Under the pieces are notes generated by a model, which worked only from the letters and a program-made list of their open reading frames with translations, did not search any database and was not told the origin of the DNA. 64,000 bases of DNA. It comes from a virus. The position numbers and the translations under genes are program-made. Location: positions 1 to 64,000 of the IMG/VR virus record IMGVR_UViG_3300025098_000012, one strand, 5' to 3'. This document shows positions 1 through 64,000 of this stretch, piece after piece; positions within the stretch are counted from its first letter, which is position 1; each line of letters begins with the position of its first letter.

Positions 1-2162
1 CTAAGACCACGATCAATAGATGGGTAGTCAAAGATCAGCTCGATAAAGATTTCTTTATCGCTTCCTGTAGACACTCCATTAGTCGCATCACCTACTAAAT
101 CGTAATCTCCTGCACCACTGATACCACCGTTGACTTTCAGTAAGGGGTTTGCGTCTAAAGTGAGAACGACTTGGTTTGACCCTAGACCTGTAATGCTTTG
201 AATACGAACTTGTTGCTCAATAGCGTTAACAAAATGTCCATCATTGTGCCAGCAATACCCGATGTCAATGAGCTTCGGTAGTATCGTGTTATTGTCAGCA
301 GGTAAGGGGTCATTATTGTTCTGAACCCAACCTAGATGCCCCGATATATCAAGAGTAGTCAGATCAATGGTGATCTGATCTCCCTCATACCAAAAGTTTC
401 CAGTACCCCCTACATGAGCAACAGATATACCTGTTGATGGTTGAGGGTTAGTGTTTGCAGGTTTGGCGATGATGTAAATTCGTTCTGTAGTAGGTTCGTT
501 TGACCATCTACGAGCGATGTGGTCAAAGTTCTGTCTCCATTGACCTAAGTTTGGAGCTATGTTTGCGTCATTCCTACCATACGCATCACACACAAGTGGT
601 GTATGACTGATACCACTCGAACCATCTCCTGTGGCTTGTAAGTTATGTGCCTTAGCATACCAAGTCTTATTCGTGTCATCTAACAGCGAGTGGTACTGAT
701 AGTCTAGCTCTGCCGAGAAATCAATTCCTCTAGGGTACACCCTTCGCCTTAAATCAAGGACATCGTATTCCGAGATTTGATCTGCGAATAGTCCATCGGG
801 TCGATCAGAACTTCCTACAGTGACATTACCCACATAGTCGTTATCTGCCAAAGTAGTACCGTCATGGTCATGTAATGCACCTGTATTAAAAGCACCTAGA
901 GTATTGAACCCATCAGCACCTAGATTGTCTGCTGTCCATCTACGAAAGACATAACAGATAGGGATAGCGTAGACATACCCATCAACAGTTCCGAGAGCAG
1001 TAGCGTCAGCCGAAGAACCTGTTCCTGCATACCATAGACCAGTATCGGTAGGGTGTTTAATAAAGTTGTATCCTCCGACAGTCCCACCTTGTGAGCCTTG
1101 AGCTTCAACATTGACATTCTCAAATCCAAAGATATGTTGAGACAAGTCAGTTGAAAAAGTGTCCATTCTAAGTCGGTATTGAACTTGGACTCTACGGGTA
1201 GAGGACACTGCTACATTTGGATCTTGGATTTTATCATCAAGGTATGTCGAGGAGTCTGAGAGTACATTCCCTGCAAAGTAAACTTTATTTGCGTTGGGTT
1301 TACCCTCGCCATTAGACCCACCTGCTGGCTGATTAAGAACCCTCATACCAGCATTATTTGAGCTTATAAGAGTGAAACTATCTGCTGTGCCATCATGGTT
1401 TCCATCTATTCCTCCATTATGGTTGAGGAATAGGTATTCTGTACCTCTAGTTTCAGCGAATGTGGTGACACCATCAACAGTCAGTCCAAGATTAGCACCG
1501 TCATAATCATTGATGGCTTGAGCTAGGTTGCGAGCTGTTTCGGCAGGGGTAGCACCAACTTGAAACTCATTTACCCCAATAACACCATTAGGGTCATCAA
1601 ATGCAGTTAAGATTTTGGTATCTTGGTTTTGCCCATTTAGAGGTGGTGGGTTGGATTGCCCATTTATTTGAAATTTGAATGTATCATTATGGAGAGGTGC
1701 GATGACCTTGATCCTAGACTTAGATTGCATAGCAGGAGTGACTTCTCTCCTCCATACTTCAAGGAATACAAATTCGCCTCTGTTTCCAGCACCAGCACCA
1801 GGTATGGGTCCAGGTAAAGTGATCTTGTTCGTACCATCAGTAGCATCGGTATTGCGAACATCAATGACCATTCCATTAACCATAGCTTTGAATGGGTTAA
1901 TGACGAAGCTGTTTGCTGTAAAGTCAGCGTTTAAGACTCCACCGACATAAGGATCTTCAAAAGAGAATGATCCTATAGTGTCATCTTGTCCTTGATAAGA
2001 AATCATGCCACTAGGGAGCGTGTTCTTCTTATTGAGGATGTCTTGGGTAAGGTTGAGTTCACTATCAAGCATAGGTCTACCTGCTTGATATACGACACTA
2101 TCCCACGCATAGTTTGTAGGGTCGAGATCCCGACTTGTAGAGGGAAGGTATTTTTTAGACAT
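1..2162 (-). CDS. Virion structural (tail fibre/baseplate-type) protein, C-terminus cut by window edge
   Basis: An open frame runs leftward from an ATG at 2162 to the window edge, giving at least 720 residues without a stop. A strong Shine-Dalgarno (AGGGGAG) precedes the ATG. The N-terminus reads MSKKYLPSTSRDLDP and continues with an acidic, Asn/Gly/Thr-rich, beta-strand-like composition with many aromatic residues and no enzyme motif that I recognise. This composition and its place at the distal end of a leftward baseplate operon fit a tail fibre or baseplate-attached structural protein. The phrase GRPMLDSELNLTQDIL near residue 30 looks like a conserved helical N-terminal docking segment. 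Exact function is not assigned and the C-terminal part is unseen. Confidence 0.75.
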   Translation of the reverse strand, partial: MSKKYLPSTSRDLDPTNYAWDSVVYQAGRPMLDSELNLTQDILNKKNTLPSGMISYQGQDDTIGSFSFEDPYVGGVLNADFTANSFVINPFKAMVNGMVIDVRNTDATDGTNKITLPGPIPGAGAGNRGEFVFLEVWRREVTPAMQSKSRIKVIAPLHNDTFKFQINGQSNPPPLNGQNQDTKILTAFDDPNGVIGVNEFQVGATPAETARNLAQAINDYDGANLGLTVDGVTTFAETRGTEYLFLNHNGGIDGNHDGTADSFTLISSNNAGMRVLNQPAGGSNGEGKPNANKVYFAGNVLSDSSTYLDDKIQDPNVAVSSTRRVQVQYRLRMDTFSTDLSQHIFGFENVNVEAQGSQGGTVGGYNFIKHPTDTGLWYAGTGSSADATALGTVDGYVYAIPICYVFRRWTADNLGADGFNTLGAFNTGALHDHDGTTLADNDYVGNVTVGSSDRPDGLFADQISEYDVLDLRRRVYPRGIDFSAELDYQYHSLLDDTNKTWYAKAHNLQATGDGSSGISHTPLVCDAYGRNDANIAPNLGQWRQNFDHIARRWSNEPTTERIYIIAKPANTNPQPSTGISVAHVGGTGNFWYEGDQITIDLTTLDISGHLGWVQNNNDPLPADNNTILPKLIDIGYCWHNDGHFVNAIEQQVRIQSITGLGSNQVVLTLDANPLLKVNGGISGAGDYDLVGDATNGVSTGSDKEIFIELIFDYPSIDRGL

Positions 2163-2174
2163 ATTCCACTCCCC

Positions 2175-2816
2175 TTAAAAAGTCAATCGCCAAGTGATTG
2201 CTAAGATTGCACCACTTGGTTTATTGATCACAGGGAATGTGAGGTAGTTTACGAGGATGTCGCTATTTGTAATGTTAATGTTCAGATCACGATCTGGAAA
2301 TACTTCAGCGATTTGACTAAACTCATTAGCCCCTCCCGACACACCCGAAACGGTACACATCAGACCCATCTCTGTTAACGCACCCACAGCGTCTGCCGAC
2401 TCAAATGTGGTTGTAAAGTCAACGATGTTTGTAGGTACAGCACTCAAATCACCATTTGGTTTGCGATATACACGACTCGTAAATATCTTTCTAAACAGAG
2501 GTGTGTTGAGATTGCGTTGTCTGTAATCTGCAATGTCGGGGCTTGCAGATGAACCCGAAGCACCTGTACCAACAGCGAGCATATCAATACCACGAGCGAA
2601 CCCTGCTCCTAAGTTCTTGGAGAACAAGACAGCCGCTAAGATACCACCATCGAGGGTATAGACATTCGATTTGTCTAAGACTATTTCTTCTCGTCCATCC
2701 TCATATTGGAGGACACCAAAGACATCACCTTTGACCCTAACTCCGAGCGTTTCCTCAAAGCCAAACCCAAAGTTAACAGCAGTTGTTTTAGGGGGTGGGA
2801 TTTTTGTAGAGATCAT
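2175..2816 (-). CDS. Small virion protein, probable tail fibre/baseplate accessory (213 aa)
   Basis: I chose the ATG at 2816 because GGAGG lies just upstream of it; a longer frame from 2849 has no such site. The product has no catalytic motif. Its C-terminal half contains FTTTFESADAVGALTEMGL and ends in a strand-rich tail (ITWRLTF). The upstream neighbour carries the equivalent elements (RFTTTFGTAQGNIAQGISEI and a YTLTF ending), so the two genes look like diverged paralogues. They follow the giant structural gene and precede another, so they are probably parts of the distal tail. Function is inferred from context only. Confidence 0.7.
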   Translation of the reverse strand: MISTKIPPPKTTAVNFGFGFEETLGVRVKGDVFGVLQYEDGREEIVLDKSNVYTLDGGILAAVLFSKNLGAGFARGIDMLAVGTGASGSSASPDIADYRQRNLNTPLFRKIFTSRVYRKPNGDLSAVPTNIVDFTTTFESADAVGALTEMGLMCTVSGVSGGANEFSQIAEVFPDRDLNINITNSDILVNYLTFPVINKPSGAILAITWRLTF

Positions 2817-2850
2817 ATTTTCCTCCATTTGAAGATATGGGGCTGACAAT

Positions 2851-2887
2851 GGAGGGTTATTTAAGACTTACAAATCTCCCACCCTCC
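2851..2887. other. Intercistronic hairpin
   Basis: A perfect 7-bp inverted repeat (GGAGGGT at 2851-2857, ACCCTCC at 2881-2887) encloses a 23-nt loop in the gap between two leftward structural genes. No U-run follows on the transcribed strand, so it is more likely an mRNA stability or attenuation element than a full terminator. Confidence 0.35.
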
Positions 2888-2896
2888 TACCTTAAT

Positions 2897-3613
2897 TTAC
2901 GCACCGAAAGTTAAGGTGTAGCTGATGTCTAGTGTACCATCATCAGTCTTTGTGATCGTGTTACCGAGAACTTTTCTTGCGAACAACCTCATGTTAGTAG
3001 TTTCTGTAGGCACTTCTGCTGATACGAAGCCCTCAATGTCAACATTGTCTCCTACTGTCCAGAGAGCGATTTCTGAAATACCTTGAGCTATATTTCCTTG
3101 GGCTGTTCCAAAAGTGGTGGTGAACCTAATGGATTTAGCAGAGGGGAAAGTAACAGAGTCTATAATCCGACTTCTGACTGCGGCATCGGTATGATCGTGG
3201 TTTGTGTCTACCATATCAACTTGTTTTGCAGGTTGTGCTACATCAGCATTAGCGTTAGCGTGTGGGTTATTGAGTGAGTCAGCACCGTTGTTATTTCCCA
3301 CACAGATATAACCGATTTGGTTTATGTTTGAGGTCTCTTGAGTATGAAGTAAACCATTACCAATCCCAGTAGGGCCGATGTATAGACCACCAGTAGGATG
3401 AGTGGCATTATTAGTTATCGGTGCAGTAACAGGTCTTACAGCGGCGGCAATTCCATTACCAGCAGTTCCAAGTCTGGGGTAGATAGCGTCCATAACGATG
3501 TTATTCGACATCTCTACGACAGTGTTTTCACCTTTTTCATAGGCGATAACATTCCCATCAAGGTCTCTGAGTGTTGCTTCTACGAAGCCTTTGATTACGA
3601 GTGTACTTTTCAT
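2897..3613 (-). CDS. Virion structural protein, paralogue of the following gene (238 aa)
   Basis: Starts at an ATG preceded by GAAGGAA. The N-terminus (VIKGFVEATLRDLDGNVIA, followed by YEKGENTVV) resembles the opening strands of phage fibre or decoration proteins that describe a small beta domain. The C-terminus ends in a strand, DISYTLTFGA. The region around residues 165-200 (SIRFTTTFGTAQGNIAQGI) matches the equivalent region of the 213-aa product downstream, which supports a duplication. It lies directly downstream of the 1875-aa structural gene in a leftward run. A tail fibre or baseplate role is inferred from position; no binding or catalytic residues are apparent. Confidence 0.7.
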   Translation of the reverse strand: MKSTLVIKGFVEATLRDLDGNVIAYEKGENTVVEMSNNIVMDAIYPRLGTAGNGIAAAVRPVTAPITNNATHPTGGLYIGPTGIGNGLLHTQETSNINQIGYICVGNNNGADSLNNPHANANADVAQPAKQVDMVDTNHDHTDAAVRSRIIDSVTFPSAKSIRFTTTFGTAQGNIAQGISEIALWTVGDNVDIEGFVSAEVPTETTNMRLFARKVLGNTITKTDDGTLDISYTLTFGA

Positions 3614-3670
3614 GGTTGATTCCTTCAGTTAAGGGTTGTTTGCATTATACTGACCATAATAAATAAAGTA

Positions 3671-6600
3671 TTAAGGTCTTGAAGCTGGATCATGTTCCCA
3701 TGCTACAAATCCATCATCTCTAATGTAGAAATAATGCCTATATGTAACAGTTCCAGTATTTACATCCTTTTGGAACAGGTTTGTGTATGTGAGTGTGTCA
3801 GAAGAGTTATATACAGTGTTGTAAGAAGCTCCAGTATCAATGACTGGATTAGCTCTGATGAACAATCCCACATCTACACCTGGGTGGTCTGCTGATACTG
3901 CGATCATTTTATACCTCTTCGCTCTGAGAAGTGAATAAGACAAAGGGGCTATATTGTCTGGGTTTGAGTAAGTTCTATATCCATATGTGGACAGGAAAGT
4001 ACCATTGACTACTTGGTTGTTAAATGCATTTATCCCATTAACAGGGGTTGTGTGTACAGTAGGCTCAATGAAGTTTGTCTCATTATTGAGGTTAGAGCTT
4101 GAAGCTACCTCTGTGTTGTCTGCTTCACATATTCGTATTGACCAAAACTCATTATTAGCGTTTGCGTTCACAATCATGTAAAAGTAAACAGTAGTAAAAT
4201 CGTTCCCATAATTTACAGAAGGTTCTGATACATAAGACTGATCTTCTGTAAACAAGAGGTCTTGTTCCACAGACCTTAGTCTGAATGTGTGGTACTTGAA
4301 ATAGCGATCATCAGCGTTCAGTGTACCTGTACCAGTCGGTGAGTTTCCTAAATCTGTATAAGTTTCCCCACTCAAGTAGTTGACTGGATCTGTGTTCGCT
4401 CTACCCCTTTTCATTGCTAACGGGCAGATCTCTGCCACATCAGAAATAGCAGTGGCTTGGAAGAAGATCGTGTAATCTTTATCCTCATCAAGAGGTCCTA
4501 TTCTCATCGTAGTTGTATCGTCTGCGTTATCATACTCCACCCAAGCGTTCAGTGAAGGAATTGAGTAAGGATTTACAGGACTGACTACCTGTCTTGACCT
4601 CCCTAAAGTAGTCTCTTGAGTCCAAGTATAAGTATTTTGTCCTGCGTCTACATAGTTTACATAACTATTTACATAAACGAGGCTGTCCATATATGTCCCA
4701 GCTTCATATATGTGCAACTCGAACCCAAACCATCCATTTGGGTATTTAAGTGCCATATAAACATAATCCCCTGCAATCACATTGTAAACAACATCGACAT
4801 CATCAACCACAGTAATTGGGTTTTCTGAATTGCTCTGGTTTGTTGAAGAGATAAAGGCAATAGCATCTGCATTAAAAGTGAAGGTATCTTCTAAGGGGAT
4901 GCCAATACCTAAGAGACAAGAATCAGTGGTTGTTGAAACTGTATCACCAGTAAATAACCTTAAGAATGATTCAATGTTACCATCCAGAACTTGGGGTGTT
5001 GTATCGTCTACATAAAGAGCTAGACTCGTGGCGATAAGATCACCAAGGGCTGGTATATCTCCCTTCATATCAAGAGACATATATCTTGGAACAATCAGTG
5101 AGTCGAGGATCTCTTCGGTCACATCCTCGATTGTGATTGATCTGCTTAGGCTAATACTATCTTGCAACGCACTAAAAGTGTCTTGGGCATTGAATGATGA
5201 AATATGAGAAGTTAAAGCGTCTTCTATGGGGTCAACGACATCATTAAAGTTGATGCTAGAGATATAAGAGATAACAGAGTCCTCACTAGCAAGAACATCA
5301 TCATTCAAGAACACTGGTACAAATCCTTGTTGTGTACTTACCTCATCTGTGATGTCTGGTATCAAACTGCTTGTTGATCTAGGCAAGAACAGGTAACTGG
5401 CTAAGAACCCATCTTCATCTGAGATCTGCCTAAACTCACTAGACACACCAATGCCAGATATGTAAGTGGATACTTCGTCTGTAATCAGAGAGATTGTTGA
5501 AGAAGGAACTACCCTCATGAATACAGGAGCATTTACTTCATCTTGAATCTCTGGGTAAATGTCCGAAACATTCCCATCGCTAAGTATATAGCTGTACTCA
5601 ACAATTTCTTCTATTTGAGGGAAATCAGATTGTTCGAGGACGGCAATATAATTTAACGCCCAAAGCACACTGTCTTCAATGTCTGGGATACTTTGATTGA
5701 TGTGTGATGGTGTAAGCAATAAGGTTGTTGTGAGAGCATCTGTGGGTAGATTAAATGAATCTGATAGATGTGTCCCAGGTATGATGATTTTATTTGCTTC
5801 AAGTTCTGCTATGATCGAGGGGAATCTGTCATCTACGCTTGTAAAGAAGAAACCAGTCGTTTCAAAAGACCCTTTCCACCCTAGATTTATTGAGGGTGGA
5901 GTTGCATAGTTATCGTTAGCCGAGTACCCAATGTTTTGGGAGTTATCTTCGATTAGATTAGTCGTTCTCCGATTGCTCCTCGTCAAAGATTCAAAAGATC
6001 TGATTTCACCTGGATTGAGTGTGAATGTAATCTCATAGGTATAGGTCACATTATTGACGGGAACCACAGCAGTGGATTGGTCTAGTCTGTACGCATGGGG
6101 AGATGTAGTCCAAGATGACTCAAGATCAAAGTTTGCATCAGTACCGCTTGTGAGGAAGTAAAGGTAATCAGCCCCATTATCTTCTTCCATGAAAACTTCA
6201 AGGAAGTATGTTTCATTAGCGAGGTGGTTAAATGATGCGTTGATTTCTGCTAGGAAGTTTGGTGCTGGGGCATTGTCATAATCTATAGTGTTTGGTGAAC
6301 CAAGACTGTCATCCCTAAACCTATAGGCGAGTGGTGATCCATTAGGTACAGGGTTGGGGTATTGTTCGAGGGCTGTAAACCCATTAGAGTCAGCTCTCAG
6401 TGATAGAGTTTGGTATTGTCTGTTTCCTTGAGCGTCTATCCTATATAGACTGAAATAGAATCCATCTCCACCCGAAGTATTTAGGTTGCTGTACCCGAAG
6501 AAGAAATGAGTGGGGATGTTGATTGGTCCTAATATGTAAAGTGATGGGTCTGGATATAACCATTCATCTTGTGGTACATGGGGGTTGTAGTCGTTTGTAA

Positions 6601-9298
6601 ACCCATCTCGTCCGTCTAGGTCGTAGCCTGTAATGACATCCTCATAAAAAGTCAGCTCTCCTTCAACACCCGAAGTTTGAGTGTCCTCCATTGAATAGAT
6701 AGATCGGATTTGATCTGGTGCTAGACCTAGAGGGTTGGTCATGTATTCTTCGGGAGTGGACTCGGTGAACGCACCTAAATCAACATTTACCTCTCCATTT
6801 ACCTCATTGATTGTTGAGGTATGTTTAAAGAACGCTTGCCCCTCTGCTAACTTTTCACCCTTGTACCAATCGAGATTCGAGTCAAAAGGGTTGGAAGAAA
6901 TACCAGATAGTGTTAGTGTCTTTTCTTCGGTAAGCCCATTAATAAGTACATGATCTTTATTGAGTTGGTATGTGTAGCTGACTCCATCACTATCTATGAC
7001 AGATGTGATATATGAAGGTCGGAAGCCTAACTGATAGAAAGAAATGTTAGGGTTGGCTGTATTGACTGTGCTAGAAGCAGGCTTGAATACCTGTTCTTGA
7101 GTAGCTGTTTGATTGAGTGAGAAGTTATTGAGTGTGTATGTGGTATTGAGCGTTTGATTGCTTGTATTGAGGAGGTCAGAACTACCTGCTGAATAGGTGG
7201 CAATCTTTTGCTCTTGCGTATAGGGAGTGATTGGTTGTGGTTCATTCAAGACATAAGAAATCGGGGATGTTGTCTCAATGATTCTGTTTTGCCTATCACC
7301 ACCCCGACCAGACATAGAGACTTTACGAGTTGGTCTAGTAGCGTTGAGTGTCATTTCAATGCTATTTAGCTCTCTAAAGCGTCTGATCTCTGACTTGGCT
7401 TTAGGGTATGTAAGAGTGATCCTGTCATCAGCTTGAGCAAGAGGAATATAGCTTGGGTTTGCTTCGTGTGAAGTGTCGTATATCCTCAACACATGAAGAT
7501 GAGGGTTTGTTATATTGGCATCTTCGGAGGTGTTCGTGTGTTCTAAAGATAGGGTGTGATAACTATAATCTACATCGACACCATTAACCTTAATCGTTAA
7601 GTCCTCAATACTAACAGGCAGTCCATCTTTAACCTTGAGCATATCTTTAACGATGTATGCAGGTAGATTGATTGCGTAGTTATAAACTAAACCTAGTGCT
7701 GGCCACATCGGATCGGGGTTGTTTACAAACTCTACAGTCTCATAAGCCACTTGATCTCTAGTAGACCATACAGACGAGTCATTCTTCACAACCTGTAGAC
7801 CAGTAGAGGTGATCTGAGCGTCAACTTCTACTTCAATATGGCTTAGTTTGATTGTGTGTCCACCTAATGATGTTTGTATGTTCCCTAACTCAGCGTCATC
7901 ATTATCAGACATTAGATCACAGAAATAAACAGAGCCATTAAAGTCGATAGGCTCTCCGTCATTTAAGACTTCTGATCTTGTTAGTTCACCTCTGAAAAAA
8001 GGCGGCCCAATGTTCTCTGGTAGAAATGTGCCATTTATTACCTCAATGTTGCTCGATGTAATTCTTTTATGTTTTTGAGGTCCTTTTTTTAAGTCTCTTA
8101 TTGTCCTGTAGGTGTATGCTTCACCATTAGAGTCTACAATAGAGGAATAAATCCCATCTAGTGGGAATATGCGTTCAGAGACAGAGATGACCCTTAGCTT
8201 TTGTGTGCCGATGACAAGGGTATCTGCGACCTTAATGTTGGTTCTCCAAAAGCGTATGGTCTTACCCTCTACATAACCATAGTTGTTCGGCTCAAAAACA
8301 CCCTCTCTCGCCTTTCTCATGTCCTCTTGGTACAAACTACCTAGTGAGACACCAACGAGTCCATACTGAGCGTTTTGGTTGTAATATGGGAGTGATGGAT
8401 CAATCTTGTTAGCTTCGATTATCTGCTCATCTGTCTGAGCAGGGTCGATACCGAGAATAGGACTAAATACATCCCCTTTGCCTTGAGCGAGGATAGGTGT
8501 GTCCTCATCAACGATAGAGGCAACTTCCCCTGTCTTAATGTGAGCAGGCTTGGTGATGTTGAGAACTTTGCGTAAGTTATTCTGTAGTCGAATAATGTTC
8601 TCTGGAATACCAAGATAAACTTCGTGAGAGTGGGAGTTCCCATCGGCATCAATGTACGGTTGAATGACACCATCCACTATGTCGTGCGTATGGAGTTCAT
8701 CTCCCCATTTGTACTCAATAGGTTTGTTGGTAGAACCGAGGCCAGACTCGTCAGTGAAAGCAAAGTGTCTGTGTGTCCTAAAAACTCCATCTGTATTGTA
8801 TTCTGTTGTCGCTAGGATGGAAGATTTGAGGTTAGCTATATACCCCTCAACGGTGCTGACAACTACAGCGTTTCCTTCTGCGATGTCATTCAACACTTCA
8901 TCCACAGAGTTCTTGGTAGCCCCTTGTAGTAGAGCTTCATAAGTCTGTAGAAGAAACGAGATAGTCTCTTCATGTGTATCACCGACAGGTACAGATTCCT
9001 CATCGGGGAATACGAGATACAAGAGTCGAGTGGCTACGAACTCAGCTCGTAGTTGGGTGTATTCTACATCTTCAAGATTATCTAAGGTGTCTACTAATAG
9101 CTCTGCGAGGAGTCGTCCTACACCTTCATAAATGATCCTATGATTCGGTCCATAACTACGAGTGAAGTAGTTTGAAGCTGTACCGAAAGACATAGAGTCT
9201 ACGATTTTATTGGTGAGGATGTCTTCTAAGAGTCGTCTAGGATAGGACTTTGAGTTTAGATTTTCTCTGTTTGTGCGAGGGTCGAAATCATAAACCAT
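3671..9298 (-). CDS. Giant virion protein (1875 aa), baseplate-proximal fibre with internal ~20-residue repeats
   Basis: The start codon overlaps the stop of the baseplate J-like gene (TAATG at 9298), so it is probably translated by coupling from the baseplate operon. The first ~330 residues are mixed helix/strand and contain a His cluster (HTHDI, then HSHEVY, about residues 200-230) that could bind metal. The middle is Asn/Thr/Tyr-rich and beta-like. About residues 1200-1480 form an array of degenerate ~20-residue units built around an xIxDxV core. The C-terminal ~400 residues are again aromatic and strand-rich, ending in YFYIRDDGFVAWEHDP. Size, position and composition fit a large tail fibre or baseplate plate protein. 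No polysaccharide lyase or hydrolase motif was recognised. Confidence 0.75.
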   Translation of the reverse strand: MVYDFDPRTNRENLNSKSYPRRLLEDILTNKIVDSMSFGTASNYFTRSYGPNHRIIYEGVGRLLAELLVDTLDNLEDVEYTQLRAEFVATRLLYLVFPDEESVPVGDTHEETISFLLQTYEALLQGATKNSVDEVLNDIAEGNAVVVSTVEGYIANLKSSILATTEYNTDGVFRTHRHFAFTDESGLGSTNKPIEYKWGDELHTHDIVDGVIQPYIDADGNSHSHEVYLGIPENIIRLQNNLRKVLNITKPAHIKTGEVASIVDEDTPILAQGKGDVFSPILGIDPAQTDEQIIEANKIDPSLPYYNQNAQYGLVGVSLGSLYQEDMRKAREGVFEPNNYGYVEGKTIRFWRTNIKVADTLVIGTQKLRVISVSERIFPLDGIYSSIVDSNGEAYTYRTIRDLKKGPQKHKRITSSNIEVINGTFLPENIGPPFFRGELTRSEVLNDGEPIDFNGSVYFCDLMSDNDDAELGNIQTSLGGHTIKLSHIEVEVDAQITSTGLQVVKNDSSVWSTRDQVAYETVEFVNNPDPMWPALGLVYNYAINLPAYIVKDMLKVKDGLPVSIEDLTIKVNGVDVDYSYHTLSLEHTNTSEDANITNPHLHVLRIYDTSHEANPSYIPLAQADDRITLTYPKAKSEIRRFRELNSIEMTLNATRPTRKVSMSGRGGDRQNRIIETTSPISYVLNEPQPITPYTQEQKIATYSAGSSDLLNTSNQTLNTTYTLNNFSLNQTATQEQVFKPASSTVNTANPNISFYQLGFRPSYITSVIDSDGVSYTYQLNKDHVLINGLTEEKTLTLSGISSNPFDSNLDWYKGEKLAEGQAFFKHTSTINEVNGEVNVDLGAFTESTPEEYMTNPLGLAPDQIRSIYSMEDTQTSGVEGELTFYEDVITGYDLDGRDGFTNDYNPHVPQDEWLYPDPSLYILGPINIPTHFFFGYSNLNTSGGDGFYFSLYRIDAQGNRQYQTLSLRADSNGFTALEQYPNPVPNGSPLAYRFRDDSLGSPNTIDYDNAPAPNFLAEINASFNHLANETYFLEVFMEEDNGADYLYFLTSGTDANFDLESSWTTSPHAYRLDQSTAVVPVNNVTYTYEITFTLNPGEIRSFESLTRSNRRTTNLIEDNSQNIGYSANDNYATPPSINLGWKGSFETTGFFFTSVDDRFPSIIAELEANKIIIPGTHLSDSFNLPTDALTTTLLLTPSHINQSIPDIEDSVLWALNYIAVLEQSDFPQIEEIVEYSYILSDGNVSDIYPEIQDEVNAPVFMRVVPSSTISLITDEVSTYISGIGVSSEFRQISDEDGFLASYLFLPRSTSSLIPDITDEVSTQQGFVPVFLNDDVLASEDSVISYISSINFNDVVDPIEDALTSHISSFNAQDTFSALQDSISLSRSITIEDVTEEILDSLIVPRYMSLDMKGDIPALGDLIATSLALYVDDTTPQVLDGNIESFLRLFTGDTVSTTTDSCLLGIGIPLEDTFTFNADAIAFISSTNQSNSENPITVVDDVDVVYNVIAGDYVYMALKYPNGWFGFELHIYEAGTYMDSLVYVNSYVNYVDAGQNTYTWTQETTLGRSRQVVSPVNPYSIPSLNAWVEYDNADDTTTMRIGPLDEDKDYTIFFQATAISDVAEICPLAMKRGRANTDPVNYLSGETYTDLGNSPTGTGTLNADDRYFKYHTFRLRSVEQDLLFTEDQSYVSEPSVNYGNDFTTVYFYMIVNANANNEFWSIRICEADNTEVASSSNLNNETNFIEPTVHTTPVNGINAFNNQVVNGTFLSTYGYRTYSNPDNIAPLSYSLLRAKRYKMIAVSADHPGVDVGLFIRANPVIDTGASYNTVYNSSDTLTYTNLFQKDVNTGTVTYRHYFYIRDDGFVAWEHDPASRP
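4850..5695 (-). repeat. Tandem array of degenerate ~20-residue protein repeats inside the 1875-aa structural gene
   Basis: The translated segment falls into about 13-15 consecutive units of 19-23 residues. Each begins with a motif like PDIEDSV, PEIQDEV, PDITDEV, PIEDAL or ALQDSI, followed by a hydrophobic stretch such as TYISGIG, SYISSIN or SHISSFN. Units in the C-terminal half are almost exactly 20 residues. The DNA itself is not visibly repeated, so the array is old. A regular 20-residue period suggests a solenoid or repeated hairpin fibre segment. Confidence 0.6.
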
Positions 9299-12200
9299 TA
9301 TCTTCTCTCCTCTTCATAAGTGAAGCTGAGATCGCCCACTTGAAAGTAACTAAAGTTGTTTAATCTAATCTCACCCACCACACCTGTTCCATTGCCACAA
9401 GTGTAGTTCACCTCAATGTCGTAATCCAAAGGTGTTTTACCTAACGGTAATGAGATCAGAAGTTTCCGAGCAGAGTTAGGGATCTCTGTTAGAACTCCGT
9501 TAGTGCTGATGTAGGCTTTCTCCAAACCTACGATGCTTCCTTTCACTCCGATCCAGTTAGAGGCATTTTCTCTTTGTCCTAGCGATAGCGTTTCGATTTC
9601 TGTTCGGTTCAAAAACACCCGAACATTTGATCCACCGCTAGTGGCAGGAACATGGTCTAGTTGCACATCCATGAGCCACACTTTATGACTAGAGCTTGTA
9701 AACTCTGTAATCTCTATCGGCACTGTGGGGTTCACTTCTTCACGAAGGATTTGATCTCCTTCGGTCAATGAAAGCTCTGTCAAAGGAACAGACACATAAG
9801 AAACACCTCGTACAGAGTCAATCGCCCGAATGAAATCGGAGGGGTAAAGATTACCCCCAAGAGTTGTTTCTGTTATGAGGTTGAACAATGAGGCTTTGAT
9901 GATCGAGTCAACACTCGTAGCAGATACCCCTTGTTCTAAGTAGACAAGACCTTTCACATTCACTCGAACAGGGGTCACTTCTTTTACGAGGACATCTGCT
10001 CCCATGTGCTTTTGCTCATCAACCTCTAGCTGTAAGTTAGAGACTACGAGGTTTGTCTGATAAGTAACTGTAATGTTTTCTAGGTACTCATAATCGACAA
10101 ATACCGTCTGACCCGATGTGATTGTGCTTGTTGTAGTCCTCTTAATCGTTGTCAGATCACCATTCACTTCAATCACATAATCTGGTGTCGTAGAGGTGAG
10201 AGGGCTAGAAAAGGTATTGCCATTTGAGTCTTTGGCTACGATGGTTGTGATGTCGATCCCACGATTAGATAGGGTTTCGGTGTAGAGTTCATTGAGGGTC
10301 TGTTGTTCGGCTGTGATTGAGATGATCTTCTCTAATCCGTCATTATCAATGATGATGTAGTCTTGAGCTTTTGATGACTGTCCTTGCACAAGAGGATCTT
10401 CAGTTTTGTAAAAGGTGTAGCTGAGATCAGTACCGTCTGCTTTACGAACAGAAATCACTTGTCTGACAGGTTGTCTATCTAGCACGACTTTATTAGTCAC
10501 ATCGGTTCGATAATCACCTAAGATAATGTCGGTCATACGATATGTGGGTTGAGGTATGGTGTCATCGAGGATAAGGGTTTTACCCTCAGAAATAGTTGCT
10601 CCTGTAAGGTCAAAGAACTGACCATTTGTTTGGTTTTTAAGTCCGAATGTACCTGCTCGATCAATCATTTGAAATAGGGGGTTCTCTGTGGTGGCATCAG
10701 ATGCTTGGAACTTGTACGCACCCTCTGACTGTATCGGGATGAACCTTGAGTCTCTTCTTGATTTGTAAGACGGAGCATATACATCGGTCACTCGGCTCAA
10801 CAGCTCTCCCCTAACCCAAATGTCTACCTTACCTCCTTGATCGTTGTCTCGGAGCATATATGGGTTGTCTGCATCTATAACCTCATAACCTAAGACACCT
10901 GCTGACTCTCTAGCTACTCGTTCATAACCAGCTCTTGTACCTACATCTACAGAAGATATGTAGGTCATTGCTCGTGTCATCAGTTCTTGGTTTGTCTCTC
11001 TTGTAGACCCACCGAATGTAGGTGCATTGTTAATCACACTTAACCCCAATGGAGCACCTGTTGTGATTTGACCCGATGTTACATTCCCACTCAGACCAGC
11101 TGTGTCAGCTTGAATAGGTAAGGTGATTTCATATCTGCGTGTGATAGGGTTGTAAAAGTTAGGTGCTTCAGAAACTGTGATCGTTCCAGCTTGAACAGTC
11201 CGAAATCTGACACCACTACTAGAGATGAGTTGTCCAATAGGTACGATAAGGTCAAATGTAGGCAGACTCCTTGAGAAAAAAGTAGCTTCACCTCTCGCAA
11301 CTTGCCCCGACAGTCTGACGATCCCTAGATTAGATGCTAGGCGATCAAAACAGATGTCGATAAGGTTTTGTACCTGTGTGTCGGTATCTAAGAAGTATGC
11401 CTCTTTTAAGAGCTGTTTGTAGCTAGAGTTTGATACAAAGATGGAATCCCCTAATCCTGTAGGGTCATCTATATCGTTAAGAGACACAAAGTTGGTCGCC
11501 TTGTAACAGAAATCTAAGAGGACTCTAATACGAGAAACCTCAGAGACAACAGGGTCAATGAATAAGTCTCTTATAGCTGACCCTGCTTGAACAGACGCTG
11601 TGGGATCTGTATCATAAATAGCTGAGATCATACTTTCTGTAATCTGTGAGTCAGTCACATTTGGTAAGGTCGTGTTGATGAGTTGTAAGTTGATAGGTGC
11701 TGACCCGACCTCAACACTAAATGCAGACTCCACTGATTGGTTTTCTACAACTTTGACTGCTGTAATGACATAATAAAGAGGTGTGTTTACATTGAGAGAA
11801 GAAAATTCACCAATCTCTATTGTGTTCGCAGAGTTAGGACTAGTTCGATTGTGTCTGAAGGATACCTTTGTCTCCAACTCGATTGAGGAGACACTTGTTG
11901 CGACCCTTAATCGAGCCACGCTCTCAGCGATCTCTTGTGTTCCAACATCGCTCTCTGTCGTGTTCTGTAGGGCTTTTATAGTGAGAACATTCGGATCTTC
12001 TTCGATGGCTTCGATGTCACTTGAGAAATCTACTAAGGGGGTAGCCTTCTCCGACTTGAACCCATAGGTGATCGGGTCGATAGGTATCTTGTTGACCTGT
12101 TGATAACCATTCCCTCCACCACTTACAGTTGAAGCGTACACATTATAAAAGCTAATCTCGGAGTCAGTATGCACCCAACTAAGGACTACATTATTATCAG

Positions 12201-12570
12201 CTCTTTCAGCTTTTATGTTGATGGGAGGTTGGGGTTTAGCTGTGTTTGAGTCTAAGCTAGAGATAACAATCAGTGTTAAAGAGGTCGTATTTGATCCATC
12301 CGTAGCTGAGATAAGGAAGCTGTTAGCTCCTTGATTTAAGTCAATCCCCTCTGAGGTATCGGGGTCTGGAAACACCCATGAACCATTACTAATAACGATG
12401 TCTGCGTCTACACCTACGGATGTAAACTCCTCATCTAAGAATGACACTGTGATTTGGTCATACCCTTCAACAAGACCATGAATGAATACTTCTTCTTTGT
12501 CGGTTGAATAGCTAGTTGATGTTGTGGAGCTGACCCCATCTGGCTTTACGATTTTTAAGCTATAACTCAT
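9298..12570 (-). CDS. Baseplate J-like wedge protein (gp47/gp6 family) with N-terminal Ig/Fn3-like domains (1090 aa)
   Basis: Residues ~300-600 carry the hallmarks of the baseplate J family: a long helical start (DSQITESMISAIYDTDPTA), the strand GVRFRTVQAGTITV, the segment GLSGNVTSGQI and the helix-forming GGSTRETNQELMTRA. These proteins form the wedge ring of contractile baseplates. Before this core, residues ~20-105 look Ig-like and ~113-290 look like an Fn3 domain (PPINIKAERADNNVVLSW). The C-terminal ~400 residues are strand-rich and include a second J-like piece (SIIKASLFNLITETTLGGNL) near a DFIRAIDSVRGV motif. The start overlaps the stop of the gp25-like gene (ATGA) and its end overlaps the giant fibre gene, giving one coupled baseplate operon. 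Confidence 0.85.
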   Translation of the reverse strand: MSYSLKIVKPDGVSSTTSTSYSTDKEEVFIHGLVEGYDQITVSFLDEEFTSVGVDADIVISNGSWVFPDPDTSEGIDLNQGANSFLISATDGSNTTSLTLIVISSLDSNTAKPQPPINIKAERADNNVVLSWVHTDSEISFYNVYASTVSGGGNGYQQVNKIPIDPITYGFKSEKATPLVDFSSDIEAIEEDPNVLTIKALQNTTESDVGTQEIAESVARLRVATSVSSIELETKVSFRHNRTSPNSANTIEIGEFSSLNVNTPLYYVITAVKVVENQSVESAFSVEVGSAPINLQLINTTLPNVTDSQITESMISAIYDTDPTASVQAGSAIRDLFIDPVVSEVSRIRVLLDFCYKATNFVSLNDIDDPTGLGDSIFVSNSSYKQLLKEAYFLDTDTQVQNLIDICFDRLASNLGIVRLSGQVARGEATFFSRSLPTFDLIVPIGQLISSSGVRFRTVQAGTITVSEAPNFYNPITRRYEITLPIQADTAGLSGNVTSGQITTGAPLGLSVINNAPTFGGSTRETNQELMTRAMTYISSVDVGTRAGYERVARESAGVLGYEVIDADNPYMLRDNDQGGKVDIWVRGELLSRVTDVYAPSYKSRRDSRFIPIQSEGAYKFQASDATTENPLFQMIDRAGTFGLKNQTNGQFFDLTGATISEGKTLILDDTIPQPTYRMTDIILGDYRTDVTNKVVLDRQPVRQVISVRKADGTDLSYTFYKTEDPLVQGQSSKAQDYIIIDNDGLEKIISITAEQQTLNELYTETLSNRGIDITTIVAKDSNGNTFSSPLTSTTPDYVIEVNGDLTTIKRTTTSTITSGQTVFVDYEYLENITVTYQTNLVVSNLQLEVDEQKHMGADVLVKEVTPVRVNVKGLVYLEQGVSATSVDSIIKASLFNLITETTLGGNLYPSDFIRAIDSVRGVSYVSVPLTELSLTEGDQILREEVNPTVPIEITEFTSSSHKVWLMDVQLDHVPATSGGSNVRVFLNRTEIETLSLGQRENASNWIGVKGSIVGLEKAYISTNGVLTEIPNSARKLLISLPLGKTPLDYDIEVNYTCGNGTGVVGEIRLNNFSYFQVGDLSFTYEEERR

Positions 12571-13607
12571 GTCAAACTCCCATCTAATGAAATGCTACCT
12601 GGTACTTCAAAAACTATATTTACGCTTACTTGACGGTTAGCACCACTACGAACTACGACATTACACAATAATGCAGTCGCATTGTCATTGAGTGCTGAAA
12701 CCTCCACAGATTGAACGCTCATTAATCTTTCTTCTTGGCTGAGGTATTGTACCCTCTTGAGGTCTTGTTGCATTTTCTGCAACTTATCTAGTGCTTGTTG
12801 AACGCTCATCCTTAATGCGACACCTACCGAAGCATTGTTCTTTTGACCGATGAGTCGGTTAGCATTTGATCCATACCAAGCGTGATATGGGTTAGATCCG
12901 ATCTCTGTAAGTAGAGTCTTAGCTATATTCTGATATAGAAGGTCTGTATCTTGTACCTTTTTAATGTCTCCATCTGTGCCGAACCTAAAGTCGTTCTCTA
13001 CTCCTGTTCCTCCACATCGCCTACAGTATCGCTTTTCGGTCGTGTAAGAGATTTCTAGTAGCCCCTCTGGTTCTAGTTCACTCTTGAACTGTATGTCGTG
13101 TCCGTTGAGTCGTGAAACCAGCCCCCAAGAAGGTGTGGTCTTTTTGGTCTTAGCGACTTGCTTTTGCCTCTTGAAACCTAGTGCTTTTAAAAGACTTCCT
13201 GTGAGGGTGAACCCAACCCCAAGTTTTTGGTCTGAAAACCTCAACGCTTTTGATGTAGTCTCTTCAACAAGGATAGCTCCGATTTGGTTTTGTATTACGG
13301 AGATGAGTGTCTTTGAGTTGTATATCTTTGGGGGTAAAGTGATTGTGTTGGAGAACCCTTCCGTAGTGGTGATTGTAAGCACATTAGATGTGCTTCTCAC
13401 CCTAAAGGGAGACACATTAGGAGTGGTGATAGTAGCCTCTCGGTTATTGCCTTGAGGTTCAAGGACGACACCATCTCGTTTAATCACTACAAGTCCAGCA
13501 CCATTGATCGGTGATGCTGGCATAATGTAGATACCATTTTGTAGCCCAACCCTCTCATATCGAATATAATGAGGGCAAGAATAAGAAATCTGTAGGTCTT
13601 CGCTCAT
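12567..13607 (-). CDS. gp25-like baseplate wedge protein with N-terminal extension and CxxC motif (346 aa)
   Basis: The C-terminal ~130 residues resemble the gp25/lysozyme-like wedge family: DLLYQNIAKTLLTEIGSNPY is followed by a long helix (VALRMSVQQALDKLQKMQQ) and alternating strands ending in VNIVFEVPG. Upstream is CRRCGGTGVENDF at ~195-207, a DnaJ-like zinc knuckle often placed before such wedge domains in large phages. The N-terminal ~190 residues are a separate strand-rich domain. Its gene overlaps the J-like gene by four bases, the usual gp25-gp6 order. Only one CxxC pair is obvious in the knuckle, so whether it binds zinc alone is uncertain. Confidence 0.75.
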   Translation of the reverse strand: MSEDLQISYSCPHYIRYERVGLQNGIYIMPASPINGAGLVVIKRDGVVLEPQGNNREATITTPNVSPFRVRSTSNVLTITTTEGFSNTITLPPKIYNSKTLISVIQNQIGAILVEETTSKALRFSDQKLGVGFTLTGSLLKALGFKRQKQVAKTKKTTPSWGLVSRLNGHDIQFKSELEPEGLLEISYTTEKRYCRRCGGTGVENDFRFGTDGDIKKVQDTDLLYQNIAKTLLTEIGSNPYHAWYGSNANRLIGQKNNASVGVALRMSVQQALDKLQKMQQDLKRVQYLSQEERLMSVQSVEVSALNDNATALLCNVVVRSGANRQVSVNIVFEVPGSISLDGSLT

Positions 13608-13617
13608 GTTATCACCA

Positions 13618-13645
13618 GTAGTCTAGTGGTTATTTACTAGACTAC
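13618..13645. other. Perfect 10-bp hairpin upstream of the baseplate operon
   Basis: GTAGTCTAGT at 13618-13627 and ACTAGACTAC at 13636-13645 are exact reverse complements around an 8-nt loop. It lies in the 59-bp gap between the end of the 776-aa gene and the start of the gp25-like gene. There is no U-tract, so an operator, a processing site or an mRNA stabiliser is more likely than a terminator. Confidence 0.5.
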
Positions 13646-13666
13646 CGATGATAAATAAACTAACGA

Positions 13667-15997
13667 TTAGTCTAAATCCATAAATGCTTGGTAAAGCTCT
13701 GTGTCCTCTTTTATTCCCAACGCTTTAAATAGCTCTTTAGCTTGGTTATTGAATGTTCTCCTCTCGTCCCATTTGAGTCGTACCCTAGCATTCAACGCAT
13801 CTTGTACTTCCTTCCCCCATTGAGTTAAAACTTCACCGTTATAAATCTCTTCTTTAACTTCGTTAATCGTAGAGGTAGGGATTGGACCCATTAATGAACG
13901 AACAGTATTATCACAATCGACCTTGCCTAGACCTTTTGGTACTAGAGGACTAGTTGACTCGGTTAAGCCAAGATCAAGGTAAAAACGATAGCGAACAAGT
14001 TCACTAGCAATAGCCCCAAAGAACGCTCTTAACTTGTTACCGCCTTTTGCACCTTTACCGACAATTTTTATTGCTTGGTTTCGATCTTTTTGGTTGGCGA
14101 GTTTTTCAACCCACATTTGACCGTTCATCTTGCTTGCTTTTGGTATAATCGGCTTGACTATTTGGTCAATCTTTCTAGCTAGTTCTTCTCTCTCTTTCTC
14201 ACTCATCATCTTAACGAGATCGTAAAACCCTTTCTCTTTATTAGGGAGTGTTCCAATAGTGTGAGGTATAAAGTAGGTCAGGCTGTCAACTGTCACCTCT
14301 TTTTCAGATCCTGCTACATCGAACTTTAAACTTCCTCCATTCAACAGAATGGCACACTCTACATACCAAGAGAAAGGACCTGTATCACTAAGGAATAACT
14401 TAGAGACATCCATACAGTTATCAGCGAACTTTTTGATCGCCTTAACTTTATCTTCGTCTATGAATGTCTGTGAGTTTAAGATATATCTCAGACCGACAGG
14501 GAGGAGAGGTGCTTGATGTTCTTTGATGGTATTTTGAAGGGCTACCATCGCATCTTTGTTGAAATAACGAATAGCGTAAGCCCATTCATCGTCCTTTAGA
14601 TACAGATTGGAGTCAATCATCCAATGGAATTGATCGTCCGAGAACAGCTTAGATAGCTTCTCTAACTCTACGATCTGTAGGTCGAGTTTGATTTTTTCTT
14701 CGACTACTTCTTGAAGCTCACCCTCACCCAAGTCCATACTATCAACTACAGCCTCAGCTCTTTCTTCGGCTGTTTCCACAATCATGTCAGCGGCTTCTTG
14801 AGCTTCGATAGAAGGCTCTATATTATTTATGACCCAACCACTTTCGATGAGATTTTCTTTCATCTCTTCTTTGAGTTGAAGATCTTCATCAAATTCGCCT
14901 GCTTCAAAACGAGAGAGTAGATCAAGACCATCAGCAGTTGAAAGAGTGAGTTCACCTACTTCGACTAATATGTCTCTATATGCGTCTTTTAAATCCCCAT
15001 CAAAACGACCTTCAGAGAAATCGTCATATAAAGTTTCAAAGTATTCGTGTCCAGACTTGAGGTTTCCATTTTTGACGAGTTGGTTGAGAATGACGAGCTT
15101 CTCATACAGATAATCCTCATCATCAAACTCACCACTAATCAGACGAGCCTTTAGTCTCTCTAACTCTTCGTCAGTCATTTCGTTGAGTTCGTTTTTAGAA
15201 TAGGTCTCAACCTGTTTTCTTGCGAGTCCTGGATTGTCGAAAGTTTCATCCCCTTTGCTTACCTCAAGACCTACAGGTCTGTTAATACCACCTTCATTTT
15301 TAACAACACCGAACTCAATCCTTTGTGTCTGCGTTAAAAACCTCCCCTCATAAGACATGACATTAAAAACACCTTTTTTGATAGCGTCCATCACAGATTC
15401 TGCTACGCTGGATGACCTTTGGGTTTTCTTTTGTATAGACGGGAACACATACGCATCAGATCTCATCGTCCTGCCTTCTTCAACCCGATCAATGACATCA
15501 GTGTTGTGCGACATAGACCATGAGGTTGCGGTGAGCCACAAGTCCTCAAGTGTAGTACCCACATTATAGCGTCTGTTGTTTCCTATGAAATTAGAATAGG
15601 TATCGTCTATTCCTATTTTAAGATTATTTTTAACCTTTTCATATAGGTCATTAACCATCACTGCGTGAGCATTTTTCCTTCTTAAACCTCTCATGACTTT
15701 CGACCCAAATTCAATCGCCTTATCCCCTGGATGTGGTTCGAGTATATCAAGGCTTTGTAAACTTGGTTCTCCTAGCTCTTTGAGCTTAAGCAAAGACGCA
15801 GTAGCCCAATATGCGAAGATATGGAGAAGGCTATTCTCATCTTCCTTGATAAGCCTCAGATCGGCTTGCTTTTTCATGCCAGCCGATCTGATGTAAAGCT
15901 CAAGCTCTCTTACAAGTTCTTGAGCAACTTTAGTCTTGGAGTGCAGATCAGATTTCTTGATCTGATCCAACATCTGTGTCGCTTGTTTTATATTCAT
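13667..15997 (-). CDS. Large paralogous protein A of unknown function (776 aa)
   Basis: I do not recognise the family. The protein is soluble, highly charged and mostly helical, with long acidic helices around residues 270-470 (for example EEAADMIVETAEERAEAVV in essence). It is a paralogue of the gene immediately upstream: the first 49 residues match at 44 positions, while the rest is only moderately similar. Shared later blocks include ASELVRYRFYLDLGLTE, GPIPT and ELYQAFMDL at the C-terminus. A GA-rich Shine-Dalgarno (GAAAGAGAGAGAGA) precedes the start. Position beside the baseplate operon and the conserved N-terminus suggest a virion or virion-targeted protein. That is an inference only. 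Confidence 0.75.
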   Translation of the reverse strand: MNIKQATQMLDQIKKSDLHSKTKVAQELVRELELYIRSAGMKKQADLRLIKEDENSLLHIFAYWATASLLKLKELGEPSLQSLDILEPHPGDKAIEFGSKVMRGLRRKNAHAVMVNDLYEKVKNNLKIGIDDTYSNFIGNNRRYNVGTTLEDLWLTATSWSMSHNTDVIDRVEEGRTMRSDAYVFPSIQKKTQRSSSVAESVMDAIKKGVFNVMSYEGRFLTQTQRIEFGVVKNEGGINRPVGLEVSKGDETFDNPGLARKQVETYSKNELNEMTDEELERLKARLISGEFDDEDYLYEKLVILNQLVKNGNLKSGHEYFETLYDDFSEGRFDGDLKDAYRDILVEVGELTLSTADGLDLLSRFEAGEFDEDLQLKEEMKENLIESGWVINNIEPSIEAQEAADMIVETAEERAEAVVDSMDLGEGELQEVVEEKIKLDLQIVELEKLSKLFSDDQFHWMIDSNLYLKDDEWAYAIRYFNKDAMVALQNTIKEHQAPLLPVGLRYILNSQTFIDEDKVKAIKKFADNCMDVSKLFLSDTGPFSWYVECAILLNGGSLKFDVAGSEKEVTVDSLTYFIPHTIGTLPNKEKGFYDLVKMMSEKEREELARKIDQIVKPIIPKASKMNGQMWVEKLANQKDRNQAIKIVGKGAKGGNKLRAFFGAIASELVRYRFYLDLGLTESTSPLVPKGLGKVDCDNTVRSLMGPIPTSTINEVKEEIYNGEVLTQWGKEVQDALNARVRLKWDERRTFNNQAKELFKALGIKEDTELYQAFMDLD

Positions 15998-16058
15998 ATA
16001 TATCTCTCTCTCTTTCCGATAGTTTACAAGAGAGATATGAATATAAATAAACTAACGA

Positions 16059-18449
16059 TTAACCTAACTGAACAAATGCCTCATATAGCTCAGTACCTTC
16101 CTCGATGCCGAACTCTTTGAATACCTTTTTAACTAAGGTGTTTAAGTCCGATTTCTTCTTGATCAAGACAGACTCTCTCGCACTTATAGCACTTTGTACT
16201 TCATTAGTCCAGTGCGGTAAAATGAGCTGATCATAACTTTCGCTCTTAACAGCGTTTAGTTCTTTTGTAGGGATGGGTCCGATGAGGTATAGGACACGAC
16301 TATCGCAGTCATTATTACCTAGACCCTTTGGTAAGTTAGTTCCCTCAGTCAGACCAATGTCGAGATAGAAACGATAACGAACAAGCTCACTAGCGATACC
16401 ACTGTAGAAGCCTTTAAGTTTACCACCACTGTTTGTGACGGTTTTATGAGCTTGCCCTGCTTTCGCTGGTATAGTTTTGTACTTTGGATTATTGTATATA
16501 GTAATGATGTTCTCCACAAAGTCAGACATCTTATAATCCAAACCGTTTGGCCTATACGGAGCAATAAGATCTTCAAGGTCTTTCGTAATCTTTGCAACCT
16601 CAGCGTCAGATGCCACAGAAAGTGCTTCAACCAATCCTTTATAAACGGATCTCGTGACTTTGAAGAACCTTAATCCCTCGACTTCAACTTTGAAGGTCTT
16701 TCCACCTGCTTTTAAAGAGACAGACCCACCGTTTAAGACGATTGCTAACTCAAGATACCAACCTAGAGGTCCTTTATTGCCACCGATAATCTTTTCAACG
16801 ACACCTTGATCCATACATTGGTCGGCAAACTCTTTGATCGCTACCACCTTTTTTTTGTCAGCAAAGACAGCAGGGTTAAAGATGTGCTTCAAACCTAGAG
16901 GTAAAAGAGGCTCTTGATGCTCTTCGATTGTGTCTTGGATAGCTCTCAAGGCTTGAGGGTCGGACTCTCTAAGAGCTAAAGCCCACTCTGTGTCATCAAG
17001 ATACAGGTTAGCATCGAGCATCCAATGAAAGCCCTCTTCGGTGAACATCTTTGACAGCTTTTTCATTTGGTCTAACTTTAGGTTGACCTTAGCGAGATCA
17101 GCAATAGCTTCTCCGAGCTTACCATCGGGTAAACTCATACCACTTACAGCGACTTCTGCCATCTCTTCAGCTTGATCTTCGATCATCTGAACAGCTTGAT
17201 CGGCATCAGTAGAGACTTCGATGTTTTCAATCAACCAACCATCATTAATGAGGTCATACTCTGCATCAGTACGATCAAGCTCATCGAGTTCACCCGAATG
17301 ATAGCTTCTGATAAGCTCATCAAGTTCATCGGTGACTGGGTTCCCTGTCAGTTCAAGAAGCTCTCTAGCGAGAGCATTTGACTCGACACTATCATATACA
17401 CCATTAAAGAAATTTGGCTTCAAGGAGTCTGAGATCAGAGCGTCATTCTTATTAATATGGTCAGATAACAAAAGCCCCTGTAGCCCCTTGAGCCACTTTA
17501 GATGTTGGTTATCAAGACTTCCATCAGTTAACTTTCCTTCGATTTCTTCCAAAGTCTCATCAGACAACCCTTGTTGTTCCATGTACTTTTGGCTGTCGGA
17601 CACACCGAGTAAGTTTTCAAGATGTCCCTCAGCAGAGAGTTGATCAAGTCTGCTGTATTCTTCGCCAGAAGATGATTGACCCTCTGTGGACTCTTGTCTT
17701 ATTTTCTTTCCGTCTACGAGAGCTATTCCTAATGCCCTTCTCTCCTCAAGACTTAGGTAGCGTCCTTTAGAAGCCATCGCACTGAATACACCCTTACGAA
17801 TAGCTTTCATAACTCTCTCAGCGATAGAGCTTCCCCCCTCGACCTTTTCCTCGATCCTTTTCCAAGGGGTTATATATGTTTCCCTACTTTCACTAGACTT
17901 AGGTATTCCACTTTTGCCTGTGACAGCCCACATCGTAGATCTCTGCCAAAGATCGTCAAGAATGTCGCTTCTTAGTCGCCTAAATTCTTTGTTATTTTTA
18001 ACAAATTGATTGAAGGTGATGTTGATGCTTTTAGAGAGAGCTGGTTTGATTTGCTCATAGAGACTGTTCAAGAAGTTTGCGTATCTTGCAACGCTTGCTT
18101 GTCGCCTTCTCATTCGACTTCTAAAACCACCTCCACCTCCACCAAGTTGGTTGAGGATCTTTGTCCCATACTCTGTGGGGGTATCAGAACCAACAGGAGG
18201 GATAGTCATCCCTTGTAACTCTGGTTCACCTGTCATCTGAGAAAGAGCGGCACTCGCCCAATAGAAGAAGATCTTCTTAAGATCTCCATCACTTTGAAGG
18301 TACAGCCTCAGATCAGCTTGCTTTTTCATTCCAGCCGATTTGATATACAGTTCAAGCTCTCTTACAAGCTCTTGAGCAACTTTAGTCTTGTTGTGGAGGT
18401 TAGATTTCTTGATCTGATTTAACATCTGATTTGCTTGTTTTATATTCAT
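16059..18449 (-). CDS. Large paralogous protein B of unknown function (796 aa)
   Basis: First gene of the long leftward block, starting after a 177-bp divergent intergenic region. It is paralogous over its length to the 776-aa product that follows. Near residue 110 it carries a glycine run (GGGGGG) and a basic patch (RSRMRRR) not found in the partner. Shared elements include the almost identical N-terminal 49 residues, SSIAERVMKAIRKGVFSAM, LYLDDTEWALALR, ASELVRYRFYLDIGLTEGT and the ELYEAFVQL ending. The matching sequence TAAATAAACTAACGATTA occurs downstream of both genes, so the duplication unit included the 3' flank. No catalytic motif was seen; function unknown. Confidence 0.75.
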   Translation of the reverse strand: MNIKQANQMLNQIKKSNLHNKTKVAQELVRELELYIKSAGMKKQADLRLYLQSDGDLKKIFFYWASAALSQMTGEPELQGMTIPPVGSDTPTEYGTKILNQLGGGGGGFRSRMRRRQASVARYANFLNSLYEQIKPALSKSINITFNQFVKNNKEFRRLRSDILDDLWQRSTMWAVTGKSGIPKSSESRETYITPWKRIEEKVEGGSSIAERVMKAIRKGVFSAMASKGRYLSLEERRALGIALVDGKKIRQESTEGQSSSGEEYSRLDQLSAEGHLENLLGVSDSQKYMEQQGLSDETLEEIEGKLTDGSLDNQHLKWLKGLQGLLLSDHINKNDALISDSLKPNFFNGVYDSVESNALARELLELTGNPVTDELDELIRSYHSGELDELDRTDAEYDLINDGWLIENIEVSTDADQAVQMIEDQAEEMAEVAVSGMSLPDGKLGEAIADLAKVNLKLDQMKKLSKMFTEEGFHWMLDANLYLDDTEWALALRESDPQALRAIQDTIEEHQEPLLPLGLKHIFNPAVFADKKKVVAIKEFADQCMDQGVVEKIIGGNKGPLGWYLELAIVLNGGSVSLKAGGKTFKVEVEGLRFFKVTRSVYKGLVEALSVASDAEVAKITKDLEDLIAPYRPNGLDYKMSDFVENIITIYNNPKYKTIPAKAGQAHKTVTNSGGKLKGFYSGIASELVRYRFYLDIGLTEGTNLPKGLGNNDCDSRVLYLIGPIPTKELNAVKSESYDQLILPHWTNEVQSAISARESVLIKKKSDLNTLVKKVFKEFGIEEGTELYEAFVQLG

Positions 18450-18626
18450 ATCTATCTCGCTTTCTGATGGGAATGAAGTTTACAGAAGATACCGACTATA
18501 AACGAACTATAAATATCTGAAAGAGGATAAAAGTCTTGTCCTGTCGGGTTGTGTGTGATAAGGTAGGGGCTGACTTGGATAGATGTCCAATAAGTCAACC
18601 TTTAACCCGATAACTCGGAGACACAA
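18450..18626. promoter_or_regulatory. Divergent intergenic region with TATAAATA-like elements
   Basis: This 177-bp gap separates the leftward structural block from a lone rightward gene. It holds CGACTATAAA (18493-18502) immediately followed by ACTATAAATA (18506-18515), close to the T4 late-promoter consensus TATAAATA, reading rightward. The same CGACTATAAA occurs at 49564 before the tail-tube gene. A weak hairpin (TGACTT at 18571, AAGTCA at 18592) lies in the presumed leader of the rightward gene. No tRNA or ORF with a Shine-Dalgarno was seen here. Confidence 0.4.
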
Positions 18627-19499
18627 ATGAATAGAATAACTAAGGGTTTACAGTACCCTATTAGGAGTGGTGCGAGTACCCACTTCGACATGATGTTTGG
18701 AGTGTCAGCAGACGACCACTTCGACTTGATCTTCTCATATTTACAACCCAAAAAGGCAAAGCCTGTTGAGGTAGTGCGTAATGAGACTGAAAATTGGCTC
18801 TATGACGCACGATGTGAGAACTATGAGCGTGTGCTTGAGATGGTTCAGAGAAGAACCCCTTACAACAAGCGTTTCACGCTACCAGAGGATCAGATCGTAA
18901 GCTACTTCCATAGCTTCCTTACCGAACACTTCATCGAGAAAAATCAGCTCAAAAAAGAGCTTGATAAAGGCAAGACGGTGAAGCCATCGGTGGTCTATGA
19001 GTGGTTCTTGCAGTATGTGGTGCGTGAAAAGTACCAAGAAGGTCAAGATGCTCTCCAACGGACTCGTGGTGCGAGGACTCAATCAGAGGTGAATAAAATC
19101 AAGGCTTACGAGACAAAGCAGACTACGACCCCTTATGCTCCTGTCCATCATATCCAAAACCTTGAGTCAGAAGGTTGGCAGGTTGCTCAAGTGGTTTCCA
19201 AGACCGACTCTGAAACAGGTGTGCAAGTGGGAGAACCCGACTACTATGTAGATGGTGATACTCACAGTAGCGTTGAGGAGCGTTCGGAAAATGCGTACAT
19301 GAAAGAGCTGTTGCTTGATCGCTTTGGTAAAGACAAACTGAATATGTACTACTCGCTGTGGCTTGAGCTTCGCTATGATGAATACGAGAGCAAGAGGATG
19401 TGGGCTTCGGCTCGTAAGGTGTCATATAAAGTCTTGAATGCTCAAATCACTCAAGTCCGAGAGGTCTTTAAGGATAACCTAGAAGCCTTCGGTCATTGA
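18627..19499 (+). CDS. Unknown protein, possible sigma-like or DNA-binding regulator (290 aa)
   Basis: A single rightward gene between leftward blocks, preceded by CGGAGACACAA. The product is helical and charged. The middle (LPEDQIVSYFHSFLTEHF and a run ending KYQEGQDALQRTRGARTQSE) is helical. The last ~65 residues (LLLDRFGKDKLNMYYSLWLE, then YESKRMWASARKVSYKVLNA) have the spacing of a helix-turn-helix like sigma region 4. That reading is tentative. Its separate transcription, with its own TATAAATA-like upstream elements and a long leader, fits a regulator. I cannot exclude an unrelated structural or early protein. Confidence 0.7.
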   Translation: MNRITKGLQYPIRSGASTHFDMMFGVSADDHFDLIFSYLQPKKAKPVEVVRNETENWLYDARCENYERVLEMVQRRTPYNKRFTLPEDQIVSYFHSFLTEHFIEKNQLKKELDKGKTVKPSVVYEWFLQYVVREKYQEGQDALQRTRGARTQSEVNKIKAYETKQTTTPYAPVHHIQNLESEGWQVAQVVSKTDSETGVQVGEPDYYVDGDTHSSVEERSENAYMKELLLDRFGKDKLNMYYSLWLELRYDEYESKRMWASARKVSYKVLNAQITQVREVFKDNLEAFGH

Positions 19500-19544
19500 C
19501 GCTCTGAGAGCGTATAGGCTATCGCTTACCACCATCGTAAGCGA
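19499..19544. terminator. Convergent hairpins at gene junction
   Basis: Two hairpins lie where a rightward and a leftward gene converge. ACGCTC/GAGCGT at 19499-19513 has a 3-nt loop. TCGCTTAC/GTAAGCGA at 19522-19544 has a 7-nt loop and overlaps the nuclease 3' end. Neither has a clear U-run, so terminator function is only a suggestion. Confidence 0.3.
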
Positions 19545-19890
19545 CAGCATGACCCATACGGATCATCTCATCATTAAGAGACTCACCTAGCTCATTCATG
19601 TCCTCTTCATAAGCCCATAGGACACCGAGCCATCGACCAAACTTACCTTTTTTAACGGTATGAACGACAACCGTTTTACCCTCGATGCGAGATTTAAGGT
19701 ACTCTTTGGCTTCATATCCTCTAGCCTTTTCATCTAGGTCTTTGGTTCTGATCTCTGGTGTGTTGATCCCCACCATACGAACCTTGACTCTCGCAAAGTG
19801 TTTCATGCCTTGATCTATCATGAGGGTGACGGTATCTCCGTCATATACTGATAAAACTTCTGCTTTGTAGTGATATAAATTAAGCGACAT
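19519..19890 (-). CDS. Staphylococcal-nuclease-like (SNase/thermonuclease) protein (123 aa)
   Basis: Shows the SNase OB-fold signature: DGDT at residues 17-20, VRMVGINTPE at 37-46 with the expected Arg and Glu, and GKFGRWLG at 82-89 supplying the second active-site Arg. These are the Asp/Arg/Glu/Arg positions used by the family to cut DNA or RNA with calcium. The length matches a minimal SNase domain. No signal peptide is present, so it acts in the cytoplasm or is packaged. The start has a clear AGGAGG site. It lies at the end of a leftward run with RVASRY-tagged genes. Possible roles are host DNA breakdown or nucleotide salvage. Confidence 0.85.
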   Translation of the reverse strand: MSLNLYHYKAEVLSVYDGDTVTLMIDQGMKHFARVKVRMVGINTPEIRTKDLDEKARGYEAKEYLKSRIEGKTVVVHTVKKGKFGRWLGVLWAYEEDMNELGESLNDEMIRMGHAVAYDGGKR

Positions 19891-19899
19891 ATATTCCTC

Positions 19900-20268
19900 C
19901 TACGGTCTTAAGCCTAAATCTAACAGGGTCTTGTAAACGACTTTATTGACTTCTTTAAGGTCATCAGTCTTTTTAATGACCCGACCATTGACCTCTACGA
20001 TTAAGTTTTTGTAGTCATATCCAGATCCACTGCTAGTGAAACCACTGATAGAAATCTTAGTCTTTGAGGCTTCAACTTTGATAACCTTCTCTCCCTTTCG
20101 GTCGAGGACACTAGTTACTTTGTGTTGCCCTTTCTTGAACATCCACTGTAGCTGTTTCTCAAATCGGCTGAGATCTTGCCACCCAATGTGGTTACTTAGT
20201 AGTCCAAAGAGCTTTGCTTCCATGTACCTAGAAGCGACTCTTTTACTAGAATTTTGATTACTCATCAT
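19900..20268 (-). CDS. Small protein with N-terminal RVASRYM tag (122 aa)
   Basis: After a short Asn/Ser leader the protein reads KRVASRYMEAK, the tag that recurs in three other otherwise unrelated proteins here. The remainder is a small alpha/beta domain (KISISGFTSSGSGYDYKNLI near the middle) that I cannot assign. Its ATGATG start overlaps the end of the holin-like gene (20258-20268), so the two are translationally coupled. Either of the two adjacent ATG codons could be used. No membrane segment or catalytic motif was seen. Confidence 0.75.
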   Translation of the reverse strand: MMSNQNSSKRVASRYMEAKLFGLLSNHIGWQDLSRFEKQLQWMFKKGQHKVTSVLDRKGEKVIKVEASKTKISISGFTSSGSGYDYKNLIVEVNGRVIKKTDDLKEVNKVVYKTLLDLGLRP

Positions 20269-20818
20269 CTGCCTCTTTCTTAGGTTCGGGTGTATCTTCT
20301 ACACCTAGTGATTTCTTGACCTTTGCTTTGAACATCTTGATTACGAACGCATTGATTGCACCAGCACAAGCACCCATATACACATCAATCATCATAAATG
20401 GCTTTGATAAGGTATAGGCGATCCCTGCTCCTGTTAGGACTGCAAAGAGTCTTATTACAGCGTCTGATTTCTCATTGCAGGTTTTGAAGATGAAAGGCTT
20501 AATGATCTGAGTCAGAGCGAGACTCAAGATAGCCGCTACCACTACAAGATAAGCATGACCTACAAAGACATCTTGCATCGTTGGTCTAGTTTCTGATTTC
20601 AAATCAATCGACTCTGCTATGTGTTTACAGGAAACACCACTTTCAGTGATCTCACATTCTTGGTTTTCTGATCCACACAGAAGTTCATTCCCCTCGATGA
20701 TTTCGCAGAGGTCAGCTCCTTCTTCCCCTTTACTACAGAGGATTGTATGAAGATCAACGAACTGACAGTTATCTGGTAGATTAACTAGTGGCTCACTTAT
20801 TGGGATATACTTTTCCAT
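20258..20818 (-). CDS. Holin-like membrane protein with Cys-rich N-terminal domain (186 aa)
   Basis: Three hydrophobic segments are visible at about residues 89-110, 121-138 and 142-163, followed by a basic and then acidic cytoplasmic-type tail (PEPKKEADDE). This arrangement and size are compatible with a class I holin or related small membrane pore. Before the first segment are three cysteine pairs spaced C-x9-C, C-x9-C and C-x8-C (C18/C28, C38/C48, C55/C64). They look like three tandem disulphide-closed hairpins, which would suit a periplasmic N-terminus. The gene follows an 8-bp hairpin that covers its Shine-Dalgarno. An antiholin or an unrelated membrane protein cannot be excluded. Confidence 0.6.
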   Translation of the reverse strand: MEKYIPISEPLVNLPDNCQFVDLHTILCSKGEEGADLCEIIEGNELLCGSENQECEITESGVSCKHIAESIDLKSETRPTMQDVFVGHAYLVVVAAILSLALTQIIKPFIFKTCNEKSDAVIRLFAVLTGAGIAYTLSKPFMMIDVYMGACAGAINAFVIKMFKAKVKKSLGVEDTPEPKKEADDE

Positions 20819-20825
20819 GTTTTTA

Positions 20826-20854
20826 CCTCGCTTCGATTTTTCAATAAAGCGAGG
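20826..20854 (-). promoter_or_regulatory. Hairpin sequestering the ribosome site of the holin-like gene
   Basis: CCTCGCTT (20826-20833) and AAGCGAGG (20847-20854) are exact reverse complements with a 13-nt loop, just upstream of the ATG at 20818. On the leftward mRNA the start-proximal arm contains GCGAGG, the only Shine-Dalgarno-like sequence for the gene. Folding would therefore limit translation. Confidence 0.5.
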
Positions 20855-20878
20855 CGATAAAGAAACTATTAAGCTCTC

Positions 20879-21412
20879 TTACAAATGAGGGGTTCTGTCT
20901 ATTACGATGACATCACCCTCTGAGTGATACTTTTTAGCGAATGACTTCCATACCCTTAGAGCCTTATCAGAGGTAGACTTTTTGTGGCAGTAGTTAGGCA
21001 TGAACAGCAAAGGCAACCTACCATGTTTAAGGAACACTTCTTTGACCACCTCAACATACATTTGAACTCCACACCTCTGGCCTTGTAGGTCTGGGTGGAG
21101 ATAAGAATTGACAACCTCTACAACAAGAACCACAGGTTCATCTTTACTGCTATCATATCGAAACATCTCGTCCTCAAACCAATACTCTTCGGATAACTTT
21201 TCAATGTCATCTGCACAAGCAAAGTGTCCTCTACCCATCTCCTCAAGAGTGTAAGTGCCTACATGGGCTTCACAGTGTCCTCTGTATTCACCATCGACTC
21301 TTAACTCAACACTAACTTTACCACCATCGCTAGACACAACTTCGATAGTGATGTTGCCCTTTTGGTATTTAGCTTTCATGTAGCGACTAGCGACTCTTTG
21401 ATAAGGCTTCAT
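20879..21412 (-). CDS. RVASRY-tagged GNAT-like acetyltransferase (177 aa)
   Basis: Begins MKPYQRVASRYMKAK, the shared tag. The C-terminal half looks like a GNAT fold: a strand (VVLVVEVVNSYLHPDL) leads into LQGQRCGVQMYVEVV at ~109-122, corresponding to the acetyl-CoA pyrophosphate-binding loop (Q/R-x-x-G-x-G/A type). Further on, SDKALRVWKSFAKKY resembles the family's last helix. The second Gly of the loop is not canonical, so activity is unproven. The start overlaps the preceding gene's stop (ATGA). The substrate is unknown. If the tag directs virion packaging, this could be an injected modifier. Confidence 0.65.
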   Translation of the reverse strand: MKPYQRVASRYMKAKYQKGNITIEVVSSDGGKVSVELRVDGEYRGHCEAHVGTYTLEEMGRGHFACADDIEKLSEEYWFEDEMFRYDSSKDEPVVLVVEVVNSYLHPDLQGQRCGVQMYVEVVKEVFLKHGRLPLLFMPNYCHKKSTSDKALRVWKSFAKKYHSEGDVIVIDRTPHL

Positions 21413-22314
21413 ACTGGTTGTCCCTGTTCGTTTACTAAACCTTTAGTGTAGAGGGCATATAACTGTATGCCAACAGCAGGAACTAAGATAGCGTTCCAAC
21501 CGATTGATAGAGACTTAGCGAGCCAACCACCAGGTATGCCTGGGAATAAAAGACTTACGATAAATCCAATCCCACTTTCGGGTAGACTTTCAAGTAAGTC
21601 CGTCCACGAGATCATGCCTAGAAATCCTTTTATCAAGTCTGAGATCTTCCAACTGATCTCTGTAACATTGATCCATATGACCCAATAGAGATATGCTTTA
21701 GCAGGCATCGTAATGAGCTTCAGCAAAGGGTGCTTCTCTAAAAAGTTATCTATCCATTCCGACATATTTTTTGCTCTGCCGACCACAGGTGTGATCGTCT
21801 TTGACAACCATTTACCTAGTTCACCTGTCTTTCCTCCATGCTTTTCAAGTACGCTTTCAATAATGGAAGTGAAGGTAGGAGCGTTAGATGCGTATAGGAA
21901 CAGAAAGTGAATGATCTTACTGTCTTTCTTCATCTTCTTCTTTAGATTACCCCACCATCTCGCACCCTCGTCTAAGAGGTTTTGAAACTTCTTCGATAGT
22001 TCAAAGTAGAGCTTTGCAGGGTTCGTTGATGTGATCCCTAAAACCTCTTTGAACTTTTCCCAAAGTTTAGGAGCTTTTTGAAACGCTTGGTACAGCTCTC
22101 TTAGCTTCTTACCTAGACCTTTGATGATCGCTGTTTTGTTGTGAGCTTGTCGGAGCATACCCTCGCCAAACACGCTCAATACTCGGACATCTATCTCACG
22201 AGTGATTGTGCTTGAGACTCTAGTGTTGGGGCTGTTTTGGATCGCCCACATTGACGCTCTTAATGAAACATTTCTATGGTAATGTCGAGTAGCGACTCTC
22301 TGATATGGCTTCAT
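21409..22314 (-). CDS. RVATR-tagged protein with hydrophobic C-terminal helices (301 aa)
   Basis: Starts MKPYQRVATRHYHRN, a close variant of the RVASRY tag on the neighbouring gene; the identical MKPYQRVA suggests a recently copied leader. Residues ~70-200 are basic amphipathic helices. Hydrophobic stretches follow at about 205-225 (AYLYWVIWINVTEISW), 245-265 (GIGFIVSLLFPGIPGGW) and 272-290, which could be membrane-associated. No family was recognised. AAAGGAG precedes the start, and the stop overlaps the GNAT-like gene. A virion-internal or membrane-interacting protein is possible. Confidence 0.7.
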   Translation of the reverse strand: MKPYQRVATRHYHRNVSLRASMWAIQNSPNTRVSSTITREIDVRVLSVFGEGMLRQAHNKTAIIKGLGKKLRELYQAFQKAPKLWEKFKEVLGITSTNPAKLYFELSKKFQNLLDEGARWWGNLKKKMKKDSKIIHFLFLYASNAPTFTSIIESVLEKHGGKTGELGKWLSKTITPVVGRAKNMSEWIDNFLEKHPLLKLITMPAKAYLYWVIWINVTEISWKISDLIKGFLGMISWTDLLESLPESGIGFIVSLLFPGIPGGWLAKSLSIGWNAILVPAVGIQLYALYTKGLVNEQGQPV

Positions 22315-22348
22315 ATTTATACTCCTTTAATAAGTACAATAGGATGCT

Positions 22349-22356
22349 CATAAATA
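22349..22356 (+). promoter_or_regulatory. Late-promoter-like CATAAATA before the Nudix gene
   Basis: CATAAATA lies 21 nt upstream of the Nudix start, followed by the Shine-Dalgarno GAAAGGAG. It differs from the T4 late consensus TATAAATA at one base. Similar elements precede other rightward units at 18508, 25112 and 49568. Confidence 0.35.
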
Positions 22357-22377
22357 AGTTATTGAAAGGAGTCGGTC

Positions 22378-22752
22378 ATGGGAGCAGGTGTAATGCTATT
22401 ATGTGGAAACAAAACCCTCATAATGAAGAGGGACCACTACAAACACGATAAATGGTCGGGTTATTGGAACTTTCCAGGAGGTCAAGGAGAGCCAAATGAA
22501 ACGACCTATCAGACAGCTCTAAGAGAGACTGAAGAAGAGACAGGCATCACACCCGATCAATATAAAGTTGTAGATCATGTAGAGGACAAGATTTACACGA
22601 TGTATGTCGGGGTGTGTAAGGAAGAGATCGTACCTGTTTTAGATCACGAGCATACGGAGTGGGAGTGGATAGTCATCTCTAAGATACCTAGTATGACTCG
22701 TGAGATGCACCCCAAAGATTGGCGAGGGTTTAAGAAGTATTATCGGCTTTAG
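22378..22752 (+). CDS. Nudix hydrolase (124 aa)
   Basis: A complete Nudix box is visible at residues 35-57, G-x5-E-x7-RETEEETGI, with the metal-binding Glu residues in place (REx2EE). A typical flanking strand (WNFPGGQGEPNE) precedes it. Nudix enzymes hydrolyse nucleoside diphosphates linked to another group; in phages they commonly clean modified nucleotides or cap-like ends. The length is that of a minimal domain. It is a single rightward gene set between leftward genes, with its own Shine-Dalgarno, and converges with the spanin-like gene with a 3-bp gap. The substrate cannot be read from sequence. Confidence 0.9.
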   Translation: MGAGVMLLCGNKTLIMKRDHYKHDKWSGYWNFPGGQGEPNETTYQTALRETEEETGITPDQYKVVDHVEDKIYTMYVGVCKEEIVPVLDHEHTEWEWIVISKIPSMTREMHPKDWRGFKKYYRL

Positions 22753-22755
22753 AAA

Positions 22756-23853
22756 TCACCAGACTTGAAAGTGAACACCTAAAGACCAAGTGTTCGACCC
22801 ATCAGTTCCGTAAACCCAACCAATACCAGGAGCGATGTTGAGGTTTTTACCCATGATGTAAGGATGCCATGTACCCATCAATCCTAGATACTGATTGGAC
22901 TCGGTTAGAGAAAAGTTAGCACCTAAACGATACTGACCTTTAACAAAGTTGACGAAACTCCCCCCTATAGATAGCCCAAACTCCCCCCCTTGATAAGTTG
23001 ACCCTACAAGTAAGCTCGGCTCGAACATCTTTAGCGTTAACCCTAAACCACCTGCGGGTACTTGGGGTATATAGATGAGTTGAGGATCAAGATTGGGATC
23101 ACCAGAATACATTTCGGACTCAAGACCCTCTATATTAATAAACTTTCCTTGATCATCAAAGTACCCACCATAAATGTGTATGCCTTGGTTCTGTACAGCA
23201 CCACTACCTAAACGAGATTGGTCTTCGCCATAACTAATCGCTACTACTTTAAACGCTAAGTTGAAGTCTACACCCGAACCTTCACCAGTCCAAAGATTTC
23301 TACTTGTAAACGAGTAAACAGGTTTACCATGTAAACGGAAAGGTGATTCCCATGTAAACTTGAAAGGTTGACACCTTTCGTCTGTTCGGTTCTCACACCA
23401 CTGTTGATCTTGTGTACTTACACCTCTCCAATCTTGAGGTGGTGGGGTTGTGGGTTTTTCTCTGTCTGTGAAGTCTCCGATGCGTGTTACACCTGCTTCT
23501 ACCCTTGACTCCATACGAACAAATCTTCGACTAATCGCATTGATTTTCGCTCCTGTCTCAGAGGTGTATCTGTCTATAGCCTGTTGTGTTCTTTGATCAA
23601 GACCACTAATGATTTCTGACGCTCTTTGTTCAAGCGTAGCTCGATCAACCATCTGAGACTGCACAGTTCCTAGTTTGGTATTTATCGCCGCAATTTTCGT
23701 AGCGTTATCATTAAGAACTCCATTTAGCTGATCTTGGATCGTAGCGTCCATCTGTTGCATTTTGTAGACAGACCAAGCGTTGCCCCCTACAGAAACCAAG
23801 AACAGGCTCAATAGAGCGTAAATACCATATTTTAGGTTCGCCAACTCAACCAT
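22756..23853 (-). CDS. Membrane-anchored coiled-coil protein with outer-membrane-type beta domain (365 aa), spanin-like candidate
   Basis: Residues ~9-30 (YGIYALLSLFLVSVGGNAW) form a single N-terminal membrane anchor. Residues ~33-125 are Gln/Ala-rich and helical with heptad character. A Pro-rich linker (TPPPQDW) follows. Residues ~150-365 alternate polar and hydrophobic positions with many Gly and aromatic residues, and end in SLGVHFQVW, the aromatic-terminated strand typical of outer-membrane beta-barrels. A protein linking inner membrane, periplasm and outer membrane would suit a unimolecular spanin or host-surface modifier. Two Cys (in CENRTDERC) could form a disulphide. Lysis function is inferred from architecture and the nearby holin-like gene. 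Confidence 0.6.
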   Translation of the reverse strand: MVELANLKYGIYALLSLFLVSVGGNAWSVYKMQQMDATIQDQLNGVLNDNATKIAAINTKLGTVQSQMVDRATLEQRASEIISGLDQRTQQAIDRYTSETGAKINAISRRFVRMESRVEAGVTRIGDFTDREKPTTPPPQDWRGVSTQDQQWCENRTDERCQPFKFTWESPFRLHGKPVYSFTSRNLWTGEGSGVDFNLAFKVVAISYGEDQSRLGSGAVQNQGIHIYGGYFDDQGKFINIEGLESEMYSGDPNLDPQLIYIPQVPAGGLGLTLKMFEPSLLVGSTYQGGEFGLSIGGSFVNFVKGQYRLGANFSLTESNQYLGLMGTWHPYIMGKNLNIAPGIGWVYGTDGSNTWSLGVHFQVW

Positions 23854-23858
23854 AGTAA

Positions 23859-23881
23859 ATCTCCTTCGTTTAGATGGAGAT
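23859..23881 (-). promoter_or_regulatory. Short hairpin over the Shine-Dalgarno of the spanin-like gene
   Basis: On the leftward transcript, ATCTCC pairs with GGAGAT (positions 23859-23864 and 23876-23881) across an 11-nt loop, and the GGAGAT arm is the ribosome site. The 6-bp stem is weak but repeats the arrangement seen before the holin-like gene. Confidence 0.3.
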
Positions 23882-23894
23882 ACTATACCATGTC

Positions 23895-24221
23895 TTAATG
23901 AGCAAACACTCGTAGAACTGTTGTCCCCTCAATAAGATAGAGTCCACCTAGTCGTAGATTTTGTGTAGTACGCTGAAGGCTGTGAACCATATCTTTGAAG
24001 GTATTCATCTCTTTTGGGTCTACTTTTAGTACAATAAAACCACCATCGTGAATACCATCGTATGCAGACATAGTGGTCTTTTCCACAGAGATGAGATGAG
24101 GGTATGTGTGATCTTCAATGTAGTCTTGAGCATGGAGTCCAAGCTCGTTGAGTTTTTCTTCAAAAGAAGCGTCCTGCATCGTGTTTACTTTTCTCGATCT
24201 ACTCTCAAAGCGATTTATCAT
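23895..24221 (-). CDS. Small hypothetical protein (108 aa)
   Basis: I prefer the ATG at 24221, which has AGGG five bases upstream; a GTG at 24227 is in frame and possible. The product is a small alpha/beta protein with an acidic centre and a strand-rich end (LGGLYLIEGTTVLRVFAH). I do not recognise a family. It lies 7 bp after the stop of the preceding 63-aa gene in a run of four short leftward genes that starts at the divergent region beside the DNA polymerase. Such placement is typical of early phage genes. Function unknown. Confidence 0.6.
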   Translation of the reverse strand: MINRFESRSRKVNTMQDASFEEKLNELGLHAQDYIEDHTYPHLISVEKTTMSAYDGIHDGGFIVLKVDPKEMNTFKDMVHSLQRTTQNLRLGGLYLIEGTTVLRVFAH

Positions 24222-24228
24222 AGACACC

Positions 24229-24420
24229 CTATTCTTTATCTTCTACGACAATGATCTCTCGTGTCGTCTTACCTGTGTTGTAGTCGATGTTCTCTCGAAC
24301 CCGAAAGACAGGTTCGGGGGCAGGCTGTGGTGGTCGGCTGTAGTAGCGAACTTCATTTCGCCACCGACCACCAACTTCGACCCATACAGTCTCTCCATTT
24401 TCCATTCGTTTGTAAGGCAT
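24229..24420 (-). CDS. Small basic/aromatic hypothetical protein (63 aa)
   Basis: The ATG at 24420 is chosen because AAGGAG lies seven bases upstream; an ATG two codons earlier is too close to that site. The protein reads MPYKRMENGETVWVEVGGRW and continues with a Pro-rich stretch and a charged C-terminus (EIIVVEDKE). It is rich in Arg, Trp and Tyr, so a small nucleic-acid-binding or protein-binding domain is conceivable. No family was recognised. It sits in the short-gene leftward cluster. Confidence 0.6.
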   Translation of the reverse strand: MPYKRMENGETVWVEVGGRWRNEVRYYSRPPQPAPEPVFRVRENIDYNTGKTTREIIVVEDKE

Positions 24421-24434
24421 ATTCATTCTCCTTT

Positions 24435-24662
24435 TTAGATTGTTTTGATAACTTCCCACCAGCCTGGACCACATTGTTCGGTACGCTGTAGGACTAAGGT
24501 TTGTGAGCCAAGAGGTTCAAGGTATTCACGATGTGTTTTGTCATATCCATCGCCACCTTTGGAGCGTAAGAGAGCGTCTGCTGAACAGACAAGCATCTCG
24601 TTAAGCCCAAAGTATTTAGCTCCGAATAATCCACACTGATCGACATCTGTGTAGATCTGCAT
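24435..24662 (-). CDS. Small hypothetical protein (75 aa)
   Basis: The start at ATG 24662 has AGGTGG six bases upstream; a GTG three codons earlier is also in frame. The sequence contains three cysteines and a short aromatic C-terminus (CGPGWWEVIKTI). The segment KTHREYLEPLGSQTLVL could form a strand pair. No conserved family was recognised. It lies 14 bp before the next small gene in the same leftward run, which suggests joint early expression. Function unknown. Confidence 0.55.
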   Translation of the reverse strand: MQIYTDVDQCGLFGAKYFGLNEMLVCSADALLRSKGGDGYDKTHREYLEPLGSQTLVLQRTEQCGPGWWEVIKTI

Positions 24663-24674
24663 ACTCGCCACCTG

Positions 24675-25067
24675 TCAATGCTGAAGCATTGAGAGGGGGA
24701 TCTGCTGGATCACTTGGAAGATACACTCTTTAAAGTGTTCGACTACGAACTCTGTGTCGTTTCGTGAACTTGCTGAGGGCTGTATGATGACCACCACATC
24801 ACCGTCAGAGAGGCTGACATTACCACCGACACACTCGCTCTTGGTCAGACCTTGAGCGAGAGCCACAGTAGACTCATGGCGAGGGTTGATAGCGTTGGAG
24901 AAGGTTATGTTCGACCCCATTTCAGCGAGACTGACGATAGCCTTAGCTTGGTCAACATCAATGTTGACTTTGTGGCATAGAGCTTCATCAATTAGCATCC
25001 GATTGCTGAAAGCCGAGCTGAGGATGATTCGTGATGTAGGTGCTTTGAAGATGTTTGCGATTGTCAT
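24675..25067 (-). CDS. DUF1874/STIV-B116-like small protein (130 aa)
   Basis: AAAGGAG precedes the ATG. The order of elements matches the DUF1874 family as I remember it: an opening strand and Ser/Asn turn (IILSSAFSNRML), a helix with conserved Ala (DVDQAKAIVSLAEMGSNI), a His/Thr/Ala turn (NPRHESTVALAQGLT) and a final strand pair (GNVSLSDGDVVVIIQP). These proteins occur in archaeal viruses, phages and plasmids; a DNA-binding role has been proposed for the archaeal example. The match is by eye only. The gene is first in a leftward run that diverges from the DNA polymerase gene. Confidence 0.6.
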   Translation of the reverse strand: MTIANIFKAPTSRIILSSAFSNRMLIDEALCHKVNIDVDQAKAIVSLAEMGSNITFSNAINPRHESTVALAQGLTKSECVGGNVSLSDGDVVVIIQPSASSRNDTEFVVEHFKECIFQVIQQIPLSMLQH

Positions 25068-25111
25068 GTGGTTCTCCTTTCAAGAGAGAGATTGTGTTGA
25101 TGACATAAAGG

Positions 25112-25150
25112 TATAAATAAGGGGTTACGCTTTGCCTTTTCTCATATAAT
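25112..25150 (+). promoter_or_regulatory. Promoter candidates upstream of DNA polymerase
   Basis: The 121-bp divergent gap holds TATAAATA (25112-25119), overlapping a copy of the 15-nt repeat (TAAATAAGGGGTTAC, 25114-25128, one mismatch to the other copies). A sigma70-like TATAAT follows at 25145-25150. GGGTTA lies 17 bp before the TATAAT box but is a poor -35 match. Which element is used cannot be settled from sequence. Confidence 0.4.
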
Positions 25151-25188
25151 AAGAGGATGCAAGCTGTACTTATAAGGAGGTGCGACAT

Positions 25189-27918
25189 ATGTTTGCCGAT
25201 ATGCTTGAGTCATTAAGACGACCAAATATACAACCCAAGTTGTGGATGAAAGATTGCGAGTTAATCTTAGGCACAAAGGAAAACCTAGACCAATGTATTG
25301 ATGAGTGTATCAACAGCGTTGCGTATGGGCTTGACCTTGAGACAACAGGTCTTGATAATCGTGTGTTCAACGGACGCACAAGAGATACGATTGTAGGGGT
25401 CTGCTTGTCAGCCCATAAGGATAAGGGGTACTATTTCCCTGTTGGTCATCAAGAGGGTGTGGAACATAACATTCCTTGGAGATTGATGTATCCTGCACTT
25501 GAGCGTCTGCTTGACCTCTCTGTGAAAGCAGAGCCTATATTCCACAACGCCGCTTTTGACCAAGAGTTTTTGGAGTTCAACGAGTACAAGTCGGGTCTTG
25601 GTGAGGAGCGTTGGGACTCATTTGAATGGCACGACACCTATATCATTCAGTATCTCTTGAACCCTCGTGAAAAAGGTGGTCGAGGACTAAAGCATTTAAC
25701 TAATGCCCACCTTGAGCGAGAGATGATTGAGCTATCAGATCTTATGCCCGATGCTCCCGACAAGAACTACTCCAAACTTGATGTGAGTTGGGAACCATGT
25801 GTTTGGTATGCCGCTAGTGATGCAATGTGTACGCTTGGACTATGGGAAGTACTTTATAAGAAGTACACCGAAGCTAAAGAACACACTAACTCGATGTATA
25901 AGTTAGAGCGTATGTGTCTACTTTCAACTCGTTGGATGCACAGAAATCGTGTCTACATTGATCGAGACACAGCCTTAAAGTATAGCCAACAGGGGCAGAA
26001 GCTATGGTTCGACTCTCTGATTGATGTCTATGATGGAGCAAAAGAAATCTTAGGTCGAGACATTACCCCTAACTATGTTCGAGTCCTTAAAGGAGATCTG
26101 AAGGGAGAAAACAAGTTTAACCACATGGAAGTGGAGGGGATGAGCTATAAGACTCGTGTAGACGAAGCTCGTAAAGAAGCCTCTCGACTTTACCCCGATG
26201 AAAAGGGAGTAGTCACTAAGGCTGTGAAGATTATCGGTAAGAGTGTAGGTACAGAGGAGATTGAGTTTCCACTTACTTATGACATCCTATCCCCTCAAAA
26301 GCTCGGCTTGTTATTTAGAGAGTTGAGTGTTCCAGGTCTTAAGGCGAGTGAAAAATCGGGTCAGGTCGTTACTTCCAAAGACATTCTTGAAGAGGTCATT
26401 GAGAAGGCTTCTGATGACTTTCCATTTATGGCTAAGGTTAAGACCTTTCGTGAGCTTGGGAAGGCAATGGGTCAGTATCTCATTCCATTTGTAGAAGATG
26501 TTGGACCAGATGGGACTCTCAAGCCTAAGTTTGATCAGTTTGCCGCTGACACAGGTCGTTTTTCATGTAAGACGAATAGTAAGCCTTGGAAAGTTAAAGA
26601 TGGAGGGTGTCGTGTTCCCTTTCAAGGCATACCTGCTACCTATGACCCAAATAAACCCGAAGCTGTTGCTAAGATGCGTTCTTGTGTGGCTGTGCGTGAT
26701 GACGATTGGTGGTTAGCGGCCATTGATTACGCAGGTGTAGAGCTTCGGCTAGTTACGAACTTGAGTCTTGAGCCTAAGTGGATCAAGGCTTTCTTTGAAT
26801 GTTCAGAATGTGGCACAGCTTACCCACAAGAAATTCAAGAAGACGGATTCGCCAAAGCACCTCCATCTAACTGCGTGAACTGTGGGTCTGATAAGATTGG
26901 AGACTTACATACGATCACAGCAGTTGCGTTTTATGGCGAGGGAGCTAAGAAGCGTGATGATTGGAAAGCGTTAAGAGGTAATGGTAAGGGTTGCAACTTT
27001 GCTTTGTCTTATGGTGGTACAGGTAAGGCTGTTCAGCGTACTATTGGTTGTTCAGCCGAAGAAGCAGATGAGAAGTTCAAGAAGTTTACATCAACTTATA
27101 GTGAACTGACTAAATGGTGGTCTAAGCAACACAACTTTGGTCGTAAGCATGGATATGTAAAGACAGGTATGGGTCGTGTTCAACCATTACCCGACATCAA
27201 GTCTGATGACTTTAGGTTTAAATCCAAAGATGAGCGTAAGGCTGTTAATGGTCCAGTACAGGGTACGAGTGCTGATGTCACCAAGTTGGCGATGAGCTTC
27301 ATCTACCAAGAGACTAAGAAGCGTGGTTGGCAAGATAAACTGATGATGATCTTGACCGTCCATGACGAAATCGTGTTCGAGATCCATAAGTCGATCTTGA
27401 AAGAGGCGATTGATATGATCTCCGAGATGATGACTCGCAACAAAGTGATTAAGCGTCTAGGTTGGCGAGTGCCTTTACTTGTCGATGTTGAGCTTGGTAA
27501 GGATTGGACTGTTCCTTTTGATGTGAAAGATGTGATTGCAGGAGAAGCAGGGGATAAGGTCATTAACGCTAAGTACAAGTGCAAGGATTGTGGTGAAAAG
27601 ACTCCTCGTGACCCTAAACCGACTGCGTGTATGCACTGTGGTTCGACTAACATTAAAATTGATTACAAAGATGACTTCATTGCCAAGATCAAGAAGCAGA
27701 CGGAACAACTTTATGCCGACTATGGGGTAAATCCCGATGAAGTTGTCAAAGAGGTGGTTGTAGAAGACCCTGTTGAGAAATCGTCCGATAAGCCCACCTT
27801 TTGTGTTGAGGGACTGACGGAAGAAATCGCAAAAAACCTGTCCGATTGGATTAAATCGCAAGATGGTGAGTATGATGTGGTATATGAAGGACGGAGTATT
27901 ATTGCATTATTAGAATGA
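25189..27918 (+). CDS. polA: Family A DNA polymerase with 3'-5' exonuclease and two zinc ribbons (909 aa)
   Basis: The start at ATG 25189 is chosen over an upstream GTG because AGGAGG sits eight bases before it. The exonuclease domain opens with LDLETTGLD (~48-56) and FHNAAFDQEFL. The polymerase motifs follow: motif A DYAGVELR (~513-520), motif B around KALRGNGKGCNFALSYG (~594-608) and motif C TVHDE (~723-727). Between A and B is an extra CSECG...CVNCG zinc ribbon (~538-567). A second ribbon (CKDCG...CMHCG) lies near 798-818, after the polymerase domain. Together they mark this as the phage replicative polymerase with unusual insertions. No 5' nuclease domain is present. Confidence 0.95.
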   Translation: MFADMLESLRRPNIQPKLWMKDCELILGTKENLDQCIDECINSVAYGLDLETTGLDNRVFNGRTRDTIVGVCLSAHKDKGYYFPVGHQEGVEHNIPWRLMYPALERLLDLSVKAEPIFHNAAFDQEFLEFNEYKSGLGEERWDSFEWHDTYIIQYLLNPREKGGRGLKHLTNAHLEREMIELSDLMPDAPDKNYSKLDVSWEPCVWYAASDAMCTLGLWEVLYKKYTEAKEHTNSMYKLERMCLLSTRWMHRNRVYIDRDTALKYSQQGQKLWFDSLIDVYDGAKEILGRDITPNYVRVLKGDLKGENKFNHMEVEGMSYKTRVDEARKEASRLYPDEKGVVTKAVKIIGKSVGTEEIEFPLTYDILSPQKLGLLFRELSVPGLKASEKSGQVVTSKDILEEVIEKASDDFPFMAKVKTFRELGKAMGQYLIPFVEDVGPDGTLKPKFDQFAADTGRFSCKTNSKPWKVKDGGCRVPFQGIPATYDPNKPEAVAKMRSCVAVRDDDWWLAAIDYAGVELRLVTNLSLEPKWIKAFFECSECGTAYPQEIQEDGFAKAPPSNCVNCGSDKIGDLHTITAVAFYGEGAKKRDDWKALRGNGKGCNFALSYGGTGKAVQRTIGCSAEEADEKFKKFTSTYSELTKWWSKQHNFGRKHGYVKTGMGRVQPLPDIKSDDFRFKSKDERKAVNGPVQGTSADVTKLAMSFIYQETKKRGWQDKLMMILTVHDEIVFEIHKSILKEAIDMISEMMTRNKVIKRLGWRVPLLVDVELGKDWTVPFDVKDVIAGEAGDKVINAKYKCKDCGEKTPRDPKPTACMHCGSTNIKIDYKDDFIAKIKKQTEQLYADYGVNPDEVVKEVVVEDPVEKSSDKPTFCVEGLTEEIAKNLSDWIKSQDGEYDVVYEGRSIIALLE

Positions 27919-27928
27919 GAGTAAGCAT

Positions 27929-28516
27929 ATGAAGCCCAATAAAGATTTCTTTTTAGAGTGTAATGAGGGTGGGTTAATGAGTCCACCAGAGTTTGAACGC
28001 ACTTTTTGTAATCAATGTAAGAACCGACAATGTGTTCGAGCTGATTGGGCTTTTAGCACTTGGGATAAGCGTATCCTTACTCAAGTAGATCGCTTATTAA
28101 CAAACCCTAACATCGTACTTCAAGCAGAAGCGAGTCGATGGGAAGGTGTTTCAGACTTTGAGGGTTTTCAAGAGCCACAAGAGATAGAGGTGTGGGGTGT
28201 CCCTCAAGAACCACAAGCACCTTTGATTGTAGATGATGAGGAAGATACAATCCCTGCTCCTCCTGTAGAACCTCCAGAGATTGAAGAGGAAGAAGATGCT
28301 GTGGTAACCTCAGCACCTAAGATCGACTTACAGCCTCAGCCGATACCTCAACCACAGGTGTATCATAACCCTTTGAATACACCTCCACAAGAAATCACGA
28401 TAGGTGAAGCACCTAAGCCTGCTCAAACACAGTCTCGCCCTAAGAGGTTTCAAGAAGACCCCTGGGCAGTTTCTGAAACGCTACCTGTAGGTGGCAAGTT
28501 TAAGATGGGGAAGTAA
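27929..28516 (+). CDS. Cys-motif protein with acidic/proline-rich tail (195 aa)
   Basis: It follows the polymerase by 10 bp in the same operon. The N-terminal ~60 residues hold a Cys cluster (C11, then CNQCKNRQC at ~27-35) likely to bind zinc, and a helix (STWDKRILTQVDRLL). From ~80 on, the chain is low-complexity, rich in Pro, Glu and Gln, and ends in a basic VGGKFKMGK. Disordered acidic tails ending in basic residues are common in phage replication accessory proteins. Function unknown; polymerase-linked by position. Confidence 0.7.
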   Translation: MKPNKDFFLECNEGGLMSPPEFERTFCNQCKNRQCVRADWAFSTWDKRILTQVDRLLTNPNIVLQAEASRWEGVSDFEGFQEPQEIEVWGVPQEPQAPLIVDDEEDTIPAPPVEPPEIEEEEDAVVTSAPKIDLQPQPIPQPQVYHNPLNTPPQEITIGEAPKPAQTQSRPKRFQEDPWAVSETLPVGGKFKMGK

Positions 28517-28518
28517 GT

Positions 28519-28722
28519 ATGATAGAGCTAGTAATATGTAAACACATCCGTAATGGGTACAAAGTCGTTTTACCTAAAAGCATGAATGTAAAGGTCTTAC
28601 CTAAATACACTAAAGGGATTGTATCTAGCCCATCCGAGTTGAAGCCTAATGATAAGATTAAGTTTGTAGGGTGGGTGTCAGCTTCAAATGATGATCGTTC
28701 ATTATGGCGAGATTATCTTTGA
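28519..28722 (+). CDS. Small hypothetical protein (67 aa)
   Basis: It begins two bases after the preceding stop, with GGGGAAGTAAGT as the nearest ribosome site. The product is basic and strand-rich (VICKHIRNGYKVVLP, then KIKFVGWVSA). Its last 19 bases overlap the next gene. A small beta-barrel nucleic-acid-binding fold is conceivable, but nothing diagnostic is seen. Co-directional with the polymerase. Confidence 0.5.
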   Translation: MIELVICKHIRNGYKVVLPKSMNVKVLPKYTKGIVSSPSELKPNDKIKFVGWVSASNDDRSLWRDYL

Positions 28723-29072
28723 AATATGAGCGTCTTGTTAAGCCATCTAAAGTCCTTCCTCCCGACCTTATAAGAGGCTATTATGAACAAGACCTTAAGA
28801 GTATTAAAGAGATCGAGGCTTGGCTCTCTAAGAATGGGTTGACCATATTATTTACGCTTGGGGAAGCCTACGGAAATGAGAGTGTTTATTTAGGTGAAGA
28901 TAGTCGTGTCTATATAGGAACTGAAAAGATCCCTCGCATTGACTGGTTAAAGAAACAGATCTTAAGAGTAAGTACAGAGCTTTTACAACAAGCGATTAGA
29001 GAGGGTTGGACTCGCAAAAAAATGTTTGAAGTGCTTAAAAAAAGGTCTGAAGAAGAGAACAAGATAGTATAA
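28704..29072 (+). CDS. Small charged hypothetical protein (122 aa)
   Basis: Its ATG lies inside the end of the preceding gene without a clear Shine-Dalgarno, so it probably depends on translational coupling. The chain is helical and rich in Lys, Glu and Arg, with YYEQDLKSIKEIEAWLSKNG in the middle and a basic C-terminal helix (WTRKKMFEVLKKRSEEE). No family was recognised. Position in the polymerase operon suggests an early function. Start position is uncertain. Confidence 0.6.
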   Translation: MARLSLKYERLVKPSKVLPPDLIRGYYEQDLKSIKEIEAWLSKNGLTILFTLGEAYGNESVYLGEDSRVYIGTEKIPRIDWLKKQILRVSTELLQQAIREGWTRKKMFEVLKKRSEEENKIV

Positions 29073-29134
29073 TGAGCGTGTTGAGTGGGCGATCCACTCA
29101 TAAACTCAAACCATACACAACAGGAGAAATCACT

Positions 29135-29323
29135 ATGAGTGGTATCGCTGATCGTATTGCAAATCTAAAGCAACTTCTCACTGACCTTGAGTCAGACGCA
29201 ACCAAGACAGACAGTGGTAATAAGGCCGCAGGTACTCGTGTTCGTAAGACACTTCAAGAAGTGGTCAACGAGTCTAAAGAGATCCGTAAGGCTGTCATCG
29301 AGGCTCGTAATAGCGACAGCTAA
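29135..29323 (+). CDS. Hc1-like histone-type DNA-binding protein (62 aa)
   Basis: The ATG at 29135 has CAGGAG eight bases before it; the longer frame from 29072 has no good site. The sequence IANLKQLLTDLESDATKTDS, then GNKAAGTRVRKTLQ, closely follows the N-terminal helical domain of chlamydial histone Hc1. In particular it keeps the GNKAA-x-RVR segment. It lacks the long Lys/Ala-rich tail of true Hc1. Short Hc1-like proteins occur in various bacteria and phages and are thought to coat or bridge DNA. Position between replication and small genes is consistent with genome condensation. Confidence 0.7.
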   Translation: MSGIADRIANLKQLLTDLESDATKTDSGNKAAGTRVRKTLQEVVNESKEIRKAVIEARNSDS

Positions 29324-29338
29324 TCGAACCTCTATACA

Positions 29339-29354
29339 ACACACACACACACAC
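29339..29354 (+). repeat. (AC)8 microsatellite in a 5' leader
   Basis: Sixteen bases of uninterrupted AC dinucleotides lie between the Hc1-like gene and the next gene, immediately before its Shine-Dalgarno (AGAAAGGA). Confidence 0.8.
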
Positions 29355-29370
29355 AGAAAGGACATGACCT

Positions 29371-29679
29371 ATGTCTAACTTAAAAGGCGATCTAGCCCCT
29401 AAGCCAAATAAGACACCTTATGAGCTTCGGCTTGAGATTTTACATCTCGCTCAACACATCGTTGAAGACAATGTTGAAAAACAAATTCAGTATATGCACT
29501 CACAAGGCGACATTGCAGGTAGCTTTTATGATCGTCATGAAGATACGATTGGTGTAGCTGCCGCTGAGTTGATTGCCTCAGCGAAAGAAAACATTGAGGG
29601 TTTGAAAATGCCCCCAATGGGGGTTGACGAAGTTTTGAGTATTGCGAAAAAGTTAAATAACTTTGTCTCCAATGGGTGA
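29371..29679 (+). CDS. Conserved-looking hypothetical protein (102 aa)
   Basis: The N-terminal segment TPYELRLEILHLAQHIVEDN resembles short helical proteins often encoded by T4-like marine phages, which start with a similar Tyr-Glu-Leu-Arg helix. The remainder is helical with a Pro/Met-rich turn (LKMPPMGVDEVL) and ends KKLNNFVSNG. AAGGACATGACCT precedes the start. It is the last gene before a strong terminator. Function unknown. Confidence 0.7.
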   Translation: MSNLKGDLAPKPNKTPYELRLEILHLAQHIVEDNVEKQIQYMHSQGDIAGSFYDRHEDTIGVAAAELIASAKENIEGLKMPPMGVDEVLSIAKKLNNFVSNG

Positions 29680-29717
29680 CAAGTCATATAACTAAAGCAT
29701 ATTCATTTGTGTCGGAG

Positions 29718-29758
29718 AAACCCTCGATTGCCCCAGTGGTGGTCGGGGGTTTTTCTTT
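29718..29758 (+). terminator. Rho-independent terminator of the polymerase operon
   Basis: AAACCCTCGA pairs with TCGGGGGTTT (10 bp with one G-U) across a loop of about 15 nt, followed directly by TTTTTCTTT. It closes the rightward operon 40 bp after its last stop and sits against the stop of the converging deaminase gene. Confidence 0.85.
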
Positions 29759-30113
29759 AGAGGTCGCAGAACTGACCCCACCAATCAGTATAGGTGACTT
29801 TGACCACATTAGATTTCTCGATGTGCCTTCGGCAATACTTACAAGGTCGAGCCATTGTCATCGTACCGTCTTTGAGAAATCTAATGACCTCAAGGCGATC
29901 TCCTTTTTGAGTATGCCTAAGAGCATCCATTTCAGCGTGTAGGTTGGAAACGAGAGTTCCGTCTTTAACCCTCCGAGCAAACCTTAAGTCTGTCTTGCTT
30001 GAGTTTACACCGATGTAAACAGGCTTCTTTTTTCTGAATACAATACAAGCGACATGGTACTTTTCACCATTAGACAATGCCATTCTCATAGCTTGTTTAT
30101 AAATGCGTTTCAT
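29757..30113 (-). CDS. Cytidine/deoxycytidylate deaminase-family protein (118 aa)
   Basis: The zinc site is complete: HAE at residues 59-61 (zinc His and catalytic Glu) and PCKYC at 90-94 (two zinc Cys). This is the deaminase signature. With the short length and phage context, conversion of dCMP or cytidine to the uracil form is the likely reaction, supplying dUMP for the thymidylate-synthase-like enzyme encoded ~10 kb away. The dCMP-specific allosteric elements cannot be seen, and a base- or RNA-editing deaminase remains possible. No convincing Shine-Dalgarno precedes the start. Confidence 0.8.
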   Translation of the reverse strand: MKRIYKQAMRMALSNGEKYHVACIVFRKKKPVYIGVNSSKTDLRFARRVKDGTLVSNLHAEMDALRHTQKGDRLEVIRFLKDGTMTMARPCKYCRRHIEKSNVVKVTYTDWWGQFCDL

Positions 30114-30128
30114 AATAGGAGGTACATT

Positions 30129-30197
30129 ATGTGTTATTATGACCCGATACTTTTGATGTGTATATGCGAGATTATTGAAGAGCTACTTGTAGTTTGA
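30129..30197 (+). CDS. Possible 22-aa hydrophobic micro-peptide
   Basis: AGGAGG lies six bases before an ATG opening a 22-codon frame (MCYYDPILLMCICEIIEELL to a TGA at 30195) in the gap between two leftward genes. The ribosome site is the best in the gap, but there is no adjacent rightward transcription unit. It may be chance. Confidence 0.2.
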   Translation: MCYYDPILLMCICEIIEELLVV

Positions 30198-30611
30198 TTT
30201 ATCGAGAGCGTCCTCTAAGGCTTTCGCATTGAAGCCATAGTCGTGATACTTTTTAAGGACTCTCCAAAGATACTCTTCTTCTGGAGATATGAGATTTTTG
30301 TTCTCGGTGTAATAGACATGGGCTGTTACATATTCACCATTATCACACATGACATCCATGATTGAACAAGAACACCCTTCAAATGGTTCGGGTAGCTCCC
30401 AATGATCTACGGTATAGAGGACACCCTCTAAGTAGTCGTTCATCTTCCCTGCTATCATAGAGCAGAAGCCTTGCTCCCCTTCGCTTTTGTTCGAGAAGAT
30501 CAGTTTGAACCCTCTAATCATTGCAAACTTATAAAATCGTGCTGATGGGTATTGATCGACCATAGTGTGTTCTTCGAGGCTTAATCCGTAAGCAAAGTAG
30601 AGTGCTTTCAT
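30183..30611 (-). CDS. Gamma-glutamylcyclotransferase-like (GGCT/AIG2) protein (142 aa)
   Basis: The ATG at 30611 is preceded by GAAAGGA; the longer frame lacks such a site. The N-terminus ALYFAYGLSL corresponds to the GGCT glycine-rich loop (YGSNL in most members), followed by a KLIFSNKSEG-type strand and EGVLYTVDHWEL, the usual second core element. GGCT-fold proteins cyclise or cleave gamma-glutamyl amines; phage members are mostly uncharacterised. The loop has Leu-Ser in place of Ser-Asn and the catalytic Glu is not certain, so activity is uncertain. Confidence 0.7.
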   Translation of the reverse strand: MKALYFAYGLSLEEHTMVDQYPSARFYKFAMIRGFKLIFSNKSEGEQGFCSMIAGKMNDYLEGVLYTVDHWELPEPFEGCSCSIMDVMCDNGEYVTAHVYYTENKNLISPEEEYLWRVLKKYHDYGFNAKALEDALDKSNYK

Positions 30612-30622
30612 CGCATTTCCTT

Positions 30623-30943
30623 TCAGTGATGAACGACAAGGGCTGCCGCTCCGCATAGACAAAGTGCTAAAACACCTTTCCAGTTAAACCCGAAAAAGTA
30701 GCAGTTAAGAATAAGGTCTACAGTTAAGCTACACAATCCCCAAGTAACTCCTGCTTTCCACACATCACCCATTTCAATAAGTTTCCACCAAGCGTACAGG
30801 GTCATATAGTTGGTGAACAAGCTCGTGTAGAGCCACCATTTAAATGGCGACCAATCGAACCCATAAATGACTTTGGCATTTCCTTTGAACCAAAACACTA
30901 TATTAGCGAGGCATAACAGACCCACAGGGATGATATAATTCAT
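30623..30943 (-). CDS. Small multi-spanning membrane protein (106 aa)
   Basis: Hydrophobic segments are visible at about residues 3-20 (YIIPVGLLCLANIVFWF), 36-55, 68-84 and 88-104. The aromatic turn GFDWSPFKWWLYTSLFTNYM is distinctive. Proteins of this size and pattern occur in marine myophages without known function. Its ATG directly follows the stop of the upstream gene (TAA then ATG), so translation is probably coupled. It may act in the host inner membrane, for example in exclusion or transport, but this is speculation. Confidence 0.7.
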   Translation of the reverse strand: MNYIIPVGLLCLANIVFWFKGNAKVIYGFDWSPFKWWLYTSLFTNYMTLYAWWKLIEMGDVWKAGVTWGLCSLTVDLILNCYFFGFNWKGVLALCLCGAAALVVHH

Positions 30944-31396
30944 TTAATGCACCAGACAGTCTACTTCAAAATCGTACCCCAAGAAAGAGGGTACAATCTG
31001 ATGTGGGTCTGTTAACAGTGAAGGTTCTGATTGAAAATCTATGTCCGATAGAAATCCCTCGAACCCTTCTCCTTTAAAGTAAGACATCCCAAAAATTGAC
31101 TGTTCTCCACTCCTGCTATCTTCAATCAAGCACCAAAAAACGAAACCTATACTTTTTTCTTCTTCGTACATTTTTTGATGTGCTATAAAAGACCAAAATT
31201 CAGGATTAACATCTTGCAGGATTTCTGGTAAAGAGAATCCGAGCATAACTTTATTATGAAGTAAATCATCACCTGTCATAATAGACAAATGAGGAGGTAA
31301 AGTAGATACATCAAGACCGTAATCTCTAGCACCCGTTACCGTTGTGCTTATCATGTTATAGGCTTCGTTATGAAAGTCAAAAGGGGAAATGTTCAT
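30944..31396 (-). CDS. Hypothetical acidic protein (150 aa)
   Basis: The ATG at 31396 is favoured because GGAG lies five bases upstream. It forms one half of a CATG sequence whose other strand starts a rightward gene. The product is acidic and aromatic (EFWSFIAHQKMYEEEKSIGF, MSYFKGEGFEGFLSDI), probably a compact cytoplasmic protein. No family was recognised. It is followed without spacing by the membrane protein gene, so the two may work together. Confidence 0.65.
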   Translation of the reverse strand: MNISPFDFHNEAYNMISTTVTGARDYGLDVSTLPPHLSIMTGDDLLHNKVMLGFSLPEILQDVNPEFWSFIAHQKMYEEEKSIGFVFWCLIEDSRSGEQSIFGMSYFKGEGFEGFLSDIDFQSEPSLLTDPHQIVPSFLGYDFEVDCLVH

Positions 31397-31649
31397 GTCA
31401 ACTCCATTAAGATCTGCTAGGTCTATCCAACAAAAACTCCTCACAAGCAAGGAAGCTATCAGATCAGTTATTTCTTATTGTACTTATAGAAAAGACGATA
31501 GGGTATGCTCCGATAAAGATTTAGCGAAAAAACTCAAGCAAGTAGATCGAGAGATTGGTAGATTACTAGAGTATGTTCAATCCTTAGAGGGTCAAACTCG
31601 AAGAACACTGCGAGAAGAACGACTTAAAAAAGAAAGAGAGAATAGATAA
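31395..31649 (+). CDS. Basic helical hypothetical protein (84 aa)
   Basis: The ATG at 31395 has AGGGG eight bases upstream, better than an ATG at 31389 only two bases from that site. The second half is a highly charged helix (DKDLAKKLKQVDREIGRLLE to LKKERENR), probably a coiled coil. Its stop overlaps the start of the FmdB-like gene (TAATG). Its start codon shares two bases with the start codon of the divergent gene. Function unknown. Confidence 0.6.
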   Translation: MSTPLRSARSIQQKLLTSKEAIRSVISYCTYRKDDRVCSDKDLAKKLKQVDREIGRLLEYVQSLEGQTRRTLREERLKKERENR

Positions 31650-31831
31650 TGCCTACTTATAACTACAGATGCAAAAACGAAGAGTGTAAACATGAGTTTC
31701 AAGCGATGCACAAGATGAGCGACCCACCACCCCCATGCCCTAAATGTAGTGGTGAACAGGTTGAGAAGCTGATAAAGGGTATGAACTTTGTCTTAAAAGG
31801 TAGTGGATGGTTCAATTCTGGTGGATACTGA
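31649..31831 (+). CDS. FmdB-type zinc ribbon protein (60 aa)
   Basis: Matches the FmdB/CxxC-CxxC family: MPTYNYRCKNEECKHEF provides the first Cys pair, CPKC the second, and the C-terminal KLIKGMNFVLKGSGWFNSGG is the characteristic ending. Bacterial members are small putative regulators. The short ribbon alone could bind DNA, RNA or protein. It is translationally coupled to the preceding coiled-coil gene. Confidence 0.85.
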   Translation: MPTYNYRCKNEECKHEFQAMHKMSDPPPPCPKCSGEQVEKLIKGMNFVLKGSGWFNSGGY

Positions 31832-32111
31832 TCTGCTTAAGTCTCTTGTCAACCATCCCAAATGGGTATGGCAAATGGGCCTGCTAGGTTTCCCCTACTT
31901 TAAACCGACACAGAGGGTTAGGAAGATAGGAGTTGGGGATGACTCTTGGCTTCCTGCTTTAGATGATCCTGTGACTCTCGGCTACTTACACCACCTGTAT
32001 GTAATCAATAATGGGTCTGTAAGGCGAGATGGTGAGCTATGGGTAAGCTCACATGGGGTTGAGGGAAAAGACTTAGCAGATGTGCTTGTAGAGTCTTTCC
32101 TCAAACTTTAA
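31803..32111 (+). CDS. Hypothetical protein, start uncertain (102 aa)
   Basis: The frame opens at a GTG inside the end of the FmdB-like gene; a second GTG at 31821 is also possible and no ATG is available nearby. The product is a small mixed protein (WVWQMGLLGFPYFKP, then LHHLYVINNGSVRRDG and a C-terminal helix). No motif was recognised. The overlap suggests coupling to the zinc ribbon gene. It converges with the GIY-YIG gene with a 4-bp gap. Confidence 0.55.
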   Translation: MDGSILVDTDLLKSLVNHPKWVWQMGLLGFPYFKPTQRVRKIGVGDDSWLPALDDPVTLGYLHHLYVINNGSVRRDGELWVSSHGVEGKDLADVLVESFLKL

Positions 32112-32115
32112 TAGT

Positions 32116-32442
32116 TTAAAATCTAGGTTCTCTACCTCGACACCACTTAGACTGTTCCTCTGTCCAATAGAGCCTAGCCTTACCACGCTTCTTCTTTAGA
32201 GCCATTTCAGCTTTCATGGCTTCTGATCTGTTAGCGTATGGACCATAGGTACACATTAACACCCAAGGTCGGTGCTTTGATGTGTACTTAGCACCACCTT
32301 TGATTTCTCCCTGGTGCTGTCTCAGCCTACGGTTAACATCTGTAGTGCAACCCACATAGAAAAAACCTGGTAGTTGTTTACCTGTCTTAGCTGATCTTCT
32401 CATCTGCTGACTCTGAATAACATATACGACCCATTCGCTCAT
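32116..32442 (-). CDS. GIY-YIG endonuclease-like protein, UPF0213 type (108 aa)
   Basis: The start at 32442 follows AAAGGA; upstream residues in the longer frame look non-coding. The GIY-YIG core is clear: VVYVIQS (~5-11), FFYVGCT (~27-33), the catalytic-type RRLRQH (~38-43), a Gly-rich turn (GEIKGGAKYT) and a helix with the expected Glu (SEAMKAEMALKKKRG). Stand-alone members process branched or damaged DNA, or act as homing-type nucleases. The C-terminus is short, so DNA specificity is unknown. It diverges from an RVAYRY-tagged gene. Confidence 0.85.
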   Translation of the reverse strand: MSEWVVYVIQSQQMRRSAKTGKQLPGFFYVGCTTDVNRRLRQHQGEIKGGAKYTSKHRPWVLMCTYGPYANRSEAMKAEMALKKKRGKARLYWTEEQSKWCRGREPRF

Positions 32443-32493
32443 TTGTAGTTCCTTTATACACTGCTTTAGGTGATCTATTATACTAAAGGAAAT

Positions 32494-32949
32494 ATGATGA
32501 GAAATCATAACAAGATGGCAAGTCGAGTTGCATATCGCTACATGAAACAAGCAGGTCTATTGAGTAAGATCGTAGATTTCTTTACCGAGAGTCCTCGTGA
32601 GAAAGAGAAGAAGCCTGTGTTTGATGTCGCTAAAGTCTGGGTGACAGCAGGTATCTATGGGGCTACTATGGGTTGGGTATCAAAGACTCTTAAGCTCAAA
32701 GGCAAAGATACTGCGATCATTGACTACAAAGGGGATAATCTCAAGCTCTCCATCTCACAAGAACGAGTTAGGGGGATGAAGGACAATGGGGGCATCAAAG
32801 GAGACTTCTTTGTAGTGATTTCTTTGACTGGTGTTGATAAGAACATACCTAAGAGTCAGTTAGATAAAGTCTTAGCAGGTATTCTTAGAGAGGTTCGGCT
32901 TGAACCCGACTTTACCGAAACTCCTGTTGAACACCCCAATATGCGTTAG
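32494..32949 (+). CDS. RVAYRYM-tagged hypothetical protein (151 aa)
   Basis: AAAGGA precedes tandem ATG codons. The N-terminus NKMASRVAYRYMKQAGLLSK carries the shared tag, followed by a helix and a basic region. The body is a small alpha/beta domain (IIDYKGDNLKLSIS, GDFFVVISLTGVDK) with similarities in layout, but not obvious sequence, to the tagged 122-aa protein at 19900. Its stop overlaps the converging gene by four bases. It sits alone and rightward among accessory genes, far from the other tagged proteins, which argues that the tag is functional. Confidence 0.7.
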   Translation: MMRNHNKMASRVAYRYMKQAGLLSKIVDFFTESPREKEKKPVFDVAKVWVTAGIYGATMGWVSKTLKLKGKDTAIIDYKGDNLKLSISQERVRGMKDNGGIKGDFFVVISLTGVDKNIPKSQLDKVLAGILREVRLEPDFTETPVEHPNMR

Positions 32950-33545
32950 ACCTCTAAGCTCACTCCAAAGAGCCGACCCTCTGATACCCTGTCGATCTTA
33001 ATTGACTTCATTCCTTGCAGGTTCAGTGACTCTGTGGACAGCTCACCAATCGTGAGGCTTGACCCTTTAGTGAGGGTGAACATTAGACCCCCGATGTTCA
33101 CCTCTTTAGTGCTTGTATCAGTAGGCTCTTGTGGTGAGAGGAGTACAGGTTCTTCGCTAGAGGATGCCTCACCACCTTCCATGATGTTATACATCTGATC
33201 CCTAAACTTCTTTGGAAGCTCACAACCGTACAACCCTTTGAGGTGGTAGTTGAGCTGATTGACCGATTTAAACTTGTGGCATACCATCTTTGAGTATTTG
33301 AGGATTGAGGTATGGATGAGGTCTTTCTCCTCTCCCACAGCACCCCTCTGAGAAGCGTACTTACGGATAGACATAAGTGCTTTCACAAAGACCTCTTTAC
33401 TGAGGACACCTGTTGCTAGATAGTTCTTGCGATGCTTGAGAGTCCAAATGTGCGTGGAGTCTACAACATCTTTTTGACCATGATTAAGGTCGAGGTATTT
33501 CATTGGTTCATTTAAGAGGAGGCAAGCCTCTGAGGATAGGTTCAT
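32946..33545 (-). CDS. Hypothetical protein sharing a C-terminal domain with its neighbour (199 aa)
   Basis: The start is preceded by AAAGG that overlaps the stop of the upstream gene. Residues ~1-120 are helical and basic, perhaps DNA-binding. A Ser/Glu/Pro linker follows. The last ~50 residues (EVNIGGLMFTLTKGSSLTIG ... SIKIDRVSEGRLFGVSLEV) are a strand-rich module. The upstream 412-aa protein ends in an equivalent module (VDRIENNTLYGVKIKK). Adjacent genes with a shared tail domain and different heads suggest two subunits that meet through it. Function unknown. Confidence 0.7.
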   Translation of the reverse strand: MNLSSEACLLLNEPMKYLDLNHGQKDVVDSTHIWTLKHRKNYLATGVLSKEVFVKALMSIRKYASQRGAVGEEKDLIHTSILKYSKMVCHKFKSVNQLNYHLKGLYGCELPKKFRDQMYNIMEGGEASSSEEPVLLSPQEPTDTSTKEVNIGGLMFTLTKGSSLTIGELSTESLNLQGMKSIKIDRVSEGRLFGVSLEV

Positions 33546-33547
33546 GT

Positions 33548-34786
33548 TTAACCTTTCTTGATCTTAACCCCATACAGGGTGTTGTTTTCAATGCGATCTA
33601 CTTCGAGGTTGATGCCACCATAGATGTGGACTCCCCCTTCAATCTGTACCTCCCCAATACAGATCACATTGTCGTTGGGAGTGAGTTTAAGAGTACCGAG
33701 CAGGACATAAGGCTCTGCCGATGATTGTTCTTCATTTGAGACAAGAGGCTCAACAGGAGGTTGCTCCACTTCCACTTTGGGGATTGGGTTTTGAGCCATT
33801 AAGTCATCGCATTCCTCTTGAGTCATAGGTACGACCATGTTCTCCTCTGCTGTGGCTTCAATGACAGCAACAAAGCTATCTTCTCGCTCTTGCCTGTTCT
33901 TCTTAGCCTTCTTTGGACGACCAGGCTTTGGGAAGTGTTCCTCAATAACCTCTAAGGTTTCAGCCGACAAGTTATCAAGGCTCAAGCCAAAGATCAGTTT
34001 CAAAGCGTAGTTGAGGTTGTTCTTAGCTGTAAAGTCTCGTAGGTTCGTTCCTAGATAAGCATCTCGCACCCATTGATCAGCGATCATCTTTACTTGACCT
34101 CGACCTAAGCTATCCTCTTTGAAAGACTTAAAGACATCAAGGAGTTTGATGTACGGAGACTTGCCTTTATTGACCATATGGAGAGGTTGAAGGGTTGCCT
34201 TTCGACCTTCGAGCGATGCTACACGATTGAGCATATTCCGAGTTTCCTCTGAACTCTCTTTGGAGTAGCTGACCCAAAGTCGATCCCACTTGGAGATCAT
34301 TTTTTTCTTGCCCTCTCGAACCCAAGGCATACGCTCATAGGCATCTTTACCGTTAAACACACCCTCATCTTCCATGCCGAGAAGGGGTAATATGAAGGTG
34401 TGTTCGCCTAGAAACTCGTTCCAAGTCTCATAAAGGTCAAGCTCCTCTTGAGTGGTATCGAGGTCGGTGTTTATTGGTAGCTGATAACAGTGTCGTATGT
34501 CTGTTTCTGCGATAGCTGTCTTATGACTGCACTCGATAAACTTGACATTGGACTTAGTAGCCTCTTGTCTAGCCCAGTTTCTTAAACTGTGGTTGCAGTT
34601 GGATTTGAGAACCAACACTAAGTCAGTGTTAGATGGGATGTTCTCTCTTCGATCTGCCGACTGATCCCAAGTCTTGTGGTTGCTGATGATGAGCTTTAGC
34701 TCTTTGCCGAAACGCTTGTTAAGACGCTCAACAAACTTAGAGGCGAACTTAGACTCGCCACCTATAACGAATGTGTTTTGTTGCAT
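33548..34786 (-). CDS. DUF2325-like N-terminal domain protein with AT-hook-like motif (412 aa)
   Basis: Residues ~5-95 resemble DUF2325: an opening strand VIGGESK, a central strand DLVLVLKSNCNHSL and a final strand NVKFIECSHKT. A long helical middle follows. Near residue 295 is PGRPKKAKKNRQ, an AT-hook-like basic GRP core. An acidic Pro-rich linker then leads to a ~50-residue C-terminal module shared with the downstream gene. DUF2325 has been linked to DNA-repair or mobile-element contexts, but its role is unclear. AAAGGAG precedes the start. The protein is probably cytoplasmic and DNA-associated. Confidence 0.65.
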   Translation of the reverse strand: MQQNTFVIGGESKFASKFVERLNKRFGKELKLIISNHKTWDQSADRRENIPSNTDLVLVLKSNCNHSLRNWARQEATKSNVKFIECSHKTAIAETDIRHCYQLPINTDLDTTQEELDLYETWNEFLGEHTFILPLLGMEDEGVFNGKDAYERMPWVREGKKKMISKWDRLWVSYSKESSEETRNMLNRVASLEGRKATLQPLHMVNKGKSPYIKLLDVFKSFKEDSLGRGQVKMIADQWVRDAYLGTNLRDFTAKNNLNYALKLIFGLSLDNLSAETLEVIEEHFPKPGRPKKAKKNRQEREDSFVAVIEATAEENMVVPMTQEECDDLMAQNPIPKVEVEQPPVEPLVSNEEQSSAEPYVLLGTLKLTPNDNVICIGEVQIEGGVHIYGGINLEVDRIENNTLYGVKIKKG

Positions 34787-34826
34787 AATACTCCTTTCGA
34801 GAGTCGTTGAAGGTAAGGTACTTATA

Positions 34827-35105
34827 TTATTCGGACTCGATTACTGCCGAACATTTGCTCGCAAACACCGACCTTCCGTCTGTGGTCAAGAACTTCCACA
34901 CACCCGACCTGTACACACTAGCGTTTGTAGGGTGTCGGAGGGTCTGAAAGTTGACCCACCCATTCGGCATCTCGCACGAGATGGTGTAGACCTTACCTGC
35001 TTCGACCGAAGTCGATGGTTTGGTTTCGAGATGGTTCTCGTATTGTGGGCTTCTTCCACAGCCCACAGCGAGTAAGGCTAAGAGTGTAAAAGTAAGGGCT
35101 TTCAT
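34827..35105 (-). CDS. Small lipoprotein (92 aa)
   Basis: A short signal peptide (MKALTFTLLALLAVGC) ends in a lipobox with Cys16, predicting lipidation and export. The mature part is ~77 residues with two further Cys (ISC at ~44 and SKC at ~85) that could form a disulphide. AAAGGA precedes the start. Candidate roles are a phage lipoprotein for superinfection exclusion or an outer-membrane spanin subunit. Neither is demonstrated, and no partner i-spanin is encoded next to it. Confidence 0.8.
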   Translation of the reverse strand: MKALTFTLLALLAVGCGRSPQYENHLETKPSTSVEAGKVYTISCEMPNGWVNFQTLRHPTNASVYRSGVWKFLTTDGRSVFASKCSAVIESE

Positions 35106-35157
35106 GTATAATGTCCTTTCAAGACTATTAAGAGCAAGATCGCTCGATACTAGACGA

Positions 35158-35172
35158 TAGATAAGGGGTTAC
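35158..35172 (+). repeat. 15-nt repeat TAGATAAGGGGTTAC, copy 1
   Basis: Exact inverse match to the copies at 35386 and 36028; a one-mismatch copy lies at 25114. Its AAGGGG also serves as the ribosome site of the gene at 35175. Confidence 0.7.
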
Positions 35173-35174
35173 CC

Positions 35175-35408
35175 ATGTATTATGTTCAGAATAAATCTAC
35201 AGGACAACCACTCTACTACACGCATAAAGGCAAGGTAGAGAAGGTCTATTCGCTACGCATCGTGGCAGAAATCGAAGCCGAGAAGGTGGATCAAGCAACT
35301 CACTTAAAGACAGCTAGGGTTGATGTCGTTGAGTTATCTAAGTCAGCTCGTCTATATATGGAGAATCAATCAAGAATGTGTGGTTGTAACCCCTTATCTA
35401 GCACTTAG
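35175..35408 (+). CDS. Small hypothetical protein flanked by inverted 15-nt repeats (77 aa)
   Basis: ATG at 35175 follows AAGGGG with suitable spacing. The protein is short and basic in its first half (YYTHKGKVEKVYSLRIVAEI) and ends in a Cys pair (MCGCNPLSS). The end of the coding frame runs through the second copy of the 15-nt repeat, so the last residues (CNPLSST) are encoded by the repeat itself. No family was recognised. The gene plus repeats looks like a discrete cassette. Confidence 0.6.
   Translation: MYYVQNKSTGQPLYYTHKGKVEKVYSLRIVAEIEAEKVDQATHLKTARVDVVELSKSARLYMENQSRMCGCNPLSST
35386..35400 (-). repeat. 15-nt repeat, copy 2 (inverted)
   Basis: GTAACCCCTTATCTA, the exact reverse complement of copy 1, inside the 3' end of the 77-aa gene. 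Confidence 0.7.
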
Positions 35409-35458
35409 TGTCGAGGGCAATGAAGCCCACCAACTTCCACTCCACTAAGGAGAACGAA

Positions 35459-36016
35459 ATGACAGCAACCCCAACATACATCATCGGTGATCCATGCTAC
35501 TCTCTGCACACAGTTGAGGCAGAGGGTACTCCACACTCTGAGGGTCTTTGGGTCAAGAGCTTCTGCGAGGCTCTTTGGTCTGCTCAAGAAACAGAGGACT
35601 TTGACGGACACTTCACCTACATGGGTCATCCCATCTTTGTGCATAGCACAGCGTATGGTGATGGTCAGTATGAGGGTAGTGATGGTCGATCTTACTCTGT
35701 TGACGCAGGGATCATCGGGGCAATCCCTGTGGATCTGATCGAAGATGAGGTCGCTCAAGAGATGCTCAAACAACCTTATGTCCGAACAGTGAGCATGACC
35801 AAGAGTCAGCTTAGTAAGGCTGACTACTATGATGGTACTTTCACCTTCCACACAAGCGAGGGTCGCCTTGAGATCGAGACTGATCCAGAGGAGGAGTACG
35901 AGTGCGAGGACTGTGGCTCAGAGATCAGCGAGTACGAGTACAACGATGATGGTGTCTGTAAGTGGTGTCGAGCTGACCGAGAGGAGCAGGAGCGAGAGGA
36001 GAAAGATGAGGACTAA
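35459..36016 (+). CDS. GDPCY-motif protein with C-terminal zinc ribbon (185 aa)
   Basis: The start at 35459 has AAGGAG six bases upstream. The N-terminus TPTYIIGDPCYSL and the later block GDGQYEGSDGRSYSVDAGII, followed by GAIP, are the two hallmarks of a family found in many phages and some bacteria, with no established function that I know of. The C-terminus adds a zinc ribbon (CEDCG ... CKWC, ~residues 148-171) and an acidic tail. The motif GDPCY could form a catalytic Cys site, but this is not shown. It precedes further small genes on the same strand. Confidence 0.75.
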   Translation: MTATPTYIIGDPCYSLHTVEAEGTPHSEGLWVKSFCEALWSAQETEDFDGHFTYMGHPIFVHSTAYGDGQYEGSDGRSYSVDAGIIGAIPVDLIEDEVAQEMLKQPYVRTVSMTKSQLSKADYYDGTFTFHTSEGRLEIETDPEEEYECEDCGSEISEYEYNDDGVCKWCRADREEQEREEKDED

Positions 36017-36027
36017 GGGAGGAAACC

Positions 36028-36042
36028 GTAACCCCTTATCTA
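36028..36042 (-). repeat. 15-nt repeat, copy 3 (inverted)
   Basis: GTAACCCCTTATCTA again, in the 78-bp intergenic gap before the 130-aa gene and in the same orientation as copy 2. Confidence 0.7.
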
Positions 36043-36094
36043 TAACCTTACATGAGGAATGAACCTCACCAACTACTCTTACAAGGAGAACAAT

Positions 36095-36487
36095 ATGAGC
36101 ATGGCTTGGGATCACTATCGTGAAGTAATGGCTGACAATGGGTACTTTGATGACGATGGACTCGTTCGTGGTCATCTCGCTGACAATGGGTATTACTACG
36201 AGGACGGTTATTGGGTATCCACCTTTGTTAACAAAGTGGTGGTCGCTCGTAAAGATCACCCGAAGTTCGGGGTCGTCAAGGGCGAGAAGCATCGCTTCAT
36301 CAAGACTAAGTACATCTGTGATGAGACAGGTTGTAGCTCTTGGGAGGTACAGCGTAAGACTCTTGGAGTGGTTGTAAATATAACCCCAAGAGAGGATCCA
36401 GCTCCTGTCAAGTCAAGTTGGGGAACACCACCTACGACACCGAACCTTTGGAACACCCGAAGTTGGTTTCAAAAAGAGGACAAATAA
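36095..36487 (+). CDS. Small hypothetical protein with internal ADNGY repeat (130 aa)
   Basis: ATG at 36095 follows AAGGAG. The N-terminal third contains two near-identical units, ADNGYFDDDG and ADNGYYYEDG, separated by nine residues. The remainder is basic and aromatic with a C-terminal Pro/Trp-rich stretch. The leader before it is similar to that before the GDPCY gene (ACAAGGAGAACAAT against ACTAAGGAGAACGAA). No family was recognised. The stop overlaps the start of a 25-aa micro-gene. Confidence 0.65.
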   Translation: MSMAWDHYREVMADNGYFDDDGLVRGHLADNGYYYEDGYWVSTFVNKVVVARKDHPKFGVVKGEKHRFIKTKYICDETGCSSWEVQRKTLGVVVNITPREDPAPVKSSWGTPPTTPNLWNTRSWFQKEDK

Positions 36488-36564
36488 TGCCATACGCTTT
36501 AATCTGTGGACTAATAGAGGTGGCTATTATTGTAGCCTTAGTGAAATCTTGGAGATCACCATGA
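36487..36564 (+). CDS. 25-aa membrane micro-protein
   Basis: A frame of 25 codons starts at ATG 36487, overlapping the previous stop (TAATG), and ends in a TGA overlapping the next ATG (ATGA). The peptide is one hydrophobic helix (ICGLIEVAIIVALV) with a basic end (KSWRSP). Coupling on both sides makes translation plausible despite the size. Function unknown. Confidence 0.5.
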   Translation: MPYALICGLIEVAIIVALVKSWRSP

Positions 36565-36815
36565 GAGAGATCGAAGCTATCAGTTATCTTGTAGGACTCG
36601 ATCCAGAACCAAATGGTTCAAACTTCAACTGGTTTGCCATGACTCATTCGGGCATTCCACTTAGCCTCTATTATGAGGTCAATCGTAAACCTTGTGATCT
36701 TCATTGGGTCGAGGTCATGGACTCTAAAGGAATACTAGGGCTACCCACAGACCAAGATGGTCTAGTAGGGATCGACATCAAAGACTTACCCAAATACTTC
36801 AAACAAGGAAGGTGA
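36561..36815 (+). CDS. Small hypothetical protein (84 aa)
   Basis: ATG at 36561 has GGAG six bases upstream, the site lying within the micro-gene. The product is a compact alpha/beta protein (HSGIPLSLYYEVNRKPCDLH, VGIDIKDLPKYF). Nothing diagnostic of a family was seen. It is the middle gene of a tight rightward set that ends with the MGLDQY protein. Confidence 0.6.
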   Translation: MREIEAISYLVGLDPEPNGSNFNWFAMTHSGIPLSLYYEVNRKPCDLHWVEVMDSKGILGLPTDQDGLVGIDIKDLPKYFKQGR

Positions 36816-36819
36816 ATAA

Positions 36820-37152
36820 ATGGGACTAGATCAATATGCGTTGACTCGCAAAAAAAACGAAAAGGACACCCAAATCATGCAGTGGCGTAAACACGCTAAT
36901 CTTGAAGGGTGGATGAGCGACCTATACTATGAAAAGGGAGGTGATGCCGAAGTGTTTAACTGTGTTGAGCTTTCCCTAGACAAAGATGACTTGTTAAGAC
37001 TCTTGGCAGAGTATCAAAGTCTACAAACAGCAACAGGCTCGTTTTGGGGTGTGAGCAATAGCCACGATCTTGAGCAGACTAAGGTATTCATCGAGTCGGC
37101 TATAAAGGCTATAGATGATGGTTATGAGGTCATATACGCATCGTGGTGGTAG
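36820..37152 (+). CDS. MGLDQY-family phage protein of unknown function (110 aa)
   Basis: The N-terminus MGLDQYALTR, the block QWRKHANLEGWM and the ending DDGYEVIYASWW define a family common in T4-like and other large phages. The pattern WRKH-x-N-L-x-x-W is notable. I know of no demonstrated function. A good ribosome site (AAGGAAGGTG) precedes the ATG. It converges with the interrupted T5orf172 gene, leaving a 25-bp gap. Confidence 0.75.
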   Translation: MGLDQYALTRKKNEKDTQIMQWRKHANLEGWMSDLYYEKGGDAEVFNCVELSLDKDDLLRLLAEYQSLQTATGSFWGVSNSHDLEQTKVFIESAIKAIDDGYEVIYASWW

Positions 37153-37177
37153 TCTCGTCTAAAGCACTTAACCTTGA

Positions 37178-37525
37178 TTAAGATTTCCACCAATCATCGA
37201 ACGCACCCCATTCGATCATCTCATATAGATCAGTAGGGATCGACCCGACACAATCATGGTGAAACCACTCACCATTTTGCCTTATACGCCACCTTTTAAG
37301 GTCTTCATGTAGGTGTGGTTCTCTCCACCCTAAACCTTCAAAAGAGGCTATAAGACGAAGCGTATTTGAGTTTCCTGTTTGAAGTTGCTTGAGTCTCTTC
37401 TTTGGGTGCTTAGAGCGACCTATCTTAATCATCCCTGTTTTGCTTTACTGGATGAAGTACAGATAGTCGCCCTGCTTTCGTTGCTTCTGCTCACGATTTC
37501 TATTTAACATTTCTTCTAAAGTCAT
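37178..37525 (-). pseudogene. T5orf172/GIY-YIG-like gene with an in-frame stop
   Basis: A frame starting at ATG 37525 with an excellent ribosome site (AAGGAG, seven-base spacing) encodes 26 residues ending GDYLYFIQ, then a TAA at 37445-37447. Reading straight on in the same frame gives SKTGMIKIGRSKHPKKRL, exactly the continuation expected for the T5orf172/MUG113 GIY-YIG-like domain. The rest includes the expected LQTG and GEWF motifs, ending at 37178. An internal ATG at 37432 could start a truncated 84-aa product but has no spaced Shine-Dalgarno. So this is a gene broken by one stop, a recoding case or a sequencing error. Confidence 0.75.
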
Positions 37526-37573
37526 ATTTTACTCCTTACTTACATTATATGAGATTAGAAGAATGGAGTCTGT

Positions 37574-38749
37574 TCAGAAAAAATACTCATTATCATTCCA
37601 TTTAGGTTCGGGTGTTAAACCCTTACTCCAAATGAAGATCGGCTCACAAGTTGGTTGGTCTGTTTTCTGACCACCTCGCTCGGACATACGATAGCCAACC
37701 ACACCCTCATAGGTCGCTCCTAAGTTCTTCATGTGGTCAAGCATTGGTGTGCAGATGTCCTCTCCTTTTTTATCTGCAATGTTGATTGCTATCCGACCAC
37801 CTTCTTTGAGTACAGACCAACATTTAGTGAGGGTAGCGAGTAAGAAATCATTCACCCAATCATTAAGGTTTGGATAACGCTTCCACGATTGAGTCTCCTC
37901 CTCACTATATCTCTCGATGTCGAAGTAAGGAGGACTCGTGAAAACGAAGTCTACACTTATGTCAGATAAATCAGCATCCTCAGCAGGGGAACAGATAAAC
38001 CTAGTCGTTTTGCCTGTATCACAGAGGCTGACGATTTGCTTGTATGGCTCATGGAGCTGAGTATTAGGATCTATACCTATGTACGACTCAGCGTTCGAGG
38101 CGAGGAAGCCTACAAGCCTATCACCCCAACCAGCCGAGAAATCTAAGACGCTTTTGGGTTGGAACAGGTCATAGAGAGCTTTAGCCGACTCAGCTTTAAA
38201 CTGACTCGCAGTATAGGTGTGCATCTTTAAGGCTCTTCTGAGGGTTTGCTTATTGACTCCACCTCTCTCATAGATGTCTCTTTCACAAATGCCGAAGAAG
38301 CATCTTAGGAACGAGTTGCTTCTACTCGCATTGACCCACTCATCATAGGGTGAGTTTCCTTGTTTACGATAGCTACATTTCATTCTCTGTTCTTGGGTGA
38401 ACAGATTGGAAACAGTTTTCCCTCTATAGTAGTTATCAAGGTAGACTGACTTGCCTAGATAACTTGTGTCTAAGGGTTTAGCTTGACGAGGAGCGACCCA
38501 CCCTTCAAAGCAGAATGGATCTTTCCTTGCTTTGAGGGATTTAAAATCCTCGATTGCCATCTCTCTTGTGTACTCGAAGTACGGATAGGGCAAAGACTCA
38601 ATAATGGGTGCTAGATGGTCTTTGATCTGTTCCTTACTATATGTCTCACGAAGCATACTCCATTCGTTAGGGAGTATGTGAAGATACCCATCTTTAATGT
38701 ACTCGATGTCATCTAGCGAATTAAGATTGGTCTTATATTCAAAGTACAT
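37574..38749 (-). CDS. SPPY-type SAM-dependent methyltransferase, cassette copy C (391 aa)
   Basis: SAM-binding motif I is LDFSAGWGDRLVGF (~202-215), the next strand gives YIGIDPN, and the catalytic loop is FTSPPYFD (~270-277), the S/D-P-P-Y class used by amino-methyltransferases of DNA (N6-adenine or N4-cytosine). A ~200-residue N-terminal domain (SNSFLRCFFGI, THTASQFK-like region) precedes it and is probably substrate-recognising. It is paralogous to the two 401-aa products upstream but more diverged. It is the last intact gene of the modification cassette and directly abuts the PLP gene. The methyl acceptor could be a modified base rather than A or C. Confidence 0.8.
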   Translation of the reverse strand: MYFEYKTNLNSLDDIEYIKDGYLHILPNEWSMLRETYSKEQIKDHLAPIIESLPYPYFEYTREMAIEDFKSLKARKDPFCFEGWVAPRQAKPLDTSYLGKSVYLDNYYRGKTVSNLFTQEQRMKCSYRKQGNSPYDEWVNASRSNSFLRCFFGICERDIYERGGVNKQTLRRALKMHTYTASQFKAESAKALYDLFQPKSVLDFSAGWGDRLVGFLASNAESYIGIDPNTQLHEPYKQIVSLCDTGKTTRFICSPAEDADLSDISVDFVFTSPPYFDIERYSEEETQSWKRYPNLNDWVNDFLLATLTKCWSVLKEGGRIAINIADKKGEDICTPMLDHMKNLGATYEGVVGYRMSERGGQKTDQPTCEPIFIWSKGLTPEPKWNDNEYFF

Positions 38750-39610
38750 TTAAGCACCTAAGTTCCAGAATAGGGTTTTCCCTTTTAACTTGTAAGGGTT
38801 TTCAGTGATCCACTCCCACGCTTTTTTATCCCAAAGTTTATTGCAAGGGAAAGGGGTTGTGAAGTGATCCATCTCATCGTAGAAATCAAACTCTGACTTA
38901 TAAATCTTGAGGCAAGATGGAACGCTACCAAGATTAGAGATCAGAGCATTTTGTATTGTCTTAACGCTAGAAGTAGCAACGATTACAATCTTCTTGCCTT
39001 CAAAGTCTGGCTCAAACATCGCTCCTGCAATGTAATCAACACCTAAGAAACCTTTAATCAGCCCAACACTTGTGATCCCACTTCCGCCTTGAATGACTAG
39101 GGTGTTGTACTCATTTTGAGAAAAGAACTCTTTAGAACGCTCTGTCCAATAGTTGATATAGACAGGGTGGTTGAACGCATCTGGACTCATTTGCCAATTA
39201 TTTTTTCTAGCCATCTTCTTTGTCTGAGAAGACAAGATAGCTACCATGTTGTGTCTTAAGGGGATCAGCTCTCCACCGTACAGCTCGATCTTCTTAAGAA
39301 TTTCTTGAGAGTACGCTTTTGTGTTTGGGTAAGCTATTTTGATGTCATAACCTAGCTCTTTGCCCCAATAGGCTAACGCCCAGCCTGTATATGATCCTCT
39401 AACTGTGAGATGTACGATGGGCTTATCTTTTGTGAAATAGTCTGAGGAGAGAAGTCTCCTTATGCCTTCAAGTTTAGCCCAAGGGGGGAGGTCGAGAGTT
39501 CCGTTGAGCAGATCATCTCTTTTGACATCGACATTTTTGTGTTTGACTTTGTAAGTTTCAATCGGTGTATTAAAATTTAGCACTAAACATTGCCTTTTCT
39601 TCAAACTCAA
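38750..39610 (-). CDS. Fold-type II PLP-dependent enzyme homologue (286 aa)
   Basis: It resembles the ACC deaminase/cysteine synthase/threonine synthase fold. VKRDDLLNG is followed by PPWAKLEGIRRLL (the candidate Schiff-base Lys46, equivalent to GNKxRK), then RGSYTGWALAYWGKELGY in the place of the substrate loop, and QGGSGITSVGL (~174-184) as the phosphate-binding loop. These enzymes do beta-elimination, replacement or deamination on amino acids. Shorter than usual (300-350 aa). The start overlaps the PP-loop gene, and the stop abuts the methyltransferase. In this setting it might transfer an amino-acid-derived group to a modified base; that is inference. Confidence 0.7.
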   Translation of the reverse strand: MSLKKRQCLVLNFNTPIETYKVKHKNVDVKRDDLLNGTLDLPPWAKLEGIRRLLSSDYFTKDKPIVHLTVRGSYTGWALAYWGKELGYDIKIAYPNTKAYSQEILKKIELYGGELIPLRHNMVAILSSQTKKMARKNNWQMSPDAFNHPVYINYWTERSKEFFSQNEYNTLVIQGGSGITSVGLIKGFLGVDYIAGAMFEPDFEGKKIVIVATSSVKTIQNALISNLGSVPSCLKIYKSEFDFYDEMDHFTTPFPCNKLWDKKAWEWITENPYKLKGKTLFWNLGA

Positions 39611-40481
39611 TGTCCTTGAGTATTTGGTTATATATTGCTCTTGTGTCTTTATATGAAGTGCCTTTTAACAGCACTCTTCTATGTAAACCTTTTAGACCAC
39701 CGTCAGTGCCTGTAGTATGGAAGTTTGATCTGTTCGTATTGTGTTTATCAAAGTATTCTTTATGTGTATGCTGAGTAATGAACCATTTAGGTTGGATCTT
39801 ATTATTTGCAGGATTAATGAGTAGCTGATCCCATAGTAAAGTCTTACATAAAGATTCTATTTGAGGTGTGCGAAAAGGACACAACACTTCAACCCCTGTT
39901 TTTTTTAAAAATTGTCTTATCACCCACAAGTTGTGTGGGCTACCAGAGAGGTACTTTTCCTCTAACTGTTTCTCTACTAAGTTTTTAAAATAGTTATCGA
40001 GGGAAGCCCTAGACCCACCTTTTTTGTATGCACCCCAAAGGCTGTTGATTTTAGCTCCTGTATGAGCAAACATCGTAGTGTAAAAGCCTGTTACTAGATA
40101 AGGTGTAGTTATCAACTGTCTCATGTAAGTATAAGCATGACAAACCTGTGTCTCTATATTCCTCGTTGTGCGTGTAATCTTAATGACTTCTTTAACTTCC
40201 CTTAACAGGTCATCACGAATGGGATTTGAGGGTATCACTGCAACTTTCAAAGGTAGGTCATAATGCTTTGCTATTTGTCGAGCATACTCAAGGTCTTTGG
40301 AATACTCACCTTCAATCTCAAAGGTAATCAACTCTTTTGGTGGCCTTCCTAGTTCTATCATTGTGAACAAAAGCATGGAAGAGTCTATCCCACCAGAAAA
40401 CGATAAACTGATTTCATTGGGAAGGTTTTTCACAGAGTCATAGATTGCTTCTTTAAAGTCTTGTACCCATGTGTGTGTCAT
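39570..40481 (-). CDS. PP-loop ATPase, asparagine-synthetase C-domain-like (303 aa)
   Basis: The PP-loop SFSGGIDSSMLLFT (~27-40) is intact. A second strand (PLKVAVIPSN) and the downstream HTGAKINSLWGAYKKGG region match asparagine-synthetase-type adenylating enzymes. There is no N-terminal glutaminase Cys domain, so ammonia or an amine would have to come from elsewhere. Such stand-alone PP-loop enzymes activate carboxyl or carbonyl groups by AMP and form amides or thio compounds. The gene overlaps both its neighbours (41 and 29 bp), a sign of stoichiometric coupling with the TS-like and PLP products. Confidence 0.8.
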   Translation of the reverse strand: MTHTWVQDFKEAIYDSVKNLPNEISLSFSGGIDSSMLLFTMIELGRPPKELITFEIEGEYSKDLEYARQIAKHYDLPLKVAVIPSNPIRDDLLREVKEVIKITRTTRNIETQVCHAYTYMRQLITTPYLVTGFYTTMFAHTGAKINSLWGAYKKGGSRASLDNYFKNLVEKQLEEKYLSGSPHNLWVIRQFLKKTGVEVLCPFRTPQIESLCKTLLWDQLLINPANNKIQPKWFITQHTHKEYFDKHNTNRSNFHTTGTDGGLKGLHRRVLLKGTSYKDTRAIYNQILKDIEFEEKAMFSAKF

Positions 40482-41160
40482 ATCTTCTCATCAACTCTCT
40501 TGAGTTTTTTAACTCATTGTTTTGAGTTCTTACATGACAAGAATGAGCAAACGAGGTTACGAGTCCGAAATCTAAACAGCCACTCTCTTTACAGAGAAAA
40601 TCACAGAGATCAACGAGTGCCATATAGTCTGCGTATCCAGACTTAGATACAGCTTGGCTTCTAAAGTTAGCTGTTAAGTTAAGTTTCCCACCTCTAGGTT
40701 TCAAGTCGATTGTCAGTAAGCAAGGCAAACCGCCCATTACTTTTTTACCATCCGATTGAGGATCATACACACCAATAACGATTGTTTTAGCTTGCTTGTT
40801 CTCTCTTAGTCTCTTGATCGCCTGCTCGATTTGATTAAATCCACCGTTCCAAGAAATCATGCGACCCCAATAACTATTTGTCCATTTCCCCTCTTTGTTC
40901 TGTTTATACTCCAACATTTGTGGGAACAACATATTCGGTTCTGGCTTCACAAATGTAACAGACTTAGCGTAGTCGATACGCTCATCTCCAAAGATGCCTC
41001 TGAACTCCCGATCAAATACAGGACAAACATCGGATGATTTGATCTCGATACCCATGTTCAAGATCTCATAAAGACCACCCATATTCATGCCTTTGTCAAG
41101 AATGTCTTGAGTCGCTTTGACCCATGCTTCTGCACAGTTATTTGCTGTTATATGGTACAT
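40453..41160 (-). CDS. Thymidylate-synthase/dNMP hydroxymethylase homologue (235 aa)
   Basis: The TS core is recognisable: GLPCLLTIDLKPRGGKLNLT around the catalytic Cys147, then FRSQAVSKSGYADYMALVDL, where RS (167-168) is the phosphate-binding pair. SYWGR (~96-100) matches the TS Tyr-Gly region. The usual LGLPFN block that reads the pyrimidine is replaced by SKSGYADYM, so specificity (dUMP, dCMP or another) is altered. The protein is shorter than TS (264+ aa). It overlaps the PP-loop gene and follows the methyltransferases by 3 bp. A hydroxymethylase that seeds base hypermodification is the most economical reading. Confidence 0.8.
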   Translation of the reverse strand: MYHITANNCAEAWVKATQDILDKGMNMGGLYEILNMGIEIKSSDVCPVFDREFRGIFGDERIDYAKSVTFVKPEPNMLFPQMLEYKQNKEGKWTNSYWGRMISWNGGFNQIEQAIKRLRENKQAKTIVIGVYDPQSDGKKVMGGLPCLLTIDLKPRGGKLNLTANFRSQAVSKSGYADYMALVDLCDFLCKESGCLDFGLVTSFAHSCHVRTQNNELKNSRELMRRYDTHMGTRL

Positions 41161-41163
41161 ATC

Positions 41164-42369
41164 TTATACTCCAAAGTAGCTATCTTGAGTCCACTTAGGT
41201 TCGGGGGCTGAACCCTTACTCCAAATGAAAATCGGCTCACAGAATACATCCATCTTGGATAGCTCATCATTTAATGAGTGATGGTTTCCTGGTCTCTTTG
41301 CCATACGATAACCAATCACTCCCTCATAGTTTGCCCCTAATGAATTCATATACTCGATCATGGGCTGACACACTCGGATGTTTCCTCTTACTTTATCGGA
41401 GATGTTTACGCATATCCTCCCTCCCTCTTCTAAGCAATCCCAACATTGCTTGAGGGTTGGGTAAAGAAACCCATTCAGCCAATCGTCAGTCTCTGGATAA
41501 CGCTTCCATGATTGAGTCTCTTCTTGACTATATTTCTCGGTGTCGAAATAAGGTGGACTCGTGAAAACGAAGTCTACTTTAACATCGGACAGGTCAGCAT
41601 CTTCGGCAGGTGAACAGATGAACCTAGTGGTCTTACTCGTAGAACAATAATCAGCGATCTTCTGATAAGGTTCATGTAACTTTGTGTTAGGGTCGAGTCC
41701 TACATAGGACTCGGCATCAGAAGCGAGGAATCCAACTAATCTATCGCCCCATCCCATAGAGAAATCCAATACTCTTTTAGCTCCGAAGAAGTTATACATA
41801 GCCTTAGCTAAAGTAGGTTTGAACTGTGCAGGGATATAACCAGACATACCGATAGCGTTTACAAGTATCTTGCTGTTCACACCTTTTGACGGATCATACA
41901 ATGTCCATAAAGGTCTAAGGAACGCTCTCTTTTTGGACTTGAGGTTAGTTCGTGTCCATTGTCTCATTGCACTTGGGAACTGCTTATGGTCTACCTCTAA
42001 ACGCATAGGTTCACTATATTGATTAGAGACTTTGAGTCCTTTGTTATTAGGTGCGAAGTAAAGATACTTACCTTTGTAAGTATGGTCTTCGTCTAACTGA
42101 CATCGAGGCAATCCCCAAGCACCCGATTGAGGGATCATGTAATCGGACTGAACCTCCAACCAATCTTTCTTGATCTCTTGTGGTGTGTACTTAGTGAGGG
42201 GGTAAGGTAAATCTTCAATCTTTGCAGACAGATAATCAGTGATCTCATCTCTGCTAAAGCTATCTACCATTTCTAACCACTGATGGGGTGGGATAAAGAT
42301 TTCATCCCCTTTCAAAACCTCATACTCTTCTAGGTTATCTTTTTTGGTTTTTTCATAGTCAAAGAACAT
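41164..42369 (-). CDS. SPPY-type methyltransferase, cassette copy A (401 aa)
   Basis: Motif I LDFSMGWGDRLVGF (~201-214) and catalytic FTSPPYFDTEKYS (~269-281) define the enzyme class. The sequence is roughly three quarters identical by eye to the 401-aa product upstream, with the same length. Differences are spread through the N-terminal domain (for example SAMRQWTRTNLKSKKRAF against SAMTQWTRIGMKGDKRYF-like text), the likely recognition region. The leader CTTGAAAGGATTTAAGT is shared with the upstream copy, so the duplication included the ribosome site. It ends 3 bp before the TS-like gene. Confidence 0.85.
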   Translation of the reverse strand: MFFDYEKTKKDNLEEYEVLKGDEIFIPPHQWLEMVDSFSRDEITDYLSAKIEDLPYPLTKYTPQEIKKDWLEVQSDYMIPQSGAWGLPRCQLDEDHTYKGKYLYFAPNNKGLKVSNQYSEPMRLEVDHKQFPSAMRQWTRTNLKSKKRAFLRPLWTLYDPSKGVNSKILVNAIGMSGYIPAQFKPTLAKAMYNFFGAKRVLDFSMGWGDRLVGFLASDAESYVGLDPNTKLHEPYQKIADYCSTSKTTRFICSPAEDADLSDVKVDFVFTSPPYFDTEKYSQEETQSWKRYPETDDWLNGFLYPTLKQCWDCLEEGGRICVNISDKVRGNIRVCQPMIEYMNSLGANYEGVIGYRMAKRPGNHHSLNDELSKMDVFCEPIFIWSKGSAPEPKWTQDSYFGV

Positions 42370-42402
42370 ACTTAAATCCTTTCAAGATACTTACTTATAA
42401 GA

Positions 42403-43608
42403 TTATATCTTAAAGTAAGTATCTTGAGTCCATTTAGGTTCGGGAGCTGAACCCTTACTCCAAATGAAAATCGGTTCGCAAAACACATTTACCTTAGACA
42501 GATCCTCGTTCAATGAGTGATGGTTTCCTGGTCTCTTCGACATCCTATAACCAATCACTCCCTCGTAAGTAGCACCTAATGACTCCATGTATTCAATCAT
42601 GGGTTGGCATACTCGTATATCACCATAAACCTTGTCTGATATATTGACGCAGATCCGTCCTCCGTCTTCTAATACCTCCCAACATTTTTTAAGAGTCGGG
42701 TAAAGAAATCCATTGAGCCAGTCATCTGTTTTGGGGTATCTCTTCCAACTCTGAGTATCTTCTTGGCTATACTTCTCGGTATCAAAGTAAGGAGGGCTTG
42801 TGAAGATAAAGTCTACTTTAACATCAGTTAGGTCTGCATCCTCAGCTGGAGAACAAATGAACTTAGTTTCTTTGTTTGCATTACAGTACGAATCTATTTG
42901 TCCATAAGGTTCATGGAGCTTAGTGTTAGGGTCGAGTCCTACATAGGACTCAGCGTCAGAAGCCAGAAACCCTACGAGCCTATCGCCCCACCCCATTGAG
43001 AAATCTAAGACCTTCTTTGCACCGAAGAAGTTATACATAGCTTTAGCTAGTGTTGGTTTGAACTGTGCAGGTATGTAATAAGCCATATTTATAGCGTTAA
43101 AGAGCATTTTCCTATTAACCCCTTTAGACCTGTCGTATAGGGTGAAAAAGGGTCTAAGGAAGTATCTCTTATCGCCTTTCATCCCTATACGAGTCCATTG
43201 AGTCATAGCACATTTGTACTCTCGATGATCTACTAATACTCTTGCGAACTCGGTGAACTGATTAGAGACTTTGAGTCCTTTGTTATTAGGTGCAAAGTAA
43301 AGATGCCTACCTTTATAAGTATGGTCACCATCTAACTGACATCGAGGCAATCCCCACTCTCCTGTGATTAGAGGCATATAGTCCGACTGAGTATCTAGCC
43401 AATCACGATGCACTTCTTGAGGAGTATATTTAGTATATGGGAATGGCAGTCCTTCAATCTTGCTTGATAGGTAAGTGATGATCTCATCACGAGTAAACTT
43501 ATCAAGCATCTCTGACCACTGATGAGGGGGTATGAAGATCTCTTGTCCTCTTACGACATCATATTCCTCTATGTCTTCTTTGGGTTTCTTTTCATAATCA
43601 AAAAACAT
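42403..43608 (-). CDS. SPPY-type methyltransferase, cassette copy B (401 aa)
   Basis: Same architecture as copy A: N-terminal domain ~1-195 with NKGLKVSNQF and AQFKPTLAKAMYNFFGAK, motif I LDFSMGWGDRL, YVGLDPN, catalytic FTSPPYFDTEKYS and a conserved C-terminal FCEPIFIWSKGSAPEPKW. It differs from copy A mainly in the N-terminal domain. The 33-bp spacer after it and the spacer before it are near repeats (ACTTATAAGATTATA is shared), marking the boundaries of tandem duplication. Two close copies retained intact suggest either dosage need or different targets. Confidence 0.85.
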   Translation of the reverse strand: MFFDYEKKPKEDIEEYDVVRGQEIFIPPHQWSEMLDKFTRDEIITYLSSKIEGLPFPYTKYTPQEVHRDWLDTQSDYMPLITGEWGLPRCQLDGDHTYKGRHLYFAPNNKGLKVSNQFTEFARVLVDHREYKCAMTQWTRIGMKGDKRYFLRPFFTLYDRSKGVNRKMLFNAINMAYYIPAQFKPTLAKAMYNFFGAKKVLDFSMGWGDRLVGFLASDAESYVGLDPNTKLHEPYGQIDSYCNANKETKFICSPAEDADLTDVKVDFIFTSPPYFDTEKYSQEDTQSWKRYPKTDDWLNGFLYPTLKKCWEVLEDGGRICVNISDKVYGDIRVCQPMIEYMESLGATYEGVIGYRMSKRPGNHHSLNEDLSKVNVFCEPIFIWSKGSAPEPKWTQDTYFKI

Positions 43609-43637
43609 ACTTAAATCCTTTCAAGACACTTATAAGA

Positions 43638-43923
43638 TTATACTCCAAAGTAAGTATCTTGAGTCCATTTAGGTTCGGATGGGTTAGAACCTTTATACCA
43701 AACAAAGATCGGTTCGCAAAACACGCACCCTCCAACAACCCCTTGATTTTCCTGGTCTCTTTTTCGTCCTGTATCCGATAACTCCCTCATATGATTTCTT
43801 TCCTTGTGTATTGATCTAGGATAGAATCCCACAGGTCAGACGGTATTGAGAACTCGTTGTTCTCATTTAATAGCTTTATCTCCTTGAGGGGTGGGAGTTT
43901 AGGCTTTTCGATTTCAAAAACAT
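43638..43923 (-). pseudogene. Collapsed fourth copy of the SPPY methyltransferase
   Basis: The ATG at 43923 overlaps the helicase stop (TAATG). After one frame change within a T-run, the reading gives FEIEKPKLPPLKE and then IPSDLWDSILDQYTRKEII. This aligns with the first ~45 residues of the intact copies (IPPHQWSEMLDKFTRDEII). At about 43788-43795 it jumps directly to the C-terminal part, YEGVIGYR and KKRPG, losing ~300 codons. A second frame change then leads to VFCEPIFVWYKG and KWTQDTYFGV, ending at 43638. So it is an internally deleted, frameshifted gene remnant. Confidence 0.8.
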
Positions 43924-45449
43924 TACAGATCCATCAGAGCATCTAAAGGATCATCAAACACTTCGGTCTTTTTGTTCTTATTCTTGTAGGTGGTGTTCGT
44001 TTGGAACTGCAAAGGCATATTTAGAACACGACCATAGGGCCAGACGATTTGAGCGTCAAACTCCTCAAAAGGTGCTTGATCACGAGACTTGAGGCATTGG
44101 TATTTAACCATGCTGTTCTCACGCTTATCGTCACCATACCAACTTGAGATAACCACATCTGCTGAACGCTCTGCTTCATTGGCATAACTCAAGTGGGTAA
44201 GGTTGTATGACCCACCATTCTTCTCAGCCGACTTAAAACCCTCACGACTGATTTGGAATAGGCAGAGAACAGGAATGCCCTCACCCCGATTGAAGCCAAG
44301 AGCTGTCTTTTTAAGATCACGAATGACCTCATTAAGACGATCTGTAGTTGAGGCTACCCATTTACGAGGTGAAACGAGTAAGGCATGGTCTACAACCATC
44401 ATCTTGAATGGGGTTTTTTGATAAAGTAGCTCGGAACGAGTACGGATGTTCTCAACAGTAAAATCAAGCACATCTGGATCAGCTACCTCGATATGGATTG
44501 ACCCATAAACCCCATTTTTCATATTGTCATCAAGATCTTTGACAACCTCTTTCATGTATGCAACTTCGTCTACACTTAACAGACCCTTTTTGATCTTATC
44601 GGGATCTATCCCTGCGTCTGTTTGCCCTTGTTGAATACCTAGAGCAATACGCTTCTCTCGGAACTTGGGGTGCATGGAATGATACACATAGATAATGCGT
44701 CTACATTGAGGGTAGTGCATTTCAAGAGAGAAATATAGAGTGCTTGTGCCACCATAAACTGCTTGGTTGTAAACCCAGTTAAGTGATGAAGTAGACTTAA
44801 GGTGTCCTGTAAACGCCGCCATGATGTAAAGCTCTTTACGCTTAAATCCACCAATAGCATTATCAATGATCTGTAATCCTGTCTGTGGTCTTATATCTGT
44901 GGAGGCATTTTTGGTGCGTTCATATTCTTCCCAAAAGTCAGACCCATCACCTAAGATTTCTCCCCCGATACGAGAGCCGAATGTTGGTGTGTTGATCTTA
45001 GCGATCTCATTTAAGAGGAAGTTCCCTGCATCTCTTGACCCCTTAAGGATCTTCTTTTGTCTACCCTCTTTGACTTCTAGTCCTGTACGAGCGATAACCT
45101 TAGCGTCTGCCATAACGGACGCTAGTTGAGTCATGCGTCCTTCCTCTACTCGCCTTTCAATGAGCGATACAAAGTCTCCACGATAAGAGACAGGACGGTT
45201 AGCGATCTGTTGGATACGATCAGCTTCATCAAATGATTGGTTTTCTTCAAAGTGTTCACGAACAGATTGTTGTGATGGTAAATGTCCATGTTTGAGGGTG
45301 AAGTCCTCAACATACTCAAACACATTGATCTCGGCAGGTAGGTCAAAGCGTAAGACCGACTCTTTAAGAGCACAATAGTTTTGGAACATGAGCTTGGGGT
45401 CATCCCCTCTAGGCTCATCTGGAAGTACGCTTCGTAATATATCACTCAT
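43923..45449 (-). CDS. DnaB-like replicative helicase (508 aa)
   Basis: The RecA-type core starts with TGLQIIDNAIGGFKRKELYI, then a Walker A-like AAFTGHLKST (~211-220), the DnaB-typical YFSLEM (~239-244), Walker B MMVVDHALLV and a late block QISREGFKSAEKNGG with NEAERSADVV. This order is that of DnaB/gp41 helicases that unwind the fork. The Walker A is unusual: the second Gly before Lys is replaced (GHLKS), though G-x-x-K-S/T is kept. The N-terminal ~170 residues are helical. The start overlaps the loader gene by four bases and the stop overlaps the degenerate methyltransferase. Confidence 0.85.
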   Translation of the reverse strand: MSDILRSVLPDEPRGDDPKLMFQNYCALKESVLRFDLPAEINVFEYVEDFTLKHGHLPSQQSVREHFEENQSFDEADRIQQIANRPVSYRGDFVSLIERRVEEGRMTQLASVMADAKVIARTGLEVKEGRQKKILKGSRDAGNFLLNEIAKINTPTFGSRIGGEILGDGSDFWEEYERTKNASTDIRPQTGLQIIDNAIGGFKRKELYIMAAFTGHLKSTSSLNWVYNQAVYGGTSTLYFSLEMHYPQCRRIIYVYHSMHPKFREKRIALGIQQGQTDAGIDPDKIKKGLLSVDEVAYMKEVVKDLDDNMKNGVYGSIHIEVADPDVLDFTVENIRTRSELLYQKTPFKMMVVDHALLVSPRKWVASTTDRLNEVIRDLKKTALGFNRGEGIPVLCLFQISREGFKSAEKNGGSYNLTHLSYANEAERSADVVISSWYGDDKRENSMVKYQCLKSRDQAPFEEFDAQIVWPYGRVLNMPLQFQTNTTYKNKNKKTEVFDDPLDALMDL

Positions 45450-46150
45450 AGTTTAACTCGCTTGTGTGAACCCATATTGGACACGCTTTTCTTAGTTGAT
45501 CGAGATGGTGAACGACTTGAAGAAGTCTTTTCATTGAGGTTTATACGATCCCAAGGATGAATAGTGTCCTCTAAAAGACGACTCCACGCAATATGCCCTT
45601 CTTCAAGAGGCTTGTCTGGATCAATGATCAACCAAGTAGGTTTCTTGAGGTGTTCTCGGATCTCGATAGTCTCGGTCACAACCTCAGACATAGCCGCGTT
45701 TCGTGCGACTTTCGTACCAAGCCGAATGACCATCAGATAAGGAGCTTCAGCAAGATCATCTAAAGAATATACCTTCAAATCTCGCTGAAAATCGGGATCG
45801 GCAATGTCTTTGCCTTGAATCATCATAGACCCAAGCCAAGCTGACATCAGCGTGTGATCTCCAATGACCTTAACGAACAGGTTTGGGTTTCTCACATTGC
45901 CTAGTGCTGATCTAAGATGTAGCCTTAGTTGATCTGTCGTAGCTGTGATGACAAGGTTCTTAGAAATCTTACCGTTAAGCATAGAACGCTTGCGTATCGG
46001 GGCAACGCTTAGATGCGTCCATGCTCTCTCAGCTTGCTCATCAATCGCTTTATCAATAACGCAATCGCATTGGACGGCTTGTGGCATACCCATGTGTCCG
46101 TTATCGGTTTGGGTATAACCTAAGCCACCACATTTTTTACATTCACTCAT
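45446..46150 (-). CDS. Probable helicase loader/primosomal protein with zinc motif (234 aa)
   Basis: The N-terminus CKKCGGLGYTQ ... QCDC (~4-30) is the Cys-rich knuckle seen in DnaC/DnaI-like loaders. The body has AAA+-like strands (LFVKVIGDHTLMSAWLGSMM, TWLIIDPDKPLEEG), but no intact Walker A lysine is visible, so nucleotide binding is doubtful. The C-terminus is basic (RSPSRSTKKSVS). It is coupled by an ATGA overlap to the DnaB-like helicase, the expected partner. AGGAGGT lies 12 bases upstream. Assignment rests on the knuckle and context. Confidence 0.6.
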   Translation of the reverse strand: MSECKKCGGLGYTQTDNGHMGMPQAVQCDCVIDKAIDEQAERAWTHLSVAPIRKRSMLNGKISKNLVITATTDQLRLHLRSALGNVRNPNLFVKVIGDHTLMSAWLGSMMIQGKDIADPDFQRDLKVYSLDDLAEAPYLMVIRLGTKVARNAAMSEVVTETIEIREHLKKPTWLIIDPDKPLEEGHIAWSRLLEDTIHPWDRINLNEKTSSSRSPSRSTKKSVSNMGSHKRVKL

Positions 46151-46249
46151 AGTCTTGCTGACCTCCTTTGGTTATTCCATTATATGAATGAGGGGTCAAC
46201 AAGATACAGATTAGTATAAACAGACCAAGAAAAACCACAGGAGTAAATT

Positions 46250-47125
46250 ATGATCAAGTCGCCTCTTAATTACATTGGAGGGAAATCAAAGCTGTTAACT
46301 CAAATCGTACCCAGATTCCCTACTCAAGTTGATACCTTTGTAGACCTCTTCGCAGGAGGGTGTACTGTAGGCTTAAATGTTCGCTCAAATAAAACTATCT
46401 TCAATGATAATCTAACTTACTTGATAGACCTATATCGGAAGCTACAAGATTTAAGTGCCGAAGAGGTTTTTGAACACATAAATGGAAGGATTGACACTTT
46501 AGGTCTTTCTAAAACGAATGAGACTGGATACATCGCCTTAAGGTCTGAGTACAATGCAAACAAAAATCCGTTAGACTTGTTTGTTCTAGTGGCATACTCA
46601 TTCAACCATCAAATTAGGTTCAACAATAGCCATCAGTTCAACTTGCCTTTTGGTAAAGACAGAAGCCACTTCAATAAAACAATGAAGAGAAACCTTCGCT
46701 CGTTCTTAACGAGAATTAAAGAGATGGACTGCACATTTTCAAATGTCTCTTTTGAGGACTTTGATTTCTCGGATCTGACTAAGGAGGATCTTGTTTACTG
46801 CGATCCTCCTTACTTGATCTCTACTGGAAGTTATAATGATGGAAAGCGTGGCTTTAAAGGATGGGGGAATACAGAAGAGGAATGTCTACTAGACTTGCTC
46901 GACAGTTTAAATGAGAGAGAGGTACGCTTTGCTTTATCTAATGTCGTGGAACATAAGGGAGAAGAAAACAATCTCCTCAAAGATTGGGTTGGGGATAGAG
47001 GGTACAACCTCTACCCTCTTAACTTTGACTACAAAAACAGCTCATATCAAGGTTCTTCAGAAGGTGAGACTAAGGAAGTGCTTATAACTAACTACCCAAC
47101 GAACTATTCTCTTTTGTTTTTTTGA
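46250..47125 (+). CDS. dam: Dam-type (D12 class) DNA adenine methyltransferase (291 aa)
   Basis: NYIGGKSKLL (~7-16) and DLFAGGCTVG (~32-41) form the SAM-binding start, and YCDPPYL (~183-189) is the N6-adenine catalytic loop. SFNHQIRFNNSHQFNLPFGK is the Dam-typical recognition region. This is the D12/DpnM class that methylates adenine, often in GATC. The gene is the only rightward one between two leftward replication blocks, with CAGGAG upstream and a TATAAACA box at 46215. The independent orientation suggests later acquisition. It is distinct from the three SPPY methyltransferases nearby. Confidence 0.92.
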   Translation: MIKSPLNYIGGKSKLLTQIVPRFPTQVDTFVDLFAGGCTVGLNVRSNKTIFNDNLTYLIDLYRKLQDLSAEEVFEHINGRIDTLGLSKTNETGYIALRSEYNANKNPLDLFVLVAYSFNHQIRFNNSHQFNLPFGKDRSHFNKTMKRNLRSFLTRIKEMDCTFSNVSFEDFDFSDLTKEDLVYCDPPYLISTGSYNDGKRGFKGWGNTEEECLLDLLDSLNEREVRFALSNVVEHKGEENNLLKDWVGDRGYNLYPLNFDYKNSSYQGSSEGETKEVLITNYPTNYSLLFF

Positions 47126-47128
47126 TGC

Positions 47129-48730
47129 TTACTTAACTTTTATAATGTCTCGTGCGTCATCGAGCAGACCATCAAACAGATCAGCGATTTCAGACTGACC
47201 CACCTCAAGAACAGCATCATCTTCTCCGTCCTCTTTAAGACGCTTACCTAAGACAGCTTCAATGAGGTTCATCTTAGCCTTTAGGGTTTTCATTACCCTC
47301 TCGTCAATCGTCTTAGGAGCACAGATATGGTAGCTATAGACTTTATCGTGAATAGACCCAATACGGATCATGCGACCAATAATCTGTAAGTAATCACCTG
47401 CTGACCAAGGAGTGTCGAAAAAGATAACAGCCTTAGCAAGTTGGAGGTTTACACCTTCGGCAGCCGCCATTGTGATGAGGCAAACCTTAGTGTCGCTCTC
47501 AGCATCTTGGAAAGCCTTCTGACTCTCAAGACGCTGTTCGCCCGACTCAGCTCCTGTGATACGACAAGTCTTGACCTTCTTGCTCTCGATTTCTGCTTCG
47601 AGGATGTCTACCATACCCCTAAAGCGAGAGAAGATGATGACCTTTTCACCCTCAAGCTCATTCTCTAAAAGGTCAAGCAAGGTGTCGAGCTTACCAGAGT
47701 CTCCATCACAGTCAATCAATGCAGGGTGGTTTACGATTTGTTGACAAACGGTGACTGCTGTCAGTTTCGTTACTTCACGCTCCATGACCTCGCCTGTTTC
47801 GGGGTCGAGATACTCAAGTAAACCTTCAAGAGCTTCTGCGTATTTGTTCTTTTGAGGCTTAGATAGCTCGCAGTTTACAACCTTTGTTGTAAGAGGGGGC
47901 AACTCCTGTGCAACCTCATGCTTAGGGCGACCTAAGAAATAAGGGTCGATGTGTTCCCTAAACGCTTCGATGTCTCGCTTACGGTGTCCGACTACGATTT
48001 GAATTCGCCTACGAGAACCAGGGATGGGTTGATCTCTAGTGATGCAATACTCACGCATAAAGTGAGTCTTTGTAGAAAACAGATGGGGAACAGTCACCTT
48101 ATAGATCGCCCATGCTTCCATAAGTCGGTTCTTAATGATGGTCGCTGATAAAGACCACACACGCTCTGCTGAACCTGCGAGATGTTTACAGACTTGGTGG
48201 ACTTGAGAGCGATCATTCTTGAAGGCTGTCGCTTCATCAAAGATCATCACATGACCTGTGATGTCTTGGAGGTGTTGGAAATCTTGGACTGCTGTCCGAT
48301 AACCCATAATGAGAGCTTTAGGGCCTTCATAAGCCTTGAACTCATTGTGGATTTTCTCACGCTTCTTCTTTGTGCCTAGACACTTAAAGACCTTAACCCC
48401 TGTGGTGAACTTATCGAACTCGGACTCCCACTGACCTACAGCCGACTTGGTAGTACAGATAAGAGCAGGTATATCGGGTCGTTTATCCCATAAGTAAGAG
48501 AGCGTAGCGATGGTTTGTAAAGTCTTACCTAGACCTGTATCATCACCAAGTACAAAGCGAGGCATAGCGAGTAAGTGCAATACACCTTGTATCTGATACT
48601 GTCTTAGCTGAAGCTCTGCCCCATTAGAGAGATGAGTGTTGAGTATCTTACAGGCAGGTGGAGTCAGATCGTCTTTGACTCTGATCTCTCTGAGCTTTTC
48701 AATCGTAGCGAGTAGTTTCTTGTTGTCCAT
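47129..48730 (-). CDS. SNF2-family DEAD-like helicase/ATPase (533 aa)
   Basis: ATG 48730 is used because AAAGGAGG precedes it; the frame extends to a TTG without support. Motif I is GDDTGLGKT (~62-70), motif II DEAT (~165-168), motif III SLSATI, and motif VI QIIGRMIRIG near residue 465. RQYQIQGVLHLL before motif I is the SNF2 Q-motif-like text. These ATPases translocate on duplex DNA. Phage members help recombination, replication restart or remodelling of DNA-bound proteins. It is followed by a 3-bp gap and the convergent Dam gene. Confidence 0.9.
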   Translation of the reverse strand: MDNKKLLATIEKLREIRVKDDLTPPACKILNTHLSNGAELQLRQYQIQGVLHLLAMPRFVLGDDTGLGKTLQTIATLSYLWDKRPDIPALICTTKSAVGQWESEFDKFTTGVKVFKCLGTKKKREKIHNEFKAYEGPKALIMGYRTAVQDFQHLQDITGHVMIFDEATAFKNDRSQVHQVCKHLAGSAERVWSLSATIIKNRLMEAWAIYKVTVPHLFSTKTHFMREYCITRDQPIPGSRRRIQIVVGHRKRDIEAFREHIDPYFLGRPKHEVAQELPPLTTKVVNCELSKPQKNKYAEALEGLLEYLDPETGEVMEREVTKLTAVTVCQQIVNHPALIDCDGDSGKLDTLLDLLENELEGEKVIIFSRFRGMVDILEAEIESKKVKTCRITGAESGEQRLESQKAFQDAESDTKVCLITMAAAEGVNLQLAKAVIFFDTPWSAGDYLQIIGRMIRIGSIHDKVYSYHICAPKTIDERVMKTLKAKMNLIEAVLGKRLKEDGEDDAVLEVGQSEIADLFDGLLDDARDIIKVK

Positions 48731-48773
48731 ATGAGTACACCCCTCCTTTGGGTGTGGAATGTACTTATATGAT

Positions 48774-49526
48774 CTATCCTTCAAATAAGTACCTAAGCAG
48801 TCTGGTGTATTCTACATTGTATTTGACATTATGAAGCGTTAAAAACTCAACCCGAATGGTACGGATCGGTATATCTCCCGATGCGACCCATACCTTAGAC
48901 CACACTTTACTCGACCAATAAATGTGGCAGTATTTACAGATCTTATAGAGGGTTTTGTAAGCTACCTTTTCTTCTTGGTAAGTGATGTCCTTTACCTTCT
49001 TCTCGTGGTGCATTAGGCTAGAAATCTTACCTAAGATGCGAGCTTCACTAGACATTCTAAACATATATGTAGGAAACTTACCATAGGTGAACATATACCA
49101 TACGAGTTGTTCTTCACGCTCTGTTGTTGTGTTGACCTTAATAATCTTAGAGATATGGTCAAGACCTTTGCTCACAAGCTGATCCAACTTACCACTGATC
49201 CTCATTGTCCTTCTTCTGATCTCTTTCTGTTCTTGCTTCGTCCAAGTCGCTTTTTTCTTCTTCCTACTAGGGAAGTATTCATCTGTCTCTTTTTTACAGT
49301 GTGGTGATCCTGGCTTCTTGTACTTACAATAAATAGACCAAGCGACTGCCCATGCCTTGCCTTCGTCTTTTTCTTTTTGCTTCTCCATGATCTCTTCTAC
49401 TTTGTCATGGACATAAGCAGGTACATTCTTGTTTCTCTCTTTTTTGTCTGCCGATCTCTCGGCATTACGCATGGGAGAGAAAGACGAATAACCCCCATAA
49501 GATTTCTCATTTGATGTAAATGACAT
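48774..49526 (-). CDS. Basic hypothetical protein with Trp/His-Cys block (250 aa)
   Basis: ATG 49526 is preceded by GCGAGG; two upstream ATG codons are in frame but less supported. A notable block is KAWAVAWSIYCKYKKPGSPH followed by CKK (~55-77), a motif I recall from other phage proteins without assigned function. A Lys/Arg-rich segment follows (RKKKKATWTKQEQKEIRRR). The C-terminal half is aromatic and helical. High basic charge suggests DNA or RNA association. It is the first gene leftward of the divergent palindromic promoter region beside the tail-tube gene. Confidence 0.65.
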   Translation of the reverse strand: MSFTSNEKSYGGYSSFSPMRNAERSADKKERNKNVPAYVHDKVEEIMEKQKEKDEGKAWAVAWSIYCKYKKPGSPHCKKETDEYFPSRKKKKATWTKQEQKEIRRRTMRISGKLDQLVSKGLDHISKIIKVNTTTEREEQLVWYMFTYGKFPTYMFRMSSEARILGKISSLMHHEKKVKDITYQEEKVAYKTLYKICKYCHIYWSSKVWSKVWVASGDIPIRTIRVEFLTLHNVKYNVEYTRLLRYLFEG

Positions 49527-49554
49527 AGTACCTCGCATAGTCTTTAATAGTTTG

Positions 49555-49573
49555 TTTATAGTCCGACTATAAA
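49555..49573. promoter_or_regulatory. 19-bp palindrome with divergent late-promoter-like boxes
   Basis: TTTATAGTC-c-GACTATAAA is a perfect palindrome (9-bp arms, 1-nt centre). Rightward it reads TATAAATG 46 nt before the tail-tube ATG; leftward TATAAACA lies about 30 nt before the basic-protein ATG. The right arm with its preceding C (CGACTATAAA) also occurs at 18493. Confidence 0.5.
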
Positions 49574-49619
49574 TGAATAACAAAACTTTCCCTTAGCTCA
49601 TGTTATCTAGGAGGACATT

Positions 49620-50468
49620 ATGTCTACAAACAAAGATATGAACCCACAGGCAGGTATTGCAGGTACATCTGCCCTGTATAAGTTCAACTCATCACCTAAC
49701 ACTCGTGCTGTTGTGTCGCAAAAATGTCGTATTCTTACACCTGCTTATGGAAGTACCGATGGTCTTCTATATCAAATCGGTGTAGTTGCTTCATTCTCAA
49801 TCTCAGCTTCTTCAAGATCGGCAGAGCCATATCGTGGTGTCGGTTTCGGTGATCAGATCGCTGAACTCGTACCTGGTGTTTCTGACCCACACAGTGCTTC
49901 ATTCACTCGTACACTCCTTTACCTCTCAAACGCTCACCAAGCATTCGGTTATGCAGGTGGTGTTGATGGACCAGTTCGTACTTTGCAACAGCATAGATGG
50001 CCTTTTGACATTGAGCAACAGCTTGTGTTCTCAACTCTTGCAGACACCGAAGCACCTACAACCAGTCCAGATGGTCTTGTAAATGTCGATTTCACAGCAC
50101 AAAACGCTAGTCAAGGTATCGGACCTAATGGTGCATTAGAAGAAGGTGCTGTACCTAATGTTGATGGAGAACCAGGAACAGTAGGTTCTCAGAAGCACAA
50201 AGCTCTTATCACTTATTGTGAGGGCTGTTGGATCACCTCGATGGATCATGGTGAGATGTCAGCCGATGGTGGCATCATTCAGCAATCTATCGAAGCTCAG
50301 ATTACTGATGTGCATGACCTATACTCTACCTACGGTGAGTTCATGGCTACAGGTAATGATCCGACACTCGGTCAGAATAGTTCACTTCTTTACAATGAGA
50401 GAGCTGTTAGTGCTGATCGTAGTGCAGGAGATGATGCCGCTAGTGGTGGTTCAGAGCTTGGAGATTAA
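49620..50468 (+). CDS. Probable tail tube protein (282 aa)
   Basis: Strong AGGAGG ribosome site, as expected for an abundant protein. The central region has the pattern IGVVASFSISASSRSAEPYR, then GVGFGDQIAELVPGVSDP, LLYLSNAHQAFGYAGGVDGP and HRWPFDIEQQLVFS. I associate this with tail-tube-type structural proteins of marine myophages. ITYCEGCWITSMDHGEMS near residue 200 is the paired later strand. It is the first gene of the second tail block, directly before the chaperones and tape measure, the classical position of the tube. The C-terminus is Ser/Gly-rich and probably flexible. Confidence 0.65.
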   Translation: MSTNKDMNPQAGIAGTSALYKFNSSPNTRAVVSQKCRILTPAYGSTDGLLYQIGVVASFSISASSRSAEPYRGVGFGDQIAELVPGVSDPHSASFTRTLLYLSNAHQAFGYAGGVDGPVRTLQQHRWPFDIEQQLVFSTLADTEAPTTSPDGLVNVDFTAQNASQGIGPNGALEEGAVPNVDGEPGTVGSQKHKALITYCEGCWITSMDHGEMSADGGIIQQSIEAQITDVHDLYSTYGEFMATGNDPTLGQNSSLLYNERAVSADRSAGDDAASGGSELGD

Positions 50469-50492
50469 TCTTTAGCCTAAGCATGGTACTAT

Positions 50493-50510
50493 GAGGGTAG
50501 CCGTACCCTC
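50493..50510 (+). other. Hairpin after the tail-tube gene
   Basis: GAGGGTA/TACCCTC forms a perfect 7-bp stem with a GCCG tetraloop, 25 nt after the tube stop. No U-run follows, so it probably stabilises the tube transcript or partially attenuates readthrough into the chaperone genes. Confidence 0.55.
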
Positions 50511-50538
50511 TACAAATAAACGGACAGGATGAAATAAA

Positions 50539-51078
50539 ATGACGATCAACTTATCACAGCTCAAAGAGCTGATGTCTCCTCTTACTCAGCTTTGTCAAAG
50601 GGAAAGAGAAGTAGACCTTCAAGGCATTAAGGTTGTCATCAAGCACCTCACACCCAAAGAGGAGCTTGATGTACAAAAGATGTTACCCGAACTTGAAGGG
50701 GCTACTGCTGTAGAGTTTGCCGATGTGTTTCGTAGAGAGACACTTGCTCGGTCTATCGTTCAAGTAGGGGATCTCGATTTACGAGACACAAAAGAAATCG
50801 AGACAGGTGAAACCTTACCGAACGGTAAAGCAGTTAAAGTCTCCAAAGAAGAAGCAGTCGTTCAAGTGATGGACAACTGGTCTAAATATGTACTCGCTAA
50901 GTTATTCGAGCAGTACGGACATTTATCTGAGGAGATCGAGAAGGGTTTAGATGAGAGCTTAAAGATCAACATTGAGGACACAGAGGTAGAAAAAGAACAG
51001 TTGAAAGCTCGTATTGAAAACCTTGAAGTTTCTCAAAAGTTAGAAAATCTTGAAAGCAATGAAAAAGAAGTACCATGA
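50539..51078 (+). CDS. Tail assembly chaperone-like protein (179 aa)
   Basis: Located between the tube and the tape measure, the place of tail assembly chaperones. The sequence LQGIKVVIKHLTPKEELDVQ followed by a helical middle and an acidic coiled-coil C-terminus (EVEKEQLKARIENLEVSQKL) fits the small helical first partner of such pairs. Its last 35 bases overlap the open frame of the next gene in another register, an arrangement that in many phages allows a ribosomal frameshift. Only position and character support the call; there is no motif unique to the family. Confidence 0.6.
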   Translation: MTINLSQLKELMSPLTQLCQREREVDLQGIKVVIKHLTPKEELDVQKMLPELEGATAVEFADVFRRETLARSIVQVGDLDLRDTKEIETGETLPNGKAVKVSKEEAVVQVMDNWSKYVLAKLFEQYGHLSEEIEKGLDESLKINIEDTEVEKEQLKARIENLEVSQKLENLESNEKEVP

Positions 51079-52129
51079 AGCTATACACGACTACATTAAG
51101 ACTGGTGGTCAAGGCTTAGTAGTCTCTGTTAAAAAGGGGTACACTCTTCGGTTTAGGCTACCAATGCTTGAAGATGTACAGCGTAGTATTGACTATGCTG
51201 ACTACGATGTCGAAAAAAGCTCTTTCGTATTAGCTAGGACTTTACAGTCTATTGGTGGGTTTGATGCACCTCAAGATGTTTCTTTTGAGGTGTTAAAACA
51301 TTTCATGTCCTGCCCTCGTTTCACAAATAGGGTGATACGGTATTACTGGAGCTGTGTGAAAGAGTCTCACTCTTTTGCGAGCTTCTTTGAAGCGTTTTGC
51401 TACACAAATCAGTCTCGTGTTTTGTGGGATGAGTGGAAGCAAGCATCTCGGTTCGGAATGGCTTTTACTGCACAGAACTTTCCCCTCACCGACTTACAAA
51501 AGAGTTGGATTGCTTATAATGAAGCTGAGGACAAGAAGATCGAAATAGAGGACGAGTGGGGTAGGGCGTTCTTCATCGCTTCTTCAATGAACCCTAAAGG
51601 TGTTCAAAAAGCACAGAGAGATTGGGAAGGGCGAAAGAAAAAAGAAAATGAGTATCGAGCAAGGTTAATCGAAGAGGCGAACAAGGGTGATTTGGATGAG
51701 AAGAAGGCTGAGGATCTCAAAGCAGAGAAATCTGTGGAGGAGCTACAGGGCGAGTACTGGGATTGGGTTGATGGCAAAGAGGATGATCACGATAGGGCAG
51801 TTAAAGAATATAAAGCCCAAGTGATGAAACATATAGAAGAGAGAAAAGGTTTTTTGAGTCGTCAAGCACAAGAAGCTCGTGAAATGGCGATGCAAGTGCA
51901 GGAGATGAATAGTTTATCTATGAGTTCACCTATTAGAGCATACACTGATGAAGAGGTATCTAAGATGACTCAAGGAAGAGAACGAAGCACGATTAACTTT
52001 GACGAGGGTCAAGAATACTCGGATCACCTCTCTAAGAGATACTTTAAATCACAGCAAGTGCCAGGTGGCAAGATGCCTTCTTTACAGGAGCAGATTGCGA
52101 CTAGACCTTTACCGAAGTTAGAGAGTTAA
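51059..52129 (+). CDS. Second chaperone-like/tail protein overlapping the first (356 aa)
   Basis: The open frame starts after a TAG at 51041 and overlaps the preceding gene by 35 bases in the +1 (equivalently -2) register. An ATG at 51059 is the best start, though with only GAAAG upstream. The N-terminal ~140 residues (YTLRFRLPMLEDVQRSIDYA, SFFEAFCYTNQSRVLWDEWK) look like a folded helical domain. The remainder is charged coiled coil (WEGRKKKENEYRARLIEEAN). Either translational reinitiation or a programmed frameshift could join it to the upstream product. Directly before the tape measure. Confidence 0.6.
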   Translation: MKKKYHEAIHDYIKTGGQGLVVSVKKGYTLRFRLPMLEDVQRSIDYADYDVEKSSFVLARTLQSIGGFDAPQDVSFEVLKHFMSCPRFTNRVIRYYWSCVKESHSFASFFEAFCYTNQSRVLWDEWKQASRFGMAFTAQNFPLTDLQKSWIAYNEAEDKKIEIEDEWGRAFFIASSMNPKGVQKAQRDWEGRKKKENEYRARLIEEANKGDLDEKKAEDLKAEKSVEELQGEYWDWVDGKEDDHDRAVKEYKAQVMKHIEERKGFLSRQAQEAREMAMQVQEMNSLSMSSPIRAYTDEEVSKMTQGRERSTINFDEGQEYSDHLSKRYFKSQQVPGGKMPSLQEQIATRPLPKLES

Positions 52130-52133
52130 GATC

Positions 52134-55100
52134 ATGGCTAATCCAACAGAGTTAACAAGCATATTTGAGACATTAGTTAAAGAAATCAATGAGGCTGGAC
52201 AGTCCGATTTATTAAAAGGTTCGGTAGGGTCTATTAAAGACTTACAGGCTGTCCTTAAAGAGCAAGACAAACTCATAGATAAGACTCTTAGGGCAGGTGA
52301 TCAAAAAGCGGCGATGCGTATCATCAAGTCAGCCAAACAAGCTCAAGAGGCACAAGTAGAGGCGACTAATAACCTTAGAGATGCAAAAGAAAAACTATTA
52401 AAGTTAGAGCAAGAAGGCAACACGAAAGCGAGAGATGCACAGCTCAAGGTCATTGGGAAGATCAACCAAGAAATCAACAAGTTGGCTAGAGAAGCCAAAC
52501 TCATGCAGAAGAACGCCGCTGAGTTTGGTAAGGGTGCAGAGTACAGCCTCTTGCAATACTCAAGGGTCTTGGAGAACCGAGAAGAGCGTATCAAAGAGCT
52601 TGGTAAAACAGGTGCTTTGATTGAGGAGAAGTTCTCGAACAGATTTGAAGGAGCAGTTAATGCGTTCACATCGGGAGTTGGGGATCTTAATAGTTTTGGG
52701 GATACTTTTACAGGTGGGCTTAAAACATTAGGGAGTTATTTACAGGAGAGAAAAGGTAAATTGGAGGAAAAGGGTTCCGCAGGTAAGGGTGGTTTGGGCA
52801 TAGCTAGAATGCTCGGTGGTCTGTCTAAGGTAATGAGTACACTTGCTGTTGTAGGTGGCTCTATAATGATGATGGTAAAGTTATTTCAGTTCGTAGAGGG
52901 AACTGTCCTCGAAGCAAATAAAGCACTCTTAGAGGGTGGTGTAGCGATCAATGATATTAACTTAGGGACAGGAGACACTCAGAAAAATCTTGCAAAAATA
53001 AGAGACACCTTTAGAGATCCAGATTTTGCCAACGCTATGGGTATACCTCTTGAAGACACTATGGCTCTAGTAGCAGGGTTCAATAGTTTGAATATGGGCA
53101 TTAAACAGTTTGGGGGTGGGGAAGAAAGCATGGTGAAAATGAAAGAAGCCATGAAGGACGCTAAGGGTATGGCTTATGGTCTTGGTATCTCGATGGACGA
53201 AGCCCAACAATATATGGCTAAGTTTTCACATGATTTAGGGGTGTCTGCTAAAGACGGTTCTATTATAGGCAAAATGGCAGGAGACTTTGCCAACATTAGA
53301 GATATGGCTTTACAATCAAGCTACTCTACAGGGAACTTCTTCAAAAAAGTTGAGGAACTTTCTGATAGCTTAGAGAACATGAACTATCGCTCCAAAGAAG
53401 CTGGTACTTTATTCCTTAGATTCGCTTCTGTTCTTGGTAAGAGTGGGCTAGATAAAGCTCTTCAATCTCTGTTCTCTGGGTTCAGAAGTGAAGGATACCT
53501 TGAGCAAATGAAGCGTAATATGCTGTCTAAGTCAAAGGAAGTCAAAAAGGCTTTAAAGGTAGAAGCGATTAAGTTTGGGAAATCCTTTAAAGAGTCTTTT
53601 GGTGGGGAAGACGGAGAAGGGGGGATGAATGCAAAACTGATGGCGGCGACTAAATCTTCTTCTCAAGAACAGTTGATCCAAAATTTAGCAAAAATGGACG
53701 AGAAGGGAAGACAGGACTTATTTACGAGGATGAAAAAGGAGGGTGCTGATGCAGGTATTAATACTGATGAGTTCACCGACCAACTATATAAGTTCATAAG
53801 GCTTGCTAGAGGAACAAAGGACAAAGCAACAGGGGCAGAGGTGCAAGGTGCTCAAGAAGAGATGGGGGCATCGGGTAACTTAAAGACTAAGTTTGCTCTG
53901 ATCGAGGCGAGGGTTGGAGACAAGAATATAAATGACGCAGGCGTGATTACAAAAGAAATGTTAACTAAGTTTGATGTGACTAAAGAGCAAATAGAATTGT
54001 TCGGTCAGCTCCAAACAACAATGAAGGGTGATATGAGGGAAGCCCAAAGAATCGCAAAGGACGCTAAAAAGGAGAACAGAGAACTCAATAAAGAAGAAAA
54101 AGACTTCTTAGCGAAACAAGGGTTGGAAGCAAAAGACGGTAAAATTATTTCCTTAGAAACTAAGACGGCTATTGAGAACTTCTCTGATTACTTGCAAACA
54201 CAAGACTCGGCTAAGTTTGAACCCCCCGATACAGAAGAAGCGGCTAAAACCCAAGAGCAGTATTTATCTGAGGGAGTGAATGCGACTACCTCTGTATTCA
54301 ATGTCTTGAATAACACGATTGCAGGGATCTTGAATGACATTTCGGGTGGGATATATAGTATGGTGACCTTCTTCACAAGTAAGGGCGAAGATAAAACTGA
54401 AAAAAAGAACAAGAAAGAAGCTGTGAGGATTGTAGGCGAAAGGCTGAAAGCTCTTTCAGGACAAAGAAAAGAACAGGACGCTTCTATAAAAGCTGAAAAA
54501 GAAAGACTCCACGATTTGTCTTTTAAAACAAAGGGGATGAAAGCTAAGGAGAAGGAAAAATATGAGAAGGACAAAAAAGCACTAGCTGAGAAAGAAAAAG
54601 ATCTGGTGGAGTTGAAGGCAAGAGAGAGTAGATCAAGAGAACAGTTAAGAACATTACAAACTACAACTTACGACAAGGGTTTAGGTAAAAGTTATACTAC
54701 AGAAGAGATGCTAGATAAGAGTGGTAAGGCATCATTAGAGACAAGGAAAAGGACAGGCACAGAAACGGGAGCATTAGGAGATCTTCAAGAAAAGCAGAAA
54801 CTCTTTTATGCCCCTATTGCAGATATAATAGGTGATACAACCACAAAGGCTCTTCTTGATTACCTAGCAAAAACCAACGACATCCATGTAGACTCAAAGA
54901 TTGTTGAGTTTCTGGCAAAAAACGACCTTTCAGTTAAGCGGACTCAGACTGAGACGGGGGGTAGATTTTCTGGTGAGGGTAGAGTTGAACAAAGGCTATT
55001 AAAAAATAATAATGCTGTAGCTAAATTGTCAAGAGCGTATAACAGAGAGAGTGGGAGGGAAACAGCAAGAATATACGATACACAGGAGGGTAGACTTACA

Positions 55101-55754
55101 ACAGAAACAATAAAAGAGCTGAACGCACCTCTGCCCAAGTCGCAGAGAGATAAGGAAGCCCAAGACGCTGTGAAAGCCACAGAGAAGCTACAAATAGAGA
55201 TACAGACAAAGGCTATTCTCAGAGCGGCAAAAGAAACTAAAGAAGATGAGCTAAAAGCAGTAGCGAAAGCATTGGGTCTAAGTGCCAATGCAAATCCAGA
55301 TCGGATCGCTAAACAGTATGCTAATGCAAGTGAGGCTCAAAAAGGTAAGTTAAAGGCATTGAGTATACAAGGTAATGAAACTGTTAGAAGACTAATGGGT
55401 CATTCAGAAGTACCTACACCTGCGAGTGCTACACCTGCTAAACCAGTAGGTGAACAGGAAGACTTTTGGATTGATGGGAAGGGTAATCTTTGGAGCATTG
55501 ACCCTCAAGATTTCCCTACCCCTTTAGGTGGAGGTGGATTGGCGATGACCAAGCCAGGAGGTCCTGTTGCAGAATATGTAAACACAGCGATTCGAGGTCT
55601 AACAGGTTTAGGTGGAGGTCAAAGTACTAGCCCTAGTGGAAACTTTAACATCACAGTCAATGTTGATGGATCTAAGAACCCTGTAGATACAGGTCGTCAA
55701 GTCGTACAAGAAATAAAACGATCACAAGAGAAACTTACAGGAACATCGAGATGA
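52134..55754 (+). CDS. Tail tape measure protein (1206 aa)
   Basis: A long, mostly helical, Lys/Glu/Ala-rich protein, with an N-terminal coiled coil (QKAAMRIIKSAKQAQEAQVE) and a hydrophobic segment at ~225-255 (KVMSTLAVVGGSIMMMVKLF) that could cross the host membrane during ejection. Further coiled coils occur near 760-880, with a flexible Gly/Ser/Pro-rich C-terminus (GGGQSTSPSGN). This is the expected profile of a tape measure, in the expected place after chaperones. At ~0.15 nm per residue it predicts a tail near 180 nm. The stop overlaps the next start (ATGA). Confidence 0.85.
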   Translation: MANPTELTSIFETLVKEINEAGQSDLLKGSVGSIKDLQAVLKEQDKLIDKTLRAGDQKAAMRIIKSAKQAQEAQVEATNNLRDAKEKLLKLEQEGNTKARDAQLKVIGKINQEINKLAREAKLMQKNAAEFGKGAEYSLLQYSRVLENREERIKELGKTGALIEEKFSNRFEGAVNAFTSGVGDLNSFGDTFTGGLKTLGSYLQERKGKLEEKGSAGKGGLGIARMLGGLSKVMSTLAVVGGSIMMMVKLFQFVEGTVLEANKALLEGGVAINDINLGTGDTQKNLAKIRDTFRDPDFANAMGIPLEDTMALVAGFNSLNMGIKQFGGGEESMVKMKEAMKDAKGMAYGLGISMDEAQQYMAKFSHDLGVSAKDGSIIGKMAGDFANIRDMALQSSYSTGNFFKKVEELSDSLENMNYRSKEAGTLFLRFASVLGKSGLDKALQSLFSGFRSEGYLEQMKRNMLSKSKEVKKALKVEAIKFGKSFKESFGGEDGEGGMNAKLMAATKSSSQEQLIQNLAKMDEKGRQDLFTRMKKEGADAGINTDEFTDQLYKFIRLARGTKDKATGAEVQGAQEEMGASGNLKTKFALIEARVGDKNINDAGVITKEMLTKFDVTKEQIELFGQLQTTMKGDMREAQRIAKDAKKENRELNKEEKDFLAKQGLEAKDGKIISLETKTAIENFSDYLQTQDSAKFEPPDTEEAAKTQEQYLSEGVNATTSVFNVLNNTIAGILNDISGGIYSMVTFFTSKGEDKTEKKNKKEAVRIVGERLKALSGQRKEQDASIKAEKERLHDLSFKTKGMKAKEKEKYEKDKKALAEKEKDLVELKARESRSREQLRTLQTTTYDKGLGKSYTTEEMLDKSGKASLETRKRTGTETGALGDLQEKQKLFYAPIADIIGDTTTKALLDYLAKTNDIHVDSKIVEFLAKNDLSVKRTQTETGGRFSGEGRVEQRLLKNNNAVAKLSRAYNRESGRETARIYDTQEGRLTTETIKELNAPLPKSQRDKEAQDAVKATEKLQIEIQTKAILRAAKETKEDELKAVAKALGLSANANPDRIAKQYANASEAQKGKLKALSIQGNETVRRLMGHSEVPTPASATPAKPVGEQEDFWIDGKGNLWSIDPQDFPTPLGGGGLAMTKPGGPVAEYVNTAIRGLTGLGGGQSTSPSGNFNITVNVDGSKNPVDTGRQVVQEIKRSQEKLTGTSR

Positions 55755-56479
55755 TTAAATCACCAATCCCACATAAAGATATAGCCGACTCCAATCTCGG
55801 TATCAGACCTTTTGTATTCGATATAGTCGCACCCGATGGAGTAACCTCTTTACTACCCGATGATGTAAAGATGACCTTACACGCAAACCCAAAGAACATC
55901 TCATTCTCATACGAGAAGAAGCATGAGATTTCTCCTACGCTGAGTGGTTGGGTTGAATACTATTGGGGAGATAACCCTACGACCATCTCACTTGAAGCAT
56001 CTAGTGGTGCTTTCATTCGACCATATACAGGTTTAAGTGCAGTAACTGGTCCTGTGGCTATTCCAAATGAAAGAAAATCATCTCGTTTCAAACCACCACC
56101 ATCATCATCACCTCCTCCACAACAAAATAGATCTAGTAATGCTGTGGTTAGAGTTATTGGGCGAGGGCCGAAAGATCAACCAACCACAATCGGAGCAAGT
56201 ATAGGTGGAACCAGACGAGACACAATCACTTATGACAAGTATCTCGACCTTCTCGCTCTCTTTCATAACAATGGGTCTATCTATGATCAGACAGGTCGGG
56301 TCATCGTACAAGGGAAGATCAAGATGATCTTTGATGGAGGGGTGTGGTTTGGGTGGTTTCAGTCGTTCAGTGTAACCGATGACGCAAACACTCCTTACAG
56401 CTTCAATGTGAGCTTGGCTATGCAAATAGAGAGGGAGTATCATGGAGTAAGAACTCAAATGCCATCAGAAAGGTTTTAG
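55751..56479 (+). CDS. Tail/baseplate hub protein, paralogue of the next gene (242 aa)
   Basis: It follows the tape measure with a 4-base overlap. The core reads HANPKNISFSYEKKHEISPT, then GWVEYYWGDNPTTISLEASS, with SGAFI, and LDLLALFHNNGSIYDQTGRV. The next gene has the same order: NPNSIAFNYTDRQSYADV, YGFIFHRWGEEQTEITINCT, GAFI, SILALYRNSATIVDLLGRS. So the two are paralogues, each probably a tail-end adaptor or hub ring. A disordered Pro/Ser stretch (PPPSSSPPPQQN) is inserted near residue 120. No LysM domain was seen. Confidence 0.65.
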   Translation: MIKSPIPHKDIADSNLGIRPFVFDIVAPDGVTSLLPDDVKMTLHANPKNISFSYEKKHEISPTLSGWVEYYWGDNPTTISLEASSGAFIRPYTGLSAVTGPVAIPNERKSSRFKPPPSSSPPPQQNRSSNAVVRVIGRGPKDQPTTIGASIGGTRRDTITYDKYLDLLALFHNNGSIYDQTGRVIVQGKIKMIFDGGVWFGWFQSFSVTDDANTPYSFNVSLAMQIEREYHGVRTQMPSERF

Positions 56480-56481
56480 TC

Positions 56482-57516
56482 ATGGCTAAAGCGACAGTAG
56501 ATACAAAGCCCTTTGTAGACTTACCGACCACAGAAGAGTTTATATTATTCCCCGAAGATAATCCAGGAACGATCCCTTTAGATCATGGACGCTTAGAACA
56601 TCTGAGGTCAATGTCTCCCTTCGTGTTAAGGATCAAGCCCCCTTATATCGGTGAGTACATAAAGGGTAGATCACAGACACCTTTCAGTGGAGTGATGAGA
56701 TCTAGGGGCAGGATTTCTTCAATGCAGAATAAAGAAGTGGCGATGTTCAAGCCCAACTTGCCCACTTACGCTTTAAGACCGATAGGTGGGGCGAGGAGAG
56801 ATGAGAACAACGAGCTGAGGCAAGATGCAGGTGTCACAGATCGAGATCAGATCCGTTCAATCATGGCACAGCATCGAAGAATGTTAGAGTTGCCCCCTAT
56901 TGTCTTTGCTATCAATCCCAACTCTATTGCTTTTAACTATACAGATAGGCAGAGTTATGCTGATGTGACTCGTTATGGTTTTATCTTTCATCGTTGGGGG
57001 GAGGAACAAACAGAGATCACAATCAACTGTACGATAGGTGCGTTCATAGCAGGTAGGGATAAAGTGGAGACTCCCGACTTTAACGGAAACATACAAGGCA
57101 TATCTGGCTTACAATATGTGAGTCGCAGAGATAGTTTAGCGTTCCGAAATCTAACATCCATTCTCGCTTTATATAGGAACAGTGCCACTATCGTTGATCT
57201 TCTTGGTAGGTCGAGAGCTTATCATGCTGTGGGTACACAATGTATTCACTATGATGGTCAGACTTGGGAAGGTCGTCTTAAAAGCATGGAGTATTCTTTA
57301 AGTGAAGATCAACCACATGGGGGCATAGAGTTTAGTTTGAGTTTTACAGTGTTCAAGCACACACAAGAGGGCTTTGAATATAAGTCTCAGTTATTCCCTA
57401 TGAAGCCACCTTCAGCGAGTGCCGATCAAGTAGGTAATATAAATCAGATAGGTAGTGATCTCGGTGATGTAGCGAGTGATATACTTGATCCTTTTATTGG
57501 CAATATAGGAGGTTAA
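56482..57516 (+). CDS. Tail/baseplate hub protein, longer paralogue (344 aa)
   Basis: AGAAAGG precedes the ATG. Its C-terminal ~220 residues carry the same motif order as the 242-aa gene before it, listed there, including GAFI and SILALYRN. It has an N-terminal extension of ~130 residues with a conserved-looking LRIKPPYIGEYI. Paired paralogues between tape measure and hub suggest two concentric or stacked rings at the tail end. The C-terminus is Gly/Asp-rich. Structural role by context only. Confidence 0.65.
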   Translation: MAKATVDTKPFVDLPTTEEFILFPEDNPGTIPLDHGRLEHLRSMSPFVLRIKPPYIGEYIKGRSQTPFSGVMRSRGRISSMQNKEVAMFKPNLPTYALRPIGGARRDENNELRQDAGVTDRDQIRSIMAQHRRMLELPPIVFAINPNSIAFNYTDRQSYADVTRYGFIFHRWGEEQTEITINCTIGAFIAGRDKVETPDFNGNIQGISGLQYVSRRDSLAFRNLTSILALYRNSATIVDLLGRSRAYHAVGTQCIHYDGQTWEGRLKSMEYSLSEDQPHGGIEFSLSFTVFKHTQEGFEYKSQLFPMKPPSASADQVGNINQIGSDLGDVASDILDPFIGNIGG

Positions 57517-57517
57517 C

Positions 57518-60500
57518 ATGAAAGTTAGTAATAGACCATACGCAGGAAACTGGTCAGAGGACTTTGTAAATAAATACAGAAAGACTCGCTCTTGGACTCC
57601 CGATGCCATCGTTACTTTTAATGGCGAGACTACGCTACCAGGTTGTCCTACTTGCAGGAACAAGATTGATTTCTCTAGGTTCATCACTACCGTCAGTGCA
57701 AGTGGTGGCTTAGATGGTTCAAATGGTTGCGATATAAGTTTAAAGATCCCCTGGGGTTATGGAGACTCTGTATATAAAGACGGTAAGTTTATCCTCGTAT
57801 CGGGTATTGAGGTTTTCGTTTATTATAGGGGTTTCTTCCAAGTTGCAGAGCTTGCTTTAAAAGCAGATAACATCGACCTAGACGGTGGTGCTGAAACTTT
57901 ATCTGCTCCAGATGCTGAGATCCGACCTTATTATCCTGTCTTTCATGGTGTCATATCGAGTGTAGATGTTAGTCTAACAGACGGTGCGTATGATGTGTCT
58001 ATCTCCACGAGAAATATGCTCTCTTTTTGGGATAACCAACAGATCAATACACAGCAAGGGTACTTTGCCGCTGACCCTACGATGTCTCGTGGTTCAGTTA
58101 ATACTAGGGGTCATGTATATACAGGCATGACTCCACACCAAGTCATCTATGATCTGTTCTTAGATGCAGGTGGTAGTGCAGAGGGAACAGGGTTTGCTTT
58201 ATCAAAACAGTCCAATGTTAAAGCTCGATCAAGCACAGGCCCACAGCTTTATTCTTTGATGATTAGGTACTTAGAGCAACGCTTTAAGAATGGTATGTAT
58301 GGCTTACGGATGTATGGAGCATCGGGTCGTATGTACTCAGCGATAGAGACACAGATTGTAGCAAATAAAGAGATCACTAAAGGCGAAAAGAAAGCCGAGT
58401 TTAGGAAGGTGATTACAAGACAGAATAAACCTTACGCTAAAAGTAAATCGGAAGGGATTTCTTTTTCTCGTATGGTCAAAGCAGGCATGGTCGCTTTTGA
58501 ACATAACAACGCAACTAATGGTCGTGTTCAAAGGACGATGGACGCTAGGTTTTTAGGTAAAGTAACACCCGAAGATAAGACTCCCTTGAGCGTTTTTCAA
58601 CTTAAGCCTTTCGTACCAGATATAAGTGCGTTTGGTCAGATTGAGTTTTTTGAGTCTCAAATGGAGACAAAAAAGTCTATCGCAGATCGTGTATGTGAAG
58701 CGACTGGTTATGAGTTCTATCAAGACATGGATGGAGACTTAGTATTCAAACCTCCTATGTATAACATGGATACTTCGGCAGATCGGGTCTATAACATTTT
58801 TAGAGAAGATTGTATCGACATCAGCTTTACCCATGCTGAACCCGAAGCGACTTATATCACCATGAAGGGAGATCACTTTAGGAACTTTAAAGCCGCTCCT
58901 ACAGGGGAGTGGGGTGTGAAAGGTGTCTATGTAGATTATGCTTTGGTCGCTAAGTATGGATGGAAGAGTCAAGATTTCGACTCGTCTTTTTACACTTCGG
59001 GAAGGCAAGCATACTATGCGGCGGCTGTAGAGCTAGACAAACAAAATAAGACGACAGAGGGATGTAGTGTGACCATCCCTCTTAGACCCGAAATCAAAGC
59101 TGGCTACCCTGTCTACATTGAGGAGAACGACTGTTATTATTATATAGAGTCAGTTCAACATTCGTTCACCTATGGTGGATCTTGCACGACATCACTTACT
59201 TTAACCTGTCAGCGTAAAAAGTTTATTCCACCAGGAGACTCATCTGTTAAGTTTAGAGATGATCCTGCGAAAGCTGTAGACTTAGGTCGTACTGAGTTGC
59301 CCGAAAGGTATATCTACAAGAGGTATGACCGTACCGATGAAGGCAGTAGGCAAATCAACGCTCAATCACAAGACACAGATGTTGCGTACAAAAAGATTAC
59401 AGGATTTCCTAATGTGGTGATGGCATTTGATCATCAAAACGCAAGTCCGAGTATGTTGTTCTTCACACCAGACTATCAAAACATAGGGGGTAAGGGTACA
59501 AAGGAGCGTGAGCGATATAGGAACATGATTATTAACGAGGGTATACGATTGGGTGTCCTTAGAGTAGATGCAGGAAGTGAACCCGATGCTATCCGTAGAG
59601 GTCCTTGGAAACTTTTAGTTCCATCGGCAGATGGTGGATCACCAAGAGAAGTGATACTTCCTTTGGATGGGACTGACATTGCAGGTACAGAACAGTTAAG
59701 GACGATTTCAGAGGACTCTCGTGTGGCGGCACAGAAAGCGGCAAAGAGGATAGGTAAAGGTGGGAGGTCAGCTAGAGTTCAGAAAGCAAGGGAGGATGAA
59801 GCTGATAGGTTAGAAGCATTACAAGGGAACATTCAAAGAGCTGTCGGTACAGCAGGTGTATATGGTGCAACAGGTACAGAGGAAAACCCCAACCCAACAG
59901 GGTCATCTCAGACAGCTACGATCCTTGATCTCATTTATCTTATTCAATCACCACTAGGTCGCAACCCTAACAACTCACCATTACAAAACTTGATGTCTGC
60001 TTTGTCGGACAAGAAATCGAGCTTTGTCCCTAAAGCACAGGGGTACTTTAGATACTATTCATCATCACACCCTAGCCCCGAACATCAAGGTCCAGATTTA
60101 ACTGAATATAATCTTAGGAATGTGGGAAGTGTTAAAGGCAAAGCACCCGAACTTATTTTTAACGACAATGTACCCGATACAGTTAGGGATAATGTAGTTA
60201 AAGCTAAACCCGATGGTGATGGCGATACGGTCATTTTTGGTAATGACGCAGATTCTCGGCAACAGATCGTTCGTGGACTTATGACAAAGACCATGTATTC
60301 AAATGGTTTGGAGTATGTACCTACTAAAGACATTACCTCTTTATCTTTTCAAGTCAGTGGTGATTACTTGGTAGGCAGTGCAGACGGTCCTAAAGTTCAA
60401 GTGTCGCAAGTTTGGTATCAACAGAATCAGAAACCAGGAGTAGAGTTTTGGGAGGTTGCGTATAGGTCAGTAAGGACTGAGTTAAAAGGTCGGAGGGGGA

Positions 60501-61885
60501 TTACAAAAACCACTAAACTTGGTGAGTTGTTTAGGTACTTTAATAACGAGGCAACAGATGCAGTTACAAAGTTGATTATTCCTACCGTTAAACAAGACTA
60601 CCCTCCTTCAACTTGGGATAGCAATGAAGCCGAAGCGTATTTCAGTTCTGGGTATTCGGTGGATGCTTCTATTACCACGAATTTTGAGGCTAATGAAAGT
60701 CCTATTAAATACAGCCCCGATAGTGGGAGTCGTGCAAATAGGGTCATTACAAACAAAACTACACTAGCGAGTCATATAGCTTCAGTATTTTTATATACTC
60801 TTTGGAAGAAATCTAAAGAGACATATGAGGAAGCGTACAATGTTGAGATATGGCAGAGGCTAATTGCAGATCAATCTTCTGATTCTATAGCGACTCAAGA
60901 AGGTTTTGTAAATGAAGTGAGGGCATATGTGAACCAACTAGGAGGATTATTGATGGGGATACCATTCACCCCGACCATAGAGATACCTCGACAAACTTTG
61001 ACAATAGAAAAGAATGCTCAGACCATCACTCCAATCTTCCCTATCTCTGACGCTAAGGGATATGAGGTATTTGGAGCGTATCAATATGGTCGTGGATTAA
61101 AACCTGCTAGGGGTACATTGTTTGATGCTCTTTTAAGGCAAGACCCTTCTCAGATCTTTACACCAGATGAACTTAGAAGGGTGATGGATCAGTTAGATGA
61201 AGCGAGTAATCAAACAGATTTTCGAGCGAGCTTGAAGCAAATGTATATTGAAAGAGTGATGTCGTTATCAGCAGAGGATCGAGATCGTCTTAAAGTTGGC
61301 TTAGGGTTGGACGCTGAAGTACGAGACACTGATGAAAATAAGATCGAGCATGAAGCGAGTTTGTTAGCGAATAGGCTTATGACTCGTAGTGATGAGCAGG
61401 TGATCTCGAACATCCCTTCGGCTCTTTCAGAGATTTACCCTAGTGAAGATGGGAATGAGGTTTGTGAATGTAGAATACACAGTACAGACGCAATCTTATT
61501 GGAGGGGTCATTAGACTTAGACAACTTCTTAGAGATTGAGAATCCAGCAGTTAGAGGTATTAGAAACATGACCGAAAAGAAATCAGTTGAATGGAGAGAG
61601 CGTCAGACAGCTCTGCGAGGTGAAAATATAGAGCGAGTACCACCCGAAAAGAGAGGTAGCTTCGCCACATCAAATGATTTTGGTTCGAGCTTTGACTTTA
61701 ATAATCGTGGCAACAATCGCTTGTTGAACTCGTTTACCAACATAGATGAGAACAACGATCTTGAGCTTTCAAACCCATTTGCAGGGGCAGTTTCAAGTAC
61801 AAGAGCAGGTGCTGATCAGTTAAGCGATCAAGCAAAAGCCATCAAAGCGGCTGCTCAACGAGTAGGAGGAGATGACAATGAGTGA
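57518..61885 (+). CDS. Large baseplate hub protein (1455 aa)
   Basis: Starts after TAGGAGG one base beyond the previous stop. The N-terminal ~650 residues resemble the hub fold shared by gp27/protein D-type proteins: strands followed by GVISSVDVSLTDGAYDVSIS, a central FEHNNATNG and QIEFFESQMETKKSIADRVC region, then VFKPPMYNMDTS, VDYALVAKYG and LRPEIKAGYPVYIEE. The second half is less ordered, Asn/Asp/Ser-rich, and likely binds other baseplate parts. A CPTC motif lies near residue 46. The stop overlaps the spike gene by eight bases. Assignment as hub is from position and these strands. Confidence 0.7.
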   Translation: MKVSNRPYAGNWSEDFVNKYRKTRSWTPDAIVTFNGETTLPGCPTCRNKIDFSRFITTVSASGGLDGSNGCDISLKIPWGYGDSVYKDGKFILVSGIEVFVYYRGFFQVAELALKADNIDLDGGAETLSAPDAEIRPYYPVFHGVISSVDVSLTDGAYDVSISTRNMLSFWDNQQINTQQGYFAADPTMSRGSVNTRGHVYTGMTPHQVIYDLFLDAGGSAEGTGFALSKQSNVKARSSTGPQLYSLMIRYLEQRFKNGMYGLRMYGASGRMYSAIETQIVANKEITKGEKKAEFRKVITRQNKPYAKSKSEGISFSRMVKAGMVAFEHNNATNGRVQRTMDARFLGKVTPEDKTPLSVFQLKPFVPDISAFGQIEFFESQMETKKSIADRVCEATGYEFYQDMDGDLVFKPPMYNMDTSADRVYNIFREDCIDISFTHAEPEATYITMKGDHFRNFKAAPTGEWGVKGVYVDYALVAKYGWKSQDFDSSFYTSGRQAYYAAAVELDKQNKTTEGCSVTIPLRPEIKAGYPVYIEENDCYYYIESVQHSFTYGGSCTTSLTLTCQRKKFIPPGDSSVKFRDDPAKAVDLGRTELPERYIYKRYDRTDEGSRQINAQSQDTDVAYKKITGFPNVVMAFDHQNASPSMLFFTPDYQNIGGKGTKERERYRNMIINEGIRLGVLRVDAGSEPDAIRRGPWKLLVPSADGGSPREVILPLDGTDIAGTEQLRTISEDSRVAAQKAAKRIGKGGRSARVQKAREDEADRLEALQGNIQRAVGTAGVYGATGTEENPNPTGSSQTATILDLIYLIQSPLGRNPNNSPLQNLMSALSDKKSSFVPKAQGYFRYYSSSHPSPEHQGPDLTEYNLRNVGSVKGKAPELIFNDNVPDTVRDNVVKAKPDGDGDTVIFGNDADSRQQIVRGLMTKTMYSNGLEYVPTKDITSLSFQVSGDYLVGSADGPKVQVSQVWYQQNQKPGVEFWEVAYRSVRTELKGRRGITKTTKLGELFRYFNNEATDAVTKLIIPTVKQDYPPSTWDSNEAEAYFSSGYSVDASITTNFEANESPIKYSPDSGSRANRVITNKTTLASHIASVFLYTLWKKSKETYEEAYNVEIWQRLIADQSSDSIATQEGFVNEVRAYVNQLGGLLMGIPFTPTIEIPRQTLTIEKNAQTITPIFPISDAKGYEVFGAYQYGRGLKPARGTLFDALLRQDPSQIFTPDELRRVMDQLDEASNQTDFRASLKQMYIERVMSLSAEDRDRLKVGLGLDAEVRDTDENKIEHEASLLANRLMTRSDEQVISNIPSALSEIYPSEDGNEVCECRIHSTDAILLEGSLDLDNFLEIENPAVRGIRNMTEKKSVEWRERQTALRGENIERVPPEKRGSFATSNDFGSSFDFNNRGNNRLLNSFTNIDENNDLELSNPFAGAVSSTRAGADQLSDQAKAIKAAAQRVGGDDNE

Positions 61886-64000
61886 TGTAAACTTAATGAG
61901 GGAACAAAACGCAATAGACAGCATGAACGCTGACTCTAGTAGAGGCTGGTCAGCTCTTTCTATGTGTCTTGCTCAGATCGTTGAGATCCATTGGGAGGAG
62001 ATGAGGTGTACTTTAGAAATGCTTCATGGTAGTGGTGCAGACACGAGGGCATTAACAGGGGTTGAGCTACTGATGCCCTGTATGGGTAATCGGCACTTCA
62101 TGGGAGGTATACCAGAGATTGGGGATAGGTGTGTTGTTGGTTGGTTTGCAAATGACACAAGAGCAGGTACATCGGGTAAGACTCCTGCGATCTTAGCGTG
62201 GTGGCCTTCAACACCTTGGATCAAACATGATTGGCACATGACTCAAGGTTTCGACCCCGATGAGAATATAATGGAGGACAATGTAAAGAGACAGATTGTC
62301 CAAAACTTCCATCAGCGTGTCCGACATAAGATGAGGCACTTCTCTCCTGGTAATATAGGTGCTAGTTCATCTCAAGGATCTGATATGGTTCTTGATGAGA
62401 GCGTCTTATTGAGCAATCGGAGAGCGAATGAGATCATCATAAGAGATCAAGACCAAGCGATTGTAATGAGGTCTTTACAGCAGTTCCATGCGATGTCGGG
62501 AGCTAGAGTCTATGCAGGTATGGTTCAAAGAGATGCTAGAACTCTACCTAGAGAGATGTTCTCTGATGGGATTAAGTGGGATGCCAACATACAGATAGAC
62601 TCTGAGGGTAATCCTTATAACCCATTCAGTGGGGGAGAGGGTTTTCAAAATCCTTTAGAGCAAGGGGAGCTACAGCCTCATCCAGTTTTTCAAAGAGATG
62701 ACTTTGAGGGAGTCGGTGTAAACATTGAGGGAGAGCGTACCAACTACAAGGGGAGCTTCCCTACTCATTTAGACCCTTATGTTTTCTTATATAACGCAGG
62801 GTTTGTGGATGATGATTATGAAGAACTGAACGAAGAGAGCGACATCATTTATGGAGGTAAGTCGATACTAAGAGTGGGTAAAGAGTTTGGTAAAAATGCG
62901 TTTGATAATGGTCAAGCCTTTACCGAGTATCGCATTGAGATGAACCATCTAACTGATGGCATCCTTCCTGTGACCGAACAAACAGATGGGTTTGACTCGG
63001 ACAGGGCGAGCAATAAACCTAACGAGAACAGGACACCTCCATTCATCGAATGGGTGTTAGGGACACCTGTAGGTAATGATGCGTTTTCATCTAAAGGCAA
63101 AGAAGAATATGGACTACCTGTCGTCCCTAGTTTAACAACTCTTGGGGTGGCGAACGAAGCAACCCCTTTTGCCGACCATGCCGCTACTCTTTTGAGGATT
63201 ACACCTGTTGTTCCTAACATAGACGAATCTTTTGTGTCATTCACGAAGGGTGGGAAGCTCAAGGCTAAGATTTCTAGTCCATCAGAAGATGCTCTTGAAG
63301 CTACAGTCGAAGGAGGAGCGTTCTTAAATGTAAATAACGAGCTGTCTGTACAGAGTGATAAGTCAACTTTCTCTAGTCTAACAAAGACGAACATTAACTC
63401 TTTAGGGTCTGTTGAGATCAATGGTTCGGGTAGTGTAGAGGGAGAGCCATTAGAGGGTTCAGATAACTCGGTGTCCGTCATCATCAAAGGCACTAAGCGT
63501 ATTAGCATACAGTCGGACACAGCAATAGCGTTCAAAGCTCCTGTCGTTGACTTCTCTCAAGTAGGTCAGTTGAGGTTAGCCTCTTCCGACCAAATGGAGT
63601 TCAATACAGGGGCAGGGTTATCACAGACAGCCGATACCATTAAGCAATCCTCAATGGGTCAGTTTGAGCAAGTATGTGGAGGACCAGCAGGGTTTAATCC
63701 CCTTGCAGGACCAGCTCGTAAAGTCACAGTAACCGAGTCTCCAGTGACAGGAGGTGCAGGTTTACCCTCTGACTCATACACCAATGCGTTTGGTGGTAAG
63801 TCAGAAATCTTTATTGGACCAGCTACGAACACTAGGACACTCGCTGTTGGCACAGAGACTAAAACTATTGTAGCAGGTTCTGATCAAACAATTGTGGGTA
63901 CGACTGTTAATATGACCGATCCCACAGGTACTAAGTTTCTTGCTCCTGCTGGAGCTGTTATAGCCACAGCAGGTACAGTCATTGCGATGACTGCGAATGT
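61878..64000 (+). CDS. Baseplate central spike/puncturing protein, C-terminus cut by window edge
   Basis: AGGAGG precedes ATG 61878, inside the hub gene's end. The N-terminus is helical (WSALSMCLAQIVEIHWEEM). Then comes an OB-fold-like strand set (GVELLMPCMGNRHFMG, followed by GIPEIGDRCVVGWFAN and ILAWWPST), as in gp5/VgrG spikes. The visible C-terminal third is a run of short Gly/Ser/Thr beta repeats (ETKTIVAGSDQTIVGTTVNM), typical of the spike's triple-stranded helix. At least 707 codons are open to the window edge, so the tip is unseen. No lysozyme motif was identified in the visible part. Confidence 0.7.
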   Translation, partial: MSDVNLMREQNAIDSMNADSSRGWSALSMCLAQIVEIHWEEMRCTLEMLHGSGADTRALTGVELLMPCMGNRHFMGGIPEIGDRCVVGWFANDTRAGTSGKTPAILAWWPSTPWIKHDWHMTQGFDPDENIMEDNVKRQIVQNFHQRVRHKMRHFSPGNIGASSSQGSDMVLDESVLLSNRRANEIIIRDQDQAIVMRSLQQFHAMSGARVYAGMVQRDARTLPREMFSDGIKWDANIQIDSEGNPYNPFSGGEGFQNPLEQGELQPHPVFQRDDFEGVGVNIEGERTNYKGSFPTHLDPYVFLYNAGFVDDDYEELNEESDIIYGGKSILRVGKEFGKNAFDNGQAFTEYRIEMNHLTDGILPVTEQTDGFDSDRASNKPNENRTPPFIEWVLGTPVGNDAFSSKGKEEYGLPVVPSLTTLGVANEATPFADHAATLLRITPVVPNIDESFVSFTKGGKLKAKISSPSEDALEATVEGGAFLNVNNELSVQSDKSTFSSLTKTNINSLGSVEINGSGSVEGEPLEGSDNSVSVIIKGTKRISIQSDTAIAFKAPVVDFSQVGQLRLASSDQMEFNTGAGLSQTADTIKQSSMGQFEQVCGGPAGFNPLAGPARKVTVTESPVTGGAGLPSDSYTNAFGGKSEIFIGPATNTRTLAVGTETKTIVAGSDQTIVGTTVNMTDPTGTKFLAPAGAVIATAGTVIAMTAN

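Follow-up and report, generated by a model that had tools for sequence, protein, structure and literature searches.

A short portable peptide on unrelated proteins of a large phage as a probable signal for loading the prohead

The core proteins of phage T4 are described as associating via a targeting sequence (PMC5694885), and, as far as the cited passages go, the T4 internal proteins have nothing in common beyond this sequence (PMC12373910, PMC5694885). That is, a short leader is given as the only common part among injected proteins that are otherwise unrelated (PMC3012670, PMC12373910, PMC5694885). In phage P1, an N-terminal stretch of DarB, of more than 9 and at most 30 residues, is reported to target this head-packaged protein, and the same passages describe no recognisable consensus in common among the Dar proteins (PMC9024508). 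The polyvalent proteins of phages and conjugative elements are described as multidomain proteins, with ADP-ribosyltransferase, GNAT and metallopeptidase domains, which are thought to be packaged and injected (PMC5512222).

Here we describe a short peptide, called the tag below, which marks otherwise unrelated proteins in the window (the whole stretch analyzed, the first 64,000 nt of a phage record of 226,698 bases) and elsewhere in the record. We think that the best explanation, and a probable one, is that the tag loads proteins into the prohead core in a manner resembling the capsid-targeting sequence (CTS) of T4. As with the internal proteins and Alt of T4, so far as the works named above describe them, a short peptide marks unrelated proteins, here nine different bodies; the cargo includes ADP-ribosyltransferases, and in T4 also small counter-defence proteins. 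As in a T4-type system, the phage has a prohead protease, a portal match and, by reading of the sequence only, an acidic scaffold-like protein. The tag differs from the T4 CTS in being also C-terminal or internal and, judged by its position, apparently working from there. The letters of the T4 CTS also differ from those of the tag. In encapsulins, a short linear cargo-loading peptide, typically C-terminal, loads unrelated proteins into a shell; this is another shell system, and its likeness to the tag is one of description. The P1 DarB signal, as presented in the account cited above, is likewise a short signal peptide, whereas here one motif marks many families. The enzyme types of the tagged proteins match the types proposed to be injected among polyvalent proteins; the difference is that many cargoes here are single-domain and united by the tag, the cited passages on polyvalent proteins giving no common address motif (PMC5512222).

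The original prediction had claimed four window ORFs that begin with nearly the same peptide. All four are present with their peptides at the positions shown in Table 1, and in each of them the tag stands at the N-terminus; in other proteins, however, it can also be C-terminal or internal, and the description of the tag as N-terminal needs correction to this extent. The 186-aa gene is the first and the 122-aa tagged gene the last in one unit. In relatives, the 122-aa module follows a CCA/polyA-polymerase-like protein within one fused polypeptide. A paralogue of the 177-aa protein, located at 186.3 kb of the record, is also tagged, and the 301-aa protein is, by reading of its sequence, helical with a hydrophobic C-terminal half. 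The window proteins searched had no PHROGs or Pfam match at E 1e-3 (the PHROGs search being made without the 151-aa protein), and a search for near DNA among phages gave no match.

Table 1. Positions of the tagged proteins, leaders, promoter-like elements and neighbouring features (window positions unless another sequence is named).
Feature	Position	Strand	Remarks
122-aa tagged protein	19900-20268	-	peptide KRVASRYMEAK; small alpha/beta domain
Tag core RVASRY of 122-aa protein	20224..20241	-	in SSKRVASRYMEAK
186-aa membrane-like protein without tag	20258..20818	-	by reading of sequence
177-aa tagged protein	20879-21412	-	peptide MKPYQRVASRYMKAK; GNAT fold
Tag core RVASRY of 177-aa protein	21380..21397	-	in MKPYQRVASRYMKAK
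301-aa tagged protein	21409-22314	-	peptide MKPYQRVATRHY
Tag core RVATRH of 301-aa protein	22282..22299	-	in MKPYQRVATRHY
151-aa tagged protein	32494 (ATG) to 32949	+	peptide SRVAYRYMKQA
Tag core RVAYRY of 151-aa protein	32524..32541	+	in NKMASRVAYRYMKQA
Element TAGTTTCTTTAT ahead of 186-aa/122-aa unit	20857..20868	-	score 17.3; 51 bases before start codon
Weak element ATAACTTATTTATGAG ahead of 301-aa/177-aa unit	22347..22362	-	score 9.2; 48 bases before start codon
Weak element GTAGTTCCTTTATACA ahead of 151-aa gene	32445..32460	+	score 8.3; 52 bases before start codon
Element ahead of 346-aa tail/baseplate-region gene	13651..13662	-	role by reading
Element ahead of 776-aa tail-region gene	16043..16054	-	role by reading
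ATAGTTTATTTAT in the window	3659; 13651; 16043; 20857; 49548		also in other stretches
Paralogues of 776 and 796 aa	13667-15997; 16059-18449	-	start MNIKQA[TN]QML
Methyltransferase-like trio	37574-38749; 41164-42369; 42403-43608	-	by reading
Three adjacent tagged HELVH-containing proteins	G000 221.2-226.7 kb (L056:5219-10699)		tag internal; C-terminal; N-terminal + internal, in order
Head loci with type IB topoisomerase domain, examples	L344:5490-9236; L366:666-9170		
Second leader in G000, 12 places, examples	L055:918-1208; L056:3110-3439; L115:9599-10114; L115:12395-12838	-; +; -; -	
Third leader, single copies	G000:134475-134564; G001:12996-13085		

The consensus of the tag is approximately S-A-[KS]-[RK]-V-A-S-[RK]-[YFW]-[LM]-K-A, roughly S-A-K-R-V-A-S-R-Y-L-K-A, that is, a short, basic, amphipathic helix. 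At the DNA level, the pattern R[VI]AxR[YH] matched the 226,698-b record 8 times, against 1 match for the reversed pattern. One match, at 194339, arose by chance and falls in a fragment of 21 aa; the other 7 are within real ORFs, of which 3 are outside the window. The search for further tagged ORFs that the original prediction had proposed was made with an unbiased matrix, which was trained on 25 tags from other genomes with the tags of homologous proteins left out. The matrix was applied to 150 ORFs in 7 stretches (about 140 kb), 5 of which had been picked for motif hits or head genes. Twelve of the 150 ORFs scored at least 15.8 and the next best 10.7, while shuffles expect 0.05 at 14 or above; the two unselected stretches held 4 (the window) and 0 (64-84 kb) of the high-scoring ORFs. 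In 8 of the 12 ORFs, no more than about 10 residues separate the tag from a plausible start; in 2 it lies within 16 residues of the end and in 2 internally, and a third internal copy was found in a protein that is also tagged at its N-terminus. Searched with a profile of the tag, this record gave 12 matches and a 375,691-base relative gave 13; the E-values are partly circular because the profile was built on 16 tags of these two sequences. The letter strings RVASRY, RVAARY and RVAHRY had no occurrence in a text search of the literature.

When the tags were masked, the 12 tagged proteins fell into nine unrelated groups, made up of two GNATs, three related HELVH-containing proteins (metallopeptidase-like by reading of their sequences) and seven singletons. 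An ADP-ribosyltransferase (E 1.9e-12) is among the tagged proteins of the 375-kb relative. By AlphaFold, run with small alignments, the 177-aa protein is predicted to take a GNAT fold (mean pLDDT 78.9), and of the 50 PDB matches listed for this model almost every one is a GNAT, the best at E 1.1e-3 (AtaT, GCN5, TacT3); this agrees with the earlier description of the protein as GNAT-like. The model of the 122-aa protein (mean pLDDT 82.9) is a small domain that matched no known fold. In both models the first 20 residues, which hold the tag, form a low-confidence helix apart from the folded domain.

Two of the four window proteins read as short tag-strand-helix proteins, and this would fit the explanation that the resemblance arose by chance or that a single conserved domain contains the tag. 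We consider this extremely improbable, as it is contradicted by the matrix statistics (12/150 ORFs) and by the enrichment of the motif in head loci described below, and as the bodies do not match: the 177-aa protein has the GNAT fold and the 122-aa protein no matched fold. Two more specific forms of the idea were rejected. The 122-aa and 151-aa proteins are not paralogues, since a profile comparison aligned the 23-column tag region only, with a probability of 10; and the tag is not a piece of one domain family, since the masked bodies do not match and the profile comparison aligns the tag only. That is, the four window proteins are not one domain family, and the claim that their bodies are unrelated is borne out.

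Starting from a domain of one tagged head-locus protein, we collected 112 related contigs and retained 80; one parsing expression applied to these loci read all but 28 of them. We counted in them a strict motif, [KR][VIL]A.[RK][YFHW][LMVIA] (in short, [KR]VAxR[YFW][LM]). Among 948 non-identical ORFs of the 80 head loci, the motif occurred 6 times at the N-terminus, 15 times at the C-terminus and 43 times in the middle, against shuffle expectations of 0.28, 0.10 and 2.04, respectively. The corresponding counts were 0, 0 and 14 for the reversed pattern, against which the middle count of 43 is to be set, and 3, 2 and 1 for a permuted pattern. Only identical proteins or those with identical last 50 aa were removed from these counts, and homology between loci remains in them. 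At least one strict match was present in 31 of the 80 loci. With a loose motif, 29 of 72 related head loci had a terminal tag on another protein; 43 of the 72 had none, and this counts against the loading of cargo. Seven of the 19 N-terminal matches of the loose motif belong to one unrelated conserved family (KVAMDFAxRCDLLSD), which the strict motif leaves out. Genome-wide, 8 of 10 further large relatives had 1-8 matches of the tag profile at E <= 0.01. Phage G, Tunturi_5 and Stormageddon, which are related in portal or protease, had no tag by profile (3/3), and this also counts against cargo loading. In the distant LR745208, there were 10 pattern matches against 5 for the reversed pattern, so that the pattern count by itself shows nothing there, and two weak profile matches.

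The position of the tag changes within families. In the family matching HAD_SAK_1 of Pfam (E 1.3e-18 in this phage, 1.7e-24 in L344), the tag is N-terminal in this phage, G001 and a third contig, C-terminal in L343, L344 and L345, and mid-protein in the fusions of L347 and L354; 6 of the 16 listed homologues have no tag. In proteins with the topoisomerase IB domain (E 6e-29), the tagged end is the N-terminal one in L355 and the C-terminal one in L343 and L344. Among polymerase-type nucleotidyltransferases, it is C-terminal in L359 and forms the joint to the 122-aa module in G001, and one protein is built as GNAT-tag-GNAT. Untagged members are present in every family, which is a further point against cargo loading. 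Judged from these sequences, the tag is a portable linear signal, and neither a domain nor confined to the N-terminus, because one family (HAD_SAK_1) carries it at either end. The C-terminal and internal tags rule out a strictly N-terminal leader. The parallel with T4 drawn in the original prediction therefore needs correction: the tag is common to unrelated proteins as in T4, but it is not simply a cleaved N-terminal leader, as it also stands at C-termini and domain joints.

These changes of position also bear on the explanation that the tag is a functionless by-product of gene duplication, in which a start-of-gene cassette was copied onto new bodies. Starts with MKPYQRVA are nearly identical on several bodies, and upstream DNA is common to the genes of a second leader (leader B, described below), as such copying would leave them. 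We regard this explanation as very unlikely, because the codons of the tag differ between copies, tags stand at C-termini and joints as well, and the tag has changed ends within one family. That is, a tag that shifts ends within families is neither a remnant of a domain nor an artefact of gene starts.

Tagged genes of relatives are located between the genes for portal and prohead protease. The gene order in L344 is portal, 142-aa tagged protein, tagged HAD, tagged topoisomerase, PAIGMVD/Zn-ribbon protein and prohead protease. Among annotated phages, only LR745208 (uncultured) matches the PAIGMVD/Zn-ribbon domain. In this phage, the genes of a C-tagged 259-aa and an internally tagged 1081-aa protein are directly upstream of the prohead protease gene. 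The protease, for which the original prediction had recommended a search, was found by its match to phrog_18299 (E 1.8e-15), and the portal matches phrog_16240 (E 8.3e-32). A type IB (eukaryotic-type) topoisomerase domain is encoded between portal and prohead protease in the head loci L343-L381. This domain is often part of a giant fusion that bears 2-4 tags and can reach 2,834 aa. Several effector domains per polypeptide occur in such head-locus fusions of relatives, and not in the four window proteins.

The tags at the joints of these fused proteins, and the prohead protease encoded beside tagged genes, would be expected if the tag were a recognition or cutting site at which this protease trims and splits large multidomain head-locus proteins during maturation. 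However, many tags lie only about 5-20 residues from a free end, where cutting would gain little, and no constant residue follows the tag; we think that this explanation is unlikely. Loading of the prohead does not need cleavage of the tag, and cleavage as a general event is unlikely because tags are also found at C-termini.

A promoter-like element, ATAGTTTATTTAT, was derived from eight sites, none of which lies ahead of a tagged gene. It scored at least 13 at 22 places against 3.6 expected. In all 8 tagged units, the best site of this type lies 44-57 bases upstream of the start codon, with scores of 20.2, 19.5, 17.3, 17.1, 13.8, 9.2, 8.3 and 5.6; the last three are weak and count against cargo loading. 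Twelve comparison genes, most of them named by reading of their sequences, scored at most 7.5, the value of the non-virion control UvrD; the portal gene is without the element (1.7), and this too counts against cargo loading. The element also precedes genes of the tail and head regions. It is seen about 45-60 bases upstream of the starts of virion, tagged and leader-B genes. The two paralogues MNIKQA[TN]QML in Table 1 each lie behind such an element.

It may also be supposed that the tag directs proteins within the infected cell, to the membrane, the nucleoid, the phage DNA or a replication site, with no link to the virion. A basic amphipathic helix fits binding of this kind, and the bodies include enzymes able to act in the infected cell. 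We consider this unlikely, since the tagged genes are syntenic with portal and protease, and since the element is common to tail and head genes and not to most of the replication genes tested.

Taken together, the unrelated bodies, the effector-like enzymes, the synteny with the head locus and the element common to virion genes suggest a docking signal that is read during head assembly. The claim of the original prediction that the tag sorts proteins into the virion for injection agrees with all four; packaging and injection, like late timing and binding in the prohead interior, are steps that we infer. We think it probable that the tag is a portable docking signal which some part of the prohead interior, be it core, scaffold, portal or protease, would read, and that proteins tagged at either terminus or at a flexible joint would be gathered into the prohead core during head assembly, late in infection. 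They would then stay in the head with the packaged DNA, enter the next host with it and act there as early effectors, among them an acetyltransferase, an ADP-ribosyltransferase, RNA-repair HAD and nucleotidyltransferase proteins, topoisomerase IB and peptidase-like proteins. If the tag loads the head in this way, sequence alone would reveal which effectors many uncultured large phages inject, the many tagged proteins annotated without function would be candidates for counter-defence or host takeover, and phage heads could be loaded by means of a small tag placed at either terminus of a protein.

The tag is not the only repeated leader in these phages. Five large phages have 12, 31, 12, 18 and 27 frames that start with the second leader, MRR[ST]ASE[IV]IRNLExRIARLE, and LR745208 and Tunturi_5 have none. 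It heads many small proteins that are unrelated to each other and whose genes have conserved upstream DNA; in this phage, nine unrelated bodies were counted among the 10 genes examined, most of which have upstream DNA in common that includes the promoter-like element. Among the second-leader matches listed from viral contigs, most start 8 residues after an ATG. Its string RIARLE was found in the literature text search in 4 papers, all with unrelated titles. A third leader, MTTLRSKLIRLAHENPALRPQLLPLLKEA (LRSKLIRLAHENPALRPxLLPLLKEA), stands on 11 frames in the distant LR745208, and this phage (G000) and G001 each have a single copy. The clade may thus use several address labels. We put forward only tentatively, as a possibility that we hold somewhat doubtful, that the tag and the two leaders form a position-independent packaging code which sorts dozens of proteins, perhaps into different virion compartments. 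If this were true, one could read from the sequence of an uncultured phage the full set of effectors that it injects.

Elsewhere in the window, three similar and consecutive methyltransferase-like genes (Table 1) stand with thymidylate-synthase-like and other metabolism genes.

Follow-up and report, generated by a model that had tools for sequence, protein, structure and literature searches.

A recurrent phage gene cassette that may place an amino-acid-derived group on cytosine of viral DNA

The locus described here raises the question of what is made by a phage operon in which a thymidylate synthase (TS) homologue, a PP-loop protein, a PLP enzyme and several SPPY methyltransferases (MTs) are packed together. 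The window, i.e., the whole stretch of 64,000 nt analyzed, belongs to a viral record of 226,698 bp. Between positions 37574 and 43918 it carries six intact genes and an MT remnant, all on the minus strand and closely packed or overlapping (Table 1). The first-pass annotation had read here a leftward series of overlapping or abutting genes (MT-A, MT-C, TS-like, PP-loop and PLP), with MT-B and a decayed MT copy upstream, and had proposed a DNA-base hypermodification cassette. The gene positions and strand were confirmed, and the remnant was recovered with tblastn. The motifs it had named, SPPY (as TSPPYF) in all three intact MTs, Cys147 and Arg167-Ser168 of the TS-like protein (TSl), SGGIDSS, and the GGSGITS loop of the PLP enzyme, were all seen directly. 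The proposal itself gained support as well.

Table 1. Features of the cassette, in window coordinates
Feature	Position	Strand	Description	Support
MT-C, SPPY methyltransferase	37574..38749	-	391 aa; adjoins PLP gene	Pfam N6_N4_Mtase 28.9 bits (cut-off 26.7)
Fold-type-II PLP enzyme, resembling threonine dehydratase/cysteine synthase	38750..39610	-	286 aa, TTG start	phrog_7093 6e-23
Lys46 codon, PLP enzyme (presumably forms the Schiff base)	39473..39475	-	unchanged across 13 cassette PLPs and M6 gp52	
Short Asn_synthase-like PP-loop protein that lacks the glutaminase domain	39570..40481	-	303 aa	Pfam Asn_synthase 33.2 bits
SGGIDSS, PP-loop motif	40377..40397	-	residues 29-35 of PP-loop protein	read from sequence
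TS-like protein (TSl), putative cytosine type	40453..41160	-	235 aa	Pfam Thymidylat_synt 27.1 bits; model pLDDT 87
Codon of TSl catalytic Cys147 (= E. coli TS Cys146)	40720..40722	-	invariant in 16 TSl sequences	
Codon of TSl Asp178 (= E. coli TS position 177)	40627..40629	-	invariant in 16 TSl sequences	
MT-A, SPPY methyltransferase	41164..42369	-	401 aa	Pfam N6_N4_Mtase 33.3 bits; model pLDDT 89
MT-B, SPPY methyltransferase	42403..43608	-	401 aa	Pfam N6_N4_Mtase 37.5 bits
Fourth MT copy, remnant	43641..43918	-	N- and C-terminal pieces, internal deletion	tblastn of MT-A/MT-B

The PLP and PP-loop genes overlap by 41 bp, the PP-loop and TSl genes by 29 bp; MT-C directly abuts the PLP gene, and 3 bp lie between the end of MT-A and TSl. 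The arrangement is not due to chance, since independent phage contigs show the same TSl/PP-loop/PLP order, again flanked by MTs. In uncultivated phages, this core, nearly always with an SPPY MT, was found in 17 TSl lineages (counted as separate below 93% identity); the same gene set, which the first-pass annotation had proposed to seek in other phages, is thus linked in many genomes. A PP-loop or AsnB gene was present in 27 of 28 contigs and a PLP or radical SAM gene in all 28. In each of the 27 contigs with enough sequence, the MT was a direct neighbor, lay at a distance of one or two genes, or was part of a fusion. Relatives' cassettes contain substitutes such as glutaminase-bearing AsnB, radical SAM (L050, L143-L145, including a radical SAM::MT fusion in L143), 2-hydroxyacid dehydrogenase and hydroxylase genes. 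A scan of 84,980 bacterial and archaeal genomes found no relatives of the PLP enzyme or TSl, named phages yielded no match to the region in a megablast search, and no paper describing the gene set was found in the openly licensed literature searched.

TSl has the TS fold and the catalytic Cys (PF00303, above the cut-off; Foldseek matches in the TS superfamily) and retains Cys147, Arg167, Ser168, Asp178 and His209. The pterin-binding Asp169 is missing in 16 of 16 aligned cassette-phage sequences (the window residue is Ala170), and the Arg127 equivalent is also lost. The SKSGYADYM block, noted at first pass as a changed substrate block of a non-canonical TS, indeed gives TSl an Asp at the site equivalent to E. 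coli position 177, as in all 16 cassette TSl. Asp at this position characterizes the cytosine-type enzymes of the superfamily (PMC8670742, PMC6400193), while ThyA requires Asn there together with Asp169. The best PDB profile match of TSl was the CMP hydroxymethylase MilA (2e-7), and its top Foldseek match was the flavin-dependent phage dCMP hydroxylase AfhB. Judged by its residues, TSl is a non-canonical enzyme and not an ordinary thymidylate synthase. Because Asp occupies position 177 throughout TSl, the target base is most likely cytosine. The earlier suggestion that TSl seeds a hydroxymethyl base held as to its non-canonical character; however, the lost Asp169 and the AfhB fold match leave room for a first step other than hydroxymethylation.

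It is highly improbable that TSl merely makes dTMP for the phage beside unrelated neighbors. Such a role would fit the weak TS Pfam match and a methanogen TS match in NCBIfam (67.8 bits, under its cut-off), but it disagrees with Asp in place of Asn at position 177, with the loss of the Asp169 and Arg127 equivalents and with the fixed linkage of TSl to the PLP, PP-loop and MT genes. Plain TS activity is also unlikely because five cassette phages have their own enzyme, either a separate ThyX (G001, G002, G003) or a second TS of ordinary strength (G015, G016). A plain TS was rejected on account of position 177 and the extra ThyX or ThyA, and the linkage in other genomes removes the unlinked case envisaged at first pass.

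The PLP enzyme of the window matches its Yuavirus/M6 counterpart with 27% over 97% (31% identity in the alignment). Lys46 aligns with the M6 Lys, and the motifs PFPCN and FWNxG are common to both; the cassette and M6 enzymes form two separate clades of one family. A phmmer search of the PDB with the PLP and PP-loop queries gave nothing useful. An amino-acid-handling role of the PLP enzyme is supported by this homology. The M6 enzyme is said to be a decarboxylase, reportedly after Lee 2021.

The PP-loop protein of the window possesses neither the Cys2 glutaminase nor the GEGSDE motif of asparagine synthetase B (N-terminal Cys glutaminase, GEG(S/A)DE), whereas AsnB-type relatives keep both (e.g., L049, with an intact MCGI glutaminase and GEGSDE). 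SGG...S is present in all aligned relatives except that of PaBG (SSG). A stand-alone glutaminase was looked for in window-type phages and not found. The PP-loop protein resembles an AsnB relative that would amidate carboxylates and is devoid of glutaminase, so that the earlier view of PP-loop and PLP proteins jointly adding an amino-acid-derived group stands for the PLP enzyme and is recast for its partner. In the cultured phages Staphylococcus F1, Synechococcus S-B43 and Pseudomonas PaBG, the short PP-loop family adjoins CmoA-like carboxy-SAM synthases and DNA C5-cytosine methyltransferases, and this neighborhood suggests that the family may activate a cytosine-linked carboxylate.

The three intact MTs have the features of N4-cytosine/N6-adenine enzymes, i.e., SAM and (T/S)SPPY motifs in one Rossmann domain, according to Pfam (above the cut-off in 3/3), alignments and the model. 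MT-B is 78% identical to MT-A, and MT-C is 88% identical to the L002 gene at the same position; the C-terminal remnant pieces are 64-82% identical to MT-A/MT-B in tblastn. Mean identity among the copies is 30% in the N-terminal half versus 65% in the C-terminal half. The rest of the record, scanned in stretches for the cassette families only, contained no further member of this MT family. TSPPYF resembles the motif of N4-cytosine enzymes, and a Vibrio relative is so annotated.

The MTs might themselves use a SAM analogue to install a non-methyl group, such as carboxymethyl or aminocarboxypropyl, on cytosine N4 or C5, with TSl, PP-loop and PLP proteins preparing or finishing it. Besides the N4-cytosine resemblance, the MT is the most constant partner over the cassette types, and the parallel system of cultured phages pairs the same PP-loop family with a carboxy-SAM synthase and a C5-MTase. 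This version is nevertheless rather doubtful: no CmoA-like gene was found in the cassette phages, the MT motif DxSxGWGDR looks like standard SAM binding, and the same MT family stands alone in other phages.

The stand-alone MTs would also suit a division of labor in which TSl, PP-loop and PLP proteins act on small molecules, as auxiliary metabolism or on a mildiomycin-like nucleoside, and the MTs are ordinary anti-restriction methylases sharing the operon. The AsnB form of type B phages exceeds the asparagine-synthase cut-off TIGR01536, and TSl is near MilA of nucleoside-antibiotic biosynthesis, with Lys at the MilA Lys133 position. We consider this unlikely, as the MT is adjacent to, overlaps or lies 1-2 genes from TSl at varying positions in all contigs except the truncated one, while it overlaps the PLP gene in L071 and forms a single protein with radical SAM in L143; moreover, the Asn-synthase motif is lost in the window PP-loop protein, and the PLP homologue belongs to a DNA-hypermodification cassette.

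It is reasonably probable, from protein families and models, that the cassette is a phage pathway placing an undescribed amino-acid-derived group on cytosine of phage DNA. Its steps are deduced from families, neighborhood and residues. Cys147 of TSl would attack C6 of a cytosine nucleotide, Asp178 reading the ring, so that C5 becomes functionalized with hydroxymethyl or hydroxyl. The type-II PLP enzyme would then act at the alpha-carbon of a C5-linked amino acid, which it would either attach through beta-replacement or trim in the manner of M6. ATP-driven activation of a side-chain carboxylate by the PP-loop protein would give an amide, with ammonia supplied in trans because the glutaminase domain is missing. 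If the PLP enzyme decarboxylates as in M6, no alpha-carboxylate is left for the PP-loop protein to amidate, so the PLP and PP-loop steps cannot both be M6-like. The SPPY MTs, copied and diversified in the N-terminal half, would target exocyclic N, either on that base or on its neighbors, and give sequence context. The resulting decoration likely shields viral DNA from bacterial defenses, i.e., restriction or other DNA-targeting systems. Full T4-style cytosine replacement is disfavored, since neither a dUTPase_2-type nor a PRA-PH-type dCTPase was found in the window phage. Several observations speak against the pathway: the cassettes lack the kinase and amino-acid:DNA transferase by which M6 attaches amino acids, which leaves the installing step with no enzyme assigned to it; AsnB in type B phages could simply make asparagine; and the MT family occurs alone elsewhere.

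A broader scheme is put forward tentatively, as possible though not favored. In this modular phage-only system, amino-acid- or carboxamide-bearing cytosines would arise without the known kinase and transferase. A possibly folate-free TSl would open C5, PLP or radical SAM enzymes would build the side chain, PP-loop/AsnB proteins would amidate it, and the diversifying MTs would set the context or install the group. The sister CmoA-like/PP-loop/C5-MTase system would be a natural DNA carboxymethylation followed by amidation.

To our knowledge, amino-acid-based DNA decoration has so far been known on thymidine (M6, ViI). If the proposed pathway is true, an amino-acid-type hypermodified cytosine and a new building route would be added to phage counter-defense chemistry, and virome genes labeled asparagine synthase, threonine dehydratase or thymidylate synthase would need re-reading as DNA-modification genes. 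With 17 phage lineages carrying the cassette, this would then be a widespread natural chemistry that has escaped notice. As the CmoA-like trio occurs in cultured phages, the idea is partly open to testing with phages already isolated.

Among known systems, the M6/YuA thymidine hypermodification producing 5-(2-aminoethyl)-dU shares with the cassette a TS-superfamily enzyme and a homologous type-II PLP enzyme. The M6 system acts on uracil/thymine (PMC9476957, the SN1 paper; PMC6449724) and contains an amino-acid:DNA transferase (ADDT) and a 5-hmdU kinase (HMUDK). The kinase (PF18748/PF18723) and transferase (PF18724) domains were detected in 0 of 10 cassette contigs, some of them incomplete, with a positive M6 control; an M6-type pathway as such was ruled out on this ground. 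The cassette radical SAM protein has no detectable similarity to M6 gp53 and was rejected as an M6 isomerase. Conversely, PP-loop and MT genes, present in the window cassette, are not annotated in the M6 cluster. The T4 dCMP hydroxymethylase, paired with a glucosyltransferase, and the 5-hydroxy-dCMP synthase of AfhB/Mosigvirus, paired with an arabinosyltransferase, are Asp177 TS-superfamily enzymes acting on cytosine (PMC6400193, PMC13390438), as expected of TSl. Unlike them, the window TSl lacks Asp169 and Arg127, and its partners are PLP, PP-loop and MT proteins instead of a glycosyltransferase. The CMP 5-hydroxymethylase MilA of mildiomycin synthesis shares the Lys133-position Lys with TSl, but TSl resembles deoxy-type enzymes in having a Ser (S168, opposite Ala176 of MilA) and sits in a phage operon with DNA MTases. 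In environmental phages studied by MetaGPA, a carbamoyltransferase is paired with an Asp177-type TS homologue to give 5-carbamoyloxymethyl-dC (PMC8670742). The likeness lies in the coupling of such a homologue with a decorating enzyme, which in the cassette is not a carbamoyltransferase but the PP-loop/AsnB and PLP proteins.

The methyltransferase, thymidylate synthase-like (TSl), PP-loop and PLP genes claimed for the window by the first-pass annotation were all found as described, on the minus strand (table), with PHROGs matches to phrog_7093, phrog_26038 and phrog_160. The virus record is 226,698 bp long and begins with the window (64 kb); a scan of the record's stretches beyond the window found no further members of the methyltransferase family. 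A small T5orf172/MUG113 (GIY-YIG-like) gene lies directly downstream of MT-C (37178-37432) and also adjoins the cassette in the related contig L002. Close by, on the opposite strand, the window has a D12-class (Dam-like) adenine methyltransferase gene (46250-47125); at this place L002 has two additional SPPY methyltransferases, flanked by an SNF2-helicase gene and by the upstream neighbour of dnaB.

Cassette genes of the window and CmoA-like clusters of other phages
Feature	Source	Position	Strand	Remark
MT-C	window	37574-38749	-	N6_N4_Mtase profile
PLP	window	38750-39610	-	PALP 32.1 bits, slightly below 35-bit cut-off
PP-loop	window	39570-40481	-	Asn_synthase profile
TSl	window	40453-41160	-	Thymidylat_synt profile
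MT-A	window	41164-42369	-	N6_N4_Mtase profile
MT-B	window	42403-43608	-	N6_N4_Mtase profile
Broken MT copy	window	43641-43918	-	MT remnant
CmoA-like/short PP-loop/C5-MTase	L012, Staphylococcus phage vB-SscS-F1	7260-9778		
CmoA-like/short PP-loop/C5-MTase	L159, Synechococcus S-B43	3273-5895		
CmoA-like/short PP-loop/C5-MTase	L160, Pseudomonas PaBG	1647-4801		
CmoA-like/short PP-loop	L161, Erwinia Y3	3139-4807		only these two within the stretch

Searching viral contigs with single proteins yielded five cassette contigs: L006, with proteins identical to those of the window; L002, its close kin (TSl identity up to 98%); and two more distant lineages, L003 and L004, the latter sharing its layout with L005. 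In all five, the order TS, PP-loop, PLP is kept, the genes overlap or lie a few bases apart, and 2 to 6 methyltransferase genes flank them. A PLP profile search gave 80 loci, which can be grouped by their neighbours. Type A, that of the window, has TSl, short PP-loop and PLP in this order, with MT(n) on either side; in type B, MT and TSl are followed by a full-length, glutaminase-bearing AsnB and then PLP (e.g. L049, L070, L044, L128, L129). L141 and L085 have the order TSl, PLP, PP-loop. A radical SAM gene is added in L050 and replaces PLP in L144 and L145, and L143 encodes an 801-aa radical SAM::MT (N6_N4-type) fusion directly downstream of TSl (4486-6891). Type C (L046, L071, L073, L075, L077, L082, L084) combines PLP and MT with no TSl copy nearby; its partners are 2-hydroxyacid dehydrogenase-like, Asp/Arg-hydroxylase-like, glycosyltransferase-like (weak match) or AsnB proteins, and in L046 and L071 it lies near a gp44-like clamp-loader gene.

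Of the 28 TSl contigs, one (L050) is truncated; in each of the 27 others, which extend far enough upstream, a methyltransferase is adjacent, 1-2 genes away or fused. The TSl contigs represent 17 TSl lineages (93% level). The family appears phage-restricted, since a search of 84,980 genomes of bacteria and archaea turned up no TSl or PLP relatives. In-frame homing-endonuclease-type domains occur before the TSl gene in L128 (GIY-YIG/NUMOD3, 7233-8687) and before a methyltransferase in L123 (LAGLIDADG, 5784-9473) and L122 (Vsr-like/NUMOD3/zinc fingers, 6933-8867). One cassette phage has a GNAT acetyltransferase gene immediately after the short PP-loop gene (L085, 12924-13562).

Cys147, Arg167, Ser168, Asp178 and His209 are invariant in 16/16 aligned cassette TSl proteins. 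Asp178 aligns with position 177 of E. coli TS, where Asp selects cytosine (PMC8670742; PMC6400193). At residue 169, whose Asp orients the pterin (PMC6400193), TSl has Ala in the window and Arg or others elsewhere; the Arg126/127 pair is Lys-Thr in the window, and the CMP hydroxymethylase MilA has Lys at the Arg126 place (PMC5175136). By sequence profile, the closest solved relatives are MilA and the TS-superfamily entries 9iqu and 9iqc; the fold search ranked 9iqc first (titled as a riboflavin-dependent monooxygenase with dCMP and FAD), MilA second and 9iqu fifth (phage HY126 dCMP hydroxylase AfhB). 5-Hydroxy-dCMP synthases are TS-superfamily members with an activity distinct from hydroxymethylases (PMC13390438). 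The substrate ring is therefore probably cytosine. The alternative of a plain dTMP synthase is unlikely, because five cassette phages carry a separate ThyX (G001, G002, G003) or a second TS of ordinary strength (G015, G016); the second TS of G016 (L149) has PPCH and LGVPFN, and the match in G015 contains one in-frame stop. Of the hydroxymethyl-base step first proposed, the non-canonical TS stands; hydroxymethyl becomes one of several candidates beside hydroxyl or another group.

The methyltransferases retain DxSxGWGDR and TSPPYF, and in the fold search only their catalytic domain matched exocyclic-N methyltransferases such as Trm11. Among copies of window-type phages, mean identity is 30% in the first 180 residues vs 65% in the remainder, a pattern expected if specificity were diversifying. 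Copy number is six in L002 vs three and a remnant in the window. Stand-alone family members occur in Vibrio, Staphylococcus/Mammaliicoccus and Bacteroides phages.

In type B, the PP-loop protein has all the parts of a class-II amidotransferase (Cys2, GATase_7, GEGSDE) and scores above the asparagine-synthase cut-off. The window form keeps the PP-loop and lacks glutaminase and GEGSDE. This short family also occurs in phages F1, S-B43, PaBG and Y3, each time beside a match to the carboxy-SAM synthase CmoA (NCBIfam, 9e-49 to 3e-33, all under the curated cut-off), joined in F1, S-B43 and PaBG by a C5-cytosine DNA methyltransferase. Ordinary C5-cytosine methyltransferases have GN at a C-terminal motif that reads GR(M/S)VPP in S-B43 and PaBG; an engineered change at that Asn reportedly permits carboxy-SAM use. 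These findings suggest that short PP-loop proteins amidate a carboxylate borne at cytosine C5, and the cluster is a candidate system in which DNA is naturally carboxymethylated and then amidated.

The cassette phages are uncultured, and the evidence on the cassette consists of sequence and predicted structure. The DNA hypermodification proposed for it gains support from linkage in 17 lineages, the TSl residues and the homologies, all directly observed. A role in DNA base modification in general is quite likely; a cytosine-directed hypermodification pathway, the best reading, is favoured with more reserve. The step order, the added group and the methyltransferase role are what we infer.

The only named-phage relatives of the PLP protein are threonine-dehydratase-like proteins of phages of the Pseudomonas M6 type (27% over 97%), which share Lys46, PFPCN and FWNxG with it. 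In the SN1/M6 cassette, the PLP gene is counted with the base-modifying genes (PMC9476957). A tree of 54 members splits cassette and M6-like clades at 100/100; within the cassette clade, TS-type and type C proteins are intermixed, which suggests partner swapping. The M6 installing enzymes, the amino-acid:DNA transferase ADDT (PF18724) and 5-hmdU kinase (PF18723, PF18748), both turned up in M6 and are missing from all ten cassette contigs searched; the cassette is therefore no member of the M6 pathway. The M6 PLP enzyme is said, after Lee et al. 2021, to decarboxylate the base-borne amino acid, and from the amino-acid stage onward the cassette may work in an M6-like manner.
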